64,000 bases of DNA, from the NCBI GenBank assembly GCA_000611775.1, contig KK106987.1, forward strand, positions 1,507,506 through 1,571,505, given 5' to 3'. A model generated the notes under the pieces. It worked only from the letters and a program-made list of their open reading frames with translations. It searched no databases and was not told the DNA's origin. Shown in pieces: positions 1 through 64,000 of this stretch. This DNA is from Umbilicaria muhlenbergii. Taxonomy: Eukaryota > Ascomycota > Lecanoromycetes > Umbilicariales > Umbilicariaceae. How positions within the stretch are numbered: the first letter of the stretch is position 1; the number at the start of each line of letters is the position of its first letter. A program made the translations under genes and the position numbers.

Positions 1-1730
1 AGTATGCAGAACCTGAGCAGCACTCAATTAAAAATAATGCAGCAAGCACTGTAATTATGAATGATGACACAAGTCATGTTTTTATTAATTTTTAAATTAA
101 GGATAATGCTCCTTCTGCTGACACTGTTGAAGTGCTTCAGCTCATGTCTACTCACTCACCTCTAGATGAGGAGATAACAGCTTATATAAGAATGTTTATT
201 AAACAACTTAAATGTATGATTCATACTGAACAGTTGAAAGACGGTTTAATATGATGAATATGACAGGGATTAACTACCCCTCTCAAGGATAAAAACAACT
301 TGACTGAGTCAGAAATGACAAATATGATGACAATACTCCCTGATGTAATAAAATGTTGAGAGGAAATTGAGGATGTCATATATTATAATGATAAAATTTA
401 CATTTCACAGAACCCTGCCCTCTGCAATACAGTGATCAGTTGATTTCATGATGATGTCTTTGCAGGTCATTTCAGGAAGTCAAGAATTATAAAATTAATG
501 CAATGATCTTATGATTGACCTGATGCTGTCAGAGACGTATGATGTTACTGTCATGATTATGTTGAATGTCAAAAGGTGAAGCCAGCTCATCATAAATCAT
601 ACAGATTATTGAACTCATTATCAGTCTCAGAAGTGTCATGACATACAGTGACAATGAACTTCATTATGAACCTGTCACTGAGCAGCACATATAAAAGTAT
701 GACATGAGATTCAATCCTTGTTGTAGTCAATAAGTTGATTAAAATGACTCACTATATTTCTGTACAGAAGACAATGTCAGTTGCTGACTTCATTAAAGTG
801 TTTATTCAGGACATTATGAAGTATCATAATGTGTTAAAAGTTTTAATCACAGACAGAGACAAGTTTTTTACATCAGAGTAATGAATCAACTTCTGCTTTC
901 ACATGTGATGCTGTCATAACATGTCAACAGCTTTTCACCTGCAAACTGATGATCAAACAGAGAGGCAGAATCAGTCCCTGAAGATGTATTTATACATATT
1001 CATTAATGAGCAGCAAGAGGACTGAGTGAAGCTTTTACTCTGCATGAAGTTCTCATACAACAACTTCATACATGCTGCTACAGGAAAGAGCCCCTTTCAG
1101 CTTAACTTAAAGTGAGACCCTCAGATGAACTTAAGTAAGCTGCTTATACAGCACTCACATGAACAAATAAGACTTTATGCAGATGCACAGCAGCTTCAAG
1201 ATTAAATTACAACAGCTCAAGAGCAGCTATGACAGGTTAACAAAATATATACAAATTATTATAATCAACACTGAACAGAGATAACATTCAAAGAAGGTGA
1301 TTTAATATTGATCAATGAAAAAAATATGTCAGTGAACAAGCAGATGAAGAAACTGCATTAAAAAAAGCTTAACTCATTCAAGGTATGACATGTGATAAAT
1401 TAATCATCATATGAACTTAACCTCTCAGAGGATCAAAATATTTATAACATGTTCAACATCACTTTATTGAAGTTATTTCAAGACACATGTTATGTATCCT
1501 CTGCATTAACAGGAAAAGACCTACTACTCAACTGAGATGATGAGTGAGAAGTTGAGGCAATTGTGAATAATCATGTTCATGACAGCAGACTTCAATACCT
1601 CATTAAATAAAAGCTGACAGATCAGGTGTGAGATGACACATGAGAATTAACACACTTCATCTGCAATGTAAAGATAAAAATGTGAAAATTTCATGCTGAC
1701 AACTCTGACAAATCAAAATTCAGGTGAGCT

Positions 1731-1892
1731 TTAAGATGTGACTTTTCAAGGTTGATTGAGAAGCTGTCACAAAAGTCATGAATCTTAAGATGTGACTCTT
1801 CAAGGTTGATTGAGAAGCTGTTGCAAAAGTCATGAGTCTTAAGATGTGACTCTTCAAGGTTGATTGAGAAGCTGTCACAAAAGTTATGAGCT
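1731..1892 (+). repeat. 54-bp tandem repeat, 3 copies
   Basis: Three head-to-tail copies of a 54-bp unit beginning TTAAGATGTGACTCTTCAAG start at 1,731, 1,785 and 1,839. They lie just downstream of the chromodomain-like segment of A1. The same place in A2 has two copies (49,133-49,240), so the copy number varies within the family. Confidence 0.85.
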
Positions 1893-2524
1893 TTAAGAAT
1901 TGAAAACTTTATCAGCTTTGTTAACCTGATCTCTTATGACAGAGTCTGTGCTCTACAATAAGAATATGACAGGGGCTATGATGTTATGATGTTATGATGA
2001 GATCTTTAATAGAATTACTGCATGAACTACATTATCACAGACATGTCACATTGCAGAGAACACTTAAGTGCAGAAGCATTTCATTTCAGGTTTGAAGATT
2101 AAAATGAACTTGAGATCAACATCTTGCACTTGACCCTTCATCAGCATCATGTCAAGTCACCCTTATTTATTTACTTATCTTTCATCATCTTAAACTTTTC
2201 TTCACTGTTGTTTAATGAAGCCTCTGATCTCATCTCCTCAACATGTCAATACTCACAGAGTTTGATGTACTCTTGATGATGATGAGATTGATGAGTGTTG
2301 AGGATGCAGAGAGCATGAGCAGTGCTCTTCAGCAAGACAGCAAGAGCTTGAATGAGCTCCTCAGAACTACTGAATTAACATTAATTACCTCATTATGAAT
2401 GCTGTGAGACTCACGTTGAGGAGTGACTGCAGAGAGCGTGAAGGATGTCAGTAGTAATCAGTAAAAAACAGTGCAGTGAGGAATTAATTAACTGTTGAGT
2501 GCTATATGCAATTAACATACCAAT

Positions 2525-2592
2525 AGTATGACAGTATGACAGTATGACAAAAATGTCATATGTATGACAGGTATGACAATGTCATACTAAAT
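2525..2592. repeat. Cluster of TATGACA / TGTCATA motifs
   Basis: The heptamer TATGACA occurs repeatedly over about 65 bp, together with its reverse complement. It lies in the non-coding tail of element A1. The same motif recurs near 3,210-3,230 and inside the family A LTRs. A2 holds only a short version near 49,880. Confidence 0.7.
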
Positions 2593-3645
2593 GAAACAAA
2601 ATGAAAAGAGATTAAAAAAAGTAAATTTACAGTGTGCTGTCACTCCTTCTGTCATCATAAGCACGCGTGCGTGAAACAACAACATCAGAGCTCTCAGAGG
2701 CCGGGACAATGATGATCAAAGACTTCATCATGCATTAATCATGAGAGTTGCAGAGTGATGTGCAATAAGTGCAGGCTGAATTGATCTGTGACATGAAGCA
2801 CTGATCAACTTCAGCTTTTCTGCAAGAGTCACAGTGAGCAGTATCTGACAGCATGTGACTGAGATTCTTTTAAATCACATGCTCATGATGATGACCCTGC
2901 TGCATGCGTGCTGACAGCAAGATATCATCATGACATCAGGAACTGCTGCTGAAGACATTATTTAAAAATAAATGCCTGATCCTCTTCAGGTGTTGAACAG
3001 TCAGTTTTATCACTCTGTTTCCTCATCTTTTTCTGAAGGTGTTGATCATTACAGTTTTATTCATTGACTCTGACTCAAAGCCCTCCTCATCACATTGAGC
3101 CTGAAGATTGACAGGCTTCCTCAGTGAAGGTGAGTCTTCACTGTTGTTCATGATCATGTTTTCAAGATTTTGAGTATTGATTGCTTATATACTATGTTAG
3201 CATTCATATGATGTATGACAGAAAGTATGACATCATAAATGAGACATGAGCTGTAAGCTTCATGATATTTCCTTCATGAGGTGAACACCTCTGCAATGAG
3301 GGATGATGTTATGAAGTCATCAAGTCACTCAATGAGCTGTGAAAAAGTTGTAAAAAGTATGATGACATGTTATAAAAGAGATGATGAAGAAGAAACACAA
3401 GGAAAAAATGTTTTAAATTTATAATAAATATTTTAATTTCAATGTTTATGTTAAGAAGAAGAACTTACTGTCAGGTATGATATCATCACAATTAAGTGAG
3501 AACATGTGATCAGTCTTACTTTAATATGATTTCACACCCTCACTCTACATGATCAATCACTTATCAAGTCATCATGATGATGTTTATAATAATGAATTTA
3601 AAGTCAATTGACATCAGGGATGACGTCATGAGAAGGAGAATGCTG

Positions 3646-3934
3646 TGTCAGAGTCATCATATATATAATATGACAATACAACATTATGATACAACACTAT
3701 AATATGACACTATGGTATAACATTATAACTTAAATATGATGACTCAGTGCCTAGCACCTTGACATCAAGTGAAAACTCTTCACAAGAAGATGCAGAAACC
3801 TGCTTCCTCAGTGATCAATTTGATCACTGAATAAAAGATGTATAATCACTGCATTGACTTTATCATAACTTTACTGCCTGTGACACCCCGTTCAAACATC
3901 ATTATAATGATCATCATATACTCACCCCCTTACA
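3646..3934 (+). repeat. 3' LTR of element A1
   Basis: This 289-bp LTR starts TGTCAGAGTCATCATATATA and ends CTTACA. It aligns end to end with the two 290-bp LTRs of A2 at 43,003 and 50,967. It holds direct repeats of a 13-bp unit (consensus GTACGACACTATR, here mostly with TA or TG in place of CG). It has the lowest CpG content of the three family A LTRs seen. Confidence 0.85.
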
Positions 3935-5420
3935 GAAGGAGATGATTGTCAGACATGCTGAGAATATTCATTAATGAAATGCTCAAAGTGATGATAAATA
4001 TAACAGTTTTCATCCTTCTCATCAGTTAAGTGTTGTGAATTGATTAAGGTTCTCTGAATGTTTAAACTGTTTAGAGGTGTGATGAAACACATTATGAGCT
4101 GAGTGACAGGCATTTTAAATGTGACTCATTTGAAGGTTTTAACCTTCTTGATAAAAGCAGTTATAATGTCTTTTTAATTCTTGACTGCTCAAGCAGCATG
4201 TTGTTCATTGTTCAGGTGTATGAGGTAAGTCTTCATGATTAATAATAAATCAAGCTGAATCATTTGAGATGACAGAGAGGCTTGAAGATGAGGAAAGATC
4301 TTGTCTCTGAGATCATTCATACATTGAGTCTCATCATATTCAAGGAAGGTGAAAAGATGATAAAACTTAATATAAAAGTCTGAGAACCTAAAGAGTCTTT
4401 GAGTTAAGTTAATATAAACTCAGTGATAATTCCTGAGCTTATTTGAATCCTCATAGATGTTTTTTAAATCTCTCAGAATATCATCAACTGTTCAGTATGA
4501 TTTAGCTGAAGACTCATGAGGAACAGGATTCAGTGTGTTGAGTAATCTTTTTACTCAGTTGAGACAACACATATCTCATGTGAGCAACCTCAGTTGAATA
4601 ATGATCTTCATTGACACTCAATTTGACCTTCATCTTGCTTATTCAGTTATCTCAGGTGAGTTCAGTACTGTCATTTAAAAAAAGAAGATCAGGAAGCTTC
4701 TGTGAACACTTATCATCATTTAAACTGTTTGAAATGTTTGAAGAATGAGTATTTTCTCATTCAGTTCATTGATGCTCCTTCAGCAACTGATATTTAATGT
4801 TGAGGGTGATGAAGCTGATGTTTAAGAAAGTCACATGAGCCTTTTCCTCTGCAAGCAGATCAATGAGGATGTCTCTGTCATCATTAAGATAATCTCATTC
4901 AGTAATGAGATCTTTTACATTCTCATTAACTGATATTTCTAGGTCCCTTTGCTCTCAGAGAGTGTTGAGTGTTTTTAAAAACTGCTCTGATTCTACCTCT
5001 GCTCAACATTGAAGTTGTTTCATATTGATGATATCATAAGGAGTTTCAGCATCATCTTCATTAATTCATTCATAATGTCATGCAGTTGAGATAAAGTACT
5101 TTCTTATCTTTCTGCTCTTCTTGAGTTTCTTGAGAGCTGCATTCAGTTTGAGGTAAATCATCTTCACATTAAAAAGAACTTCTTCTTCATCTTCTTGCTC
5201 ATGTTAATGAGATGAGTTTACCTCAGCAGCCTTTCCTTTTTGAGCTTGACTCAGTGAAATCATGCTCTCATGTGTCATATTGATGATGATGTGTTATAGG
5301 TTGAGGCAACACTTCTGACTGACTCACATGTCTTACAGCAGGTCTTATCATGTCTGAGGATTACTGAACAGTGTCAGAAATAATATCCTGCTGAAAAATG
5401 TTTTACAGTCTTTTCACGTA
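3935..5420 (-). mobile_element. Gag-like retroelement remnant
   Basis: This stretch beyond the A1 LTR reads, on the minus strand, as fragments resembling the gag-type proteins of fungal LTR elements: charged helical stretches and a domain like those seen in ascomycete gag. No LTR pair was found. It is heavily broken and CpG-poor. Family assignment is inference from local similarity; it could be the 5' half of an element whose other parts are elsewhere. Confidence 0.4.
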
Positions 5421-5479
5421 GTATGACTTCACCCTTAGTGAGGTGTTGATGACTCAAGGTGTTGTTTAATGTGTTCAGA

Positions 5480-5890
5480 ATTATTCAGTGTGTTGTTTAA
5501 ACAGTTCAGTGTTGAAGAAGTTTATCTCATAACATTCTGCATTTAGTGCTTTTCTTGACCTCTGTTTAGTGTTCAGTTCAGTAATTTCTTTTGATTCAGC
5601 TCTTTCACAAGAGCAAGATGAACACAGGTTATTTAAATTCAACTTGACTGCTTCATGAGTGTTCAGTGATGATGTGTTCACTCACTTATCATAACAGGTT
5701 CTTTCAACTTGACTGCTTCATGAGCTCTCAAGTTTTCATATGACTTAAGTTGACTGACACACATCTGTATGACTTAAGAGGTGTTTCAGTGATTTCTTTA
5801 AATTCAGCTCTTTCACAAGAGCAATTCAGTGTTTCATATGACTTAAGTTGACTGACACACGTCTGTATGACTTAGGAGGTGTAGTTGTAG
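5480..5890. repeat. Interspersed direct repeats
   Basis: A 49-bp unit beginning TCATATGACTTAAGTTGACT occurs at 5,736-5,784 and 5,834-5,882, 98 bp apart. A 21-bp unit (TTCAGCTCTTTCACAAGAGC) recurs near 5,596 and 5,803. The segment CAACTTGACTGCTTCATGAG occurs near 5,640 and 5,705. The region looks locally duplicated. No gene was recognised. Confidence 0.7.
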
Positions 5891-6189
5891 AGGATTATGT
5901 TATCAGTGTTTTTCAGAGTCATCAACACACACAAGATCAATACCTTTCTGAATAAGTTATTTCAATTCAACTATTTCATGAATGTAAAGAGAATGAGAAT
6001 TAATTTAATATCAAGATCATGCAGAGCTTATCATGCAGATATGATGATCAAGAGATTAATTTTAAAGAGGCAAGTATCTGATGATGAGCTAAATATACAT
6101 ATGCAAGGTGTCAAGCCTCAGCTGAGGTGCATTAAGTTTAATTAAATGTTAATGTCAGGAACATCTGCTGAGCTGTGTTAAACTTAATC

Positions 6190-7081
6190 AGATACTAGCG
6201 CGCGCCACTGAAATATTAAATGCTCAAATCAATACTGAATACCTGAATGCTGTCATGCTTTTAACAATAAGGAATATCACCTCTGAATGAGCTTCAACTT
6301 TGAATAATTGATCACCTCACCTCTGTTGACAAGAGAATGAATTCTGAAGGAAAAGGCTGATTTCATAACAAATCACATGAAAGTTTTACATGTGATGTTA
6401 CAAGAAAACATGACAGCAGCACAACTTCAGCAAGAAGATTTCATGAACAGAATTTAAATATTAATTTTAACATATCAAGTGAGAGACCTGATATGATTGT
6501 CAACAAAAAATATTCAAATAACTCACTCATTCAAAAAGCTAAATTACAAGAATGAAGGACCTTTTCAAATCAAGAAGAAAATATCAACTTAAACATATAA
6601 ACTTGAACTGCCTGAATTAATAAAAATACACTCTGTATTTCATATCTTTTTATTACAACTCACTGTGAATGATCCTTTGCCTGAACAAATTGAGTCATCA
6701 CTGCCACTGATGATAACTGAACAGGCTGAACTGAAATGAGAAGTTGAACAAATTAATGATAACTGTTGATGAAAAAACAGATTACAGTATAAAGTGATGT
6801 GAAAAGAATACTCACCTGATAAGACTTAATATAACACTGATGAATTTGAACACTCACCTGAACTGAAAGAGATATTTCATGAAAGGTACTCAAATAAGCT
6901 GACTGAGTCACTGAATACATCAACAACAAAGCAGAAAGGTAGATGATCAGCTTATAAAATTTATTAAATGAAGAAGAAGGTAATATCAAGTTTACAATTG
7001 AACATTAAACTGAACTGAATGATCTGAATAATGTATTGAACTAAATAATTGAACAGGTTAACAGTGATTAGATTAATGAAC
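6190..7081 (+). mobile_element. 3' end of Gypsy element B0, split by B1
   Basis: This segment is an inverted relative of the 3' part of B1 (for example 6,320-6,600 against 7,680-7,980): the end of the integrase region and the tail, read on the plus strand. From 6,984 it runs into an LTR beginning TATCAAGTTTAC, interrupted at 7,081 by B1. The rest of that LTR continues at 12,906-13,037. The copy is broken and truncated at its 5' side; its left limit near 6,190 is approximate. Confidence 0.7.
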
Positions 7082-7312
7082 TGTTAAAACTATGCAGATT
7101 ATGAATTAATGCATATGTTTTAACAGCTGACATTTAGCTACAGAGAAGAATTCTAGTCTAAGGAGCAAAAGGAAGAAAGAGCATGAAGATTAAAGTCTTT
7201 TTATGCATGTTAAGCTCACTAATTTAAAATGCTGCTAACTCATTCAGTCATTCAGTTCAGTACATCATTCAGATCATTCAGATCAGTTTAATGTTTAAGT
7301 GTAAACCTGACA
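7082..7312 (-). repeat. LTR of B1, 231 bp (3' end of element)
   Basis: The repeat starts TGTTAAAACTATGCAGATTA on the plus strand and ends AACCTGACA. It matches 12,670-12,900 along its whole length. Since the element is coded on the minus strand, this is its 3' LTR. The TCATTCAGATCATTCAGATC segment near 7,265-7,285 is a short internal duplication missing from the 204-bp LTRs of B2. Confidence 0.85.
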
Positions 7313-8934
7313 CTACTCTCTCCTTTATTTAATGAGCTTCATGAGCTGATTATCTACTTTTCTGCCTTGTTGTTAATGTATTCAGTGACTCAATCAGCTT
7401 ATCTGAGTACCTCTCATGAAATGCCTCTTTCAGTTCAGGTGAGTGTTCAAATTCATTAATGTTGTATTAAATCTTGTCAGGTGAATATTTTTTTCATGTC
7501 ACTTTATATTATAATCTGTTTCTTCATCAACAGCTGTCATTAATTTGTTTAACTTCTCATTTCAGTTCAGCCTGTTCAGTTATTACAGGTGACGGTGGTG
7601 ACTCAATTTATTTAAATAAAAAATCATTCACAGTGAGTTGTAGTAAAAAGGTGTGAAATACAGAGTGTATTTTCATTAACTTAAGCAGTTTAAGCTCATA
7701 TGCTTGAGTTGATACTTTTTTCTTGATTCAAAAAAGTCCTTCATTCTTGTGATTCAGCTTTTTGAATGAGTGAGTCATTTAAATGTTTTTTGTTGATAAT
7801 CATACCAGGTCTCTCACTTGATATGTTGAAGTTAATATTCAGATTCTGTTCATGAAGTCTTCTTGTTAAAGTTGTGCTGCTGTCATGTTTTCCTGTAACA
7901 TCACATGTAAAACTTTCATGTGATTCATTATGAAATCAGTCTTTTCCTTCAGAATTCATTCTCTTGTCAGCAACAGTGAGGTGATCAATCATTCAGAGTT
8001 AAAGCTCATTTAAGAGTGATATCTCTTATTCACAAAGAATGATGAAACTTTGATAAAGTCAGAATCTGCATTGTTGACTGTAAACTCAGTCATTGATAAT
8101 CATTTAACTCAGTCATCTTACTGATAATTCACAAACACTCTGAGGTAGCATTCAACATTCACATTAATATTTTCAGACTGCCTGTCTGTCTCTGAATGAA
8201 AAGTGGTTGAAGGTTTCAATCTGATTCAGAGTCATTTGCATAAGTATTTTCAGAGTAATGTTACAAATTGTGATCCTTGATTTGATGTAATTATCTGTGA
8301 TAATTCATGAAATCTTCATACATTTCAAAGCAAGAGTTCAGTAATGTATTCAACTGATGTTCTCTCATTCTTATTTATTAAACAAGAAATATAATGTCTC
8401 TCCTTGATTAATCTGCAAATGACTTCAGAATTATGTTGAATTCTTCACTTTCAAGTAACTCAGTAATCAAGTTGAGTGAAATATCTTGTCATGAATAACT
8501 TGAAATTAAAAGTGATTTCAGAGCTTCTTGATACTGCTCATTCATGTTCTTCATTCAGTGGCAGATGTGACAATTTTGAACAAACTGACTTATTGTTCAG
8601 TTTATTCAGGGCCAATAGTAGGAGCATATGAGCAGTTTCAGAGTCTTTCAGTGTTCAATATGTTTTATCATCAGCTGTTCATGAGCTTTTTGAATCAATC
8701 ATCATCATAATTTGTTTTGATTCAGATCATTATTAATGCCTGAGACTCATACACATTCTTGATAAAGCAGTCAGCCTTTGTCCTCAGTGCAGTCATTGAG
8801 AGAGATCTTTATTGAATGTCTTGCCTCAGTTTGTAATAAGCTTAGAATTTCCTGGCAGAAGTCATCTGCTTTTACATAATAAGTAATCAACTCATTTAAA
8901 GTCTCATTCAGAACCTGTTCTGATGATTTGTTCA

Positions 8935-9015
8935 GAGCTGATTCATTCAGTGCTGATTCATTTAATGTTGATTCATTTAATACTGATTTATTCAGGATCT
9001 GTTCAGTTGATTTTA
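8935..9015 (-). repeat. 21-bp coding minisatellite in element B1
   Basis: A 21-bp unit is repeated four or more times and encodes, on the minus strand, LNES[AT] with a variable residue between units. It lies in an open stretch (9,082-8,771) between the RNase H and integrase regions. The matching place in B2 (about 54,980-55,075) carries the same repeat with different unit sequences. It is a linker repeat in a fossil element. Confidence 0.7.
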
Positions 9016-12000
9016 AAAGATGAGGAGCTCTTTTCTTTTGTTCAGTAATGATGCATGAGTTTAAGCAGCAGCTCAGTAGCATGATTTAAGATTAATATTG
9101 TAATTACTCATCATCCTCATTCTTCTTTAGTCAGTTATTTGAGTGTTTAATGAGTGCATTTACCTTTTTATTTTCCTTGCCTGTTCAGTAGGTGATCACA
9201 AAGTTGAATTGTAAGAGAAATTCAGCTCATTTAACTTGTCTATGAGTCAGCTTCTTGATCATTATAAAGTACTTCAGAGCTTTATGATTTGTTAAAATTT
9301 AAATCAGATCCTCTGTGCCTGTTAATTCAGCACATCATTCCTTTAGACTTCAAATGATGATCAACAATTCTTTGTCATAAATCTCATAATTGCATTCAGC
9401 TGATATAAGTTTCTTTGAAAAGAATGCTACAGGATGCAGTAGTCCTTGATCATCTTTTTAAGATAAGACACCCACTGATATCAGATCTGAGGAGTCATAT
9501 TCAAGGTAACATGTTCAGGTTCAGTTAAAGTGTCTTAATATTAACACTTGTGTCAATTGATTCTTCAGTTCCTTGAAGGCTTAAAGGCATTATTCAGTTT
9601 ACATATTAAAGAGTATATTCTTGCCTGTTAATCTGATTAAAGGCTTTGTGATTTTAGAATATCCTTCTATGAATCATCAGTAGAAGTTACAAAAACTCAA
9701 GAATGCCTGCAGTTGTTTTAAGTTGATTGATACTTTTTAAGTCTTAATGACTGTGATCTTTTCAAGGTTCACTCAGATGTCATGAAATTCTATGATCAGT
9801 TTTAAGTATTGAGTTTCAGTCTTGTGAAATTCACACTTCTTGATTTCAGTCTGTAAGTTTGCCTTTCTCAGTCATTCTAGAACAGTTTAAACATGTGTTT
9901 AATGTTCAGATAAAAACTCTGAATAGATCAAGATATCATTCAGATATGTGATACAGCATGTGTTCAATAAATTGAATAATACATCATTAATAAAGTGCTG
10001 AAAGATGACTGATCTGTTGATGAGTCTGAAAGGCAAGATCTTATATTTGTAGAAATCATGCTTCATTCAAAAGGTTATCAGGTCTTCAGATTCAGGATTC
10101 ATTTATATATGATGAAATGCCTGTTGTATATCAATCTTGATGAAGTATTTTGTCTTTAAAATCTGAGTCAAGGTTTCCTCAATTAAAGGCAATGAGTATC
10201 AGTCTTTCTTCATGATTGAATTCAGCTTTCAGTAGTTGATGCATAGTCATAAAGACTCATCTTTCTTTCATATAAACAGAATCAGTGAGGCTACTGATGA
10301 TTGATTGACTTCAATGAAACTTTTTTATAAGTTGTCTTCTATGTAGTTCTTCACCGCTACCAGTTCTTCATGTGACATATTGTAAAGAGGTGTGTATTTT
10401 AGCTTTTGCTCACTTTTTAAGACAATCTTGTGATCATAAATTCAGTGTGAAGAAAGCTCATTAACAGTTTTCTTGAAGAAGACATCAATCAAGTCATGAT
10501 ATTTAAAAGGGAGAATCACCTTGATATTTAATTCACTTAACTTCAGTTCAGAGTTCAATGCTTTCTTAATTCATTGAATAAAGATAATAAAGAATTCATT
10601 GCCTTCCTTCATATTCAATGTGAACAGTGTTACACTGATCATCTTGATATTGACTGCATGTGAGGGGTTATTACTTTTTAATGCAGAAGCTGATTCAGGA
10701 TCTGCTTTTGTGATAAATTTCTTCAAGATCTGATAAGTTTTCTTCAGTTCAGTTCATTCATTCAGTTTTGTTCATTCAGTGTTCAGTTTCATTTGTTCAT
10801 TCAGTTTCATTTATTTATTTGATGTTCAGTTCTTTGATTCAGTTTGTTCATTCATTCAGTTGTTCAGTTGTTCAGTTCATTTATACAGTGGGAAAACCAC
10901 TACCTGGTTCACAGGGTTGATTAAAATCCGGGTGTGATTCATTCATGAGAGTCTCAGTATAATGCTGAGGTCTTTCATATCTACAATCATCATGAGAGTG
11001 AGTCACTGAGAATGACTGCAGACCTTCATAATTGAATAAATCACATGTGTAACTCATCTTATGATCTTCTTTTGAAAATCATGTAAAGTTCAGGGCTTTG
11101 ACAATAATACTGCTTTAATTTCAGATCATTCAATCAGAGTCTTTGTCAAGTTAACATTAATGAATGCATATTTAATTGACTTTATATCAAGTAAAGCCTT
11201 GACTCATAGCTTGACCTCATTCAATGTGAGCTTGCAATTCACTTTGAATGATGTTCAGGTGAACAGAACATCTTCATTGATCATTAACATTAATATCATA
11301 AGAAGATTATCATTGTTTCTTATCATGACATTAATAGAGGAACACCTTTTCCTGAATTTAATTTATTGCACATATCTTGATGTTGAAGTCTCTTTCTTTT
11401 TGTTCTTGTTTGAACAGTTTAAGGCAAGGTGTCTCTGTTCATTATATTTAAAACATCATTCTTTTTTCATCTGTTGTTCTTTGATGACGTCTGAGTGTGA
11501 CATTCAGTTCAGTATTCAGGGGACTGACTCAGTGATTATTCAGGTAGTTGATTTTAAGATTTTAATAAAATATTCAGTCCTTGTATGAGTTTAACTTGCA
11601 GAGAGGAGTGTTTAATTCAATTGAAGTTTAATGATCTTCTTTGTATCAAGCAGTTATAAGGTCTGACTGATTTGCTGACAGCACTTAATGAGTTCATAAA
11701 GATCTTCAAGTCTATTGTTGTTAATGTTTAATTATTATTGAATGATGTTGTTCATCTTGTTTAGAAGTTCTCCTATTCAGTATGAATTAAGAAACTCATT
11801 CAGTTCAGTAACATATCATTGAAAATCAGCTCAGAAGGACAAGAAGTCTTTGAATTCTTAATAAAGCTTACAAAATTTATCAGTGATGATACATTTTTGA
11901 TTCAGGTCTTCATAGATCTGAGTTAAATGCTTTAGCAGTTTAATAATGTTTGAATAAGCTGTTCAGGATGCTGAATTCATTTAAGGCTTTATGTGTTTGA

Positions 12001-12669
12001 CAGAGTCACCCTCAACTCTTGTTTTCATGTATGTTATTTTCATCTGTTCAGTGAGGTATTATTCATTCATTGTTAATAAATAGTTTCTGATCTTCACTAC
12101 TCATTCATTGTATTTTAAACAGTCACTGAAGAACATCAGTGAATCAAAGAGCTTTAATAATTTAAAGTTGAATGATCCTTCAACTGTGAGTTGAGGGAAA
12201 TCAGGTCAGGGGGTGCTTGTGAAGATGATCATGATTCATTGTTTAAGATATGTTATCACATCAGTTTATTTAATGACTTTCTTCTTCAGTTCTTGATTCT
12301 TGTCTTTCATTCTTTTGTAGTCTGCTTGTAGTTCTTCATGTGCCTTTATAATGATGTTGATTTCATTCAAAGACTGCTCATGATCAGTGATCAGTTGTTG
12401 AAGAGCAGTCATTGCTTCAGAGGGATGTTTTTATAAAAGATTGATCAGAATCTTTGCTGTCAAGACTGTCAGAATCTGATTGATCAGGTTTTTATTCAAG
12501 GTGAATTGTTCATTATTCACAGAAGTCAACAAAGACTCTCTGACTCATGAGTAAACTTTGCTATCAGTTTCTTTAATCATCATGATTGAGTTTTAATTCT
12601 GATTTTGATTCTGATTCTGGTTCATTCAGATTGCCTTGCGGCAGGAGATAAAGAGAGAGACTAAAATAA

Positions 12670-12900
12670 TGTCAAAATTATGCAGATTATGAATTAATGC
12701 ATGTGTTTTAACAGCTGACATTTAGCTACAGAGAAGAATTTTAGTCTAAGAAGCAAAAGAAAGAAAGAGCATGAAGATTAAAGTCTTTATATGCACATTA
12801 AGCTCACTAATCTAAATCACCGCTAACTTATTCAGTCATTCAGTTCAGTACATCATTTGAATCATTCAGATCAATTTAACATTCAAGCATAAACCTGACA
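12670..12900 (-). repeat. LTR of B1, 231 bp (5' end of element)
   Basis: The repeat starts TGTCAAAATTATGCAGATTA and ends AAACCTGACA on the plus strand. It has the same length as the partner at 7,082-7,312. The termini TGTCA and TGACA are inverted copies of each other. Confidence 0.85.
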
Positions 12901-12905
12901 TGAAT

Positions 12906-13037
12906 TTAACATGCATATAAAGATTTTAATCTTCATGCTCTTTTTTTCTTTTGTTTCTTAGACTAGAATTCTTCTCTGTAGTTAAATGCCAATCATTAAA
13001 ACACATGCATTAATTCATAATTTGCATAATCCTGACA
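12906..13037 (+). repeat. Second half of the split LTR of B0
   Basis: Read on the minus strand this matches the family B LTR from its TGTCAGGATTATGC terminus. It continues the LTR interrupted at 7,081. The two parts sum to 230 bp, as expected for a 231-bp LTR into which B1 inserted with a 5-bp duplication. Confidence 0.8.
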
Positions 13038-13162
13038 ATAAAACATCTACAGCAAGTTTATTTAAATATTTAAAAAACTTATCATATTAATACTTTAAGT
13101 GAAAATCAGTATTTTGTTATCTTTATAAATGAATTCACTCAATATCTATAAAATATTTAAAC

Positions 13163-13962
13163 ATCAGCAATTTAGCAAGTTAGCTCTGAGTTAGTTTTTA
13201 GCACTTTGAGCGCTCTGAGCTTCTGATCTCATGTCTCAGTTAACAGCCGCTCTTAGCATCCTCTGAGCGCTTTGAGCTCAACCTTAAATCTTGAGCAGAA
13301 CATCAAAATTTTGTGATAAAAAAATAATTATTAAAACAATTCTTTAAACAAGTACACACACAGTGTTATAATAACAGTAAAACTTATAATAAGTACACTT
13401 TTGCTAAAATTCACTTTTCTGCAATAAAAAATCATGATTTGTTGAGTCTGAAAGCACTGTATAAGTGTTGAGTTCTGAATATTTAAAGAACTTCAAGATT
13501 TTCATCACTTAAAAATTTACACACTTTAATAACTTTTGCAACTCAACAGATATGAAGAAACTTTCAATGCATAAATTATAAAAAACAGTATTCTCTACTA
13601 ATGTTAAATTAAAAGTTTCTTCATAACTGCAGTTGTTGTTAAGTTATATTTAATTCAAGTTAAGTTATATTTAATTCAAGTTTTCAACAGCGAAAAATCT
13701 TTCAAAAAAAGTCACATACTTTGAATAACTATTGCGCTTTTATACTTATAATATAACTTTCAGGTTATAAGTTGTAGAGAATAAGCTGTTTAAGAGTTTT
13801 CTGATACAAAGTTTCTTTTTATGTGTTGTTGGTGTTGAGTTATTCAAAAAGTCATTAAAAATCTGTTTGTATGAGCTCATTTACTGCTCAGAGAGTGCTC
13901 TGAGCGCATAAAGTACTATTAACTAAAACCTTATTTTTGAGCGGGCTGCCAAGTTGCGGATG
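13163..13962. mobile_element. Probable non-autonomous DNA transposon with degenerate TIRs
   Basis: The left end (CATCAGCAATTTAGC...) and the reverse complement of the right end (CATCCGCAACTTGGC...) are similar. A second matching block (TTTTTAGCACTTTGAGCGCT on the left) lies about 35 bp further in. This gives roughly 60-bp imperfect inverted ends around an AT-rich interior of about 700 bp without a recognisable gene. It keeps more CpG (GAGCGC blocks) than its surroundings. No target duplication was pinned down, so superfamily is unknown and limits are approximate. Confidence 0.45.
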
Positions 13963-16165
13963 AAACTTAAAAGATAAAAGTTAAAAAAGAAATTAATAAG
14001 AAATTAAAGATTATACAAGCTGATAATAACAGAGAATATAAGAAATTAATTAACACATAAAGTTCAAAGAAGGTAAAATTTAAGTTTATTATTATTTATA
14101 CACTTAAGCAGAACAGCATCTCTGAGTGCTTAAATTATATAATTATGAAAGTAATTAAATACATGCTTTATAATGTTTAACTGTTAACTGAATTTTAAGA
14201 TAAAGTCATTAAAATTATTTATTATTTAAAAAGTGATCTTTCTTTAGAAAATAATCATAAAGAGAAAACTTTATATAAATTATATAAAAAATTTAAACCC
14301 TCTGTTGAACATTTACACTCATTTAAGTGTGTCATTCATTGTTATATATTAAAGAAAAAACAGGTGAAACTTAAAAACACATCTTATAAAAAGGTTTTCA
14401 TAAGTTATTATAAAAGTAATCAGTAATTTCAGGTTTAAAATCAAGTGAAAAAGCAGATAAAAATACATATACATATTTTATTCCTTGAAAAAGAAAAAGG
14501 TAAAAGTTTACTGAAAAATTTAAAATATTTCAAAAAAAATTGAGACCTTATAAACTCATATATAAATAATGATATTTACTCAGAGATTTTAATATCACAG
14601 GAACTAACTCAGAGATATATTAAAAATGAGGAAATAATGTCTTTAAACTTTAAAGATTTTAAAGCAGTGATGAATTTATTAAAGCCTTCAACATTAACTT
14701 AAAAGCTTAAAAATCAAATTGAAAATTTTAAAGAAAATTCAAAGAATAATGATATGTCATCAGATTAAACTGAGAATAATAAAGAAAGTTTTTTTAACTC
14801 TGAAAAAGTCTTTAAAACTATATGTTTAACCTTTAAATCAATTATTAAAATTTTAAAGCAGAATTTGAGACTACTGCAGTATTAAACCTCAGAGTCATAC
14901 ATTATTTAATATAATTAAACAACAAAATCAAACCTCTATTATGTTAATATAATAGTGCAGAAGCATATATAAGCTTTTTATATATAAAAAGACTGTTCAG
15001 AGCTTTATTTATTAATATTAATAAATACAAGTCATAGAAAAAGAATTAAATTCTTTAACAATAAATAAAATATAAAAATTGATTGAATTATTTAAAAAGC
15101 ATTAATGAATCACTTTTAAATGAATATTTAAGATTAAACATACTTTTAATGATCTTATCAAGTGCTTTAAAGTCAAGTTAAATATCAAAGAATTTACTTA
15201 ACAATATAAGATCAATTATGAAGAAACTTTTACTTCAATTTTATATTTTAACTCACTACACATGCTTCTGACTATTGCAGTGTATGAAGATATACATATA
15301 CATTAAATGAATGTTATTAATGCATACTTCACTGATGAGTTTAAAGAAAAAATATACATATCATCTTTTGAGAACTTATTATATAAAAGATTTAAGAAAA
15401 TAACCTGTCATCTAGTTAAAAGTTTATACAGCTTAAAGTAATTTAAATAAATTTAAAATAACATCTTCTGAGTTACTTTAAATGATTTACAGTTTGTTAA
15501 ACTGTCTGAAGATAATTTTATTTTTTAAATAAGAATTTAAAGATAATTATTATCTTTTACATTAATGACTTACTTATTTTCTTAAAGGAAATAAAAGCAA
15601 TTATAAAAGTTAAAATAAAGCTTCAAAAGGTGTATAATATAAAGAATTTAAGTGAGTTAAATGTTTACCTTGAGATTTAAATATGCTGAAATCAAAAAAA
15701 TCAAACCTTTATAATTAATTAATATACTTATATTAATAAAGTTCTTAGGAAGGTTTTTATAAATTATTTAAAAATTATTTCTACATTAATAAATGATTAC
15801 AAATATATAAAATTAGCTTTAAATAATGAGTCAATAACAGATTAATTAAAATATCAAAAGATAATTAAAAATTTAATATATGTTATGAATACTACCTGCT
15901 TAGATTTAATCTTTATCATAAGTAAATTTAATTAATTTTGTCATACTCTGTCTGTTTAAAATTAAATAAACTTATAATGTATATTTTGTTACCTGTAAGA
16001 CATAACAGACTTAAAAATTATATTTTTAAAAATTATCTTTATAAACATAAGAGTTATTCAGACTCAGATTACACTGAAGATGTTATCAATAAAAAGTTTA
16101 TATACAGACATGTATTTACTCCTGAGGAAGCAATATTATAACTTTTAATTAAAATAATTCTTAAA
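13963..16165 (+). mobile_element. Copia-type retroelement remnant, very AT-rich
   Basis: The region is extremely AT-rich. Local similarity to the reverse transcriptase of Copia (Ty1-like) elements is visible on the plus strand at about 15,100-15,640. No LTR pair was found. The decay is much deeper than in families A-C, so it is probably the older layer into which element C inserted at 16,166-16,170. It is broken throughout. Confidence 0.5.
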
Positions 16166-16170
16166 ACTTT

Positions 16171-16508
16171 TGTTACAGCTCCTGCACTATAGTATTAATG
16201 AAGTACACAGTGTGAGTGTACACATGATACTGCTCATCATGCTCACCTGTTGAGCATGCTGAGCATGAAGTGTTACATCATGTTGCTCACTCTGCTCATC
16301 ATGATGAGCATGATGAATACACTGAGCACATGAGTCTTCTATAGTTTATATAATCACAGGTAGATTCATAGTTAGAAGCTCATACTCAACTCATGTATTA
16401 AAGGCAATCTATTAATTCTATCTTTCAGTACTATTCATGATTACTTGTGATATGAACAGTTTAATAAATGATAATATTACTTCAGTCATTACAACATCAC
16501 CTGTTACA
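16171..16508 (+). repeat. 5' LTR of element C (338 bp) with a TGCTCA/TGAGCA array
   Basis: The LTR starts TGTTACAGCTCCTGCAC and ends ACCTGTTACA. Its left half (about 16,230-16,335) is packed with TGCTCA and TGAGCA hexamers in both orientations, including the perfect 18-bp palindrome TGCTCATCATGATGAGCA. Confidence 0.9.
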
Positions 16509-19500
16509 CTTTGAGCATCAACCTACAGGGTATCAGTCACGCAATGAACTGACTCATCAGTCTCATGATGTCTGCTTTCACTGAGAGAGGTTAATCAGTC
16601 ACAGGACAACCCTCTGACAAAGTAATTTAAATTAAGATCTCATTGCTGAATAAGTTTCTTGATGAGAGAAGAATGCTAAACTTGTTCCTCACTCAACTTG
16701 ACATCTACTTACAGTTCAACAATTCTCTGTTTGTATCAGAAGCAGAGAAGATGTTGTTCATGTTCTTACATTTAAAATTAAATGCTTTGAACTGATTTGA
16801 ACCTATCCTCAGAGATTATCTCAACAATGAAAAGAAAGTTCATGATGATTCAATCAATGAGATATTTTATGACTTGAAGGAGTTCAAGAAGCAGATAAAA
16901 ATAATGTTCAGCACAGTTGATGAAGAGAGAATAACAGAGTGAAAGATTTGTAATATTCAGCAGAAAGAAGCAGCTGCTATGTATGCTGCAAATTTTCAAA
17001 AACTCACCTTGCATATAAACTGAGATGATATTACTTTGACAGCACAATATTATAAGGGACTGAAGAATGTGATAAAGAATAAAATCTCAAGAGCAGAACA
17101 TCCTGTCATACTTTTAAAAATGATTAAATGATCAATCATCATCAACAACTGAGTTTACAAATGAAGCTTAAAAAAGAATCACAAGATTCTTGTACCTCAA
17201 AAGGCTGAAAAAAATCATGAATGACAATACAATGATAAACCTTATTACAGGCCTCAACTCATGAAAATTGATACAATAGTTTAAAAGAACTGTTTTCAGT
17301 GAAAGAACAGCTCAAGTAAGAAAGAAGAAACTCATGAAAACAACTGTTATAACTGCAGAAAGCTGAGACATTTCACTCATGATTATTAAGTCTCAGGAAA
17401 GGTCATTCAACTCAGAAAGACATACATCATCATGCAAGAAATGAAGAGCAGGAAAGAACATAACATTATATTTTAAACAACATGTTATGATGATGCTTGT
17501 CATATACATCAGAGTGATAAAGATGGCTCTGAATGATTCTTGCATCAATAGAAAGAAATAAAAAATTATGTCATGACTTCTCAGTTAAGCCTGATCACAG
17601 TTTTGAAGAAACAGCAAAGTTGACATGATCAATTCAGTCAAGAAGGAAATTACATTAACAGTAATGACATCATATCTTCATTCAGTGATGAAGAAGACTT
17701 CATGAAAGTAGTAAACTTCAAAGATTCAGGAGAGTTCATAAAAAAGGATGATAACATCTGAGTGTTCACTCATAAAGAACAGTGGTTGAAGACTTATGAG
17801 AAAGTGTTTAATCTCATGAAGAAGTCTCTTAAGAACAATGAAGAACATGTGAGCCTGTTACAAGAACACATTTTATGAACAATTAAAAATGCATTCACTC
17901 AGAAGAGAGAAGTCAAGGATATGAATTATCAAGATATAATTAAAGAAACTTTATCAAAAGGTTTCAAGTTCATCACTGAAGAAGGGTACATTACCCTTGA
18001 TAAAGTTCACATCTCAAGGAAGTTGAGGATAAAAGTTTAAGAACTCTGAAGTGAATACTTAAAGCTGAATTCAGTATGATATTCAGACAAAAAAGTCAAA
18101 CCTGAAGACTTTAAATATGTGAAGAAGAACCTGAGGTTCCTTCTTTTTAATTTAAAAAACTAAAAGACTCTCTGAGTCAGAGACTCCTGAAGATGTTTAT
18201 TTTGAAGTCTTTGAAAGACATGATTGCTAAAGAAATCACTGTCACAGCAGATGTGAATAACTTCTGCATTTAAGTTAAAGTGAGAGATCACTCAGCCTGA
18301 CTGTTAATAAACAGTGACTGTACAGGGAACTTCATGAACTCATGATTCATCATGAAAAAAGAAATTGAAGTTTGAAAGAAGCAAAATCCTTATTTACTTC
18401 AAGAGTTTAATGAAACCCTTATGAAACACAACAATGAACTTATGAATGAAGAAATGATCCTGATATTCATTCAGTTGAGTTGACACTGAGAAAAGATCAG
18501 TTTCAACATCATGAAGCAGTCAGGAAGTGATATAGTTTTAAGTATATTTTAACTCTGAAAGGTCAATTCAATGATTGATTGAGCTGAGAATGAGATATAC
18601 TTTATGAAGGACAGTACTCTCACAAAGTTATATTCAGTCCTGAAATCACCTGAAGGAGTGAAGGTCTTCACTATAACAGTAAAAGAGATGCATGAGGAGC
18701 TAAAAAATCCTAATGCAAAGATATTATGAACTAGATGAGTTGATGATGACTGAGATCTTATTATCAAGTTATCTATCCCTAAAGAATACAAAGACTTTGA
18801 AGAATTATTTACAGCAGTAAAGAAACAAAACATCTTGCTGAAACATTAAGAATAAAATCATGAAATCAAGATCATGAAAGATTATAAACTGATGAAACAA
18901 CTTATTTACTCATTGTCACCTCAGAAGTTAGATGCTTTGTGAGAATACTTAAAAGAGAACTTATGAAAAGGATTCATTTGAGAATCTCAGTCCTCAGCTG
19001 AGTATCTGATACTGTTTGTCTCAAAGTCTGATGAATCATTGAGGTTGTGTGTTGACTACAGAGCACTAAATAACATAATAATAAAGAACAGTTACTCACT
19101 ACTGCTCATGTCAGAACTGTAGAACAGATTTCAGAGAATATAATGATTCACAAAGTTCAACATTTTAGGAGCATTCAACCAGATATGAATAAAAAAAGGT
19201 AATGAATGAAAGACAGCATTTTGAACATGCTCAGAGTTATATGAGTACTTGGTAATGCTGTTTGAATTAATCAATGCCCCCGTGACTTTTCAGGCTTTCA
19301 TCAACAATGTTTTGTGACAGTATTTAAATCAGTTTGTGGTTATCTACCTTGATGACATACTGGTATACTCAAAAATGAAAGAACAGCATGTTGAACATGT
19401 TCAGAAAGTTCTACAAGTGCTAAAGAATGCTGACTTGTGAGTTAAACCTGAGAAAAGTCTCTTTCACATCAAGGAAGTTCAGTTCCTCAGGTTCATTATC

Positions 19501-22197
19501 ATATCAGAAGACTTACAGATAAACTTGAAAAAAATTAATTTCATGATTAAATGATCAGTATTGATAAGCATCAAGGAGGTACAATTCTTCCTAAGCTTTA
19601 TAAACTTCTATAAAAAGTTTATTGAGAAGTATTCAAAAATCACAGCACCTTTAATGAAGTTGATGAAGAAGAACTGAAAATTCATTTAATTTACTGAAGC
19701 ACAAAAATTCTTTAAAGAGCTGAAGAAGCACTTCACATCATAATCAATTCTCATAAGTTTTGACCCTGAGAAGCTTATTACACTTGAGACAGACACATCA
19801 GATAAAGTTATAAGAGCATGCATTAATCAGTTAAATGATAAGAGACATTTAAGATCAGTAGCTTACTACTCATGAAAGCTTTTAAGTGCTGAAATGAATT
19901 ATGAGATACATGACAAAGAGCTGTTAACAATTGTTAATGCATTCAAACAATGATGAGTATATCTTGAAGGATCAAAACATAAGGTTCAGGTGTATTCAGA
20001 TCATAAGAATTTATTATACTTTATGACAACAAAAATCTTAAATTGAAGACAGGTTCATTGATCAGAAGAATTGTCACAGTACAACTTCAAAATTCATTAT
20101 TAAAAAAAATCAGAGAACATTAAAGTGAATGCTCTCAGCAGATAAGCTGATTATTTATAAAAGAAATCAGTCATGAATCAAGTTATCCTTCAGGAGGATG
20201 AGCAAGGTAGGATAATTTATAATCAAGAAGTCAACTTTATGATAAAAGTTGAAGACAACATTTTCAAGAAACAAGTTCAAAAAGTGTTAAAAAATGACAA
20301 GCTAACACAGCAGGTTCTTCAGAATATTAATGATTATGAAAGCTTTAAAGAGCAAGAAGGTCTCTTACTCTTTTAAGATTTAATCTACATTTCAGTCAGC
20401 TTAAGAGAAGCACTGATAGAAGAAAGTCATTTCAACAAGATGAATGAACATCAGAGAATTAACAAAACAGTAGAATGACTCACAAGGATGTATTATTTTT
20501 CACACATGAGGAAAAAGATTAAAGAGATCATTCAGAAATGCAACACATGCTGAAAAAACAAAACTGAGCAACATAAATCATATGAATTGTTGAAGTCATC
20601 ATCAACATCATCATGATCATGATCAAGCATCACATTAAACTTCATAGTGAAACTATCACAGTCAAAGGAACCACTGATGAAAGTGTTATATAATGTGATA
20701 CTCATAATAACAGATCAACTTATGAAGTATGAATACTTCATACCTTATAAGAAGTCATCATCAGCAGAAGAATTAACATACACATTTTTAAAAATTATAA
20801 CAGTCAATCATGAGCTGCTGAAAGAAATAATCTCAGATAGAGATAAACTCTTCACCTTTAAGTTTTAAAAATCATTAATGAATTAACTAAGGATTCATCA
20901 TAAGCTGTTCACAGCATATCATCCTCAGACAGATGAATAAACTGAATGCTTAAATTAAACATTAAAACAGTACTTGTGTTATTATGTTAATTATCAACAA
21001 ATCAATTGAGTAGAACTTTTACTGATAGCTCAGTTAACTTATAACATGACAACAATGAAATTCATGAAGATATCATCATTTTACATCAATTACAGATTTG
21101 ACTCACCTATGAATGAAGTGAGAGGGCTGATAATCATAACATAAAAAGCAAGAGTATGAGTGAATCACCTGAAAGAACTTCATAAAGAACTACAATGAGA
21201 CATAAAATTTGCCTCAGAAAGGTCAGTGATATATTATAATAAAAAAAGAGATAGAGGATCTACTCTTGAAGAGAGAAGTAAAGTATACCTTTTATAACAC
21301 AACATCAAGACAATATGATTAAGCAATAAATTAAATCACAAGAAGTTAAAACCTTTTCAAATTGCAAAGAAGAAAGGAAGAGTCAACTATGAACTTAAAC
21401 TCTCATTATTCATGCAGATACACTCAGTATTTCATGTATCTTTACTTGAATTAACAGATCTGAAAACACTGTTACAGATAAATTTATCAGAGATTAATCT
21501 GAAAAGTCAAGATGCTGAGTTCAAGGTAGAGGAGATTCTAAATCAACAGAAAGTTGATGATGAGCTTCACTACTTAATCAAATGAAAAGAGTATGACACA
21601 GCAGGAAACACATGAGAATTAAAAGAGAATTTTACTCATTGTGCAGCAAAATTACATCAGTTTCAACAACAGAACCTGAACCTCAGAGGTCATTCAACAC
21701 TGAGAAGTTAAAAAGTTCAGAAGTAGTGATTGAAGTTGAAGTCTTCACTTGCTTGCTCTCTTTCATCTTCAACTCTTTAATGTTTGTGAACTCATGAGAG
21801 ATGAAGTCTTTCTGATGATGTTGCAACAGTCTTTTCTGTTTACAGAGACAAATCAACTTAGCTGATGCCTCAGTAATTATTTCCTCAACAGCAGAAGTCT
21901 TTTCCTTCAGGGAAGTCAGTTCAGCTTTCATCTTTTCTCAGTCAGCATTATTAAAAGAAAGATCACAGGACTTCTCAGTCTGTATGTAAATGACACACTT
22001 TTCAGAATCATCACTCACATTATAATCTTTCACATCATCAACACATCTTCTACATGATTACATGATGAAAGGAGTGAGGTTGAACCTGTGAAGAAGATTA
22101 CAATAATGTTGAGAGAAGTTCAGTTTCTTTTGCACTCAGAAAGAAGATATGAAGATGTTTAAGTTTTTAAGAATAAAAATCTTGAGGAGAAGGCTAA

Positions 22198-22535
22198 TGT
22201 TACAGCTCCTGCACTATAATATTAATGAAGTATGCAGTGTGAGTGTACACATGATACTGCTCATCATGCTCACCTGTTGAGCATGCTGAGCATGAAGTGT
22301 TACATCATGTTGCTCACCCTGCTCACTGTGATGAGCATGATGAGCACACTGAGCACATGAGTCTCTTATAGTCTATATAATCACAGGTAGATTCATAGTT
22401 AGGAGCTCATGCTCAACTCATGTATCAAAGACAATCTATTAGTTCTATCTTTCAGTACTATTTATGATTACTTGTGATATAAACAGTTCAGTGAACAACA
22501 GTATTACTTCAGTCATTATGACATCACCTGTTACA
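22198..22535 (+). repeat. 3' LTR of element C (338 bp)
   Basis: This repeat has the same length and termini as 16,171-16,508. The hexamer array is kept, but the perfect 18-bp palindrome of the 5' LTR is altered here. Differences between the two LTRs look mostly like C/T and G/A transitions. Confidence 0.9.
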
Positions 22536-22540
22536 ACTTT

Positions 22541-23552
22541 ATAATTCCTTATTTAACCCTCAGCCTTCTATAAAGATGCTTTCAGGCTGACTTTCATATA
22601 TTTATTTGTATGACTTAAGTTGTTTGAACTCACTCTGATTTACATTTTACTCATCATTAACTCACCTGCTTCTTTTCTTTGTGAAGCTCTTGATAGGTTC
22701 ATGTAATTATGCCTCATCAACTAAAATTCAGCACTCTCAGTTGAGTTTTTAATTATAATCTTAATTAAACCTTCAATTATGCCCCGCTTACTAATAATCA
22801 TTCACATGATTACTTAACAATAAACATCATAAGTATGTGACAACATAAATGTTTTCTACACTCACCTTTGAATCAATTTATCCCCTAATATTAATTTGAT
22901 TGAGGAAAGAACAGTGCAGACATTTTTATACTTCAATCTTTTTAGAGGGTCAAACGAGGAATTATGAAGTTTTGAGGGTTATTCCAGGAATTTACAAGTT
23001 GGGGGGGGTCATTTTAGGCATTTACCGATAGGTGTATAATGAGTATGATGAGTATGATTATCATTAACGCCATTGCGTTGATCAGCCCTTCAGTAGCCAT
23101 AGAATAACACTCTACTATGAGACACTAGTCCCTAGTGAGCCAGCGAGCCAGCGAGCTAGCAGCCTTATGAGAACGCCACATGAATAAATCAGCGGAAGAC
23201 GGCCGTCCTATGCCGTCAAAGAAGCCGCTGAAGAAGCAGTCAATCTCACTGCTGAAAAATCAAGTGAAGAACACCCTTGATGAAACTTTCATGGTCAACG
23301 GCCTTTCTAGTGCATTATTATATCGAAGAGCTTGGTTGGGGAGAGGGGTTGAGGAGATGAGGTGGTAACTGTGTGTTATGAGTTATGTGAGACTGATGGG
23401 TGCGGCTGGAATAGCATATCACCTGGTCTTGTATGAACCGGAACCTACTCGACCCGTATGAATTCAATACATTGGATGAGAATCTCGATTTGAGCATCTC
23501 TAGGACTACATTCTAGAGAACAAGAGCAAGCCGGCCATCAGTCAATCACGCT
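22541..23552. other. Left edge of the gene island, no confident gene
   Basis: AT-rich sequence without a recognised gene runs to about 22,940. A three-copy 29-bp repeat follows at 22,945-23,032, and then composition changes to GC-rich, CpG-containing sequence. An ATG-started ORF of 62 codons at 23,180-23,368 (+) has no recognisable features and is not called as a gene. The last 50 bp before 23,553 are the 3' flank of the minus-strand membrane protein gene. Confidence 0.5.
22945..23032. repeat. 29-bp imperfect tandem repeat, 3 copies
   Basis: Three diverged copies begin GAGGGTCAAACGAGGAATTA, GAGGGTTATTCCAGGAATTT and GGGGGTCATTTTAGGCATTT. They sit exactly at the compositional boundary between the AT-rich block and the gene island. 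Confidence 0.65.
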
Positions 23553-24474
23553 CTACAGCAGTTTCGGAAATCTCGGCGTGCGGAATACGCTCGTGCTCAC
23601 CGCCGCGCACAGCAGTGCCGACGTCCAAGCCACCGTTGCATACGAGCTCAGCGCCTTGTCAATCACCCAGTCATCCGCCGCGAAGTTGTTCAGCTCGGCC
23701 CTTCGCTCATAGGACGCTGCGTTTGCGCCGCTGGGGGTGGCGCTGATTGTCAAGCCGAGGACGGCGAAGTATTGGGCGAGCAGCTGCAGGAGCGCGCCGG
23801 CGGAGAGGCAGAAGAGGAGGGTGAAGACGATGTAGGGAGTAGCCGCGGAACGCTTGTAGGACGGTTGTGGGCGGCTTTCGTGAGAGTGGTGCGACTCCTT
23901 TGGGGCGTCGGCTTCGTGGTGGGCGTGCTCTGATGGAGAGGCAAAGCCGAGGATGACGGTGAAGAGGGACAGAGTGAGGGCCAAGCAGAGGCCAACGGTC
24001 AAGAAGAAAGAAGCGGCGATTTGGAGGTTGCCGGCGTAGTGCACTATACACCAATCAGCCTTGCTTGTCTCGGAACCTTTGCTTTGGAAGCGAAGAGTTC
24101 TACTCACCCTGCTGACACTCTTGCACGCCCCCCAACAGGCCATCAGCTCCCTGATCATTCACCACGTCAATATCGAACTCGCTCGCAGTCCGGCAGCTCG
24201 TCACATTGGCTCCGTATGGCTTGTAGAACGCACATGCTGGCACGGTGCAAGTACCATTGATGTCGACGGTGGGGATACCGCACTTGTAGAATGGCGAGCG
24301 GGACGCAGTACAGAGGGGTGTGGATTGGTTACGGCCGTCGCTGCCGGCGTTCAGGGCGTAGTAGTAGGCCTGAGAGGACCAATCCGGGGATGTGAGAGCG
24401 AGGAGGACGAAGGTGGTGGAAACGATGGAGAGGGCCAGGACGGCGGTGGAGGCGAGGATGGGGCCGGCGCGCAT
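23553..24474 (-). CDS. Four-TM membrane protein, SUR7/PalI- or claudin-like
   Basis: Two exons, 24,474-24,108 and 24,043-23,553, are joined across a 64-nt intron (donor GTGAGT, acceptor TATAG), giving 285 aa. The start is the first true ATG; the frame is open further upstream without another ATG. Four hydrophobic segments are visible at about residues 5-27, 131-156, 192-219 and 254-275. The first external loop (28-122) has several cysteines (KCGI, CTVPAC, SC) and N-glycosylation sites NQS, NGT and NVT. The loop after TM2 is His/Glu-rich (162-177). This topology, with a large cysteine-bearing first loop, fits fungal four-TM cell-surface proteins of the SUR7/PalI or claudin-like type; that class is inference, and no exact family was recognised. 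A TATATA near 24,575 could be its promoter. It diverges from gene A. Confidence 0.75.
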
Positions 24475-25433
24475 GATGAGGGCGTTGCGAGACGATGCTT
24501 CTAGAAGGTCGGCGCGACGACGAATATGTGATTGAAGCACGTACGCTCAGAGAGTGAGAAGCTCAAACAATGTCTATATACACCGAAGCAGAGGATTGGG
24601 AGCTGGACAAAGGAACTGCATCTGAGATTCTGTGAAGCCAGACCCGAAGCACTTGGCTCTCCTCGACCTTGATTGGCATCCCTCACTCTCACGCCAGCTC
24701 CAAACAGCTGCGATTCACCACATGGCACTTGAACTCAGCCAGCCCAAGCCTCCTTTCGCATCCAGCTGAAAGCGAACTTAACCCTAACCATGGTTACCAA
24801 AGCCAATCTTGGCCTTACTGCGAGTTCTGCACGCGCCCAGGTGTGTCCATACCAATGTCGCCTGATTCTGCGACTCTCATTCGCTGTTTCAGGAGCTTGA
24901 CTTGACACTTGCGCAAAGCGAGCATGATCGATACAGGCTACCTTCAACAGGCTCGCTGGTCAGCCAGCCACGGGACCCGAGGCGTAGTCGGAGGCGGAGT
25001 CTCGACCGAGCTGTCGTCTCAATGCGGTTAGCGCAATATGGCTGCACCACGTCGCGCTGAAGCCAAGGGTTACGAGAGTAAGTTACCTTTACTAGTGAAG
25101 AGAGTTGCGCTGCTTCAAGCTGCCATTATTATTTCAGACTGAGGCGTGCTGCACGCCATGAAGGCTCTCCATGGGGAACAGAATTGTCCAGTGGCAGCCG
25201 GGAGGAGTAGGGGTGTTGCTCACACTATGTTTAGCATGCTGGCCCCTCCTGCACGCCGATGCTGCTTGGCTGAACCTCCGGGTTGAAAGGACGGAGGTGG
25301 GCCTGAGCTCACCATCGAATCTCTATGTATCTGGAAAATGAACAGTGACCATTGCCTGGACTGTGTTGTCGTCTGGGATCCTTGACATTGGCCTTGGAAC
25401 CACACACTCGACATCAGATGAACAGCAGCCACG
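24475..25433. promoter_or_regulatory. Intergenic region between divergent genes
   Basis: This 959-bp GC-rich spacer separates the start codons of the membrane protein gene (minus) and gene A (plus). A TATATA stretch lies near 24,575. A short ATG-started ORF at 25,035 is followed by a good donor (GTAAGT) and a matching acceptor (TTTCAG) but ends at once after splicing. No further gene was seen. Confidence 0.5.
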
Positions 25434-28400
25434 ATGGCTCCAACGCCGCTGGAGCACGTCTGTCTACCGGTGAACGTCGATGCCTTCGTCCTCAACGAGA
25501 AAGTCTGCGATAGTGGTCGATCCCGGATAGGCCCCATCACACAACCCAACTACGTGAGCCTGCGGCTCCAAAACAGCCAGATCCAGCACGATGTCCTACC
25601 GCACCTGGATTTGCACAACTCGCAACCAGGCATTGCCAACCCGAGGATCTCAAAGACGTACGCTGATATCTTCCACAACCTGGATCCTAACAATCCGAAG
25701 CCAGACGCCAAATCTCTGGTCGGAATCGACAGATCACGTCTAGGTGTCTATCTGCATTGGACGATACCACGCGCCTATAGGTCCGGAAGCAGCCAGGCGA
25801 CCAAATCTTCTGATAGCACGTCGAAGGAGCCTACGAATCCGAACCCAACGTTCAAACGCGTGCCGAACAGATGGCTTCTCGTCCGGATTCTGCGTGACCA
25901 TAGCCCGAAGAATGCAGACACTGCGAATATCGACAAGGCGGCTGCGTGGGTCATCGAATCGGACAAGCTGCGGAAGATTGAGGATCTGGACAAGTCGGTT
26001 GACATCGAGACCGACGTGACACCTTTCGTAGCCTACTCGAACGACGCAGATACCAATGACAGCATCCTGGACAGCCAGGCTGAGAACTACATTGGCCTGA
26101 AAGTGCCCTTGGAACAATGGCAAGAGACCCAAGCCCCTGGCACGGTGGGCGCGGATCGCGTCAAGTTGACCGTCATGAATAGCTCCAACCCACTATTCGC
26201 AGACTATGCGATCCACAATCCCAACGTCTTCTCGACAAAGGATAATTTCTGGTACAAGAACGACAGCAGTGGCAACCCAATGTACTTGGACAGTGCTGTG
26301 TGTGACTATATCGTTGTTGGCTGGCATTCAGACCAGGGACTTGATCCACTCGGCGTCATTGCTAATCCATCTGCTCCAAAGGACTTGCAATCGCGTCTCA
26401 GCGATCTGTTCTGCGCGGCACCGATTCCGACCAGCGATAAGGACGATCTTACAGCTGGCGAATTGGCAAGTGGAGCAGTGACTCGCTTGTTCTGCCACAG
26501 TGCACGGTACTCCGTCAAGTGGGACAACGTTACAAAGCCTGCTACGCCGGCCGACGATTACGCTGCAAACTTTGGCCCGGATGTGGACATGGAACCCGTG
26601 GCGGTGGGAACGTCACCTTTGGACTCTGTGCTAGCTTTCTTCCAAGCTCACGAACAGGATAAGCCGTTCGAGGAGAAGTTGCTGAGTGACAAGGGAAACA
26701 CCATCGCGGAGTCTCTGCTGGGGATGCGCGAACTTCTGTATGCGACGGAGGACGACTACGACTCGCGCATCAAAGCAGCTGATCTGATATTTGGCCACAA
26801 CTGGGGCCGAGCACAGGGCGGCTTCACCTGGCATTACGACAAGAAGAAGGAGAAGGACGGGCCACCAGCTGTGCCTACGCATGCGGAGATTGCTGTTGTG
26901 AACCAGTTGAACGAGCTTCAGCAGACTTGGGATACCACGGATCGCAAGCTGAATCTACTCAAATGGTCGTTGTTCGCGGAGTTCTTCAAATATGTCTCAG
27001 ACCCGAGTAATGGCAACGCTGACCGCCGCAACACGCTGTATACGCCCAGAGTGAAGTTGCTGAAGAAAGAGGCGCAGTTGATGGTCGACAATCAAAAGGC
27101 AATTCAAAGCGCGATCGACAATATCAACAACGCGGCAAATCCAGTAAAAGTCAAGAAAGTAGCCAACGATTCTTTCTTCAAGAGAACAGACCCAACGCTG
27201 TGCCTAGCAGGGATCGACTCTGGATGGGATGCTGAGTTCCTCTCCAATACTCCGACGCGGTTTGTCCACCAGGTCGGCCCAGCAGGAACGGGCACGAGCC
27301 TCACGGGAGGCACTCTCGACACGATCAAAAAGAGACTGCCAGCGGACCTGATCGATACCGTGAGCAAGCTAATTACCGAAGCCTCAGGTGGATATCAGGA
27401 CAAACTGAAGCTGTCCGGGCATAAGATGTGGACGGCTCAGCCATTCTCTCCGCAATTCGTGGAATGGGAAGGGATATACTACCACGTTGATGACAGCCAA
27501 TGGAAAGTCGATCTTACCAACAGCGCCCTCAGTGCTAGCAACCACCAGCACGTCACCTATGTCAATCCTACCCAGCTGTCAGCTCTAGACGGACCTCGTC
27601 ATGATCAAAGACACATCTCTGGCAGAATGCTTGTCCTGCCCCAGCCATCCTTCGCCCTCGGCGCTGTAGTCGCCCAAGTCCTCGGCGCGACACCGATTGC
27701 AGATCTTCCAGCGAACTTGAAGACTCCGCAGCAGCAGAGCGACTTCATCACCGCTGTTCAGAGTCTCAAGTTCATCAGCGGTGAGCTCACTGGGCTTACC
27801 GATGCGCTGTTGACAATGGCGGCAGGTCAGCATGTCAAGCCTAATGTTAGACGCCAGGGTGAAATTCCACATCCTATGAAAGCGGCTGTCAATGCGGGAG
27901 CTGCCGTTGGGCTGGAATTTGAGGACTTTGCCCTGATCGAGGCGGAGACGGGTAGGACGCCGTATGGAACCTTGACAGACTTTTCGCATGTGAATGCAAA
28001 TCCGTTCAAGAGTGTGCAGCATGGGCAATTTGGTATGATGATGGTTTCCTCATGAGTCTACTCTTGGAGTACTAACAGAGTTGAAGCGATCACCAAATTG
28101 ACCATCGTCGACAAGTTCGGCCAAGCCATCTCTGTGCCCGGACCAAAGCGAACACCAAGACTCCAAGATCCGAACAATGCCCCCATGCCAGACTTCATCC
28201 ATCCCTGCTTGTCCGAACAACTCATCCCAAGCCTGCTGCCAGATGGTACATTGAACACAGTCTACACCCCCAAAGACACTCAAGATGCAGCGACCAAGTC
28301 CGGCTACCCGATGACGCCATTCATCCAGCTCACTCCCACCATCAACCAGGAAGCTCGTATCAATTCCGCTTTCGTCGAAAAAGTCTTCGACGCAAACAAA

Positions 28401-29907
28401 AGCGCCTCCTGGAAACCGTGTCTCGAATGGGAAAATCCCATCTCCGGCTGGATAGTCGTCAACTACGCCGACTCCTCCCTTCAATTCTTCACCGCCGACG
28501 GAATCTTCTACACCGCTCTCGAATTTGGTGGTCCAACTGGCACCATCGAAACACAGAAATGGCTCCCCTTCGACCCTCCAGAGAAAGCCGAAAGCTTAGT
28601 CTCCGACCAACTGGACGCATTAATAAAGAAGATGACGGGTGCTGACGGGAAGAACTACCTCCTCGCTCTCTGGGATCTGATCGACCAAGCTATAAGAACC
28701 ATGCCGTTCCCGCCCTCTGACTACGCCCAATACGCCAACGCCATTGTCGGCAAACCTCTGGCCCTTACGAACGTAGGCTGGAGTCTGGAGCTTGCGCAGC
28801 CGCCGTTCTGGGAGCAGCATACCCTCCCCGCTCCACCATCCCCAGGCCCGAACGACACTATTGACCCTCTCCGTGTCAAAGCGGGAGATTACCTCTACAA
28901 ATACCCATTCCCCGTCAAAATTGGCGACGTACGTCTTCCTCCCGCGCTTCCCACCCTCCCAGCTTGCTAACTCTTTCTGAAAGGCCGACCGCCCGTTCGA
29001 CGGCCTCGTCGCCTACTGGGACCCCGCAAACCCCTCCCCCAACACCACCTCCTCCACAACCACAAACTTCTCTAAAATCTACACCTACTTCCCCGCCACC
29101 ACCACCAAACCCGACGGCACCCCCCTCCCCGACAGCATCCGCACCGGCATCGCTCCCGACACCTTCCCCACCCTCAATCCTTACTTCCTCGACCCGGAGT
29201 CCTACACCAACGCCGCCAACACCTCCAACCCCACAACAGGCTTCACCCAAGCGCACACGGCGAAATTGATGGTGAAAACACTCCTCATAGACCCCTACAC
29301 CCCCATCCACCTCTACTCCGGCGTCCTCCCCATCAACTCCCTACAGCTACCCGCATGGACAATAAAGCAAGCCCTCTCCAAAATGACTGCGTTTTTCACA
29401 ATGGGCCCCCTCCTCATCACCAAAGACGTCCCCAAAATCTACGACGCCGCCGCTCCTCTCACCGCAGACACCTGGCTCACGGTACAAAACACCAACACCC
29501 CAACCAACGACATCCCGCCCATCAAACTTCCCATTGCGGGCGGGAAGGGCATGTGGAATTGGTTGCAGCCATACAGCATCCCTCCGGCCGCTCCCGCGGG
29601 TGCAAACGCAGCGAGTGCAGCCAGTACGCCGAGTTCGAGCACGGTCGCCACGACGGGGACGGGACAGAACGTGACCAGATACAACTCCCTCCCTGTCGGC
29701 CAAGAGGATGGCAGACTCCGACTCGACCCGGCTCCCTACACGTTTGTCGAGGGCTTTTTGCAGTTGGCGCGCCCGTTGGTGGGCGAGAAGCTGGCGCCGC
29801 CAGAGGGGTTCACGAAAGATGATGCGTCGGCTGGGGCTGGGAGCGGGAGTGCCGTGAAGACGAGCGGGACGGAAATGGGGGCGGGGACGGTGGTCAAGGC
29901 ACGTTGA
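25434..29907 (+). CDS. Gene A: very large protein of unknown function
   Basis: Three exons (25,434-28,032; 28,087-28,928; 28,984-29,907) encode 1,454 aa. Both introns are short (54 and 55 nt) and keep the frame; intron 1 has a perfect TACTAAC 10 nt before the acceptor and intron 2 a GCTAAC. The start ATG has a good context (CACGATGG). No signal peptide or TM segment is evident, so it is probably cytosolic. Notable segments are RIGPITQPNYVSLRL near residue 30, LGVYLHWTIPRAYRSG near 103, PNRWLLVRILRDH near 143, CHSARYSVKWD near 354, a GRMLVLPQPSFALG segment near 730, and an Ala/Ser/Thr/Pro-rich stretch near 1,365-1,385. From memory, similar proteins with the LHWT(I/L)PR motif occur in fungi and in bacteria such as actinomycetes; this is unchecked, and no domain name or function is known to me. 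It converges on gene B. Confidence 0.88.
28033..28086 (+). other. Intron 1 of gene A
   Basis: Donor GTATGA, branch TACTAAC at 28,070-28,076, acceptor TTGAAG. A nearer AG (ACAG at 28,075-28,078) would put a stop in frame shortly after, so the more distal acceptor is chosen on frame grounds. Confidence 0.85.
28929..28983 (+). other. Intron 2 of gene A
   Basis: Donor GTACGT, branch GCTAAC, acceptor GAAAG. Splicing joins GD to ADRPFDGLV in frame. Confidence 0.85.
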
Positions 29908-30064
29908 TTAGGCTGGTGCAGGGCAGACTTGGCTGTTTAATGCACTGTCTCTCCTGTGATGAGCTCGTTTTCATGAGCAATTTTCCGCTTTGACCTTGAT
30001 CTAGGATTGAGCGTTCAGGCGAGTGTTTGCTTACGTGGTTAATGCGGATTGATAATGTAGCCTA

Positions 30065-30595
30065 CTCAGCAACGCCGCACTATAGGCAATGCCCCCACCC
30101 CCCTCCGGGGGCGGGTAGAAATAGCACGAGTACACATGAACATCAATAAAAAATCAGAATCTCGTCCATTGAGCTGCAGACTTCAGTTTAAGTAGATCAT
30201 TTGAAAGCTCTACATTGTAATTTATTGTAGAGTTGTAGGATCTATAAATTTTAACACCTTCAAGACTGCTTTTGCTGTGATGGCTGCAGTCTTTGCAGCC
30301 TGTGTCATTAAACTGTTGAGTGCTTTAAATTCTCTCTCTTAATAAACAGTATGATATGTTATATCAAGTAATAAATCAATAACAGAAAGATGAATTTTCT
30401 AAATCTGTAAAACCCTTATTATAAATCTTAATAACTCTTCAAAGACACTCTTCTTTCTTCGTTAAACACATGCAATTACAATGAAGAAATGATCAATTTC
30501 ACTGTTCATTTTCTATTCCCCTAATTATTCCCCCGCCCCCTCCCTCGCCCCGGGGCGGGGAACTGCCGCATCACCTACAATGCAGCGCCGCTGAG
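30065..30595. mobile_element. MITE with TA target duplication (Tc1/mariner-like)
   Basis: The element is 531 bp. The left end, CTCAGCAACGCCGCACTATA, matches the reverse complement of the right end, CTCAGCGGCGCTGCATTGTA, with a few transitions. The match continues through ATGC and then into GC-rich blocks that also mirror each other. TA flanks both ends (30,063-30,064 and 30,596-30,597). No ORF is visible in the AT-rich, CpG-poor interior, so it is non-autonomous. TA duplication and TIRs fit the Tc1/mariner/pogo superfamily. The GC-rich ends with an AT-rich, mutated-looking core form a sharp compositional contrast with the surrounding gene island. Confidence 0.85.
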
Positions 30596-30597
30596 TA

Positions 30598-30931
30598 GAT
30601 TCCACCAGCAGCAAATCACCTCTCAGTATGGCTTATCCACCGCCTTTCAAAAAGCAGGAACAAAGCGACTTCAAGATCCTCACACTAATTCATCACTGTG
30701 TACTCAGCTCTCAAGTCTCCCGCGAGCACCAATATACTACCCCCTAATTTCTACAAACCGAGCCCTGCACCGACCTACATCCGTCCCCATGCCCAAAAAA
30801 ACAAACCCATCCGTCTCCATCTATCACCCTCCCCGACACCAACGAACTCAGCTATCCTATCGCCCCCATCCCCCCCATCCCCCCCATCNNNNNNNNNNNN
30901 NNNNNNNNNNNNNNNNNNNNNNNNNCCCCGC
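30598..30931. other. 3' flank of gene B with assembly gap
   Basis: This is the sequence between the MITE and the gene B stop codon. A run of 37 N (30,889-30,925) directly follows a C-rich short repeat of CCCCCCAT type (30,860-30,888). The gap ends six bases from the gene B stop codon, so it does not interrupt the coding region. No gene was seen. Confidence 0.8.
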
Positions 30932-33900
30932 TCAACCTCCCCCCCTCACCACCGCCTGCCCCCCGCTCGTCCCGCGCACGAACGGCAAAGCGGGATACCA
31001 CGTCTCCAACCCCTGTACCAACCTGACCGGCGGCTTGTCCAGCAACTCCCAATCAGTCCTGCCATCCGCATTGACTCTCGGCCCGTTCGATGCCTGCGTC
31101 GTCGCCGCCGCGGCCGCGCTGCCAGCAGCAGCAGCAGGAGGCGGGGGGGTGCCGAGCGGCGCATTCGCCTTCATCTGCTCGGGCGGGCGGACCGGCCATT
31201 CGAGCACGCGCGCCACGTGCGCGACGAGGCCGGCGCGGAGGGCGGGGAGGGTGAGTGCGTCGGCGGTGGGGTGGGTGGTGCTGGTGGCGCCGGGAGGGGC
31301 GGGAACGGTGGTGGCGGTCGAGGGGGGCGAAGGTGCGGAAGCGGGATTCCAGAGGGTTTTGAAATGCTGCCATCGCTTGGTCTCGGCGGTGGTGTCGTCG
31401 TCCGCGACGTCCGGCTCGAAGTACTGCCCCGTGAAGAGGGTGCCCTGCGCTTCTCGGGCGGGGAGGCGCCAGGCGCCTGAGATGGTTTCTCGCATGGCGG
31501 CCGGAGCGTCGAAATCTACGATAGGACTGGGGCAGAGGACGGGATCGGGGGGCTTGATGCGCACGGCTTGGACTAGGTCTACGGTACCTCCGTTTCCGTC
31601 GAGCAAGGCGTTGGGGTTTTTGGTGTGCAGAGGGTCGTTGGCGGGGTTCCACACACTCCACAGCGCGGTAGCGGCGGATTTGAGCACGAGCTCGGCCTGA
31701 AAGTCACTCTGCAAGATCGGATGGTCTGGGTCTTCGATCTGGTAGATCTTGATCTCTAGCTTCGACGTGATGTCGTTTGCTGCTTTGCTGTGCATGGGCC
31801 AGGAATAGACTTTGGGCACGGTCGTGCCTTTTGGCAGCGTGATGGCTTGTTCAACAGGCGGTTTTGTGTTGTCGTCGGGGTCGGGCACGAGAAGGTGCGC
31901 CTCGCTGAGCGCAAAGTCGCAATCCACCCTTATCGCCAGCCTCCCCGCCTGGACTTCCCACGCGCTTGTCGCGCCTGTGGATGGGAAATCCTTGCCATCA
32001 GCAGCCGGGGTGTTTGCTGGCATCAATCCACTTTCAATAGAATACTTGTGCTGCGCCACGGCAGTCGTGTTGCTGTTCCCGACGGTGTCTTTGGATGGCG
32101 GGGCACTGTTGGGACCAGGCGCTTTGACCATGTCGTAGAAGTCCTTGAGGGAGATGGGGTCTGTGACGTTGCTGTTCTCGGAGGCGCCGAAGTCGATGTC
32201 AAAGCCGAAGAACCAAAAGTCGACGTGGGCGTGGCCACCGAAGTCGTGGGGGCCCCAGAGGATGAGGTCGGCGCCCAGGTGGAGGGAGACGTGAATGTGG
32301 ATGAAGAGAATGTCTACGGTGGGGTTAGTATGTAGACTCGGAGCAAGGGGGATGGAACTTGGGGAAAGAGTGGGCTGAGTTCGGAATGGGTGGGGTTGAG
32401 TTCTGGGGAAGGAAGAATCGGGCTGACCAATATCGCACTCCACACCGATAGAGAGTGAGATCTCAGCTCGGAAGTGGAAGGGCTTAAAGTTAATGAGTGC
32501 GTCCAAGATGACGTCCGCGTACGCACTGACGGGACCAACACTCAGGGAGAGATGGAGCGTCCCGCCAGCCATGGCGCACTTGGGCGTTACGGCCAAGTAC
32601 GCCGTGCCGGTGATCTGGATGTTGTCTCCCACGGTAAAGTTCAATCCGATCCGTGCTAGATTTTGCGGATAATGTGCAGGCGGATTATACGACCTCGCGT
32701 AGCCGCCCAGCGTGACGACCCAGTCTCCAGCATGCGAGTTCTGTCCGAACCAGGTATAGCATGAAGCCTGGCCGGAGAGATGCGCCATTGGGACGTAGAC
32801 GTGCGAAGCTGGGGCCAAGGTGGCGTTGGCGGCGATGTAGCCCGCGACAAAGTTGAGTTCCACGCCGACGATGATCTCAATGTAGAACAGTGAGAAATCC
32901 GGATCCACGAGTGGCTCCATCTGGAAAACGCCATCGGCAAACATGGCGATAACGACGCCTTTGTCGTTGCCATCCGCCATGCCGGTGTCGATGTCCACCA
33001 TTAGCACTGCTGTCAACGTCAGGACATCGAACGCGGTAATCGTCATGCCGGCGCAGAGCCAGCCGGAGCCTTGTTTCGGGTAGACAAAGTAAGGTTGATC
33101 GTAGACCATCTTATCCAGCACTTTCATTGGATCGTTGCCGGTGTCTGAGGCGGCGGCGTCGGCGATGAAGGGGAAAGTAGACAGCTCGCTGAGTTGAGGC
33201 ATGCGGACAAAGTAGTTGTAGCCGAAGCCTAAACGGACGCCGGAGATGGTGGCGAACTCGAGCTCCACGAGAGGACCGTCGAGTTTGCCGTACACAAAGA
33301 CTGCTCTGTATGCATCGTCGCCGTTCGAGTTCTTCTTGATAGTATACTGGCCGACAGCAAGTACCTGCCATGCCTTGAATCCTACGGCTATGCCGCCACT
33401 GTACGTCTCCGTGTTTCCGGCTTCGTCGTGGATGAAGACGCCCTTGAGGGTTAGCGGCCCCTGCTGCACGCCAACTTCAATGCCGTGAAGACTGGCGTGG
33501 ATGAGACCCTTGGTGACAATATCTGCGAGATGGTCGAGCTTGACTTGGCTCAGGTCAATCTGAATTGTGAAGCCTTTAACAGCAAAGGTCAGTGGCCCGA
33601 GATTGAGCGTCGCGTCGACAGTGACAAACAGCGAGCCTTTCTTGTACTGGAGAGTCAATGCGCTGATAGTCAATGGACCGGCTGTGGTCTTTGTATCTCC
33701 TTTGGTAGGCGGCGCTTCAGGGTCAGCAGATGAAGCTGTGATAACCGTCTCTGAGGTGGTGACCGTCGTTGTCCTTGTATCACCGGATGACACGACTGCA
33801 GTATGAGTAGTGGTCACCTCTGGGGCGGGTGGCTTCGTCGATGCTTTGTCCGTGGTGAAGACGTGATCCAAGACGACCTTGCCGCTGACAACCACTATAA

Positions 33901-36743
33901 AGTGGTGGCCAGCTCGGAGAACGACATCGGTGTCCTTGGGTGCTTTGTTCTCTTTGATCTGGAAGGGAGGTATATCCACGGGGTATTGCTGGGCAATCGT
34001 GGAAAGCTCGCTCCTTGTTATGCCTTTAAGGGTCGGATCCAACGTCGTCGACGGGTTGTCGTCTTCCACCCATACGTACTCTAGGTGGTCAAATGGTTGG
34101 GGAAGTTCCCCTATAAGCGGAATTTTGTCCATCATGGGTATCTGATCCACAGATATACGGATAACTCGCTTGGTAATGCCTATTTTCGGGGCTGCTGCAT
34201 TCGTTTTATCACTGGGCGTCTGGTATTGAACAAAGGTCAAGGTGAATCCGGCAATACTAAGCCATACAGTAAGGACCGAGCTATTTCCCAATTTTGCATC
34301 AGTACTCTTCTTGCTGTCGAATTGAAGCTCAGCAGCGGGCGCGCCCGACGCGGTAGGGTTGATAGCAATGCCACCGACCCACTCCGGCAGCCGATCGCCT
34401 GCTCCTGGGACAATGCTTTCTGCGATCGAAGCAATGGTCGAGGCTGGGCTGGCGACACCGAGACGGGCAACAAATTTTGTCTGGGTTTGCTTATTGCCCT
34501 TGGTGTATTGGTCTGCGGCTTTAGGCGGTAATTTGCCGCCCTCTGGATTATCTTTCAGGTATTGGGCTGTAGCCGTAGAGCCGCTTGCATCTAGCAATGC
34601 GCTGACATATTGGTAGCTGAGATCAAGCTCCAGCTCGCCCAAGGTCAGGATGCCAGTGATTAGGAACGATGATGCAGACTTTCCACTGTAGGTGTACAGA
34701 ATATCAAGCGATCTGAGATTGATCTTCGACATGACAGCCATTACGCCACCTTGGACATCAGAATCAAAGAATGAGCTTAAGAGCCCAACAGAAACATTCC
34801 GTGCAGATGCTCGTAAGAGCCAATTGCCGCCAGCGTTGGTCTTGTCGTAGTGCAATCCCAGCGCGGAAGATGCAGATGGGATTGGAGGCTGGCTATCCGT
34901 AGGCGGGGGGGCAGTGAACGCAAACGTCGAATACAGGTCAATACGGTATGCCTTGGACTGGGTCTTATCTTGAGGCGATTCCACGGTCACGTCCACCGAT
35001 GCCTCTGTCCAGGAGAATCCCGAAGGAGCTGCTTCTGAGTCCGGCTTAGGCTCGTCATTACCGAGCGTAAGATCTGCAGAGAAGGTGAAGACGGAGCCCG
35101 TAGGACCCGTCCGCGAGAATGAGACCTCGGCAAAGCGTAGCATATGCGGTATGGCCGGCTGCGAGTCTTTGTCGAAACCCACCAACTTCCAAAGGTCCAG
35201 CGATGTACCGAGCTGCGCGGAATCTATTCCTTCGGCACGGAGGATATTGGCCGGCGACAGGCGAGGATCCCAATCAGCCGTTCTCAGGTCAGTTGGGTCT
35301 GCAAAGTCATTTGCGAGCATGAGACGGCCGAAGAACGTAGAGCTTTTGGAATCATACACGAGCCCAACAACGATAGTGAGATCCGTTGGCTTCCAAATAG
35401 TCAGCAGGCCAATACCCCACTGGAGCCGCTTGCCACTGGGCTGGGTGGTGTCGTCCACGATGCGTATGTACCAAAGGTGAACGCTGTTGAAGATTGTAGA
35501 GAAGGGATCTGACCCATTCCCGTCTGTTGTATTGGGTAATAGGTCGTTGTCCACTCCAAATGTGTCTTTGATCATACTGCGAATACTCCCGCTCCCGATT
35601 GGTGTCAGGAGCAAAGTGCGGCCAATCTCACTCAGGTCGATGTTTAGATGGAAGCCCAAAACGTTGAAAGCAAAGGACAATGTCACCGACCTGATTATCG
35701 ATGCTGCAGGATTCTTGAGATTATAGCGAGATTGTCTCGTCAATGTCACTGTGATCGGTGGCAGCGTCACTGTCTTGGAGCTAAAGCCGTCAAAGCTTTG
35801 GCCAATCCACGAAAGCGCGTTATCAATGATCTTGTCACCGGTAATCCGGTAGGAAAGTGTGACAGTCGTATAGTATGCTTCATCGGTGCTTGTGCACCAC
35901 AGAGCATTTGTCGGGGTGCCATCGCCTATTTTCCGAGTCAAATCACGGTGGTTGGTAGCTGAGTCGGTGTGCCAGTCTGGAGCATCTATAAGCGTGGCTT
36001 CGAGCAATCTGGCCGCATCAACGGCGTCCAGAAAGTATCTCAACGGAGTCGATTTCGAGAGATCTATGCCAAAGGCTGCACACAAGTCGGCCTTCAGCTT
36101 CAGCGGGTTGGACTGTTGGGGCGGGCGGAGAAGCATCACTCCAGCTATAAGGGTCAGTACTGTCTTTTCGAGGCACTAGAAATGGCAAGGCTTGTTGCAC
36201 GATTCCGCGGCCGCCATACTGTCTACTTGCAGGTCCACCGCTTGCAGCCTGACTGATTCACCGAAGAAGAGTGGGGTTGAGGCTTCAATGCAGACGGAGG
36301 AAGAGCAGTGGGATCGCTTTAGACGCGGCCAAGTTTTGTGCAACCAAAGTCAATCACCTTCAAATTGATGGATAGGCACCTACAGCGGCCACGTTCGTGC
36401 ATCAAGGCTTGATAAAGTACTTACATCCATACGCATCACCAATCCATGCATTGTTCTGTCGTTTATCGGACTCAGGCACACTGTCGAAGTAGGCATCATT
36501 CCGCTCGGATGAGAAGTACAGACTCCAGTTCTTCTTCCGCTCTGCGTCATCCTTGATCCCGGCCCAGAATCCCGTGGAGTCGATCAGGACATCATTGTCG
36601 GTTTGATCGGGGAGGCCAGTCTTCAGGGCCGTTGCATCATCCGACACCAGACCTTCAGACTTGAGGATGGCTTTCCACGATCCCGTGTCATTCACCGTGG
36701 CCGGGGCGGTCGAACCTAGGAATTGGTCTGGCTCTGCAGACAT
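30932..36743 (-). CDS. Gene B: DUF6603-type giant protein
   Basis: Three exons are proposed (36,743-36,425; 36,144-32,428; 32,313-30,932), giving 1,805 aa and ending in TGA at 30,934-30,932. The 280-nt first intron has donor GTAAGT and acceptor TATAG after TACTGAC; phases match, but it may hide a small extra exon. The second intron (114 nt, TACTAAC branch) is a multiple of three and free of stops, so a naive ORF reads through it. Residues about 920-1,395 look like DUF6603: a beta-rich region with alternating hydrophobic strands (GPLTFAVKGFTIQIDL, LDGPLVELEFATISGVRLGFGYNYFVRMP, HVDFWFFGFDIDFGAS). I recognise the family from memory; its function is unknown. No signal peptide is seen. The C-terminal 200 residues are Pro/Ala-rich. 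The N-terminus is uncertain: the frame stays open upstream of 36,743 and protein-like segments continue to about 37,000. It is divergent from gene C and convergent with gene A. Confidence 0.82.
32314..32427 (-). other. In-frame intron of gene B (114 nt)
   Basis: On the minus strand: donor GTCAGC, branch TACTAAC, acceptor CCGTAG. Removing it joins GVECDI to DILFIHIHVSLHLG. The intervening 38 codons are Pro/Ser/Thr-rich and unlike the beta-strand pattern on either side. GTCAGC is a weak donor, so retention is possible. Confidence 0.75.
36145..36424 (-). other. Long first intron of gene B (280 nt)
   Basis: Donor GTAAGT after GDAYG; acceptor TATAG before GVMLLRPPQQ; one base plus two bases make a serine codon, so the phase agrees. 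It is several times longer than the other introns here. A protein-like frame (GGPASRQYGGRGIVQQ) near 36,190-36,245 may mark a small internal exon. Confidence 0.6.
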
Positions 36744-38187
36744 GTCGAACGTATGGTGGAGATTCAAAACGAGTAGAGGCTGCCGTGGAGTTGACCGTGG
36801 TCTTGTCAGTGTTGGATCATCCCGTAGCCCATCCTGTCGTCGAGGGAATAGCTAGTAAGCCATCGACGACGATCGTCCGCACTTCGATCCAATGTCTAGG
36901 CGAGGAGTCCAAGGGATTCCGAGATCAGAGTGACCGGCGTGCAGTTCCAATGCCTCCTCTAAAGTCACGGAGAGCCTTCTGGACCGGCTTCACGACCATG
37001 AGGCTTTAGGCGGGTGACAGATTGAATTGGAGTTCGGTCTTGTCGGAGTGTTTGGTCTCCGGGCCTATCAGTGCCGCCGCATGAGAGAAGGACGATGCGA
37101 TTGAACCTGATGTAATTGAAGCCTGAAACCTGATGCGATTGAAACCTGATCCGATTGACTAGGCCATTCTTCTCAGTATGGTCGACACTGCCGCTCTGGT
37201 CCGGGAGCTTGTTCGTGGTGAGGGTGCCACCATCCCCCTCGTCGACCAGCGGTGTCCGGCTGAATGGGTCGCCGGCCTGCGCTGTTGGTATGGTGTGCAG
37301 GTCGAGGCTCTGAATGTGTCTTTCTTGATCTCCACGCACGGTCCGGTAGCTTGGCCGGACAATGCCCATGGCTTCCGCTTCGGCTTCAGCTTCAGCTCCA
37401 GCTCCAGCCCCCGCTCCAGCTCCGACGCCTCGTCTTGGACGCGAGCTGGACGGGGCTGCAGTGGCATGTTGCAGCGGGGTGTGTGAATATCAACCGATGT
37501 GTGAATATGTCTCCAAGTGCCTCGCAGCAGACGGCTTCGACCAACCACGACGCGCCAAGACGACGCTACTCCAGTAAGCTTTCCTCCGCGGGGCCGTGAC
37601 GCCGCGTCGAGTTGCTGCGGGGGACGTTGCCTGCCGAGGACGGATCCAGGGTCCGGTTCCCCCGCATTAGCTCCAATAATCAATGGGCCCGTCGCACTTC
37701 ACTGCAGCTTCCAAGTTCGTCTCCAGACGCGGCGCATCGCATTCCGGCTCACGTGCCTGCCGGTGCCGGACGCTGGTGCCGGACGCTGGTGCCGGACGCT
37801 GGTGTCGAGCCCCATGGCTGATGGCTGAACGAAGCGTCCTCGAAAGCAGCGACGTGGCTGCAGACGTGGCTTCAACTCGCTCGAAGCATGAGTCTGCTCG
37901 AGTCCAGGACTAAAGTATCCGGTCTGACAGGGTGGCGGATGCTCAAGCTCGAATCTTGGCGCTGAGCCGGAGCGTTGATTCCATCCAAGGGCTGCCCGGT
38001 CTGTGCGGTCGTCGCCGTCATCCGGTTCTTTATTGGGACTGCTGTCTCGGAAGAGGCAACGTCACTGGGCGTGGTCGAGACGAACGACGGATCGAGTGGA
38101 GAAGCGATGATCAGCTAGATTGAGCGGCCTGCTCACCGACCACACCGAGATCCTGCTTCGACGACCCTTGGCACCAAGTCGTGCAAG
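36744..38187. promoter_or_regulatory. Shared upstream region of genes B and C
   Basis: This 1.44-kb GC-rich divergent spacer holds a degenerate repeat of ACCTGATGCGATTGAA-like units at about 37,093-37,160, a CTCCAG-type hexamer stretch at about 37,379-37,430, and a 13-bp tandem repeat at 37,762-37,800. Long stop-free frames on both strands (for example minus 37,683-37,159 and plus 37,178-37,486) have biased, basic composition and no motifs, and are not called. A minus-strand ATG at 36,999 followed by a conserved-looking frame may belong to the unresolved 5' end of gene B. Confidence 0.5.
37762..37800. repeat. 13-bp tandem repeat, 3 copies
   Basis: Three perfect head-to-tail copies of GGTGCCGGACGCT are followed by a partial fourth. 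They lie about 390 bp upstream of the gene C start codon in the spacer shared with gene B. Confidence 0.9.
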
Positions 38188-41100
38188 ATGGCGAGATCGC
38201 TGGTCCAGAGTAAGATCACGAAGGCGATTCGCGCTGCCCACGGCGGAGCGGTCGAGGACGATAGACTCCCTCCAGGACACATGCGGCTGTACAGCTTCTA
38301 CAAACCCTCCCTGCAAGCCGGCCCATATGGCATCGAAGCGAAGCAGGCAATCAGTGCGACTCGGGGCGACGACACGACTGCTCAAACGTTGACCGTGTTC
38401 AATTCCACGAGTGCCAAAGATCCAGGTGGCAATGACACGCTTCCGCTTCTCCAACAGGAGTTCTCGGTCATCGCTCCGCAGTTCAGTCTCGATCCGAAGC
38501 TGATCAATACGTACTATCCGCCGACTGGCCATCAGGATGAAGGCAGGATCTTGCCGCATATCGTCTTCAACGATCCACACGTTCCCTGGTATCGAGAAGC
38601 CGGCTTGAGCGAGTGGATGACCGGCCCTGTAGACACCGGTGCTGATGGCTCAAACATGAAGCCAGACGAAACGCACGGCCGGAATTTCGTGCCGTGGCTG
38701 GGCCTACTCGTCTTCCAACCGGATGATCTCAAAGTGGCCGACACGGCTGCGGAGTCGCTGAAGTTGAAAGGCATGAGTTCGTATGATGCACTCAAACTGC
38801 CGGCCGACGGCGCCTTTCCCATGACCGTCGGAGGCTATCTGTCCAAGATAACCTCGCGAGTCTACTATCAAGCCGGGTACCAAGGCGATAGTCAGAAGAA
38901 AGTCTACACCAATCTGCAAAACTCCACCGAAGCCATGTCGGCCATCTTCCCATTGAAGTCGCAAGTTCAGGACATGCTCGGGACCAAGGACGACACCACC
39001 CCGTTACAAGCGCAGAAGCTACTGGCGCATGTACGGCATATCAACACCGTTGGCTTTCCCGATGCTGGCGTGGAGGAAGAAGGCTACTACTCAGTGATTG
39101 TCTCCTCAATGACAGGGAACCAGAAGGAGGTCGCACCCTCCACTCATATCGTTCACCTCGTCTCACTAGAACACATGGACGTGACGCTGAGCAATAAGAA
39201 TTCGTCCTTCTTCTCGACAGATAACTCCGACCGCATTGGCCTGGTCTCGTTGTTCTCGTGGACCTACACATGCATACCCGATTCCATCAGCTTCGAAGAA
39301 ACCATGGCAGCGTTGGCCAATGCAGCTCAACCTCTGCGCCCACCTACCGAAAGCATGGAGGCGTTATTGTCAAACAGCCTTAACAGCACGGACCCAGTAC
39401 AGGCCAAAATTGGTATGGCGTTGCACGACAGACTGAACGCTGGCTACACCATAGCAAGGTGGAGAGCGCCGACTGGAGAGGAGAGCGTGGCTTTCAATCG
39501 AGGTCCCCTGGTTCCAATGCATACTAAGGAAGTACCGATGCCCCAGTTCTCTGACGGTTCCGCAAGGCTCTGGCCGTCGCTATCGATGACTGGCAAAGAC
39601 TACCAAATATTCGATGGCTCGGTAGGAATCATGGATGCCACGTATTCATCTGCTTGGTCTCTTGGCAAGCTGATGGCCATTTCAGACTCTGTGTTCAACG
39701 CGGCACTGATGCGCTTTCGGAGCACCGTCTGGTCCGACGCCTCCTCGGTGACTCGTATGGCAGTGAACGGTGTCCCAGCAACAGCTACTGTATTGCAGAA
39801 GAGCTTGGCAGCGGTGACCAAGGCGCATGGAGTCACAGGCGACAACTTCCGCGGTCCTGTCTCTCGACTCAGTCCGTCGGGGAACCAGCCGGTTGTGACC
39901 GCCGTGGACGATCCCAATGTCTTGCCTGTGTTCCGACAGGCGGTCGATAAAGTGGTTAATCTTCATGCTAGCGCTGGAGCCGCTCTATATAACGGGTACG
40001 ACGGCGCACCAGGAAACAATAGCGACTGGGAGGTCATATGCAACTGGCTAGCCAATGTCTTGTACCTTGCCAATATTCCAGCCCACCTCTTGTTTCCTGA
40101 ACCGAGCCACTTGCATTCTCACAACCAGTCCGCCACACCGTCGGACCAGTCCAACTTCCACCCAGAGGCGTTGCGCTTCTTCCATATCGACCATGCTTGG
40201 ATCGATTGTTTCATCGACGGAGCCCTTGGCTGCGCCAATCACCTCGAGCCCAAGTATGACTATACGCGTCTCCGCATCAAGGCCATCTTCAACGAATATT
40301 TGGATGGCACGATCGGCAACACTGGAATAAAACCGCCTGTGCCGCGGTATGGTTTCGTATTGAGATCTGCTGTAGTCAAGTCAGCTCCTGATCTCCGCCT
40401 TACCGTCACATGTTGGATGTTGCAGACGGATGACAAGGGCAAGAAGGAGTGGGTAGAGGATCCCACCCGTGACCCTCTGATCAGGCATACAAAGATGGAC
40501 GAGTTCACCATCTTAAGCTTGGTGGACTGCTCCCCAGAAGAGATCTGCCTCATCAAGATCGCACAGCCACCGCATCAGCAACGCTTCGCATTGCACTCCG
40601 AGGTTGGGCCTGATGCAAGCACCGGTCTCAATAACGTCAAGCCTCACATTACACTCAAACGGCTGTACACCAATTCGAAATGGGCACCACCAGTAGTGGA
40701 TCCCACTGATGGCCGGAAGCCGATTGATCCAAGCGACTTACTACAGTGGGCAGAACTGAAACCTGATCAACAGGTCCCGGAAGCGGACCAGGCAGGCTGG
40801 TATTCTGCAGACACTCGTTGCATCAAGCCCATCGAGATCACACAAGCCGCGACGGATAAGCTGCAGGCCTGGGCCAAGGACCCTAAGTATAGCAGTAATG
40901 GAGCGCCGTATGATGATGTGGTGCCCAACTCATGCGTGTTTGGCCTCGAGATGAATGATCCCGCGTGTGAGTAATGTTACGTATCTTCGAATGTGAAGCC
41001 TGCTAACAGATCCAGACCAACTCGAGATCAACGGCGTCGCCCCCGTCGACTTCATTCCATTTCCAGCCTGGACTCGCAGGCTGTGGCTTGGCCAAGCCGA

Positions 41101-42040
41101 CCCGTCTCCCTTCATCGCAAACGCTACGCGCGTCAAAGCCACCGACCTCAAAGTCACCGCCGCCGCCCCCACAACCCCAAACACAGTCCCTCCGAAGAAG
41201 ATCGCCCTCGCCGCTCCCGCCCCAACGCTGAAAGCCATCATCCCGCCCAACACCTTCCTCAACGTCATCAAAGCCATCCCCACCGTCCCCCCACTCAAAA
41301 AGACCTCCCTCGTCGACCCCTTCATCAACTCCCTCGCCCCCCAATTCGAACTCCTCATCCACCCGGACTACCGCCCCCCTCCACCCCGCCCCTTCCACGC
41401 GCCCCACGCCGCCAGCGACGTCTTCTCCCCCCTCGACTACCTCCCCACCCAAACCGCCTCCCTCTACGACCTCGTCTTCGCCGTCCGCCGCCGCGCCAAC
41501 CTCGCCACCGACCTCAGCCTCCAATCCCTCACCATCGAAATCCCCGTCTCCGACCACGGCGACCCGAAAGACCCCGACGGCTGGATCCGCGAGCCCCTGC
41601 TGCAAGCGGGCGATTACTCCGGCACCGGCGTCCGCATGTGCGCCAACCCGCGCTTCGTGCCCGCCCTCTTCAACGGCGCCGCCTCGAGTATCGGCTCCGC
41701 GCTATGGGACGCCAAGGCCGTGCTGGGCATCACGCTCGTGCCGCGCTCGGGGCAGCAGACGGGCGCCATGCCGCTGGTGAAGGACGGGAAGAGTTTGGAG
41801 GCCAGTGTGCGGCTCGCGGAGGCGAAGGTCCACCCGGTTGTGGATACGCGGACGACGGCGCTGGTGGCGCAGGGGGTGGATCCGGAGACGGGGCGGACGG
41901 CGAATCAGGCGTTGCCGAGGGGGAGGTGTATGGTTAAGATGACGGAGCGGTATGCGGATGGGAAAGGGGAGCAGTGGAGTTGGTGCGTGGTGCTGAAGGT
42001 TGATGCGGGGGATTGGGATCCGTGGGGGAATGTCGTGTAG
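38188..42040 (+). CDS. Gene C: very large protein of unknown function
   Basis: Two exons (38,188-40,966 and 41,016-42,040) encode 1,267 aa; the 49-nt intron has donor GTGAGT, branch TGCTAAC and acceptor ATCCAG. The start is the first in-frame ATG (GCAAGATGG). No signal peptide or TM segment is evident. Landmarks are GRNFVPWLGLLVFQPDDL near residue 164, RIGLVSLFSWTYTCIPDS near 348, GYTIARWRAPTGEE near 418, NWLANVLYLANIPAHLL near 618, RFFHIDHAWIDCFIDGAL near 663 and YGFVLRSAVVKSAPDLRL near 721. The last two recall, from memory, a bacterial family of large uncharacterised proteins with ESIRFF..D..W.DALVDGA and GFLLRSAVV..WPGL patterns; this is unchecked. If right, it suggests shared ancestry or transfer. 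Neighbouring gene B shares the upstream region, so co-regulation is plausible. Function unknown. Confidence 0.88.
40967..41015 (+). other. Intron of gene C with two in-phase acceptors
   Basis: GTGAGT to ATCCAG, branch TGCTAAC at 41,001-41,007. A second acceptor (AACAG, 41,009) is six bases upstream and in phase; using it would add two residues. The distal one is preferred because the proximal AG is too close to the branch point. Confidence 0.8.
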
Positions 42041-42462
42041 ATGTTGATGTAGGTTGTGAGAATGGGAGCATGGAGTTTCGAATTGTTCATTTGATGATGA
42101 AGTAAGTGCGTAAGTGCGTGCAAGCTCGTCTGCGATCGTTACTTCGCCCCTGTCCCTGTCCCTGTCCCTGTCCCTCTCGTACTCGTACGTTGCGCGCGCG
42201 GCACCTCTACCTAGCCTTTATGAGTGGTTCGACCGCTGCTGCTGCTGCTGCTATGGTGCTATGCTCGCTCGAAGCTCTCACCCGTCTGAACCCTGTCTCC
42301 TTGTTATGTCGTAGACTCATCTAGTGTGTGAAAAGGGTTGTCCCTTTCTCGAAGCTCCTAGGAGCCACCTAAATACTACCTAAAGTGAGGCATTAAGCTA
42401 GAATGCCACTAAGCCTAATCAGGCAATATGTGACTACATAGGGTAAGTGCGCCTGCGCTGTA
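42041..42462. other. 3' flank of gene C, right edge of the island
   Basis: GC-rich at first, with a TGTCCC hexamer run (about 42,147-42,178) and a GCT triplet run (about 42,232-42,252), then a gradual change to CpG-poor sequence after about 42,360. No gene was seen. On the minus strand a TGTTACAGCGCAGGCGC sequence near 42,462 could be an LTR edge of element E, but no partner was found. Confidence 0.45.
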
Positions 42463-42997
42463 ACAGTGCCTCTGTGACAATAAGACTGCGCTCTGCGTCT
42501 TATCTTATCTTCAGCGTCCTATCCTCTTCAAGTCTTGTTTGCATTTTTAACTTCAGATCTTCTCTTCATGGCTCATTCATAATCCTTGACAAGATCAGGC
42601 GCGTTGATGAGATCTTTTATTGTACATCACTGATTGTGCTCAGGGCTGTACTCTACCCATCATGTGAAGTACTGCATGAAGAGACTGCAGCCTTTTCAAA
42701 TCATGCACTTGTTTGACAAGCGCTTGATTTCATACTCTTGCTCATCATCAACCTCAATAGCAGATGAGTGAGTGAGTCAGTCTCTCTTAAATGAGTCATC
42801 AGCTAATGATGATGCTGATTCAAGCATGATGATAATGAAGACTGAATAAATTTTTCAATTAAATAATATATCAAGCTCATAGGTCAGCCTTTCAACTTAA
42901 TGAATCACTTTGAACAAGCTGATGAATTATTAAACAAGCTTTAAATTCTTCTTCATGATTGATAATATATATCTTCAGTGTAACTGCAAATGTGCGT
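42463..42997 (-). mobile_element. 3' part of degraded Gypsy element E (piece 1)
   Basis: On the minus strand, local similarity to the segment that follows the integrase in fungal Gypsy elements is visible at about 42,900-42,690. The piece ends at the A2 insertion site. It is less CpG-depleted than the other pieces of E. It is broken; its left limit is approximate. Confidence 0.6.
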
Positions 42998-43002
42998 AAT
43001 CT

Positions 43003-43292
43003 TGTCAGGGCCACCATATATATAGTATGACAGTACGACACTATGATACGACACTATAGTACGACACTATGGTACGACACTATAGCTTAGATATGATGAC
43101 TCAGTGCCTAGCGCCTTGGCATCAAGTGAAAACTCTTCACAAGGAGGTGCAGAAACCTGCTTCCTCAGTGATCAGTTTTGCCACTGAATAGAAGACGTAT
43201 AACCATTGCATTGACCTCATCATGACTATATTGCCTATGACACCCCGTTTAAACACCACTACGACGCTCTGTCGTACACCCCGCCTCTTACA
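43003..43292 (+). repeat. 5' LTR of A2 with 13-bp repeats
   Basis: The LTR starts TGTCAGGGCCACCATATATA and ends CCGCCTCTTACA. It contains four near-perfect copies of a 13-bp unit, GTACGACACTATR, at about 43,028-43,084. This copy keeps clearly more CpG than the 3' LTR of the same element. Confidence 0.9.
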
Positions 43293-46200
43293 TACTGATC
43301 ACTCAGTACCTTCAGGCGAACGGTCATGTTGAAAGCAAATAAGACACGATGGCATCAACGCTTCAATCTCATCAGGTCAGTGAAACAGTCAACAATCAAG
43401 CTGAGACAGGCCCTTTGATTAGCAGGTTTACATTATCAGTCATTGATACCCCTACTTCTGACATCATTGATGATGATGAACATATCACTGCAGGCAACCC
43501 TGATGACATCATTGAAGACCTTGAGGCAGTCACTGCTCATAATCAGGAGGTCATCAAGCATCAGTGACTACAGTTATGACATGTATGACAAGAAATTAAG
43601 TTTGAGGACAATAAAAGGAAGCTTCAGGAGCTTAATTAATGCCTGCAAAAAGATCCTTCAACTACAATAAACTCAGAGAATGATGCAGGTTCACCACATG
43701 AATTATGACATCAAGTTATGACAGATATCACACCTCTCCCTTTTCAACACCTTATAAAGCCATGAGAGCCTCATCTTTATGCAGGAGGCATTAAAGTCAT
43801 GAGATGAAAACTTCAGAAATACCTGAATGAAATCAATCAGAATCAGAAGCTGATGTCAGAGCAATTTCTTACTGAATGAGATTTCATCATCTGAGCAGAC
43901 ACTTACCTTGAGAAAACAGTCATGAGTGATTGATGAAAGCAAAAGGAGCAGCATGATCACATTTAAGTCATTTACAACAACTTTTTAAAGATTTTAAAGA
44001 AGAACCTATCCTCTGATGAAGACATGAATGAATGAAATATCATCACCTTTAATGCAGTTGAACTCTGCAGTCATGATATAATCACCTCCTGATATAATAA
44101 ATTATCAGAACTTTACCACTTCCTTTCAGCTTCACACAAGGAAATCAGTGAGACACTTATTTAAAACTGTTGATGATCAAGGCTTTCTCATCACATCTTG
44201 ACTGAACTATGATGTTGAGATCTGACGCAGGTTGCAAGACAGTCAGTGCAGGAAATTTCAACACATTTTGATGTCATCATCAATCATGAACTGTTTCAAA
44301 GCCGCTCAGACATCAAAAAGGATCATTAAAGCAAAACTGACAATAATGACAAAAGTATGACACAGACATCATATTATGACAGAAAAGAATCTTTCACTGA
44401 ATAATAAACCTCTCACCCTCAACAATTCAACTGCAGAAGAGAAAACAATTCATGAGGCTTTTATTAAGAAAGTAGTCATGATCAAAGCTGAAATTCAAAT
44501 CACATATCAATTGCAGAGAAAGTGATCATGACAACAACACAGATGTTCACAAGACCTTCATGCTGACAAGAAGACTTTATTTCTAAGAATGAAGTAAATG
44601 CATGAAAAGCAGCAGGCCTCTGTATTAAATGTGAAGTCATCAGTCATTGAACAAATGAATGTATGACAGGATGATCAACAGCAGTCATTATCATGATTGA
44701 TGTGAATAAATAATTCACAGTCAACCTTCAGCTCATCTTTTTACTTATCATTGATAATATCTCACATCTGATATCAGGGCAGCTAGAGGTGAACTTTCAT
44801 ACAATAAGAAATGATCTGAAGAAAAAATATTCATATATTATCAACAACAGCAGTCAGGGTAATACAATCACATGAGACATTGTCAATAAGCTGTTCCTAC
44901 TGACTGAATTCTATGAGGCTCAAGGTAATGCATGAGGTAATGTGATTGAGCTATCAGAGTCTGTCATACTGATGATTACAGCATACAACACTGACAGTTA
45001 ATCTTATCACTATAACAATTATTTCTTTATCACACAAGACAACACATCAGCTCCTTTTGTCCTCAGGTTATCATTTCTAGTTTATGCAAACTCAAATCAC
45101 TACTATGATACAGGTAAATTCCTATGGAGAAAGCTAAAACATACTATCACATGTCATATATTCACTGCTGATGAAAAGAAGGTGTTGAAGAATGTCTTAC
45201 ATATGAACAATCTCATCATTACTGACTGCTTTATAGGGCCGGCGGACCTAGTGGCTGATATGGAAAAATATACTCTACAGATGAACTCATTGTGATATGA
45301 CAAAGAGTACAATAATGTTTATGACAGTCTACCTCCTGAATATCATGACTTCACAGACATATTTTAAGCAGCTGAGAAGCAGTCTCTACCTGAGAGAGGT
45401 TCACATGATCATGTCATTGACTTGAAATCAGAGCAGCAATCTTTATTCAGAAAGTTATACTTGATGTCCTCAGCTGTGCTCAATGTACTGAAGGTATATT
45501 TAGATGATGTTATGAAGGCAGGCATAATTCATAAATTAATATCATCTGCAGCTTCACCTGTTATGTTTGTACTGAAATCAGACAGCAGCCTACAACTAGT
45601 CATTGATTATAAACGCTTGAATGATATTATCATTAAAAATCACTACTCACTACCACTTATATCAGACATGTTGAATCATCTTCAAGGAGCTAAGAAGTTC
45701 ACTAAGCTGAACTGCAAGGATGCATATAATTAAATATGAATCAAGGGTGAAGATGAGTGAAAAACAGTGTTTTGAACATGATTCAACCTGTTCAAATATC
45801 TTGTCATGCTTTTCAGTCTCATGAATGCTCCTGCTACATTTCAGGCATTCATTAATAAGGCTCTTGATGAGTTCCTTGATATAACTTGTGTGATTTATCT
45901 AGATGATATCCTGATCTTCAGCAAAGATGAATCTGAACATGAGGAGCATGTACAACAAGTATTAATTATGTTATGATGTCATGATCTTCATCTTAAGATC
46001 AGCAAATGCTTCTTCAATGCAACAGAAGTGAACTTCCTGAGGTTTAAGATCAACACTGAAGGCATACATATGAGTTCAGAAAGGATTTGCGCTGTTGAAG
46101 AATAATTATCATCAGAGAACATTCATGAATTGCAGATCTTTCTAGGCTTCATCAACTTCTTCTGAAGGTTTATAAGAGACTACTCACAAATTGCAGCATC

Positions 46201-47074
46201 ACTGTTAAATCTTCTGAAAACAGGAAAGAATAAAAAGAAGACTGAGGATACATCATTCTCTCCTCTTCAATCTCAACAGACTGTTATTAAAAGAAAGCAG
46301 AACAGCCTGATCTCATTGTAAAGGTTTAACACAAATTATTCAGCATGCAGCTCATAAGTCAGAGGAGAGCTACAACAAGAAAACATCATACTTGTCTCTT
46401 TTTCACTTTCAGGAGCTGCATTGAAAGTGTTTAATGCTCTGAAGAAGACCTTCATGAGTGCTTCATTGTTACACTACTTCAATGAAAACAAACTCATGAG
46501 GGTTGAAATGAACGCCTCTGAATTCACAATTGATGAAATCTTGACACAATGCTTCAAGGTCAACAGTCAATTGCACTGATTATCAGTTGCTTACTACAGT
46601 AAAAAGCTGCTAGATACTGAGACCTGATATGATACAGATGAGCAAGAACTCCTTGTCATCATGAAAGTCATGCATCATTGACAGCACTACTGTCAGGGTG
46701 TTAAACATCAAATTGTCATACTGACTGATCATGCAAACCTTGTTTGGTTCATGACTACCTCAAACCTCACATGAAGGCAGCTCAAGTGGGCTGAAAAGCT
46801 CACTGAGTACAACTTTGAGATCACATATCAAGAGGGCAAGAAGAACTCTGCTGACAATCTGTCAAGACAACCTGATTATGAACTGCTGAAGACTGTCAGT
46901 ACCTCAACTGCTGCTGAAATAATGTGACAGTCCTTTCATTTAGGAAGCAAGGACTATAAGTCAGTGCAGAAGAAATTATACACACTTATCACAATGACAC
47001 TGCAGTCAAGACGCTCAGTATAACAGAGGCTACAACAAGAGAACATTATACCTGTCATAATGAATACTACCAGT

Positions 47075-47341
47075 ATGATGAACACTGAAGATGACAGTCT
47101 CATTGAAACATCAGCAGTGTGAAACTTATCTGCTCAAGAAGAAGCAAGCTGTGATGAATATATCAATATGATGAATACTGAAGCTGACAGCATGACTGAA
47201 ACATCAGCAGTTCATGATCTACATGCTTAAGAAGCAAGCCGTGATGAATATATCAATATGATGAATACTGAAGCTGATGATACAACTGAAACATCAGCAG
47301 TCCGTGACCTACATGCTCAAGAAGCAAGCCGTGACTGAATA
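47075..47341 (+). repeat. 90-93-bp tandem repeat in A2, 3 copies
   Basis: Three head-to-tail units start at 47,075, 47,168 and 47,258 with ATGATGAA(C/T)ACTGAAG. They lie in the linker between the RNase H and integrase regions and encode an acidic Ser/Glu/Thr-rich repeat. Confidence 0.8.
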
Positions 47342-49132
47342 AGAAAGCTTAAATATGCAGAGCCTCAGCAGCACTCAATCAAGAATAACTCAGCAGACAC
47401 TGCAGTTATGAACAATGACACAAGTCATGTTTCTATTAACCTTTAAATTGAGGATAGTGCTTCTGCTGACACTGTTGAAGCACTTCAACTCATGTCTACT
47501 TGCTCACCAATAGGTGAGGAGATAACAGCTTATATAAGAATGTTTATTAAACAACTCAAATGTGCAATTCATACTGAGCAGTCAAAAGACAGTTTGATAT
47601 GATGAGTATAACAGGGATTAACTACCCCTTTCAAGGATAAAAACAACTTGACTGAGTCTGAGATGATAAATATGAATATAGACATGAACCCTGAGATGAT
47701 CATGACATCAGAAATGCAGCCAAATATGGCATTTATACTGTCAGATATATGAAAACATTGACAAGAAATAAATAATGTTGTACATTATGATGATAAGATC
47801 TACATTCTGCAGAACCCTGCCCTTCACAATGCAGTGATCAGTTGATTTCATGATGATGTTTTTGCAGGTCATTTCAGGAAGTCAAGAACTGCAAAATTGA
47901 TGCAGTGATCTTATGACTGACCTGATGCTGTCAGAGATGTATGATGTTACTGTCATGACTGTGTTGAATGCCAAAAGGTGAAGTCAGCTCATCACAAATT
48001 ATATGAGTTATTGAACTCATTATCAGTCCTGAAAATGTCATGACATATGATGATAATGAACTTCATTACAGACCTGCCACTGAGCAGCACATATGAAAGT
48101 ATGACATGAGATTCAATCCTCATCATAGTTGATAAGTTGACCAAAATGACTCACTATATTTTAATACAGAAGACAATGTTGATTGCTGACTTCATTGAAG
48201 TGTTTATTCAGGACATAATTAAGCATCATGATATGTTAAAAGTTTTAATCACAGACAGAGACAAGCTGTTTACATCAGAGCAGTGAATCAGCTTCTGCTT
48301 TCACATGTGATGTCATCATAACATGTCAACAGCTTTTCACCTGCAAACTGACAGTCAAACAAAGAGGCAGAATCAGTCCCTGAAGGTGTATTTACACATA
48401 TTCATTAATGAGCAGCAAGAGGACTGAGTGAAGCTTTTACCCTGCATGAAGTTCTCATACAACAACTTCATACATGCTGCTATGAGAAAGAGCCCCTTTC
48501 AGCTTAACTTAAAATGAGACCCTCAGATGAGCTTAAGTAAGCTGTTTATACAGCACTCACATGAACAAATAAAAACTTATGCAGATGCACAGCAGCTTCA
48601 AGATCAAATTGCAACAGCTCAGAAGCAGTTATGACAGGTTAATGAGATGTATGCAAATTATTATAATCAGCACTGAACAGAGATAACATTCAAAGAAGGT
48701 GATTTAGTACTGATTAATGAAAAGAATGTGTCAATGAACAAGCAGATGAAGAAACTGCATTGAAAAAAGCTCAGCTCATTCATGATACAACATGTGATAA
48801 GTCAGTCATCATACAAACTTGACCTCTCAGAGGATCAAAACATCTATAATGTATTCAATGTCACTTTATTGAAGTCATTTTGAGGCACACGTCATGTGTT
48901 CTCTGCATTGGCAGGAAAAGACCTACTACTCAACTGAGATGATGAGTGAGAAGTTGAGGCAATTGTGAATAATCATGTTCATGACAGCAGGCTTCAATAC
49001 CTCATTAAATGAAAGCTGATGAACCAGGTGTGAGATGACACATGAGAGTCAACACACTTCATTCACAATGCAAAGGCAAAAATGCAGAAATTTCATGCTG
49101 ACAACCCTGATAAACAGAAATTCAGGTGAGCT

Positions 49133-49240
49133 TTAAGATGTGATTCTTCAAGATCAATTGAGAAGCTGTCACAAAAGTCATGAGCCTTAAAATGTGACTC
49201 TTCAAGATTGATTGAGAAGCTGTCACAAAAGTCATGAGTC
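49133..49240 (+). repeat. 54-bp tandem repeat, 2 copies
   Basis: This is the counterpart of the three-copy array at 1,731-1,892 in A1, in the same position after the chromodomain-like segment. Confidence 0.8.
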
Positions 49241-50966
49241 TTAAGAACTGAAAACTTTGTCAACTTTATTAACCTGATCTTCTATGATGAAGCCTGTGCT
49301 CTACAACAAGTACAACAGGAGCTATGACGCTATGATGTTATAACACTACAACAGGATCTCTAATAAAATTACTGCATGAACTACATTATCACAGACATGT
49401 CACATTGCAGAGAACACTCAAGTGCAGAAGCATTTCATTTCAGGTTTAAAAATTAAAGTAAACTTGAGATCAACACCTTGCACTCAACCCCTCATCAGTG
49501 CTGCATTAAGTCATTCTCATTTATCTACTTGTCTTCTGCTGTTTTAAATTCTTCTTCACTGTTTAATGAAGTCTCTGATCTCATCTCCTCAATGCAGTAC
49601 TGCTCACAGAGTTCAATGTACTCTTGATGATGATGAGATTAATGAGTGTTGAGGATGCAGAGAGCGTGAGCAGTGCTCTTCAACAAGACAGCAAGAGTTT
49701 GAATGAGCTTCTCAGAACTACTGAATTAACATTAATTACCTCATTATGAATGTCATGAGACTCATGTTGAGGAGCAGCTGCAGGGGGTGTGAAGGATGCT
49801 GATAATGATTGATAAAAGACAGCAGCATGAGGATCTGATGATCAGTCATTGAATGCTATGACTAGTTAACAATGCAAAAGTACAACATAAAGTATGACAC
49901 TTTGTCATACTAAACAAAACAAAAGGGGATTAAGGAAGGCAGACTTATGATGTACTGTCACTCCTCTGATCATCATAAACATGCATCAGGACAACAACAT
50001 CAGAGCTCTCAGAGTTAAAAGCAGTGATGATCAGAGGCTCTGTCATGCATTGCTCATGAGAGTTGCAGAAAGATATACAACATGTGCAAGCTCTCCTGTT
50101 CAACACAAAGCAGTGATCAACTTCAGCTCTTATACAAGAGTCACAGTGAGCAGTACCTGACAACATGTGACTGAGGTTCTCTTAAATCACACGCTCATGA
50201 TGATGAGCCTGCTGCACGTGAGCCAGCAGTGAGGTATCATCATGACATCACACAGAGCAGGAATCACTGCTGAAGACATCACTCAGAGGTAAACACCTGA
50301 CCCTCTTCAGGTGCTGAACAGTCAATTTTATCACTCTGTTTCCCTGTCTCTTTCTGAAGGTGTCAATCATCACAGTTTCACTTGCTGACTCTGACTCAGA
50401 GCCCTCCTCATCACATTGAGCTCAGAGATCAATGAGCTTCCCTGACAGAGGTGAGTCTTCACTGTTGTTCACGGCTGTGAGTTCAAGAGTTCAATTATTG
50501 ATTGCTTATATATCATGTTAGCATTCATATGATGTATGACAGGAAGTATGACACTGCAAGAATGTTGAGTCATGAGCTGCAAGCTTCATGACACTCCCTT
50601 CATGAGGTGAACACCTCTGCAATGAGGATGACATCATGAAGTCATCAAGTCACTCAATGAGCTGTGAAAAAGTCATGAGAAGTACAATGACATGTCATAA
50701 GAGAGATGATGAAGAAGAAACACAAGGGAAGAGTGTTTTGAACCTACAGTAAACATTTTAATTTCAATGTTTATGTTAAAAGGAACTTACTGCCAGGCGT
50801 GATATCATAACAATTAAGTGAGACATGTGATCAGCTTTACTTTAGTGCAGTTTCACACTCTCACCCTACATGATCAACCACTTATCAAGCCATCATGGTG
50901 ATGTCTATAATGATGAATTCAGAGTCAATTGACACCAGGGATGACGCCATGAGAAGAGGAATGCTG

Positions 50967-51256
50967 TGTCAGGGTCATCATATATATAGTATGACAATAC
51001 AACACTATGGTACGACACTATAGTATGACACTATGGTATGACACTATAACTTAAATATGATGACTCAGTGCTTAGCGCCTTAGCATTAAGTGAAAACTTT
51101 TCACAAGGAGGTGCAGAAACCTGCTTCCTCAGTGATCAGTTTTACCACTGAATAAAAGATGTATAATCATTGCATTGACCTCATCATGACTATATTGCTT
51201 ATGACACTTCATTCAAACATCACTACAACACTCTGTCATACACCCCGCCTCTTACA
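50967..51256 (+). repeat. 3' LTR of A2, 290 bp
   Basis: This LTR has the same length and termini as the 5' LTR. It is preceded by a purine-rich stretch (GAGAAGAGGAATG) fitting a polypurine tract. It has fewer CpG than the 5' LTR, for instance in the 13-bp repeats. Confidence 0.9.
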
Positions 51257-51261
51257 AATCT

Positions 51262-51550
51262 TCAATTTTTAAAAACATTGCAGTATGCTGTCTGTTGTAA
51301 TAATACTTCACTTGCATATTAATGAAGTTAATGACATTCCTCAGATCAATCTGATATGAAGCTTCATTAAAAATAAAAACTTTAATGATTGACTTAAATG
51401 TCTTAAGAAAGTTTATTAACTTAATGATTTTTCTTTTGTAAAAAACCTTGTTCAGTGATTGATTTGTTAATTTTAATGTTGAGTTATTGAGAATTACCTG
51501 TATCTTAAGTAAAACTGTGAGTCAATCAATAGGTTTTTCAAGATCTGTAA
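51262..51550 (-). mobile_element. Integrase part of degraded Gypsy element E (piece 2)
   Basis: On the minus strand this resembles the C-terminal end of a Gypsy integrase. It lies between the target duplications of A2 and B2 and fits in order between piece 3 (59,477 onward) and piece 1 (42,997 downward). It is broken. Confidence 0.65.
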
Positions 51551-52379
51551 TATAATGTCAGGATTATGCAGATTATGAATTAATGCATATGTTTTAACAG
51601 TTAACATTTAGCTACAGAGAAGAATTTTAGTCTAAGAAGTAAAAAAAAAAAAGAGCGCAAAGGTTAAAGTTTTTATGTGCATGTTAAACTCATTAATTTA
51701 ATCACTGCTAACTCATTCAGTCATTCAGTTCAGTACAACATTTAAATGTAAACTTGACATTACTCTTCTCTTTATTTAGTGAGCTCTGTGAGCTGATCAT
51801 TCACTCTTTTGCTTTGTTGTTGATGTATTCAGTAATTCAGTCAGCTTATCTAAGTACCTTTCATAAAATGCTTCTTTCAGTTCAGGTGAGTATTTGAATT
51901 CATCAGTGTTATATCAGGTTTTGTCAGGTGAATATTCTTTTTATGTCACTTTACACTGTAATTTATTTTTTCATCAACAGTTATCATTGATTTATTCAAC
52001 TTCTCATTCTGATTCAGCCTGTTCAGTTATTACAGGTGGTGGTAATGACTCAATTTATTTAAATAAAAAATCATTCACAGTGAATTGTAGTAAAAAGATA
52101 TTGTTAGAATAAAATGTATATTGTAATAAGTCTTGTCTAACTATCTAGAAGGGTGACGTGGCATATATGCTCACTAGCGCCATGCGGAACAACTATAGCC
52201 CGGCAAGGCTGTGGTAGTACCGTAACAATTGCCCACAAAAGACAGAAAAGGCGGCGCCCTCGACGCACATACATACATAACAGCCTTTTTGTGGTCACTT
52301 CTAACCTATGCCTTGTCGAGGACCAAAAGTAGTTTGAATTCCAATGAAAATCACTTGAGAAATGACTGGCTGAAAGACA

Positions 52380-52800
52380 TGACTATCAGCAGCTGAGGCG
52401 GCGGGAGCTGATGCGGCGAAAGCTAAGACGGAGGCAGCTGAGGCAGCTGAAGCAGCGGCAGCTGGCGCGGAGGCAGCTGGTGCGGAGAAGGTAGCTGGAG
52501 CGGAGGTAGCTGAGGCGGAGATAGCTGAGGTAGTGAGAGCTGAGGCGGAGACAGCTGGTTCAGAGGAGGCAGCTGAGGCAGCTGGAGCAGCGGCAGCTGG
52601 CGCAAAGGCAGCTGATGTAGAGGCAGCTGAGGTGGCGGGAGCTGAGGCGGTGGAAGCTGAGGCGGAGGCATTTGTGACTGCCCTTAATTGTCTGCNNNNN
52701 NNNNNNNAGCTGGCGGGGTGGCAGCTGGAGCGGAGGCAGCTGGAGTGAAGGCAGCTGGAGCGGAGGCAGCTGGAGCGGAGGCAGCTGATGCGGCAGGCTT
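52380..52800. repeat. GGAGGCAGCT-type minisatellite with 12-N gap
   Basis: Dense repeats of a roughly 12-15-bp unit (GCAGCTGGAGCGGAG type) encode the Ala/Pro/Ser-rich tail of the gag-like ORF on the minus strand. A run of 12 N (52,696-52,707) lies inside, so the true repeat length is unknown. Confidence 0.75.
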
Positions 52801-53164
52801 TGTGACTGCCCTTAATTGTCTGCCTTGCTCGTCGATAAGAGCTCTCATTTCGGCGACCATGGGGTGGACGGGGCGTGGAGGCAGGCTAGAAGACTGATGA
52901 AGGCTAGCAGAGCGGGGAAACAGAGGCTCAGGCTGCTCACAATGACGGAGTAGAATTTGCAAGGCATCTCTAGTGTCTTCCCTAGTTATATCCATGCTCT
53001 TTCTTTGTGGTTAAACCCTGATGAGGCAGTGAAGGTTGAAGGGTTCATCAGCTTGACTGGTTTTTGGCTGATTTGTTGAAAATTGCTGCTTTGAAGGCAT
53101 AGAATGGTCCGCTTTTCATTTTATGTTTCAGGTTTACCCCTGTGGCGTTCTTGGAGGCTGCTAG

Positions 53165-53310
53165 CTCATGGCTTGTAGGCAGGCTGACTGGCTTGTAGGC
53201 AGGCTGACTGGCTTGTAGGCAGGCTGACTGGCTCATAGGCAGGTAGGTAGGTAGATAGGTAGGTAGGTAAGTAGGTAGGTAAGTAGGTAGGTAGGTAGGT
53301 AGGTAGTTTT
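53165..53310. repeat. 21-bp and GGTA repeats in the small LTR element
   Basis: About three copies of a 21-bp unit (GGCTTGTAGGCAGGCTGACT) at about 53,175-53,235 are followed by an imperfect GTAG/GTAA tetranucleotide run to about 53,308. They lie between the primer-binding side and the gag-like ORF. Confidence 0.85.
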
Positions 53311-56300
53311 GAAGGCGTAGAATGTTTCATTTTGGCTTGATATTTCAGTGACGTTCTTGCAGGGCTGCTAGCTGGCTGGCTAGGTGTTGCTAGAGGCTGA
53401 TGTCTAATTGTCTAGAGACTGCTGTTTAGAGACTGGTGTCTTCTTCATAGTAGGTGTTATTAGCTGGTTCTACCGCGGAGGACTGATCATACACAATTAA
53501 GTGCTGCTGGTGGCGTATTATGCTTATTCAGTATGAAGACTGAACATAGATCTCTAAACCGGTGTTGCTACCAATTGTTAAAATAAATGTATGTATTGAG
53601 TCTTGTCTAACTATCTACAAGGGTGGCGTGGCATATATGCTCACTAGCGCCATGCGGAACAACTATAGCCCGGCAAGGCTGTGGTAGTACCGTAACAGAT
53701 ATGAAATACAGGATGTATTTTCATTAATTTAAGCAGTTTAAGTTTATATGCTTAAATTAATACTTTCTTCTTGATTTAAAAAGGTTCTTTATTCTTGTGA
53801 TTCAGCTTTTTGAACAGGTGAGTTGTTTGAATATTTTTTATTAATAATCATATCAAGTCTTCTACTTGATATGTTAAGGTTAGTATTTAAATTCAATTTG
53901 TGAAGTCTTCTTATTGAAGTTGTGCTGCTGTCATGTTCTCTTGTAATATCACATGTAAAACTTTCATGTGATTTATTATGAAATTAACTTTTTCCTTCAG
54001 AATTTGTTCTCTTGTCAGCAGAGATGAAATAATCAATTATTTAAGATTAAAACTCATTCAGAGGTGATATCCTTTATTCACAAAAAATGATGAAACTTTG
54101 ATGAAGTCAGAATCTGCATTGTTGACTGTAAACTTAATCATTAACAGTCATTTAGTTCAGTCATCTTGCTGATAATCCACAAATGCTTTAAGGTAGCATT
54201 TAACATTCACATTTACATTTTCAGACTGCCTGTCTGTCTCAGGATAAAAAGTGATTGAAGGTTTCAATCTGATTTAAAGTCATTCACACAGGTATTTTCA
54301 GAGTAATGTTATAAATTATGATCCTCAGTCTGATGTAATTATCTGTGATAATTCATGAAGTCTTCACACATTGTAAAGTAAGAGTTTAATAATATATTCA
54401 GCTGATGTTCCTTCTTCTTTATTTATTAAATAAAAGATATAATGTTTCTTCTTGATTAATGTGCAAATGACTGTTAAGATTATGTTAAATCTTTCACTTT
54501 CAAGTAATTTGATAATCAAGTCAAGTGAAATATCTTATCATGAATGACTTAAAATTGAAAGTGATTTTAAAGCTTCTTAATACTGCTCATTCATGTTCTT
54601 TGTTCAGCAGCAGATGTGACAATTTTAAACAAAATGACTGACTGTTTAATTTATTCAGGGTTAATAGTAAAATCATGCAAGTATTTTTAATGTTTTTTGA
54701 TGTTTTATATGTCTTGCAGCTGATTGTTTATGTGCTTCTTGAATCAGTCAGAGTCATAATTCATTTTTATTCAGATCATTATTAACTTCTGAGACTTATA
54801 CTTGTTTTTGATACAGTAATTGACTGCTTGCATCTTCAGTACAGTCACTGAGAAAGACTTTGATTGAATGTCTTACTTTAATTTATAATAAGTTTATGAC
54901 TTCCTGACAGAAATCATCTGCTTTCATATAATAAGTAATCAATTCATTTAAAGTTTCATTCAGAGCCTGTTCAGTTAATTCATTCAAGACTGATTTATTC
55001 AAGGTTGATTTATTCAAGGTTGATTTATTCAGGGCTGATTCATTCAAGGTTGATTCATTCAAAGTTGATTTTAAAAGATGAAGAGCTTTTTCCTTTTATT
55101 TAATAATGATGCATGAGTTTAAGCAGCAGCTTGATAGCATGATTTAAAATTAATATCATAATCACTCATCATCTTCATTCTTCTTTAATTGATCACTTGA
55201 GTATTTAATGAGTGCATTCACCTTTTCATTTTCCTTGCCTGTTCAGTATATAATCATAAAGTTGAATTATAAGAGGAATTCAGCTCATCTGACTTGTTTA
55301 TAAGTTAATTTCTTGATCATTATAAAGTACTTCAGGGCTTTATGATCTGTTAAGATTTAAATCAGGTGCTTTGTTTCTGCTAATTCAACACATCATTCTT
55401 TTAAATTATAAATGATAATCAACAATTCCTTGTCATAAATTTCATAATTGCATTCAGCTGATATGAGCTTCTTAAAGAAAAATGTCATTGAATGCATTAA
55501 TTTTTAATCATCTTTCTGAGATAATACTCCTGTGAATATCAGATCAGATGAATTGCATTTAAAATAATATGTTCAAGTTCAATCAAAGTGTTGTAATATT
55601 AACATGTTAATCAATCAGTTCTTTAATTCATTAAAGGCTTAAAAACACTGTTTAATTTACATATTAAAAGGTATGTTCTTGTCAGTCAGTCTGATTAAAG
55701 GCTTTGTGATTTTAAAATATCCCTTTATAAATCACTGATAAAAGTTGCAAAAACTTAAAAACATTTATAACTGTTTCAGATTAATCAGTACCTCTTAAAT
55801 TTTAATGACTGTGATCTTTTCAGAGTTCACTCAGATGTTATGACATTTTATGATTAATTTTAAGTATTAAGTTTTAATCTTGTGAAATTCACACTTCTTG
55901 ATTTCAGTTTATAAATTTGCCTTTTTCAGTCATTTTAAAACAGTTCAAACATGAGTTTAATGTTCAGACAGAAACTTTAAATAAATTAAAATATCATTTA
56001 AATATGTTGTACAATATGTCTTCAATAAATTGAATAATATGTCATTAATAAAGTGCTGAAAGATGACTGATCTGTTAATGAGTCTGAAAGGCAAGATTTT
56101 ATATTATAAAAATCATGTCTTGTTTAAAAGATTATTAGGTTTTTAGATTCAGAATTTATTCATATGCAGTGAAATGCCTGTTGTATATTAATCTTGATGA
56201 AGTATTTTGTTTTTAAAATCTGAGTCAGGGTTTCCTCAATTAAAGATAATGAGTATCAGTCTTTCTTCATAATCAAATTCAACTTTCAGTAGTTGATGCA

Positions 56301-56370
56301 CAGTTATAATGACTCATCTTTCTTTTGTATGAACAGAATCAGTGAGGTTATTGATGACTGACTGACTTTA

Positions 56371-56825
56371 TGTAAGCATATTATCATGAGGTGATATCTT
56401 AACTAAGGAATTATGAAGCTATGTGACAATAATGACTTAAGCTTATGATTGATGGTTCACAATAATATGATATTGCTAGTAGGTAGAGAATTATTATTAA
56501 GAAAGAAAGTAAGATACACTTTAATCTCATAATATATCTCTTCTGAAGTTAATCAGTTTGAGGAAGATCTCATGAAGCAGTCACCTCAGTGAAGCTGCCT
56601 TCATAAGGTGTTCATTACTGAATCACATCTTCATGAGATGTCATCAATGATGTCAACTCCTCTGATCACTTTCATGAAGTGCTGAGAGTGTTATTTATTG
56701 ACTGAGCTCTCTCATGAGATTGATTCATTAATGAAAGTTACCTTCACAAGACTGTGCTGTTGTTAAGTATAATCTTTTTTATTCTGAACTAGCACCTGAT
56801 GAGTTCTGTACATCAGATGCTCACA
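56371..56825. mobile_element. Solo LTR nested in B2 (455 bp)
   Basis: The segment starts TGTAAGCATATT and ends GATGCTCACA. It is absent from the matching place in B1 and flanked by CTTTA on both sides (56,366-56,370 and 56,826-56,830). TG...CA ends and a 5-bp duplication without an internal region fit a solo LTR left by recombination. It is not related by eye to the LTRs of A, B or C. Confidence 0.75.
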
Positions 56826-59476
56826 CTTTAATGAAACTTTTTTATAAGTTATCTTTTATGTAGTTCTTCACTGCTATCAATTCTTCATGTGACATATTAT
56901 ATAAAGGTGTGTATTTTAACTTTTACTTATCTTTTAAGACAATCTTGTAATCATAAAGTTGATGCAAAGGAAGTTTATTTGCAGTCTTTTTAAAAAAGAC
57001 ATCAATCAAGTCATGATATTCAGAAAGAAGAATCACCTTGATATTTAATTCATTTAATTTCAGTTCAGGATTTAATGCTTCCTCAATCTGTTGAATAAAG
57101 ATAATAAAGATTTCATTGTTTTTCTTCATATTTAATGTGAACAGTGCTGCATCAATCATCTTGATATTAACTGCATATGAGGAGTTATTACTTTTTAATG
57201 CAGAGGCTGATTCAGGATCTGTTTTTGTGATGAATTACTTCAAGATCTGATAGGTTTTCAGTGATTTAATTCAGTCATTTGATTCAGGTTCAATCATTTG
57301 ATTTGTTTATTCATTCAGTGTTCAGTTGTTCAGTTCAATTTATTCATTCAGTGAGAAAATCACTACCTGGTTTACAGAGTTAATTAAAATTCAGGTGTGA
57401 TTCATTCAAAAGAGTCTTAATATAATGTTGAAATCTTTCATGTTTACAATCATCATGAGAGTGAGTCACTGAGAATAACTGCAGACCTTCATAATTAAAT
57501 AAATCACATGTGTAACTCATCTCACTGTTTTTTTCTGAAAATCATGTAGGGTTCAAGGCTTTGACAGTAATACTGCTTTAATTTTAAATTATTCAATCAG
57601 AGTCTTTGCCAGGTTAGTATTAATGAATGCATATTCAATTAACTCAGTATCAAGTAAAACCTTGACTCATAACTTGACTTCATTCAAAGTGATCTTGCAA
57701 TTCACTTTAAATGATGTTCAAGTGAACAGAAAGTCTTCATTGATCATTAATATTAATATTATAAGAGAATTATCATCATTTCTTATCATGACTTTAATAG
57801 AAAAACGCCTTTTCCTGAATCTGATTCAGAATCAGAGTCAGAGTTGAATATGATTTATTGCATACATCTTAATGCTGAAGTCTCTTTCTTTTTGTTCTTA
57901 TTTAAACAGTTTAAGATAAGATGTTTTTATTCATTATATTTAAAACATTGTCTTTTCTTTATCTGTTGTTCTTTGACGGCGTCTGAGTGTGATGTTCAGT
58001 TCAGTATTCAGGGAACTGACTCAGTGATTGTTCAAGTAATTGATTTTAAGATTTCAATAAAACATTCAATCCTTGTATGAGTTTAACTTGCAGAGAGAAG
58101 TGTTTAATTCAGTTAAAGTCTGATGATCTTCTTTGCATCAAGCAGTCATAAAGTCTGATTAATTCACTGACAGTACTTAATGAGTTCATAAAGATCTTCA
58201 AGTTTGTCATCATTAATATTTAATTATTATTAAATAATGTTGTTAATCTTGTTCAGAAGTTCTCCTATTCAATATAAATTAAAAAACTCATTCAGTTCAG
58301 TAACATATTATTGAAAATCAACTCAGAAGGACAGGAAATCTTTGAATTTTTAATAAAGTTTATGAAATTCATTAATGATGATACATTTTTGATCTGAGTC
58401 TCTGTAAATTCAGGTTAAATGTTTTAACAGTTCATCAATTTTTAAATAATCTGTTCAAGATGCTGAATTCATTTGAGACTTTATGTGTTTAACAGAGTTA
58501 CTCTCAATTCTTGTTTTCACATATGTTATTTTCATCTGTTCAGTGAAGTATTATTCATTTATTGTTAATAAATAATTTCTGATTTTTGTTACTCATTCAT
58601 CATATTTCAAACAGTCATTGAAGAACATCAGTGAATCAAAAAGCTTTAATAATCTTGATGATTTCTCAACTGTGAGTTAAGGGAAATCAAGTCAGAGAGT
58701 GCTTATATAAATAACTGTGATTCTTTATTCAAGGTATGTTATCACATCAGCTTATTCAATGACTTTTTTCTTCAATATCTTGTTCTTATTCTTCATTCTT
58801 TCATGATCTGCTTGTAGTTCTTCATGTGTCTTTATAACAGTGTTAATTTCATTCAAGGACTGCTCATGATTGATGATTAATTATTAAAGAGTAATCATTG
58901 CTTCAGAGAGATGTTTTTATAAGAGATTAATTAAAATCTCTGCAGTCAGAGCTGTCAGGATCTGATTAATCAAGTTTTCATTTAAGATGAATTATTCATC
59001 ATTCACAGAAGTCAACAAAGACTTTTTAATTCATGAGTAAACTTTATTATTAATTTCTCTGATCATTATGACTGATTTCTGATTCAGGTTCAGGTTCAGA
59101 TTCAGGTTCAGATTTTAATTCAGATTTTAATTTTAATTTTAATTCTGATTTATGTTCTGATTTTAATTTTAATTCAGGTGTGTTGATCATTTAACTTCAG
59201 TTTTAATCTGATTCAGAATTTATTCAAGATGCTTTACAGCAGGAGATAAAAGAAAAGATTAAAATAATATTAAAATTATGCAAATTATGAATCAATGCAT
59301 GTGTTTTAACAGTTAACATTTAACTACAAAGAAGAATTCTAGTTTAAGAAGCAAAAGGAGAAAAGAGTGCAAAGGTTAAAACTTTTATGTGCACATTAAA
59401 TTCATTAATTTAATCACTGTTAACTCATTCAGTCATTCAGTTCAGTACAACATTCAGGTGTAAATCTGACATATAA

Positions 59477-60540
59477 TGATGAAGAGTTATTTTAAACATC
59501 TGATTCATTCTTTCTGATTAATCATCAAATTAAAAGTGATAAGTTATATTATATATTAATTGAACATCTTTCTTCTTGAATATGATTTTTTAAATTTCAT
59601 TAACAAATTTTTTATCCTGATCAGATATAATGACTTTTCATAAGTTTTAATCAGTGAGGTTTAAGTGTTTTAATAATAAGTAAACTCATTGTCCTGCTGT
59701 ATATGTTATCTTTTCAAGTATAAATGTTATTCACTTGCTGAATTTATTTATTACATTTATAACAGAGTCAAAGTTGTCTGAGGATGATGACTGAGAAAGA
59801 GTTAAAATAAAGTCAATAATTATGATATAATGTAATATCACTGAAGTAATGATTGACTACAATAATTTATAAAAATTATACTGTGAATTAATCATAATCT
59901 GACAGTCTGAGCAGTGTCATATGAACTCTCAGAGGGTGATATAAAGCTTGTGAATGTACAGTGATTCAATGACTCATTCATAAGTTTTATGAAAGCTTGA
60001 GTGTTTAATTTCATTATAAATTAATTGTAGAACATCTCTTACAAGACTGTCATGCTTTAAAATGTAAAGTTTTTAAACACCTTTTAAATCAATATGATAA
60101 AGTAAACTTTTATTTAGTTTAAATAATAAAATGATTTAATTAGCTGCATCAAGGCAGCTGTTTGCTTAAAGAATTTATTAAACTTTACTTTAAAACTTGT
60201 CTGTTGTATAACTGATGATAAGGTGAGTTTTAAATACATCACTCATTTCAATTAAGATCATAGTATAAATGTATACCTCTTTGAAGAAGATGTCAAGAAT
60301 GTCATTTTTCATGAGAGACCTTTAATTAAGCTGCTGACTCTTAAGTTTAAATAAGATGTTTAAGACATAGTTCATTCAACTTTTCTTATAACATACCTTA
60401 ATATCAAAATGTTGAACATATTCAGAGGCTTGAATTAAGTGCTTATTTTAATGATTGCTCAACATTGCTGAGAGGTTTGTTGTTGAACGTGTTTAATTTA
60501 TTAATTTGTAAGAAGGTTCATTCTTTCTAGCAGCCTTGAA
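59477..60540 (-). mobile_element. Integrase and upstream part of degraded Gypsy element E (piece 3)
   Basis: On the minus strand, similarity to the integrase core of Gypsy elements is visible at about 59,830-59,490. More weakly similar upstream pol sequence reaches about 60,540. The sequence continues into piece 2 across B2. It is heavily broken. A TGTTACAG sequence at about 60,627 on the minus strand might be an LTR edge, unconfirmed. Confidence 0.6.
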
Positions 60541-61261
60541 GCTTGTTAGATATGATTTAAACTACGCTAGTTCTAGCTAAGCCATAGTATGATCATAGAA
60601 ATCATAGTATGACTGTAACAATTTGCCGGCGACAAAGAAAAGTCATCACCTCGTTGACTCAGGGTAATGCTTCATTTGGCTCCCTAGTAGTATGTTCTTC
60701 ATACTCTCTGACTAGGTCTTCCGCATTCTCTAAATCCTTCACATTATATCAAATGTTAAACTCTGACCTGTAACCCTTTCATCAAATCAAATACTCAGTG
60801 TCAATACATGCATGCGAATAAGGGGAGTGTGTATATTGTTAGTTAGTCAGTAGGATGAAGGATGAAGGAAGGACTGAGGTCTTGAAGCTATGACAGAAGG
60901 GAGAGAGGGTGCTGAATTAAGGTACAGAAGAGAGAGGGAGGGAATGTTGCTGATGGGGTGAAGCGGGGTGGGGCGGGGCTGGGCAGGGCAGGGTAGGGCG
61001 GGGTGGAGCAGGGCGCAGGGGGGGGTTTCAGTACTGTGACGTGGTGGATGCGTGTGTGCGTGTGTGTGTGCGTGCGTGGGGTGGTGCTGCGGTGTTTGAA
61101 GGGCTGGGTCGTGACTGACTGGCAGGGAGAGAGGGAGGGAGTGGGCGGGCTTGAGTTGATGCTTTTTGTGAGATTGTTGCAGACTGGTAAGGGGGGGTGA
61201 AATGAGGGGTTTGCGTGAGAGAGTGGTGGATGGGAGGGGAGGAGAGGGGGGGGGGGGGGAT
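60541..61261. other. Transition zone and G-rich tract, no gene seen
   Basis: Mixed composition reaches about 60,950. A strongly G-rich plus strand follows, with many GGG runs at 60,957-61,021, a GT-rich run (61,049-61,080) and a G run near 61,245-61,259. Open frames here reflect this biased composition. No gene was recognised. Confidence 0.6.
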
Positions 61262-61639
61262 TTAGCTCGCGTCCCCGCAAAAGCCAGTGTGTTCGCTCAC
61301 GGGAAGCACTTCCATGGCAAAGCTCTTCCAGCCGAAGTAGAGACCATTGAGACTAGGCGGAGATTGATCTCGTGCTGTGAACTGTATAACGTCGCGCCAT
61401 TGCCACCCCAAATCCGTGCCCCAGTATGGACGGAAGTCGGGGATATGGCTGAAGCAACAGTCGACGTTGCCGGCGGAGTGAACGTCTACGGTATTCAGTT
61501 GAACGATGTGAGGTGCAGAGCCATCAGCCGGTATCTGAACAGCTTGCAGAGTCACGCTTGAAGGAGGTGATCGTCCTGTCGCCCATTGAATGAGCTGAGC
61601 GTTTAGTCCAGTCGCCCACTCATAGAGCCACGATGCCAT
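61262..61639 (-). CDS. Possible short gene or gene remnant, unknown function
   Basis: A 125-aa ORF starts at the first true ATG (MASWLYEWATGLNAQ) and ends in TAA at 61,264-61,262. It has normal CpG and unbiased, Trp-rich composition (for example DFRPYWGTDLGWQWRDV and YFGWKSFAMEV), unlike both flanks. The frame stays open upstream to about 61,699, and a CCTAG acceptor-like sequence lies just before the ATG, so the 5' end may lie in a missing exon. Upstream sequence turns AT-rich at once, suggesting that the gene was cut by repeats. The family was not recognised. Confidence 0.4.
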   Translation of the reverse strand: MASWLYEWATGLNAQLIQWATGRSPPSSVTLQAVQIPADGSAPHIVQLNTVDVHSAGNVDCCFSHIPDFRPYWGTDLGWQWRDVIQFTARDQSPPSLNGLYFGWKSFAMEVLPVSEHTGFCGDAS

Positions 61640-62040
61640 GTGGAGACTGGTTGAGACTAGGAGATCAATAGCAGTGCAGCAAGATGACAGAGCTCTCAAA
61701 ATAAATTGTAAAAGTATGTAGCAATATTCATAAATACAAGCATAGGGGCCACCTTGACCATCAAGGTGAGGGTGATATTGCCTCAGTTAACTCAGACCCC
61801 ATTCTTAAAAGGCTTGTTAGCGCGTGTCACCCTGACAAAATCATGAAGCTAACCTGTTCAGATAGCTTTTCTTCACAGGGTTTAAGCATTTTATTAATAA
61901 TTACACTTTAAAATCACTTCACTTGATGTAATTTAAGCTAATGCAGTGCTCAGCCTGCAAATATTCAAGAAATATGCAGAAATAATTATATGTAATTGTA
62001 ACACTTATAAGAATTATAATATAAAGGACATGTAAAAGTT
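61640..62040. other. Boundary sequence with hairpin, possible LTR edge
   Basis: This holds a perfect hairpin, CACCTTGA-CCA-TCAAGGTG, at 61,750-61,768. A minus-strand TGTCAGGGTGACACGCG ending at about 61,837 resembles the start of the family A LTR (TGTCAGGG). No gene was seen. Confidence 0.4.
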
Positions 62041-64000
62041 TTACATAATTATATAAACTTAAATTATACTTAAAAGTTACATAAACACAGTGTAGAAGTA
62101 GCTGAAAAGGATTTTATTATTTATATTATTAATTTCACTCTTAAACACTTAATATCTATGAAAATCACATTTTTTAAAGTTTAATTATTTTATAATTTAT
62201 GCTCTTTTGAGTCTGAAAATACATTTTTTTAAATTTCATCAAGATGAACCTGCTCATTGTTAATTCAACTTTAAAAAAAAAATTTATTCTTACTCTCTTT
62301 CTTTAAGTCTGCTGATGATTTAATATTAATAAAATGCTTTAAGTTTTTTTTAAAAATCTCATAGTGAAGAAAATACTGTTTTGTTTTAAATTAACTTACT
62401 GTAATTCTTTAGATTTAATAACTCAAAAGGTATTTATTTATTTTATTAATTATAAATATTACTGTTTACTTTAATGTCAATTAAAATATCTTCACTGATA
62501 TTTTATAATTTAAGAAAGTAAAGTCAAATTTAATTATAATATTAATTATAATTAATATATAAAACTTAACTTCTCAGAGAGAAATAAAGAAGAAAATGAT
62601 AAAAAGATTTAAAATAAAAAGTTTAAATTATAATTTAAATATAATTTTAATCTTATTATTATTTATAATATCTTTAAAATTAATAAAGTAATTAATTTTA
62701 ATAATTTTCTTCTTTAAAATAAAGATGCTTTTTATTTTTATCTTGATAAAGTTTATTAATTGATAACTTTTTATTAATTAAAATTTTTGTATCTTGTTAA
62801 GTGTAATAATAATAATTATCTTCTTTATTTATTAATATTTTGAGAATTTTGTCTTTAATACTTTTAATATATTTAACTTAATACTTAAATTTTAAAAATT
62901 ATAAAACTTGATTTCTTTAAATTTTACACATAATATTACTCAATTTATAATATTTAATAATAATAATATTTTCAGTTTGTGTTTTAATATATAACAGCTT
63001 GAATATATTTTAAAATTAATAAATATTTAAGATGTTCTTATAATAAAAATATATAATACTAAATTTTATATATTGAAAGGTAATAAGTACTCAAAACACA
63101 ATTTATTACATTTATATTAATAATGTTAAAAAGATTTTGAGGGTTTTACAGAACAAGATTTATGTTTTTTAAGTTTAATATAATATTTAAAGTGTTATAT
63201 AATATTAAGTAATATTTCTAAGAATTTATATAAAGAATTTATATTAAATTAAGACAAGTTATTTATATTTAAGTTTTAAAAATCACTTATAAATCAGTTA
63301 AAGATTTATCATAAGTTATTCACAACTTATTATTCACAAATAAATAAATAAATAAAATAATTAAATTAAATATTAAAATAATATCTACAGTGTTATATTA
63401 ATTACTGACAAGATAACTGAATCACTTTGTTATTAATTACACAGTTAACTTATAATATTTTAAAAGTTACTACAATAAAGTACTCATTATTTTATGTTAA
63501 TTATAATTTTCATTTAAACATAATAAAGGAACTGAGGAAGTTATAATTTATAATAAATTAAATACAAATAAACATAAAATTATTAAAAATAATATATAAA
63601 TAATTAATAAAAGACATCATGTTCCTGTCATAATAATTAACAGTATATTATAATAAGAAGAAGAGTAAAAAACTTATTTTAAAAAATAAAATAAAATAAA
63701 TCTTCTTTAAAAGAACATTAAAATAATTAAATTAAGTACAAAACTGAATTACACAAAACTAAGACCTTTCAAAGTCAAAAAAGTAAAGGGAAAAAATAAT
63801 TACAAACTTTAATTACTGAGTAAAATAAAGATATATTTAGTATTTTATATTTTTTGACTAAAATCAGCATACTCAGAAATATCAATATAATTGCATTTAT
63901 TAAATCTTAACAAGAAGCAAGATTAAAAATATGAAGTTAAAAAAGTTCTAAATATATAAAAAATAAATAATCAGCTTTATTACTTAATAAAGTGAAAAAA
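62041..64000 (+). mobile_element. Very AT-rich Gypsy-type remnant
   Basis: This is almost pure AT sequence. On the plus strand, similarity to a Gypsy integrase is visible at about 63,290-63,550, with possible downstream pol sequence reaching the window end. No LTR was found. Its decay state matches the Copia-like remnant at 14-16 kb and is deeper than that of families A-C. It is broken throughout. Confidence 0.5.

Follow-up and report, generated by a model that had tools for sequence, protein, structure and literature searches.

DUF6603 (PF20248) is a Pfam family whose description gives no function, and a full-text search of open-licence PMC articles returned no paper on DUF6603, PF20248 or the gene system described here. 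The closest described systems are found along separate lines of resemblance: tail-like particles such as eCIS and tailocins, phages and prophages, ApoB and other large lipid-binding beta-sheet proteins, and outer-membrane beta-barrels. For eCIS, a fibre catalogue lists S74, collar and propeller modules (PMC12923769), as found in the genes here called D. The locus compared with them is a cluster of three giant genes (A, B and C) in a 64,000-nucleotide stretch of the genome of the fungus Umbilicaria muhlenbergii (hereafter the window; contig KK106987.1). Of the three, just B has even a DUF number.

Gene models were spliced manually, with GT/AG ends and the reading frame rather than transcripts as the guide (Table 1). 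A sequence-only reading of this DNA had proposed three large neighbouring genes, with outer coordinates identical to ours and products of 1,454, 1,805 and 1,267 aa, compared with 1,456, 1,805 and 1,269 aa in our models. The frames are too long for chance, and the genes are intact. Genes A and B are convergent, while B and C diverge over 1.4 kb, which corresponds to the upstream region that the same reading had assigned to two of the genes. The second intron of B splits the DUF6603 core.

Table 1. Coordinates of the three genes and associated features in the window.
Feature	Position	Strand	Details
Gene A	25434..29907	+	exons 25434-28032, 28081-28928, 28984-29907; 1456 aa
Gene B	30932..36743	-	exons 36743-36425, 36144-32428, 32313-30932; 1805 aa, DUF6603 protein
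Gene C	38188..42040	+	exons 38188-40966, 41010-42040; 1269 aa
DUF6603 core of B	32090..33688	-	two matches, E 8.1e-106 and 1.2e-12
B/C spacer between divergent genes	36744..38187	.	60% GC
AT-rich short element at A/B 3' ends	30040..30610	.	pieces recur genome-wide
Dispersed repeat, right flank of island	43000..44500	.	

The genes stand out from their surroundings as a GC-rich island (56%–58% GC vs 31%–36% in the flanks), and DUF6603, the first exon of A and the first exon of C occur once each in the genome (34.8 Mb, 7 contigs). The expectation that this island lies between repeats held for its right side, where the sole flank stretch examined for repeats has at least 39 further near full-length copies at 87%–91% identity (40 of 405 candidates scored). 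Pieces of the AT-rich element between A and B were found at dozens of genomic places (68%–89% identity), and the A/B spacer also contains a run of N. The AT-rich flanks (window positions 1–22500 and 43000–62000) show an excess of CpA/TpG (index 1.57–1.60) and low TpA/ApT (0.69). These indices differ from the usual CpA-type RIP signature, and the skew may reflect CpG decay. A two-exon gene on the minus strand (23553–24504) also lies within the island; it resembles by eye a four-TM SUR7/claudin-type gene, and a Pfam search yielded no match to it above cut-off.

Protein B matches DUF6603 at E = 1.4e-120 (403.7 bits vs a curated cut-off of 27), as the sequence-only reading had supposed, and its bacterial and haloarchaeal counterparts also match far above cut-off. 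Unlike B, A and C have no Pfam family: neither they nor their tested bacterial homologues had a Pfam match above cut-off, and the exon pieces of A and C returned nothing above cut-off or noise in Pfam, NCBIfam or PHROG. Against PDB sequences, neither the first exons of A and C nor the main B frame found a match. None of the three proteins has a recognised enzyme domain, although A may have a catalytic activity, given that charged residues occupy 6 of its 20 invariant positions. Hydropathy, the one measure used for signal peptides and TM segments, agreed with the earlier claim that the proteins lack both: none has an N-terminal hydrophobic segment or a clear TM segment, with best 19-residue windows of 1.62 (A), 1.79 (B, borderline) and 1.22 (C). 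The first ~900–950 aa of C align with bacterial C proteins, bearing out the bacterial-family motifs that had been pointed out in it (RFF.ID..WID..IDGA and GFVLRSAVV), and in that alignment nothing bacterial corresponds to the last ~300 aa. All three fungal proteins in the window carry extra sequence.

Relatives of the three proteins are numerous in fungi, with at least 149 protein matches for C (120 listed), at least 179 for A (120 listed) and at least 112 for a 541-residue part of B. Among the matches listed, the closest named relatives are fungal, with Byssothecium and Thozetella first, and the named organisms are mostly ascomycetes; those listed for B also include a chytrid (Spizellomyces), Amanita and bacteria. 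To score adjacency, we read ordinal-looking locus tags (excluding JGI-style numbers, which are non-ordinal) in the 18 genomes where two or more of the families had tags among the matches listed. Some pair lay no more than five tags apart in 15 of the 18, the members being apart in the remaining three (Q9207, Q9208 and IFR05). Among these listed matches, B is near C in 12 of 13 genomes having both, and in 7 of the 11 genomes with A tags, B or C lies close to A. All three occur together in four genomes (LTS15, H2200, TI39 and MMC17); for example, tags 005213-005214-005215 of Exophiala xenobiotica correspond to C-B-A. Aspergillus, Metarhizium and Morchella have an A homologue and no B or C among the matches listed. 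One fungal DUF6603 protein (P0294) has PF00753 in the same chain.

For bacteria, GTDB genomes were searched with five bacterial C proteins; 80 of the 110 relatives obtained were kept, and profiles detected all three families in 75 of the 80 loci, every one in the order B-C-A on a single strand. The profile matches touch or overlap (median gaps of -5 and -47). Three further loci (L029, L052 and L088) have B and C and end before A, and two (L070 and L090) have C only, L070 being away from a contig end. Homology does not depend on mixed profiles, since profiles built from fungal sequences only found A in 106, B in 131, C in 112 and all three in 105 of 134 loci. Homologues of A, B and C that are present and adjacent are thus common to the window and the bacterial loci, while the co-oriented B-C-A operon is absent from the fungus, in which A and C are on the plus strand and B on the minus strand. 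A tblastn search of 72,556 plasmids matched eight records with a C relative (P0035), eight with A exon 1 and 11 with the B main frame, at 22%–31% identity; the hosts were Streptomyces, Embleya and Paenibacillus, with Paraburkholderia and haloarchaea for B alone, and on several plasmids the matches lie side by side on one strand. On one Streptomyces plasmid (L003:1074-6130), genes annotated as a CATRA conflict system and CHAT domain proteins precede the locus.

Loci reached independently of C give a similar picture. We ran the DUF6603 profile over four phyla, with Streptomyces, Marinomonas, Chitinophaga and Hyalangium as seed genomes, and found it in 12/396, 9/398, 13/296 and 14/193 genomes, seeds included (the last two counts each include one match below cut-off). 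Outside the seeds, 44 loci were over cut-off, and in 43 of these a C-type gene adjoins DUF6603 (score ≥100, same strand, ≤2.5 kb). In 39 of the 44, the retrieved stretch also contains, on the strand of DUF6603, an A-type gene or a different gene termed X2; it is missing from L102, L104 and L107, which are on short contigs, and from L125 and L144, the last of which lacks C too. The loci fall into 26 of type I, with C and A, and 17 of type II, in which X1 replaces C and X2 replaces A. X1 is a distant relative of C (hhalign probability 97.2 over 227 columns), whereas X2 has no detectable similarity to A. Paraburkholderia, S. europaeiscabiei and two haloarchaeal plasmids also have type II, and in the haloarchaeal form DUF6603 is accompanied by a distant relative of C and a further giant protein. 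The B-C-A order is not universal, as A is upstream of B in 8 of the 44 loci (L124 and L133-L139). In L133-L139, which belong to the myxobacterial sample, A is a few kb upstream of B, with a fibre-like gene between them in L138. Some DUF6603 open frames (in L103, L114-L118, L123 and L132) extend to ~3200–3500 codons, with extra sequence around the core.

On the basis of this conserved neighbourhood in bacteria and most fungi examined, we conclude with near certainty that A, B and C are one system, as the sequence-only reading had inferred. Tabulated across fungi and bacteria, the homologues are mostly adjacent, contrary to the scattered, never-adjacent arrangement that had been set beforehand as the opposing outcome. 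It is extremely improbable that the cluster is no functional unit at all, i.e., that three unrelated giant genes came together by chance or through their repeat surroundings. The dispersed repeat on the examined side of the island and the three of 18 fungal genomes with members apart are compatible with such an accident, and members apart in some genomes, together with listed A matches lacking B or C, also count against a single system in fungi; the presence of the same genes side by side in bacteria of several phyla already contradicts a chance association.

All three proteins have bacterial homologues, and the trees bear on how the core reached fungi. In the C tree, a branch (SH-aLRT 100, length 1.21) separates 22 fungal rows from 56 others. 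In the B tree, 30 fungal rows, including the chytrid and Amanita, form one clade (support 100) inside type I bacteria, and 20 type II rows form a clade of their own (100); the branches next to the fungi have 80–92 support and a deeper one 99. Bacterial phyla are intermixed in the trees, and no close bacterial donor appears in that of B. Both are quick trees (B without a mixture model), with many rows of odd composition and two long rows in C. Given a root between the two bacterial types, the nesting of fungal B within type I indicates transfer from bacteria to fungi, and the fungal clade of C sits on a long branch. Hence, the core probably entered fungi from bacteria, in agreement with the acquisition suggested earlier from the sequence. 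In the C tree, the window protein falls with Byssothecium, Thozetella and Exophiala, which belong to three fungal classes. Window C and B group across classes and not by species history.

Bacterial and archaeal loci commonly carry additional genes. Seven BLAST groups chosen by eye, termed D, comprise 87 ORFs in 60 of 90 loci, mostly directly downstream of A (one of the groups may be a different, hemopexin-like protein). Many bacterial loci have one to four D genes, which are modular and fibre-like with varied tips. Among 61 D proteins scanned (25 of 26 families listed), we found F5/8C in five, several beta-propellers, and S74 and CAP in one each; individual proteins match tail-fibre, tail and baseplate families of PHROG. 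C1q-like tips were also seen by eye. Among 54 genes beside the DUF6603 loci, the best 25 of 80 families include Collar (4), Lactamase_B (4), Gp10_C (3), S74 (2), Peptidase_S8 (2) and PhoD (2). Two of the Collar genes come from the Hyalangium-phylum sample, in which the fibre-like genes of L136 and L138 have a phage tail Collar domain at their end. A D profile search of the fungal window gave no match. Metallo-beta-lactamase-fold genes lie beside some bacterial loci (L137:11983-13005 and, by eye, L009:6213-7445), the latter belonging to a BLAST group that spans seven further loci. In a Paenibacillus polymyxa locus (L004:19985-23112), A is followed by what appear by eye to be a nuclease-like protein and a PLD-family protein (PF13091) rather than D; the PLD-family protein has a weak DrmC match.

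The core of B is predicted as an antiparallel beta-sheet of great length, non-polar on one face and mostly polar on the other; at a pTM of 0.60, the model is compatible with a barrel, a groove or an open sheet alike. Foldseek found no match at E ≤ 0.001 for the models of B or C. Its top matches for B were membrane barrels, and the best VIA match was ApoB (rmsd 9.7). No overall fold was recognised in the C model, in which Ig-like domains are possible. One explanation is that B is a lipid-transfer or droplet-coat protein with a hydrophobic groove in an intracellular lipid-handling complex, with A and C as adaptors and the D genes as separate, travelling adhesins. We consider this somewhat unlikely, as genes of the D family come after A in many bacterial loci, which ties them to the system, and as the patchy, transfer-prone distribution is unusual for a housekeeping lipid complex.

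Another explanation is a weapon of conflict or predation. Here, A–D would form a released particle, the D tips would target other cells and B would breach their membrane by refolding as a pore. Swappable tips that include phage tail-fibre modules, the sporadic occurrence in the four phyla, the resemblance of the B model to large barrels and the carriage of loci on plasmids are all consistent with this, as are the baseplate V and nuclease genes about 8–10 kb upstream of the locus on a Paenibacillus polymyxa plasmid, baseplate V at some 9 kb. Nonetheless, the families that recur among the 54 neighbours (best 25 of 80 families) or the BLAST groups include none of toxin, immunity, sheath or tube type, and PADLOC gave no match to Streptomyces A, B, C or D. 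No sheath gene (PF04984) was found near DUF6603 in 24 chosen bacterial genomes; 10 of these have none, and in the others it is on a different contig or at a distance of at least about 0.6 Mb. Thus, we regard a weapon as unlikely. A surface or matrix structure, in which hyphae, spores or colonies have an amphipathic coat or scaffold that displays adhesive D domains, is quite improbable. Many hosts, such as Streptomyces, Frankia, Hyalangium and filamentous fungi, are filamentous or multicellular in habit, and D genes do bear F5/8C and propeller tips, but Marinomonas and Azospirillum are hosts as well, and hydropathy of the window proteins showed no signal peptide on the core.

The reading that we prefer, tentatively and at somewhat less than an even chance, is a self-assembling, lipid-contacting, fibre-bearing, non-contractile particle, of which the window holds the core only. 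A structural particle that touches lipid is suggested by the conserved neighbourhood, the absence of a recognised enzyme domain, the amphipathic sheet and the modular fibre neighbours. In such a particle, A, B and C would fold in the cytosol and assemble; the non-polar face of B might bind lipid or membrane in the manner of the ApoB beta-belt, while C, perhaps through Ig-like domains, and A would hold the assembly together. In bacteria, D fibres could dock onto it and provide the target, by analogy with receptor-binding fibres on tail-like particles, and with no evident Sec signal the particle would be released by lysis or act inside the cell. Fungi would have taken the core from bacteria long ago. 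Fungal use may differ, because the window has the core only and all three proteins carry extra sequence, on which the fungus possibly relies in place of D-type fibres. Several results weigh against the particle: phage-fibre modules (the Collar, Gp10_C and S74 counts above) are a minority, the fungal window has no D match, Foldseek is weak for B and C, type II loci replace A with the dissimilar X2, and gene order varies. The membrane barrels that lead the Foldseek list for B, the charged invariant residues of A and the fungal genomes with A apart from B and C, or listed without them, count against it as well. The wider proposal of a previously undescribed, non-phage, non-contractile class of lipid-associated particles, defined by three giants, an ApoB-like sheet and swappable bacterial tips, with a haloarchaeal form and with fungi using a bacterial-derived core without D, is rather doubtful.

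From Streptomyces and myxobacteria through to filamentous fungi, the three giants have stayed together, which makes it very likely that they are useful as a unit. An orphan DUF6603 gains two regular partners, a bacterial fibre repertoire and a structural hypothesis for B, and Streptomyces and ascomycete fungi offer tractable hosts for the system. Transfers from bacteria to fungi would also gain a multi-gene, multi-subunit case.

Each described system shares one aspect of this locus and departs from it in another. Modular fibre genes are alike in eCIS and tailocins, but here no sheath gene is near the core. Relative to phages and prophages, the core proteins showed no kinship with phage proteins: tblastn of Streptomyces A, B and C gave no match in 50,697 phage records and the window exon pieces matched PHROG families at E ≥ 0.2 only. 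ApoB and other large lipid-binding beta-sheet proteins have a long antiparallel amphipathic sheet, as predicted for B, which differs from ApoB in having no PDB sequence match or evident secretion signal and in being found in prokaryotes, where its neighbours are conserved. Outer-membrane beta-barrels (porins, LptD, BtuB and SprA) resemble the B model at rmsd values of mostly 10–12, whereas B occurs in Gram-positive bacteria and fungi and has no evident signal peptide.
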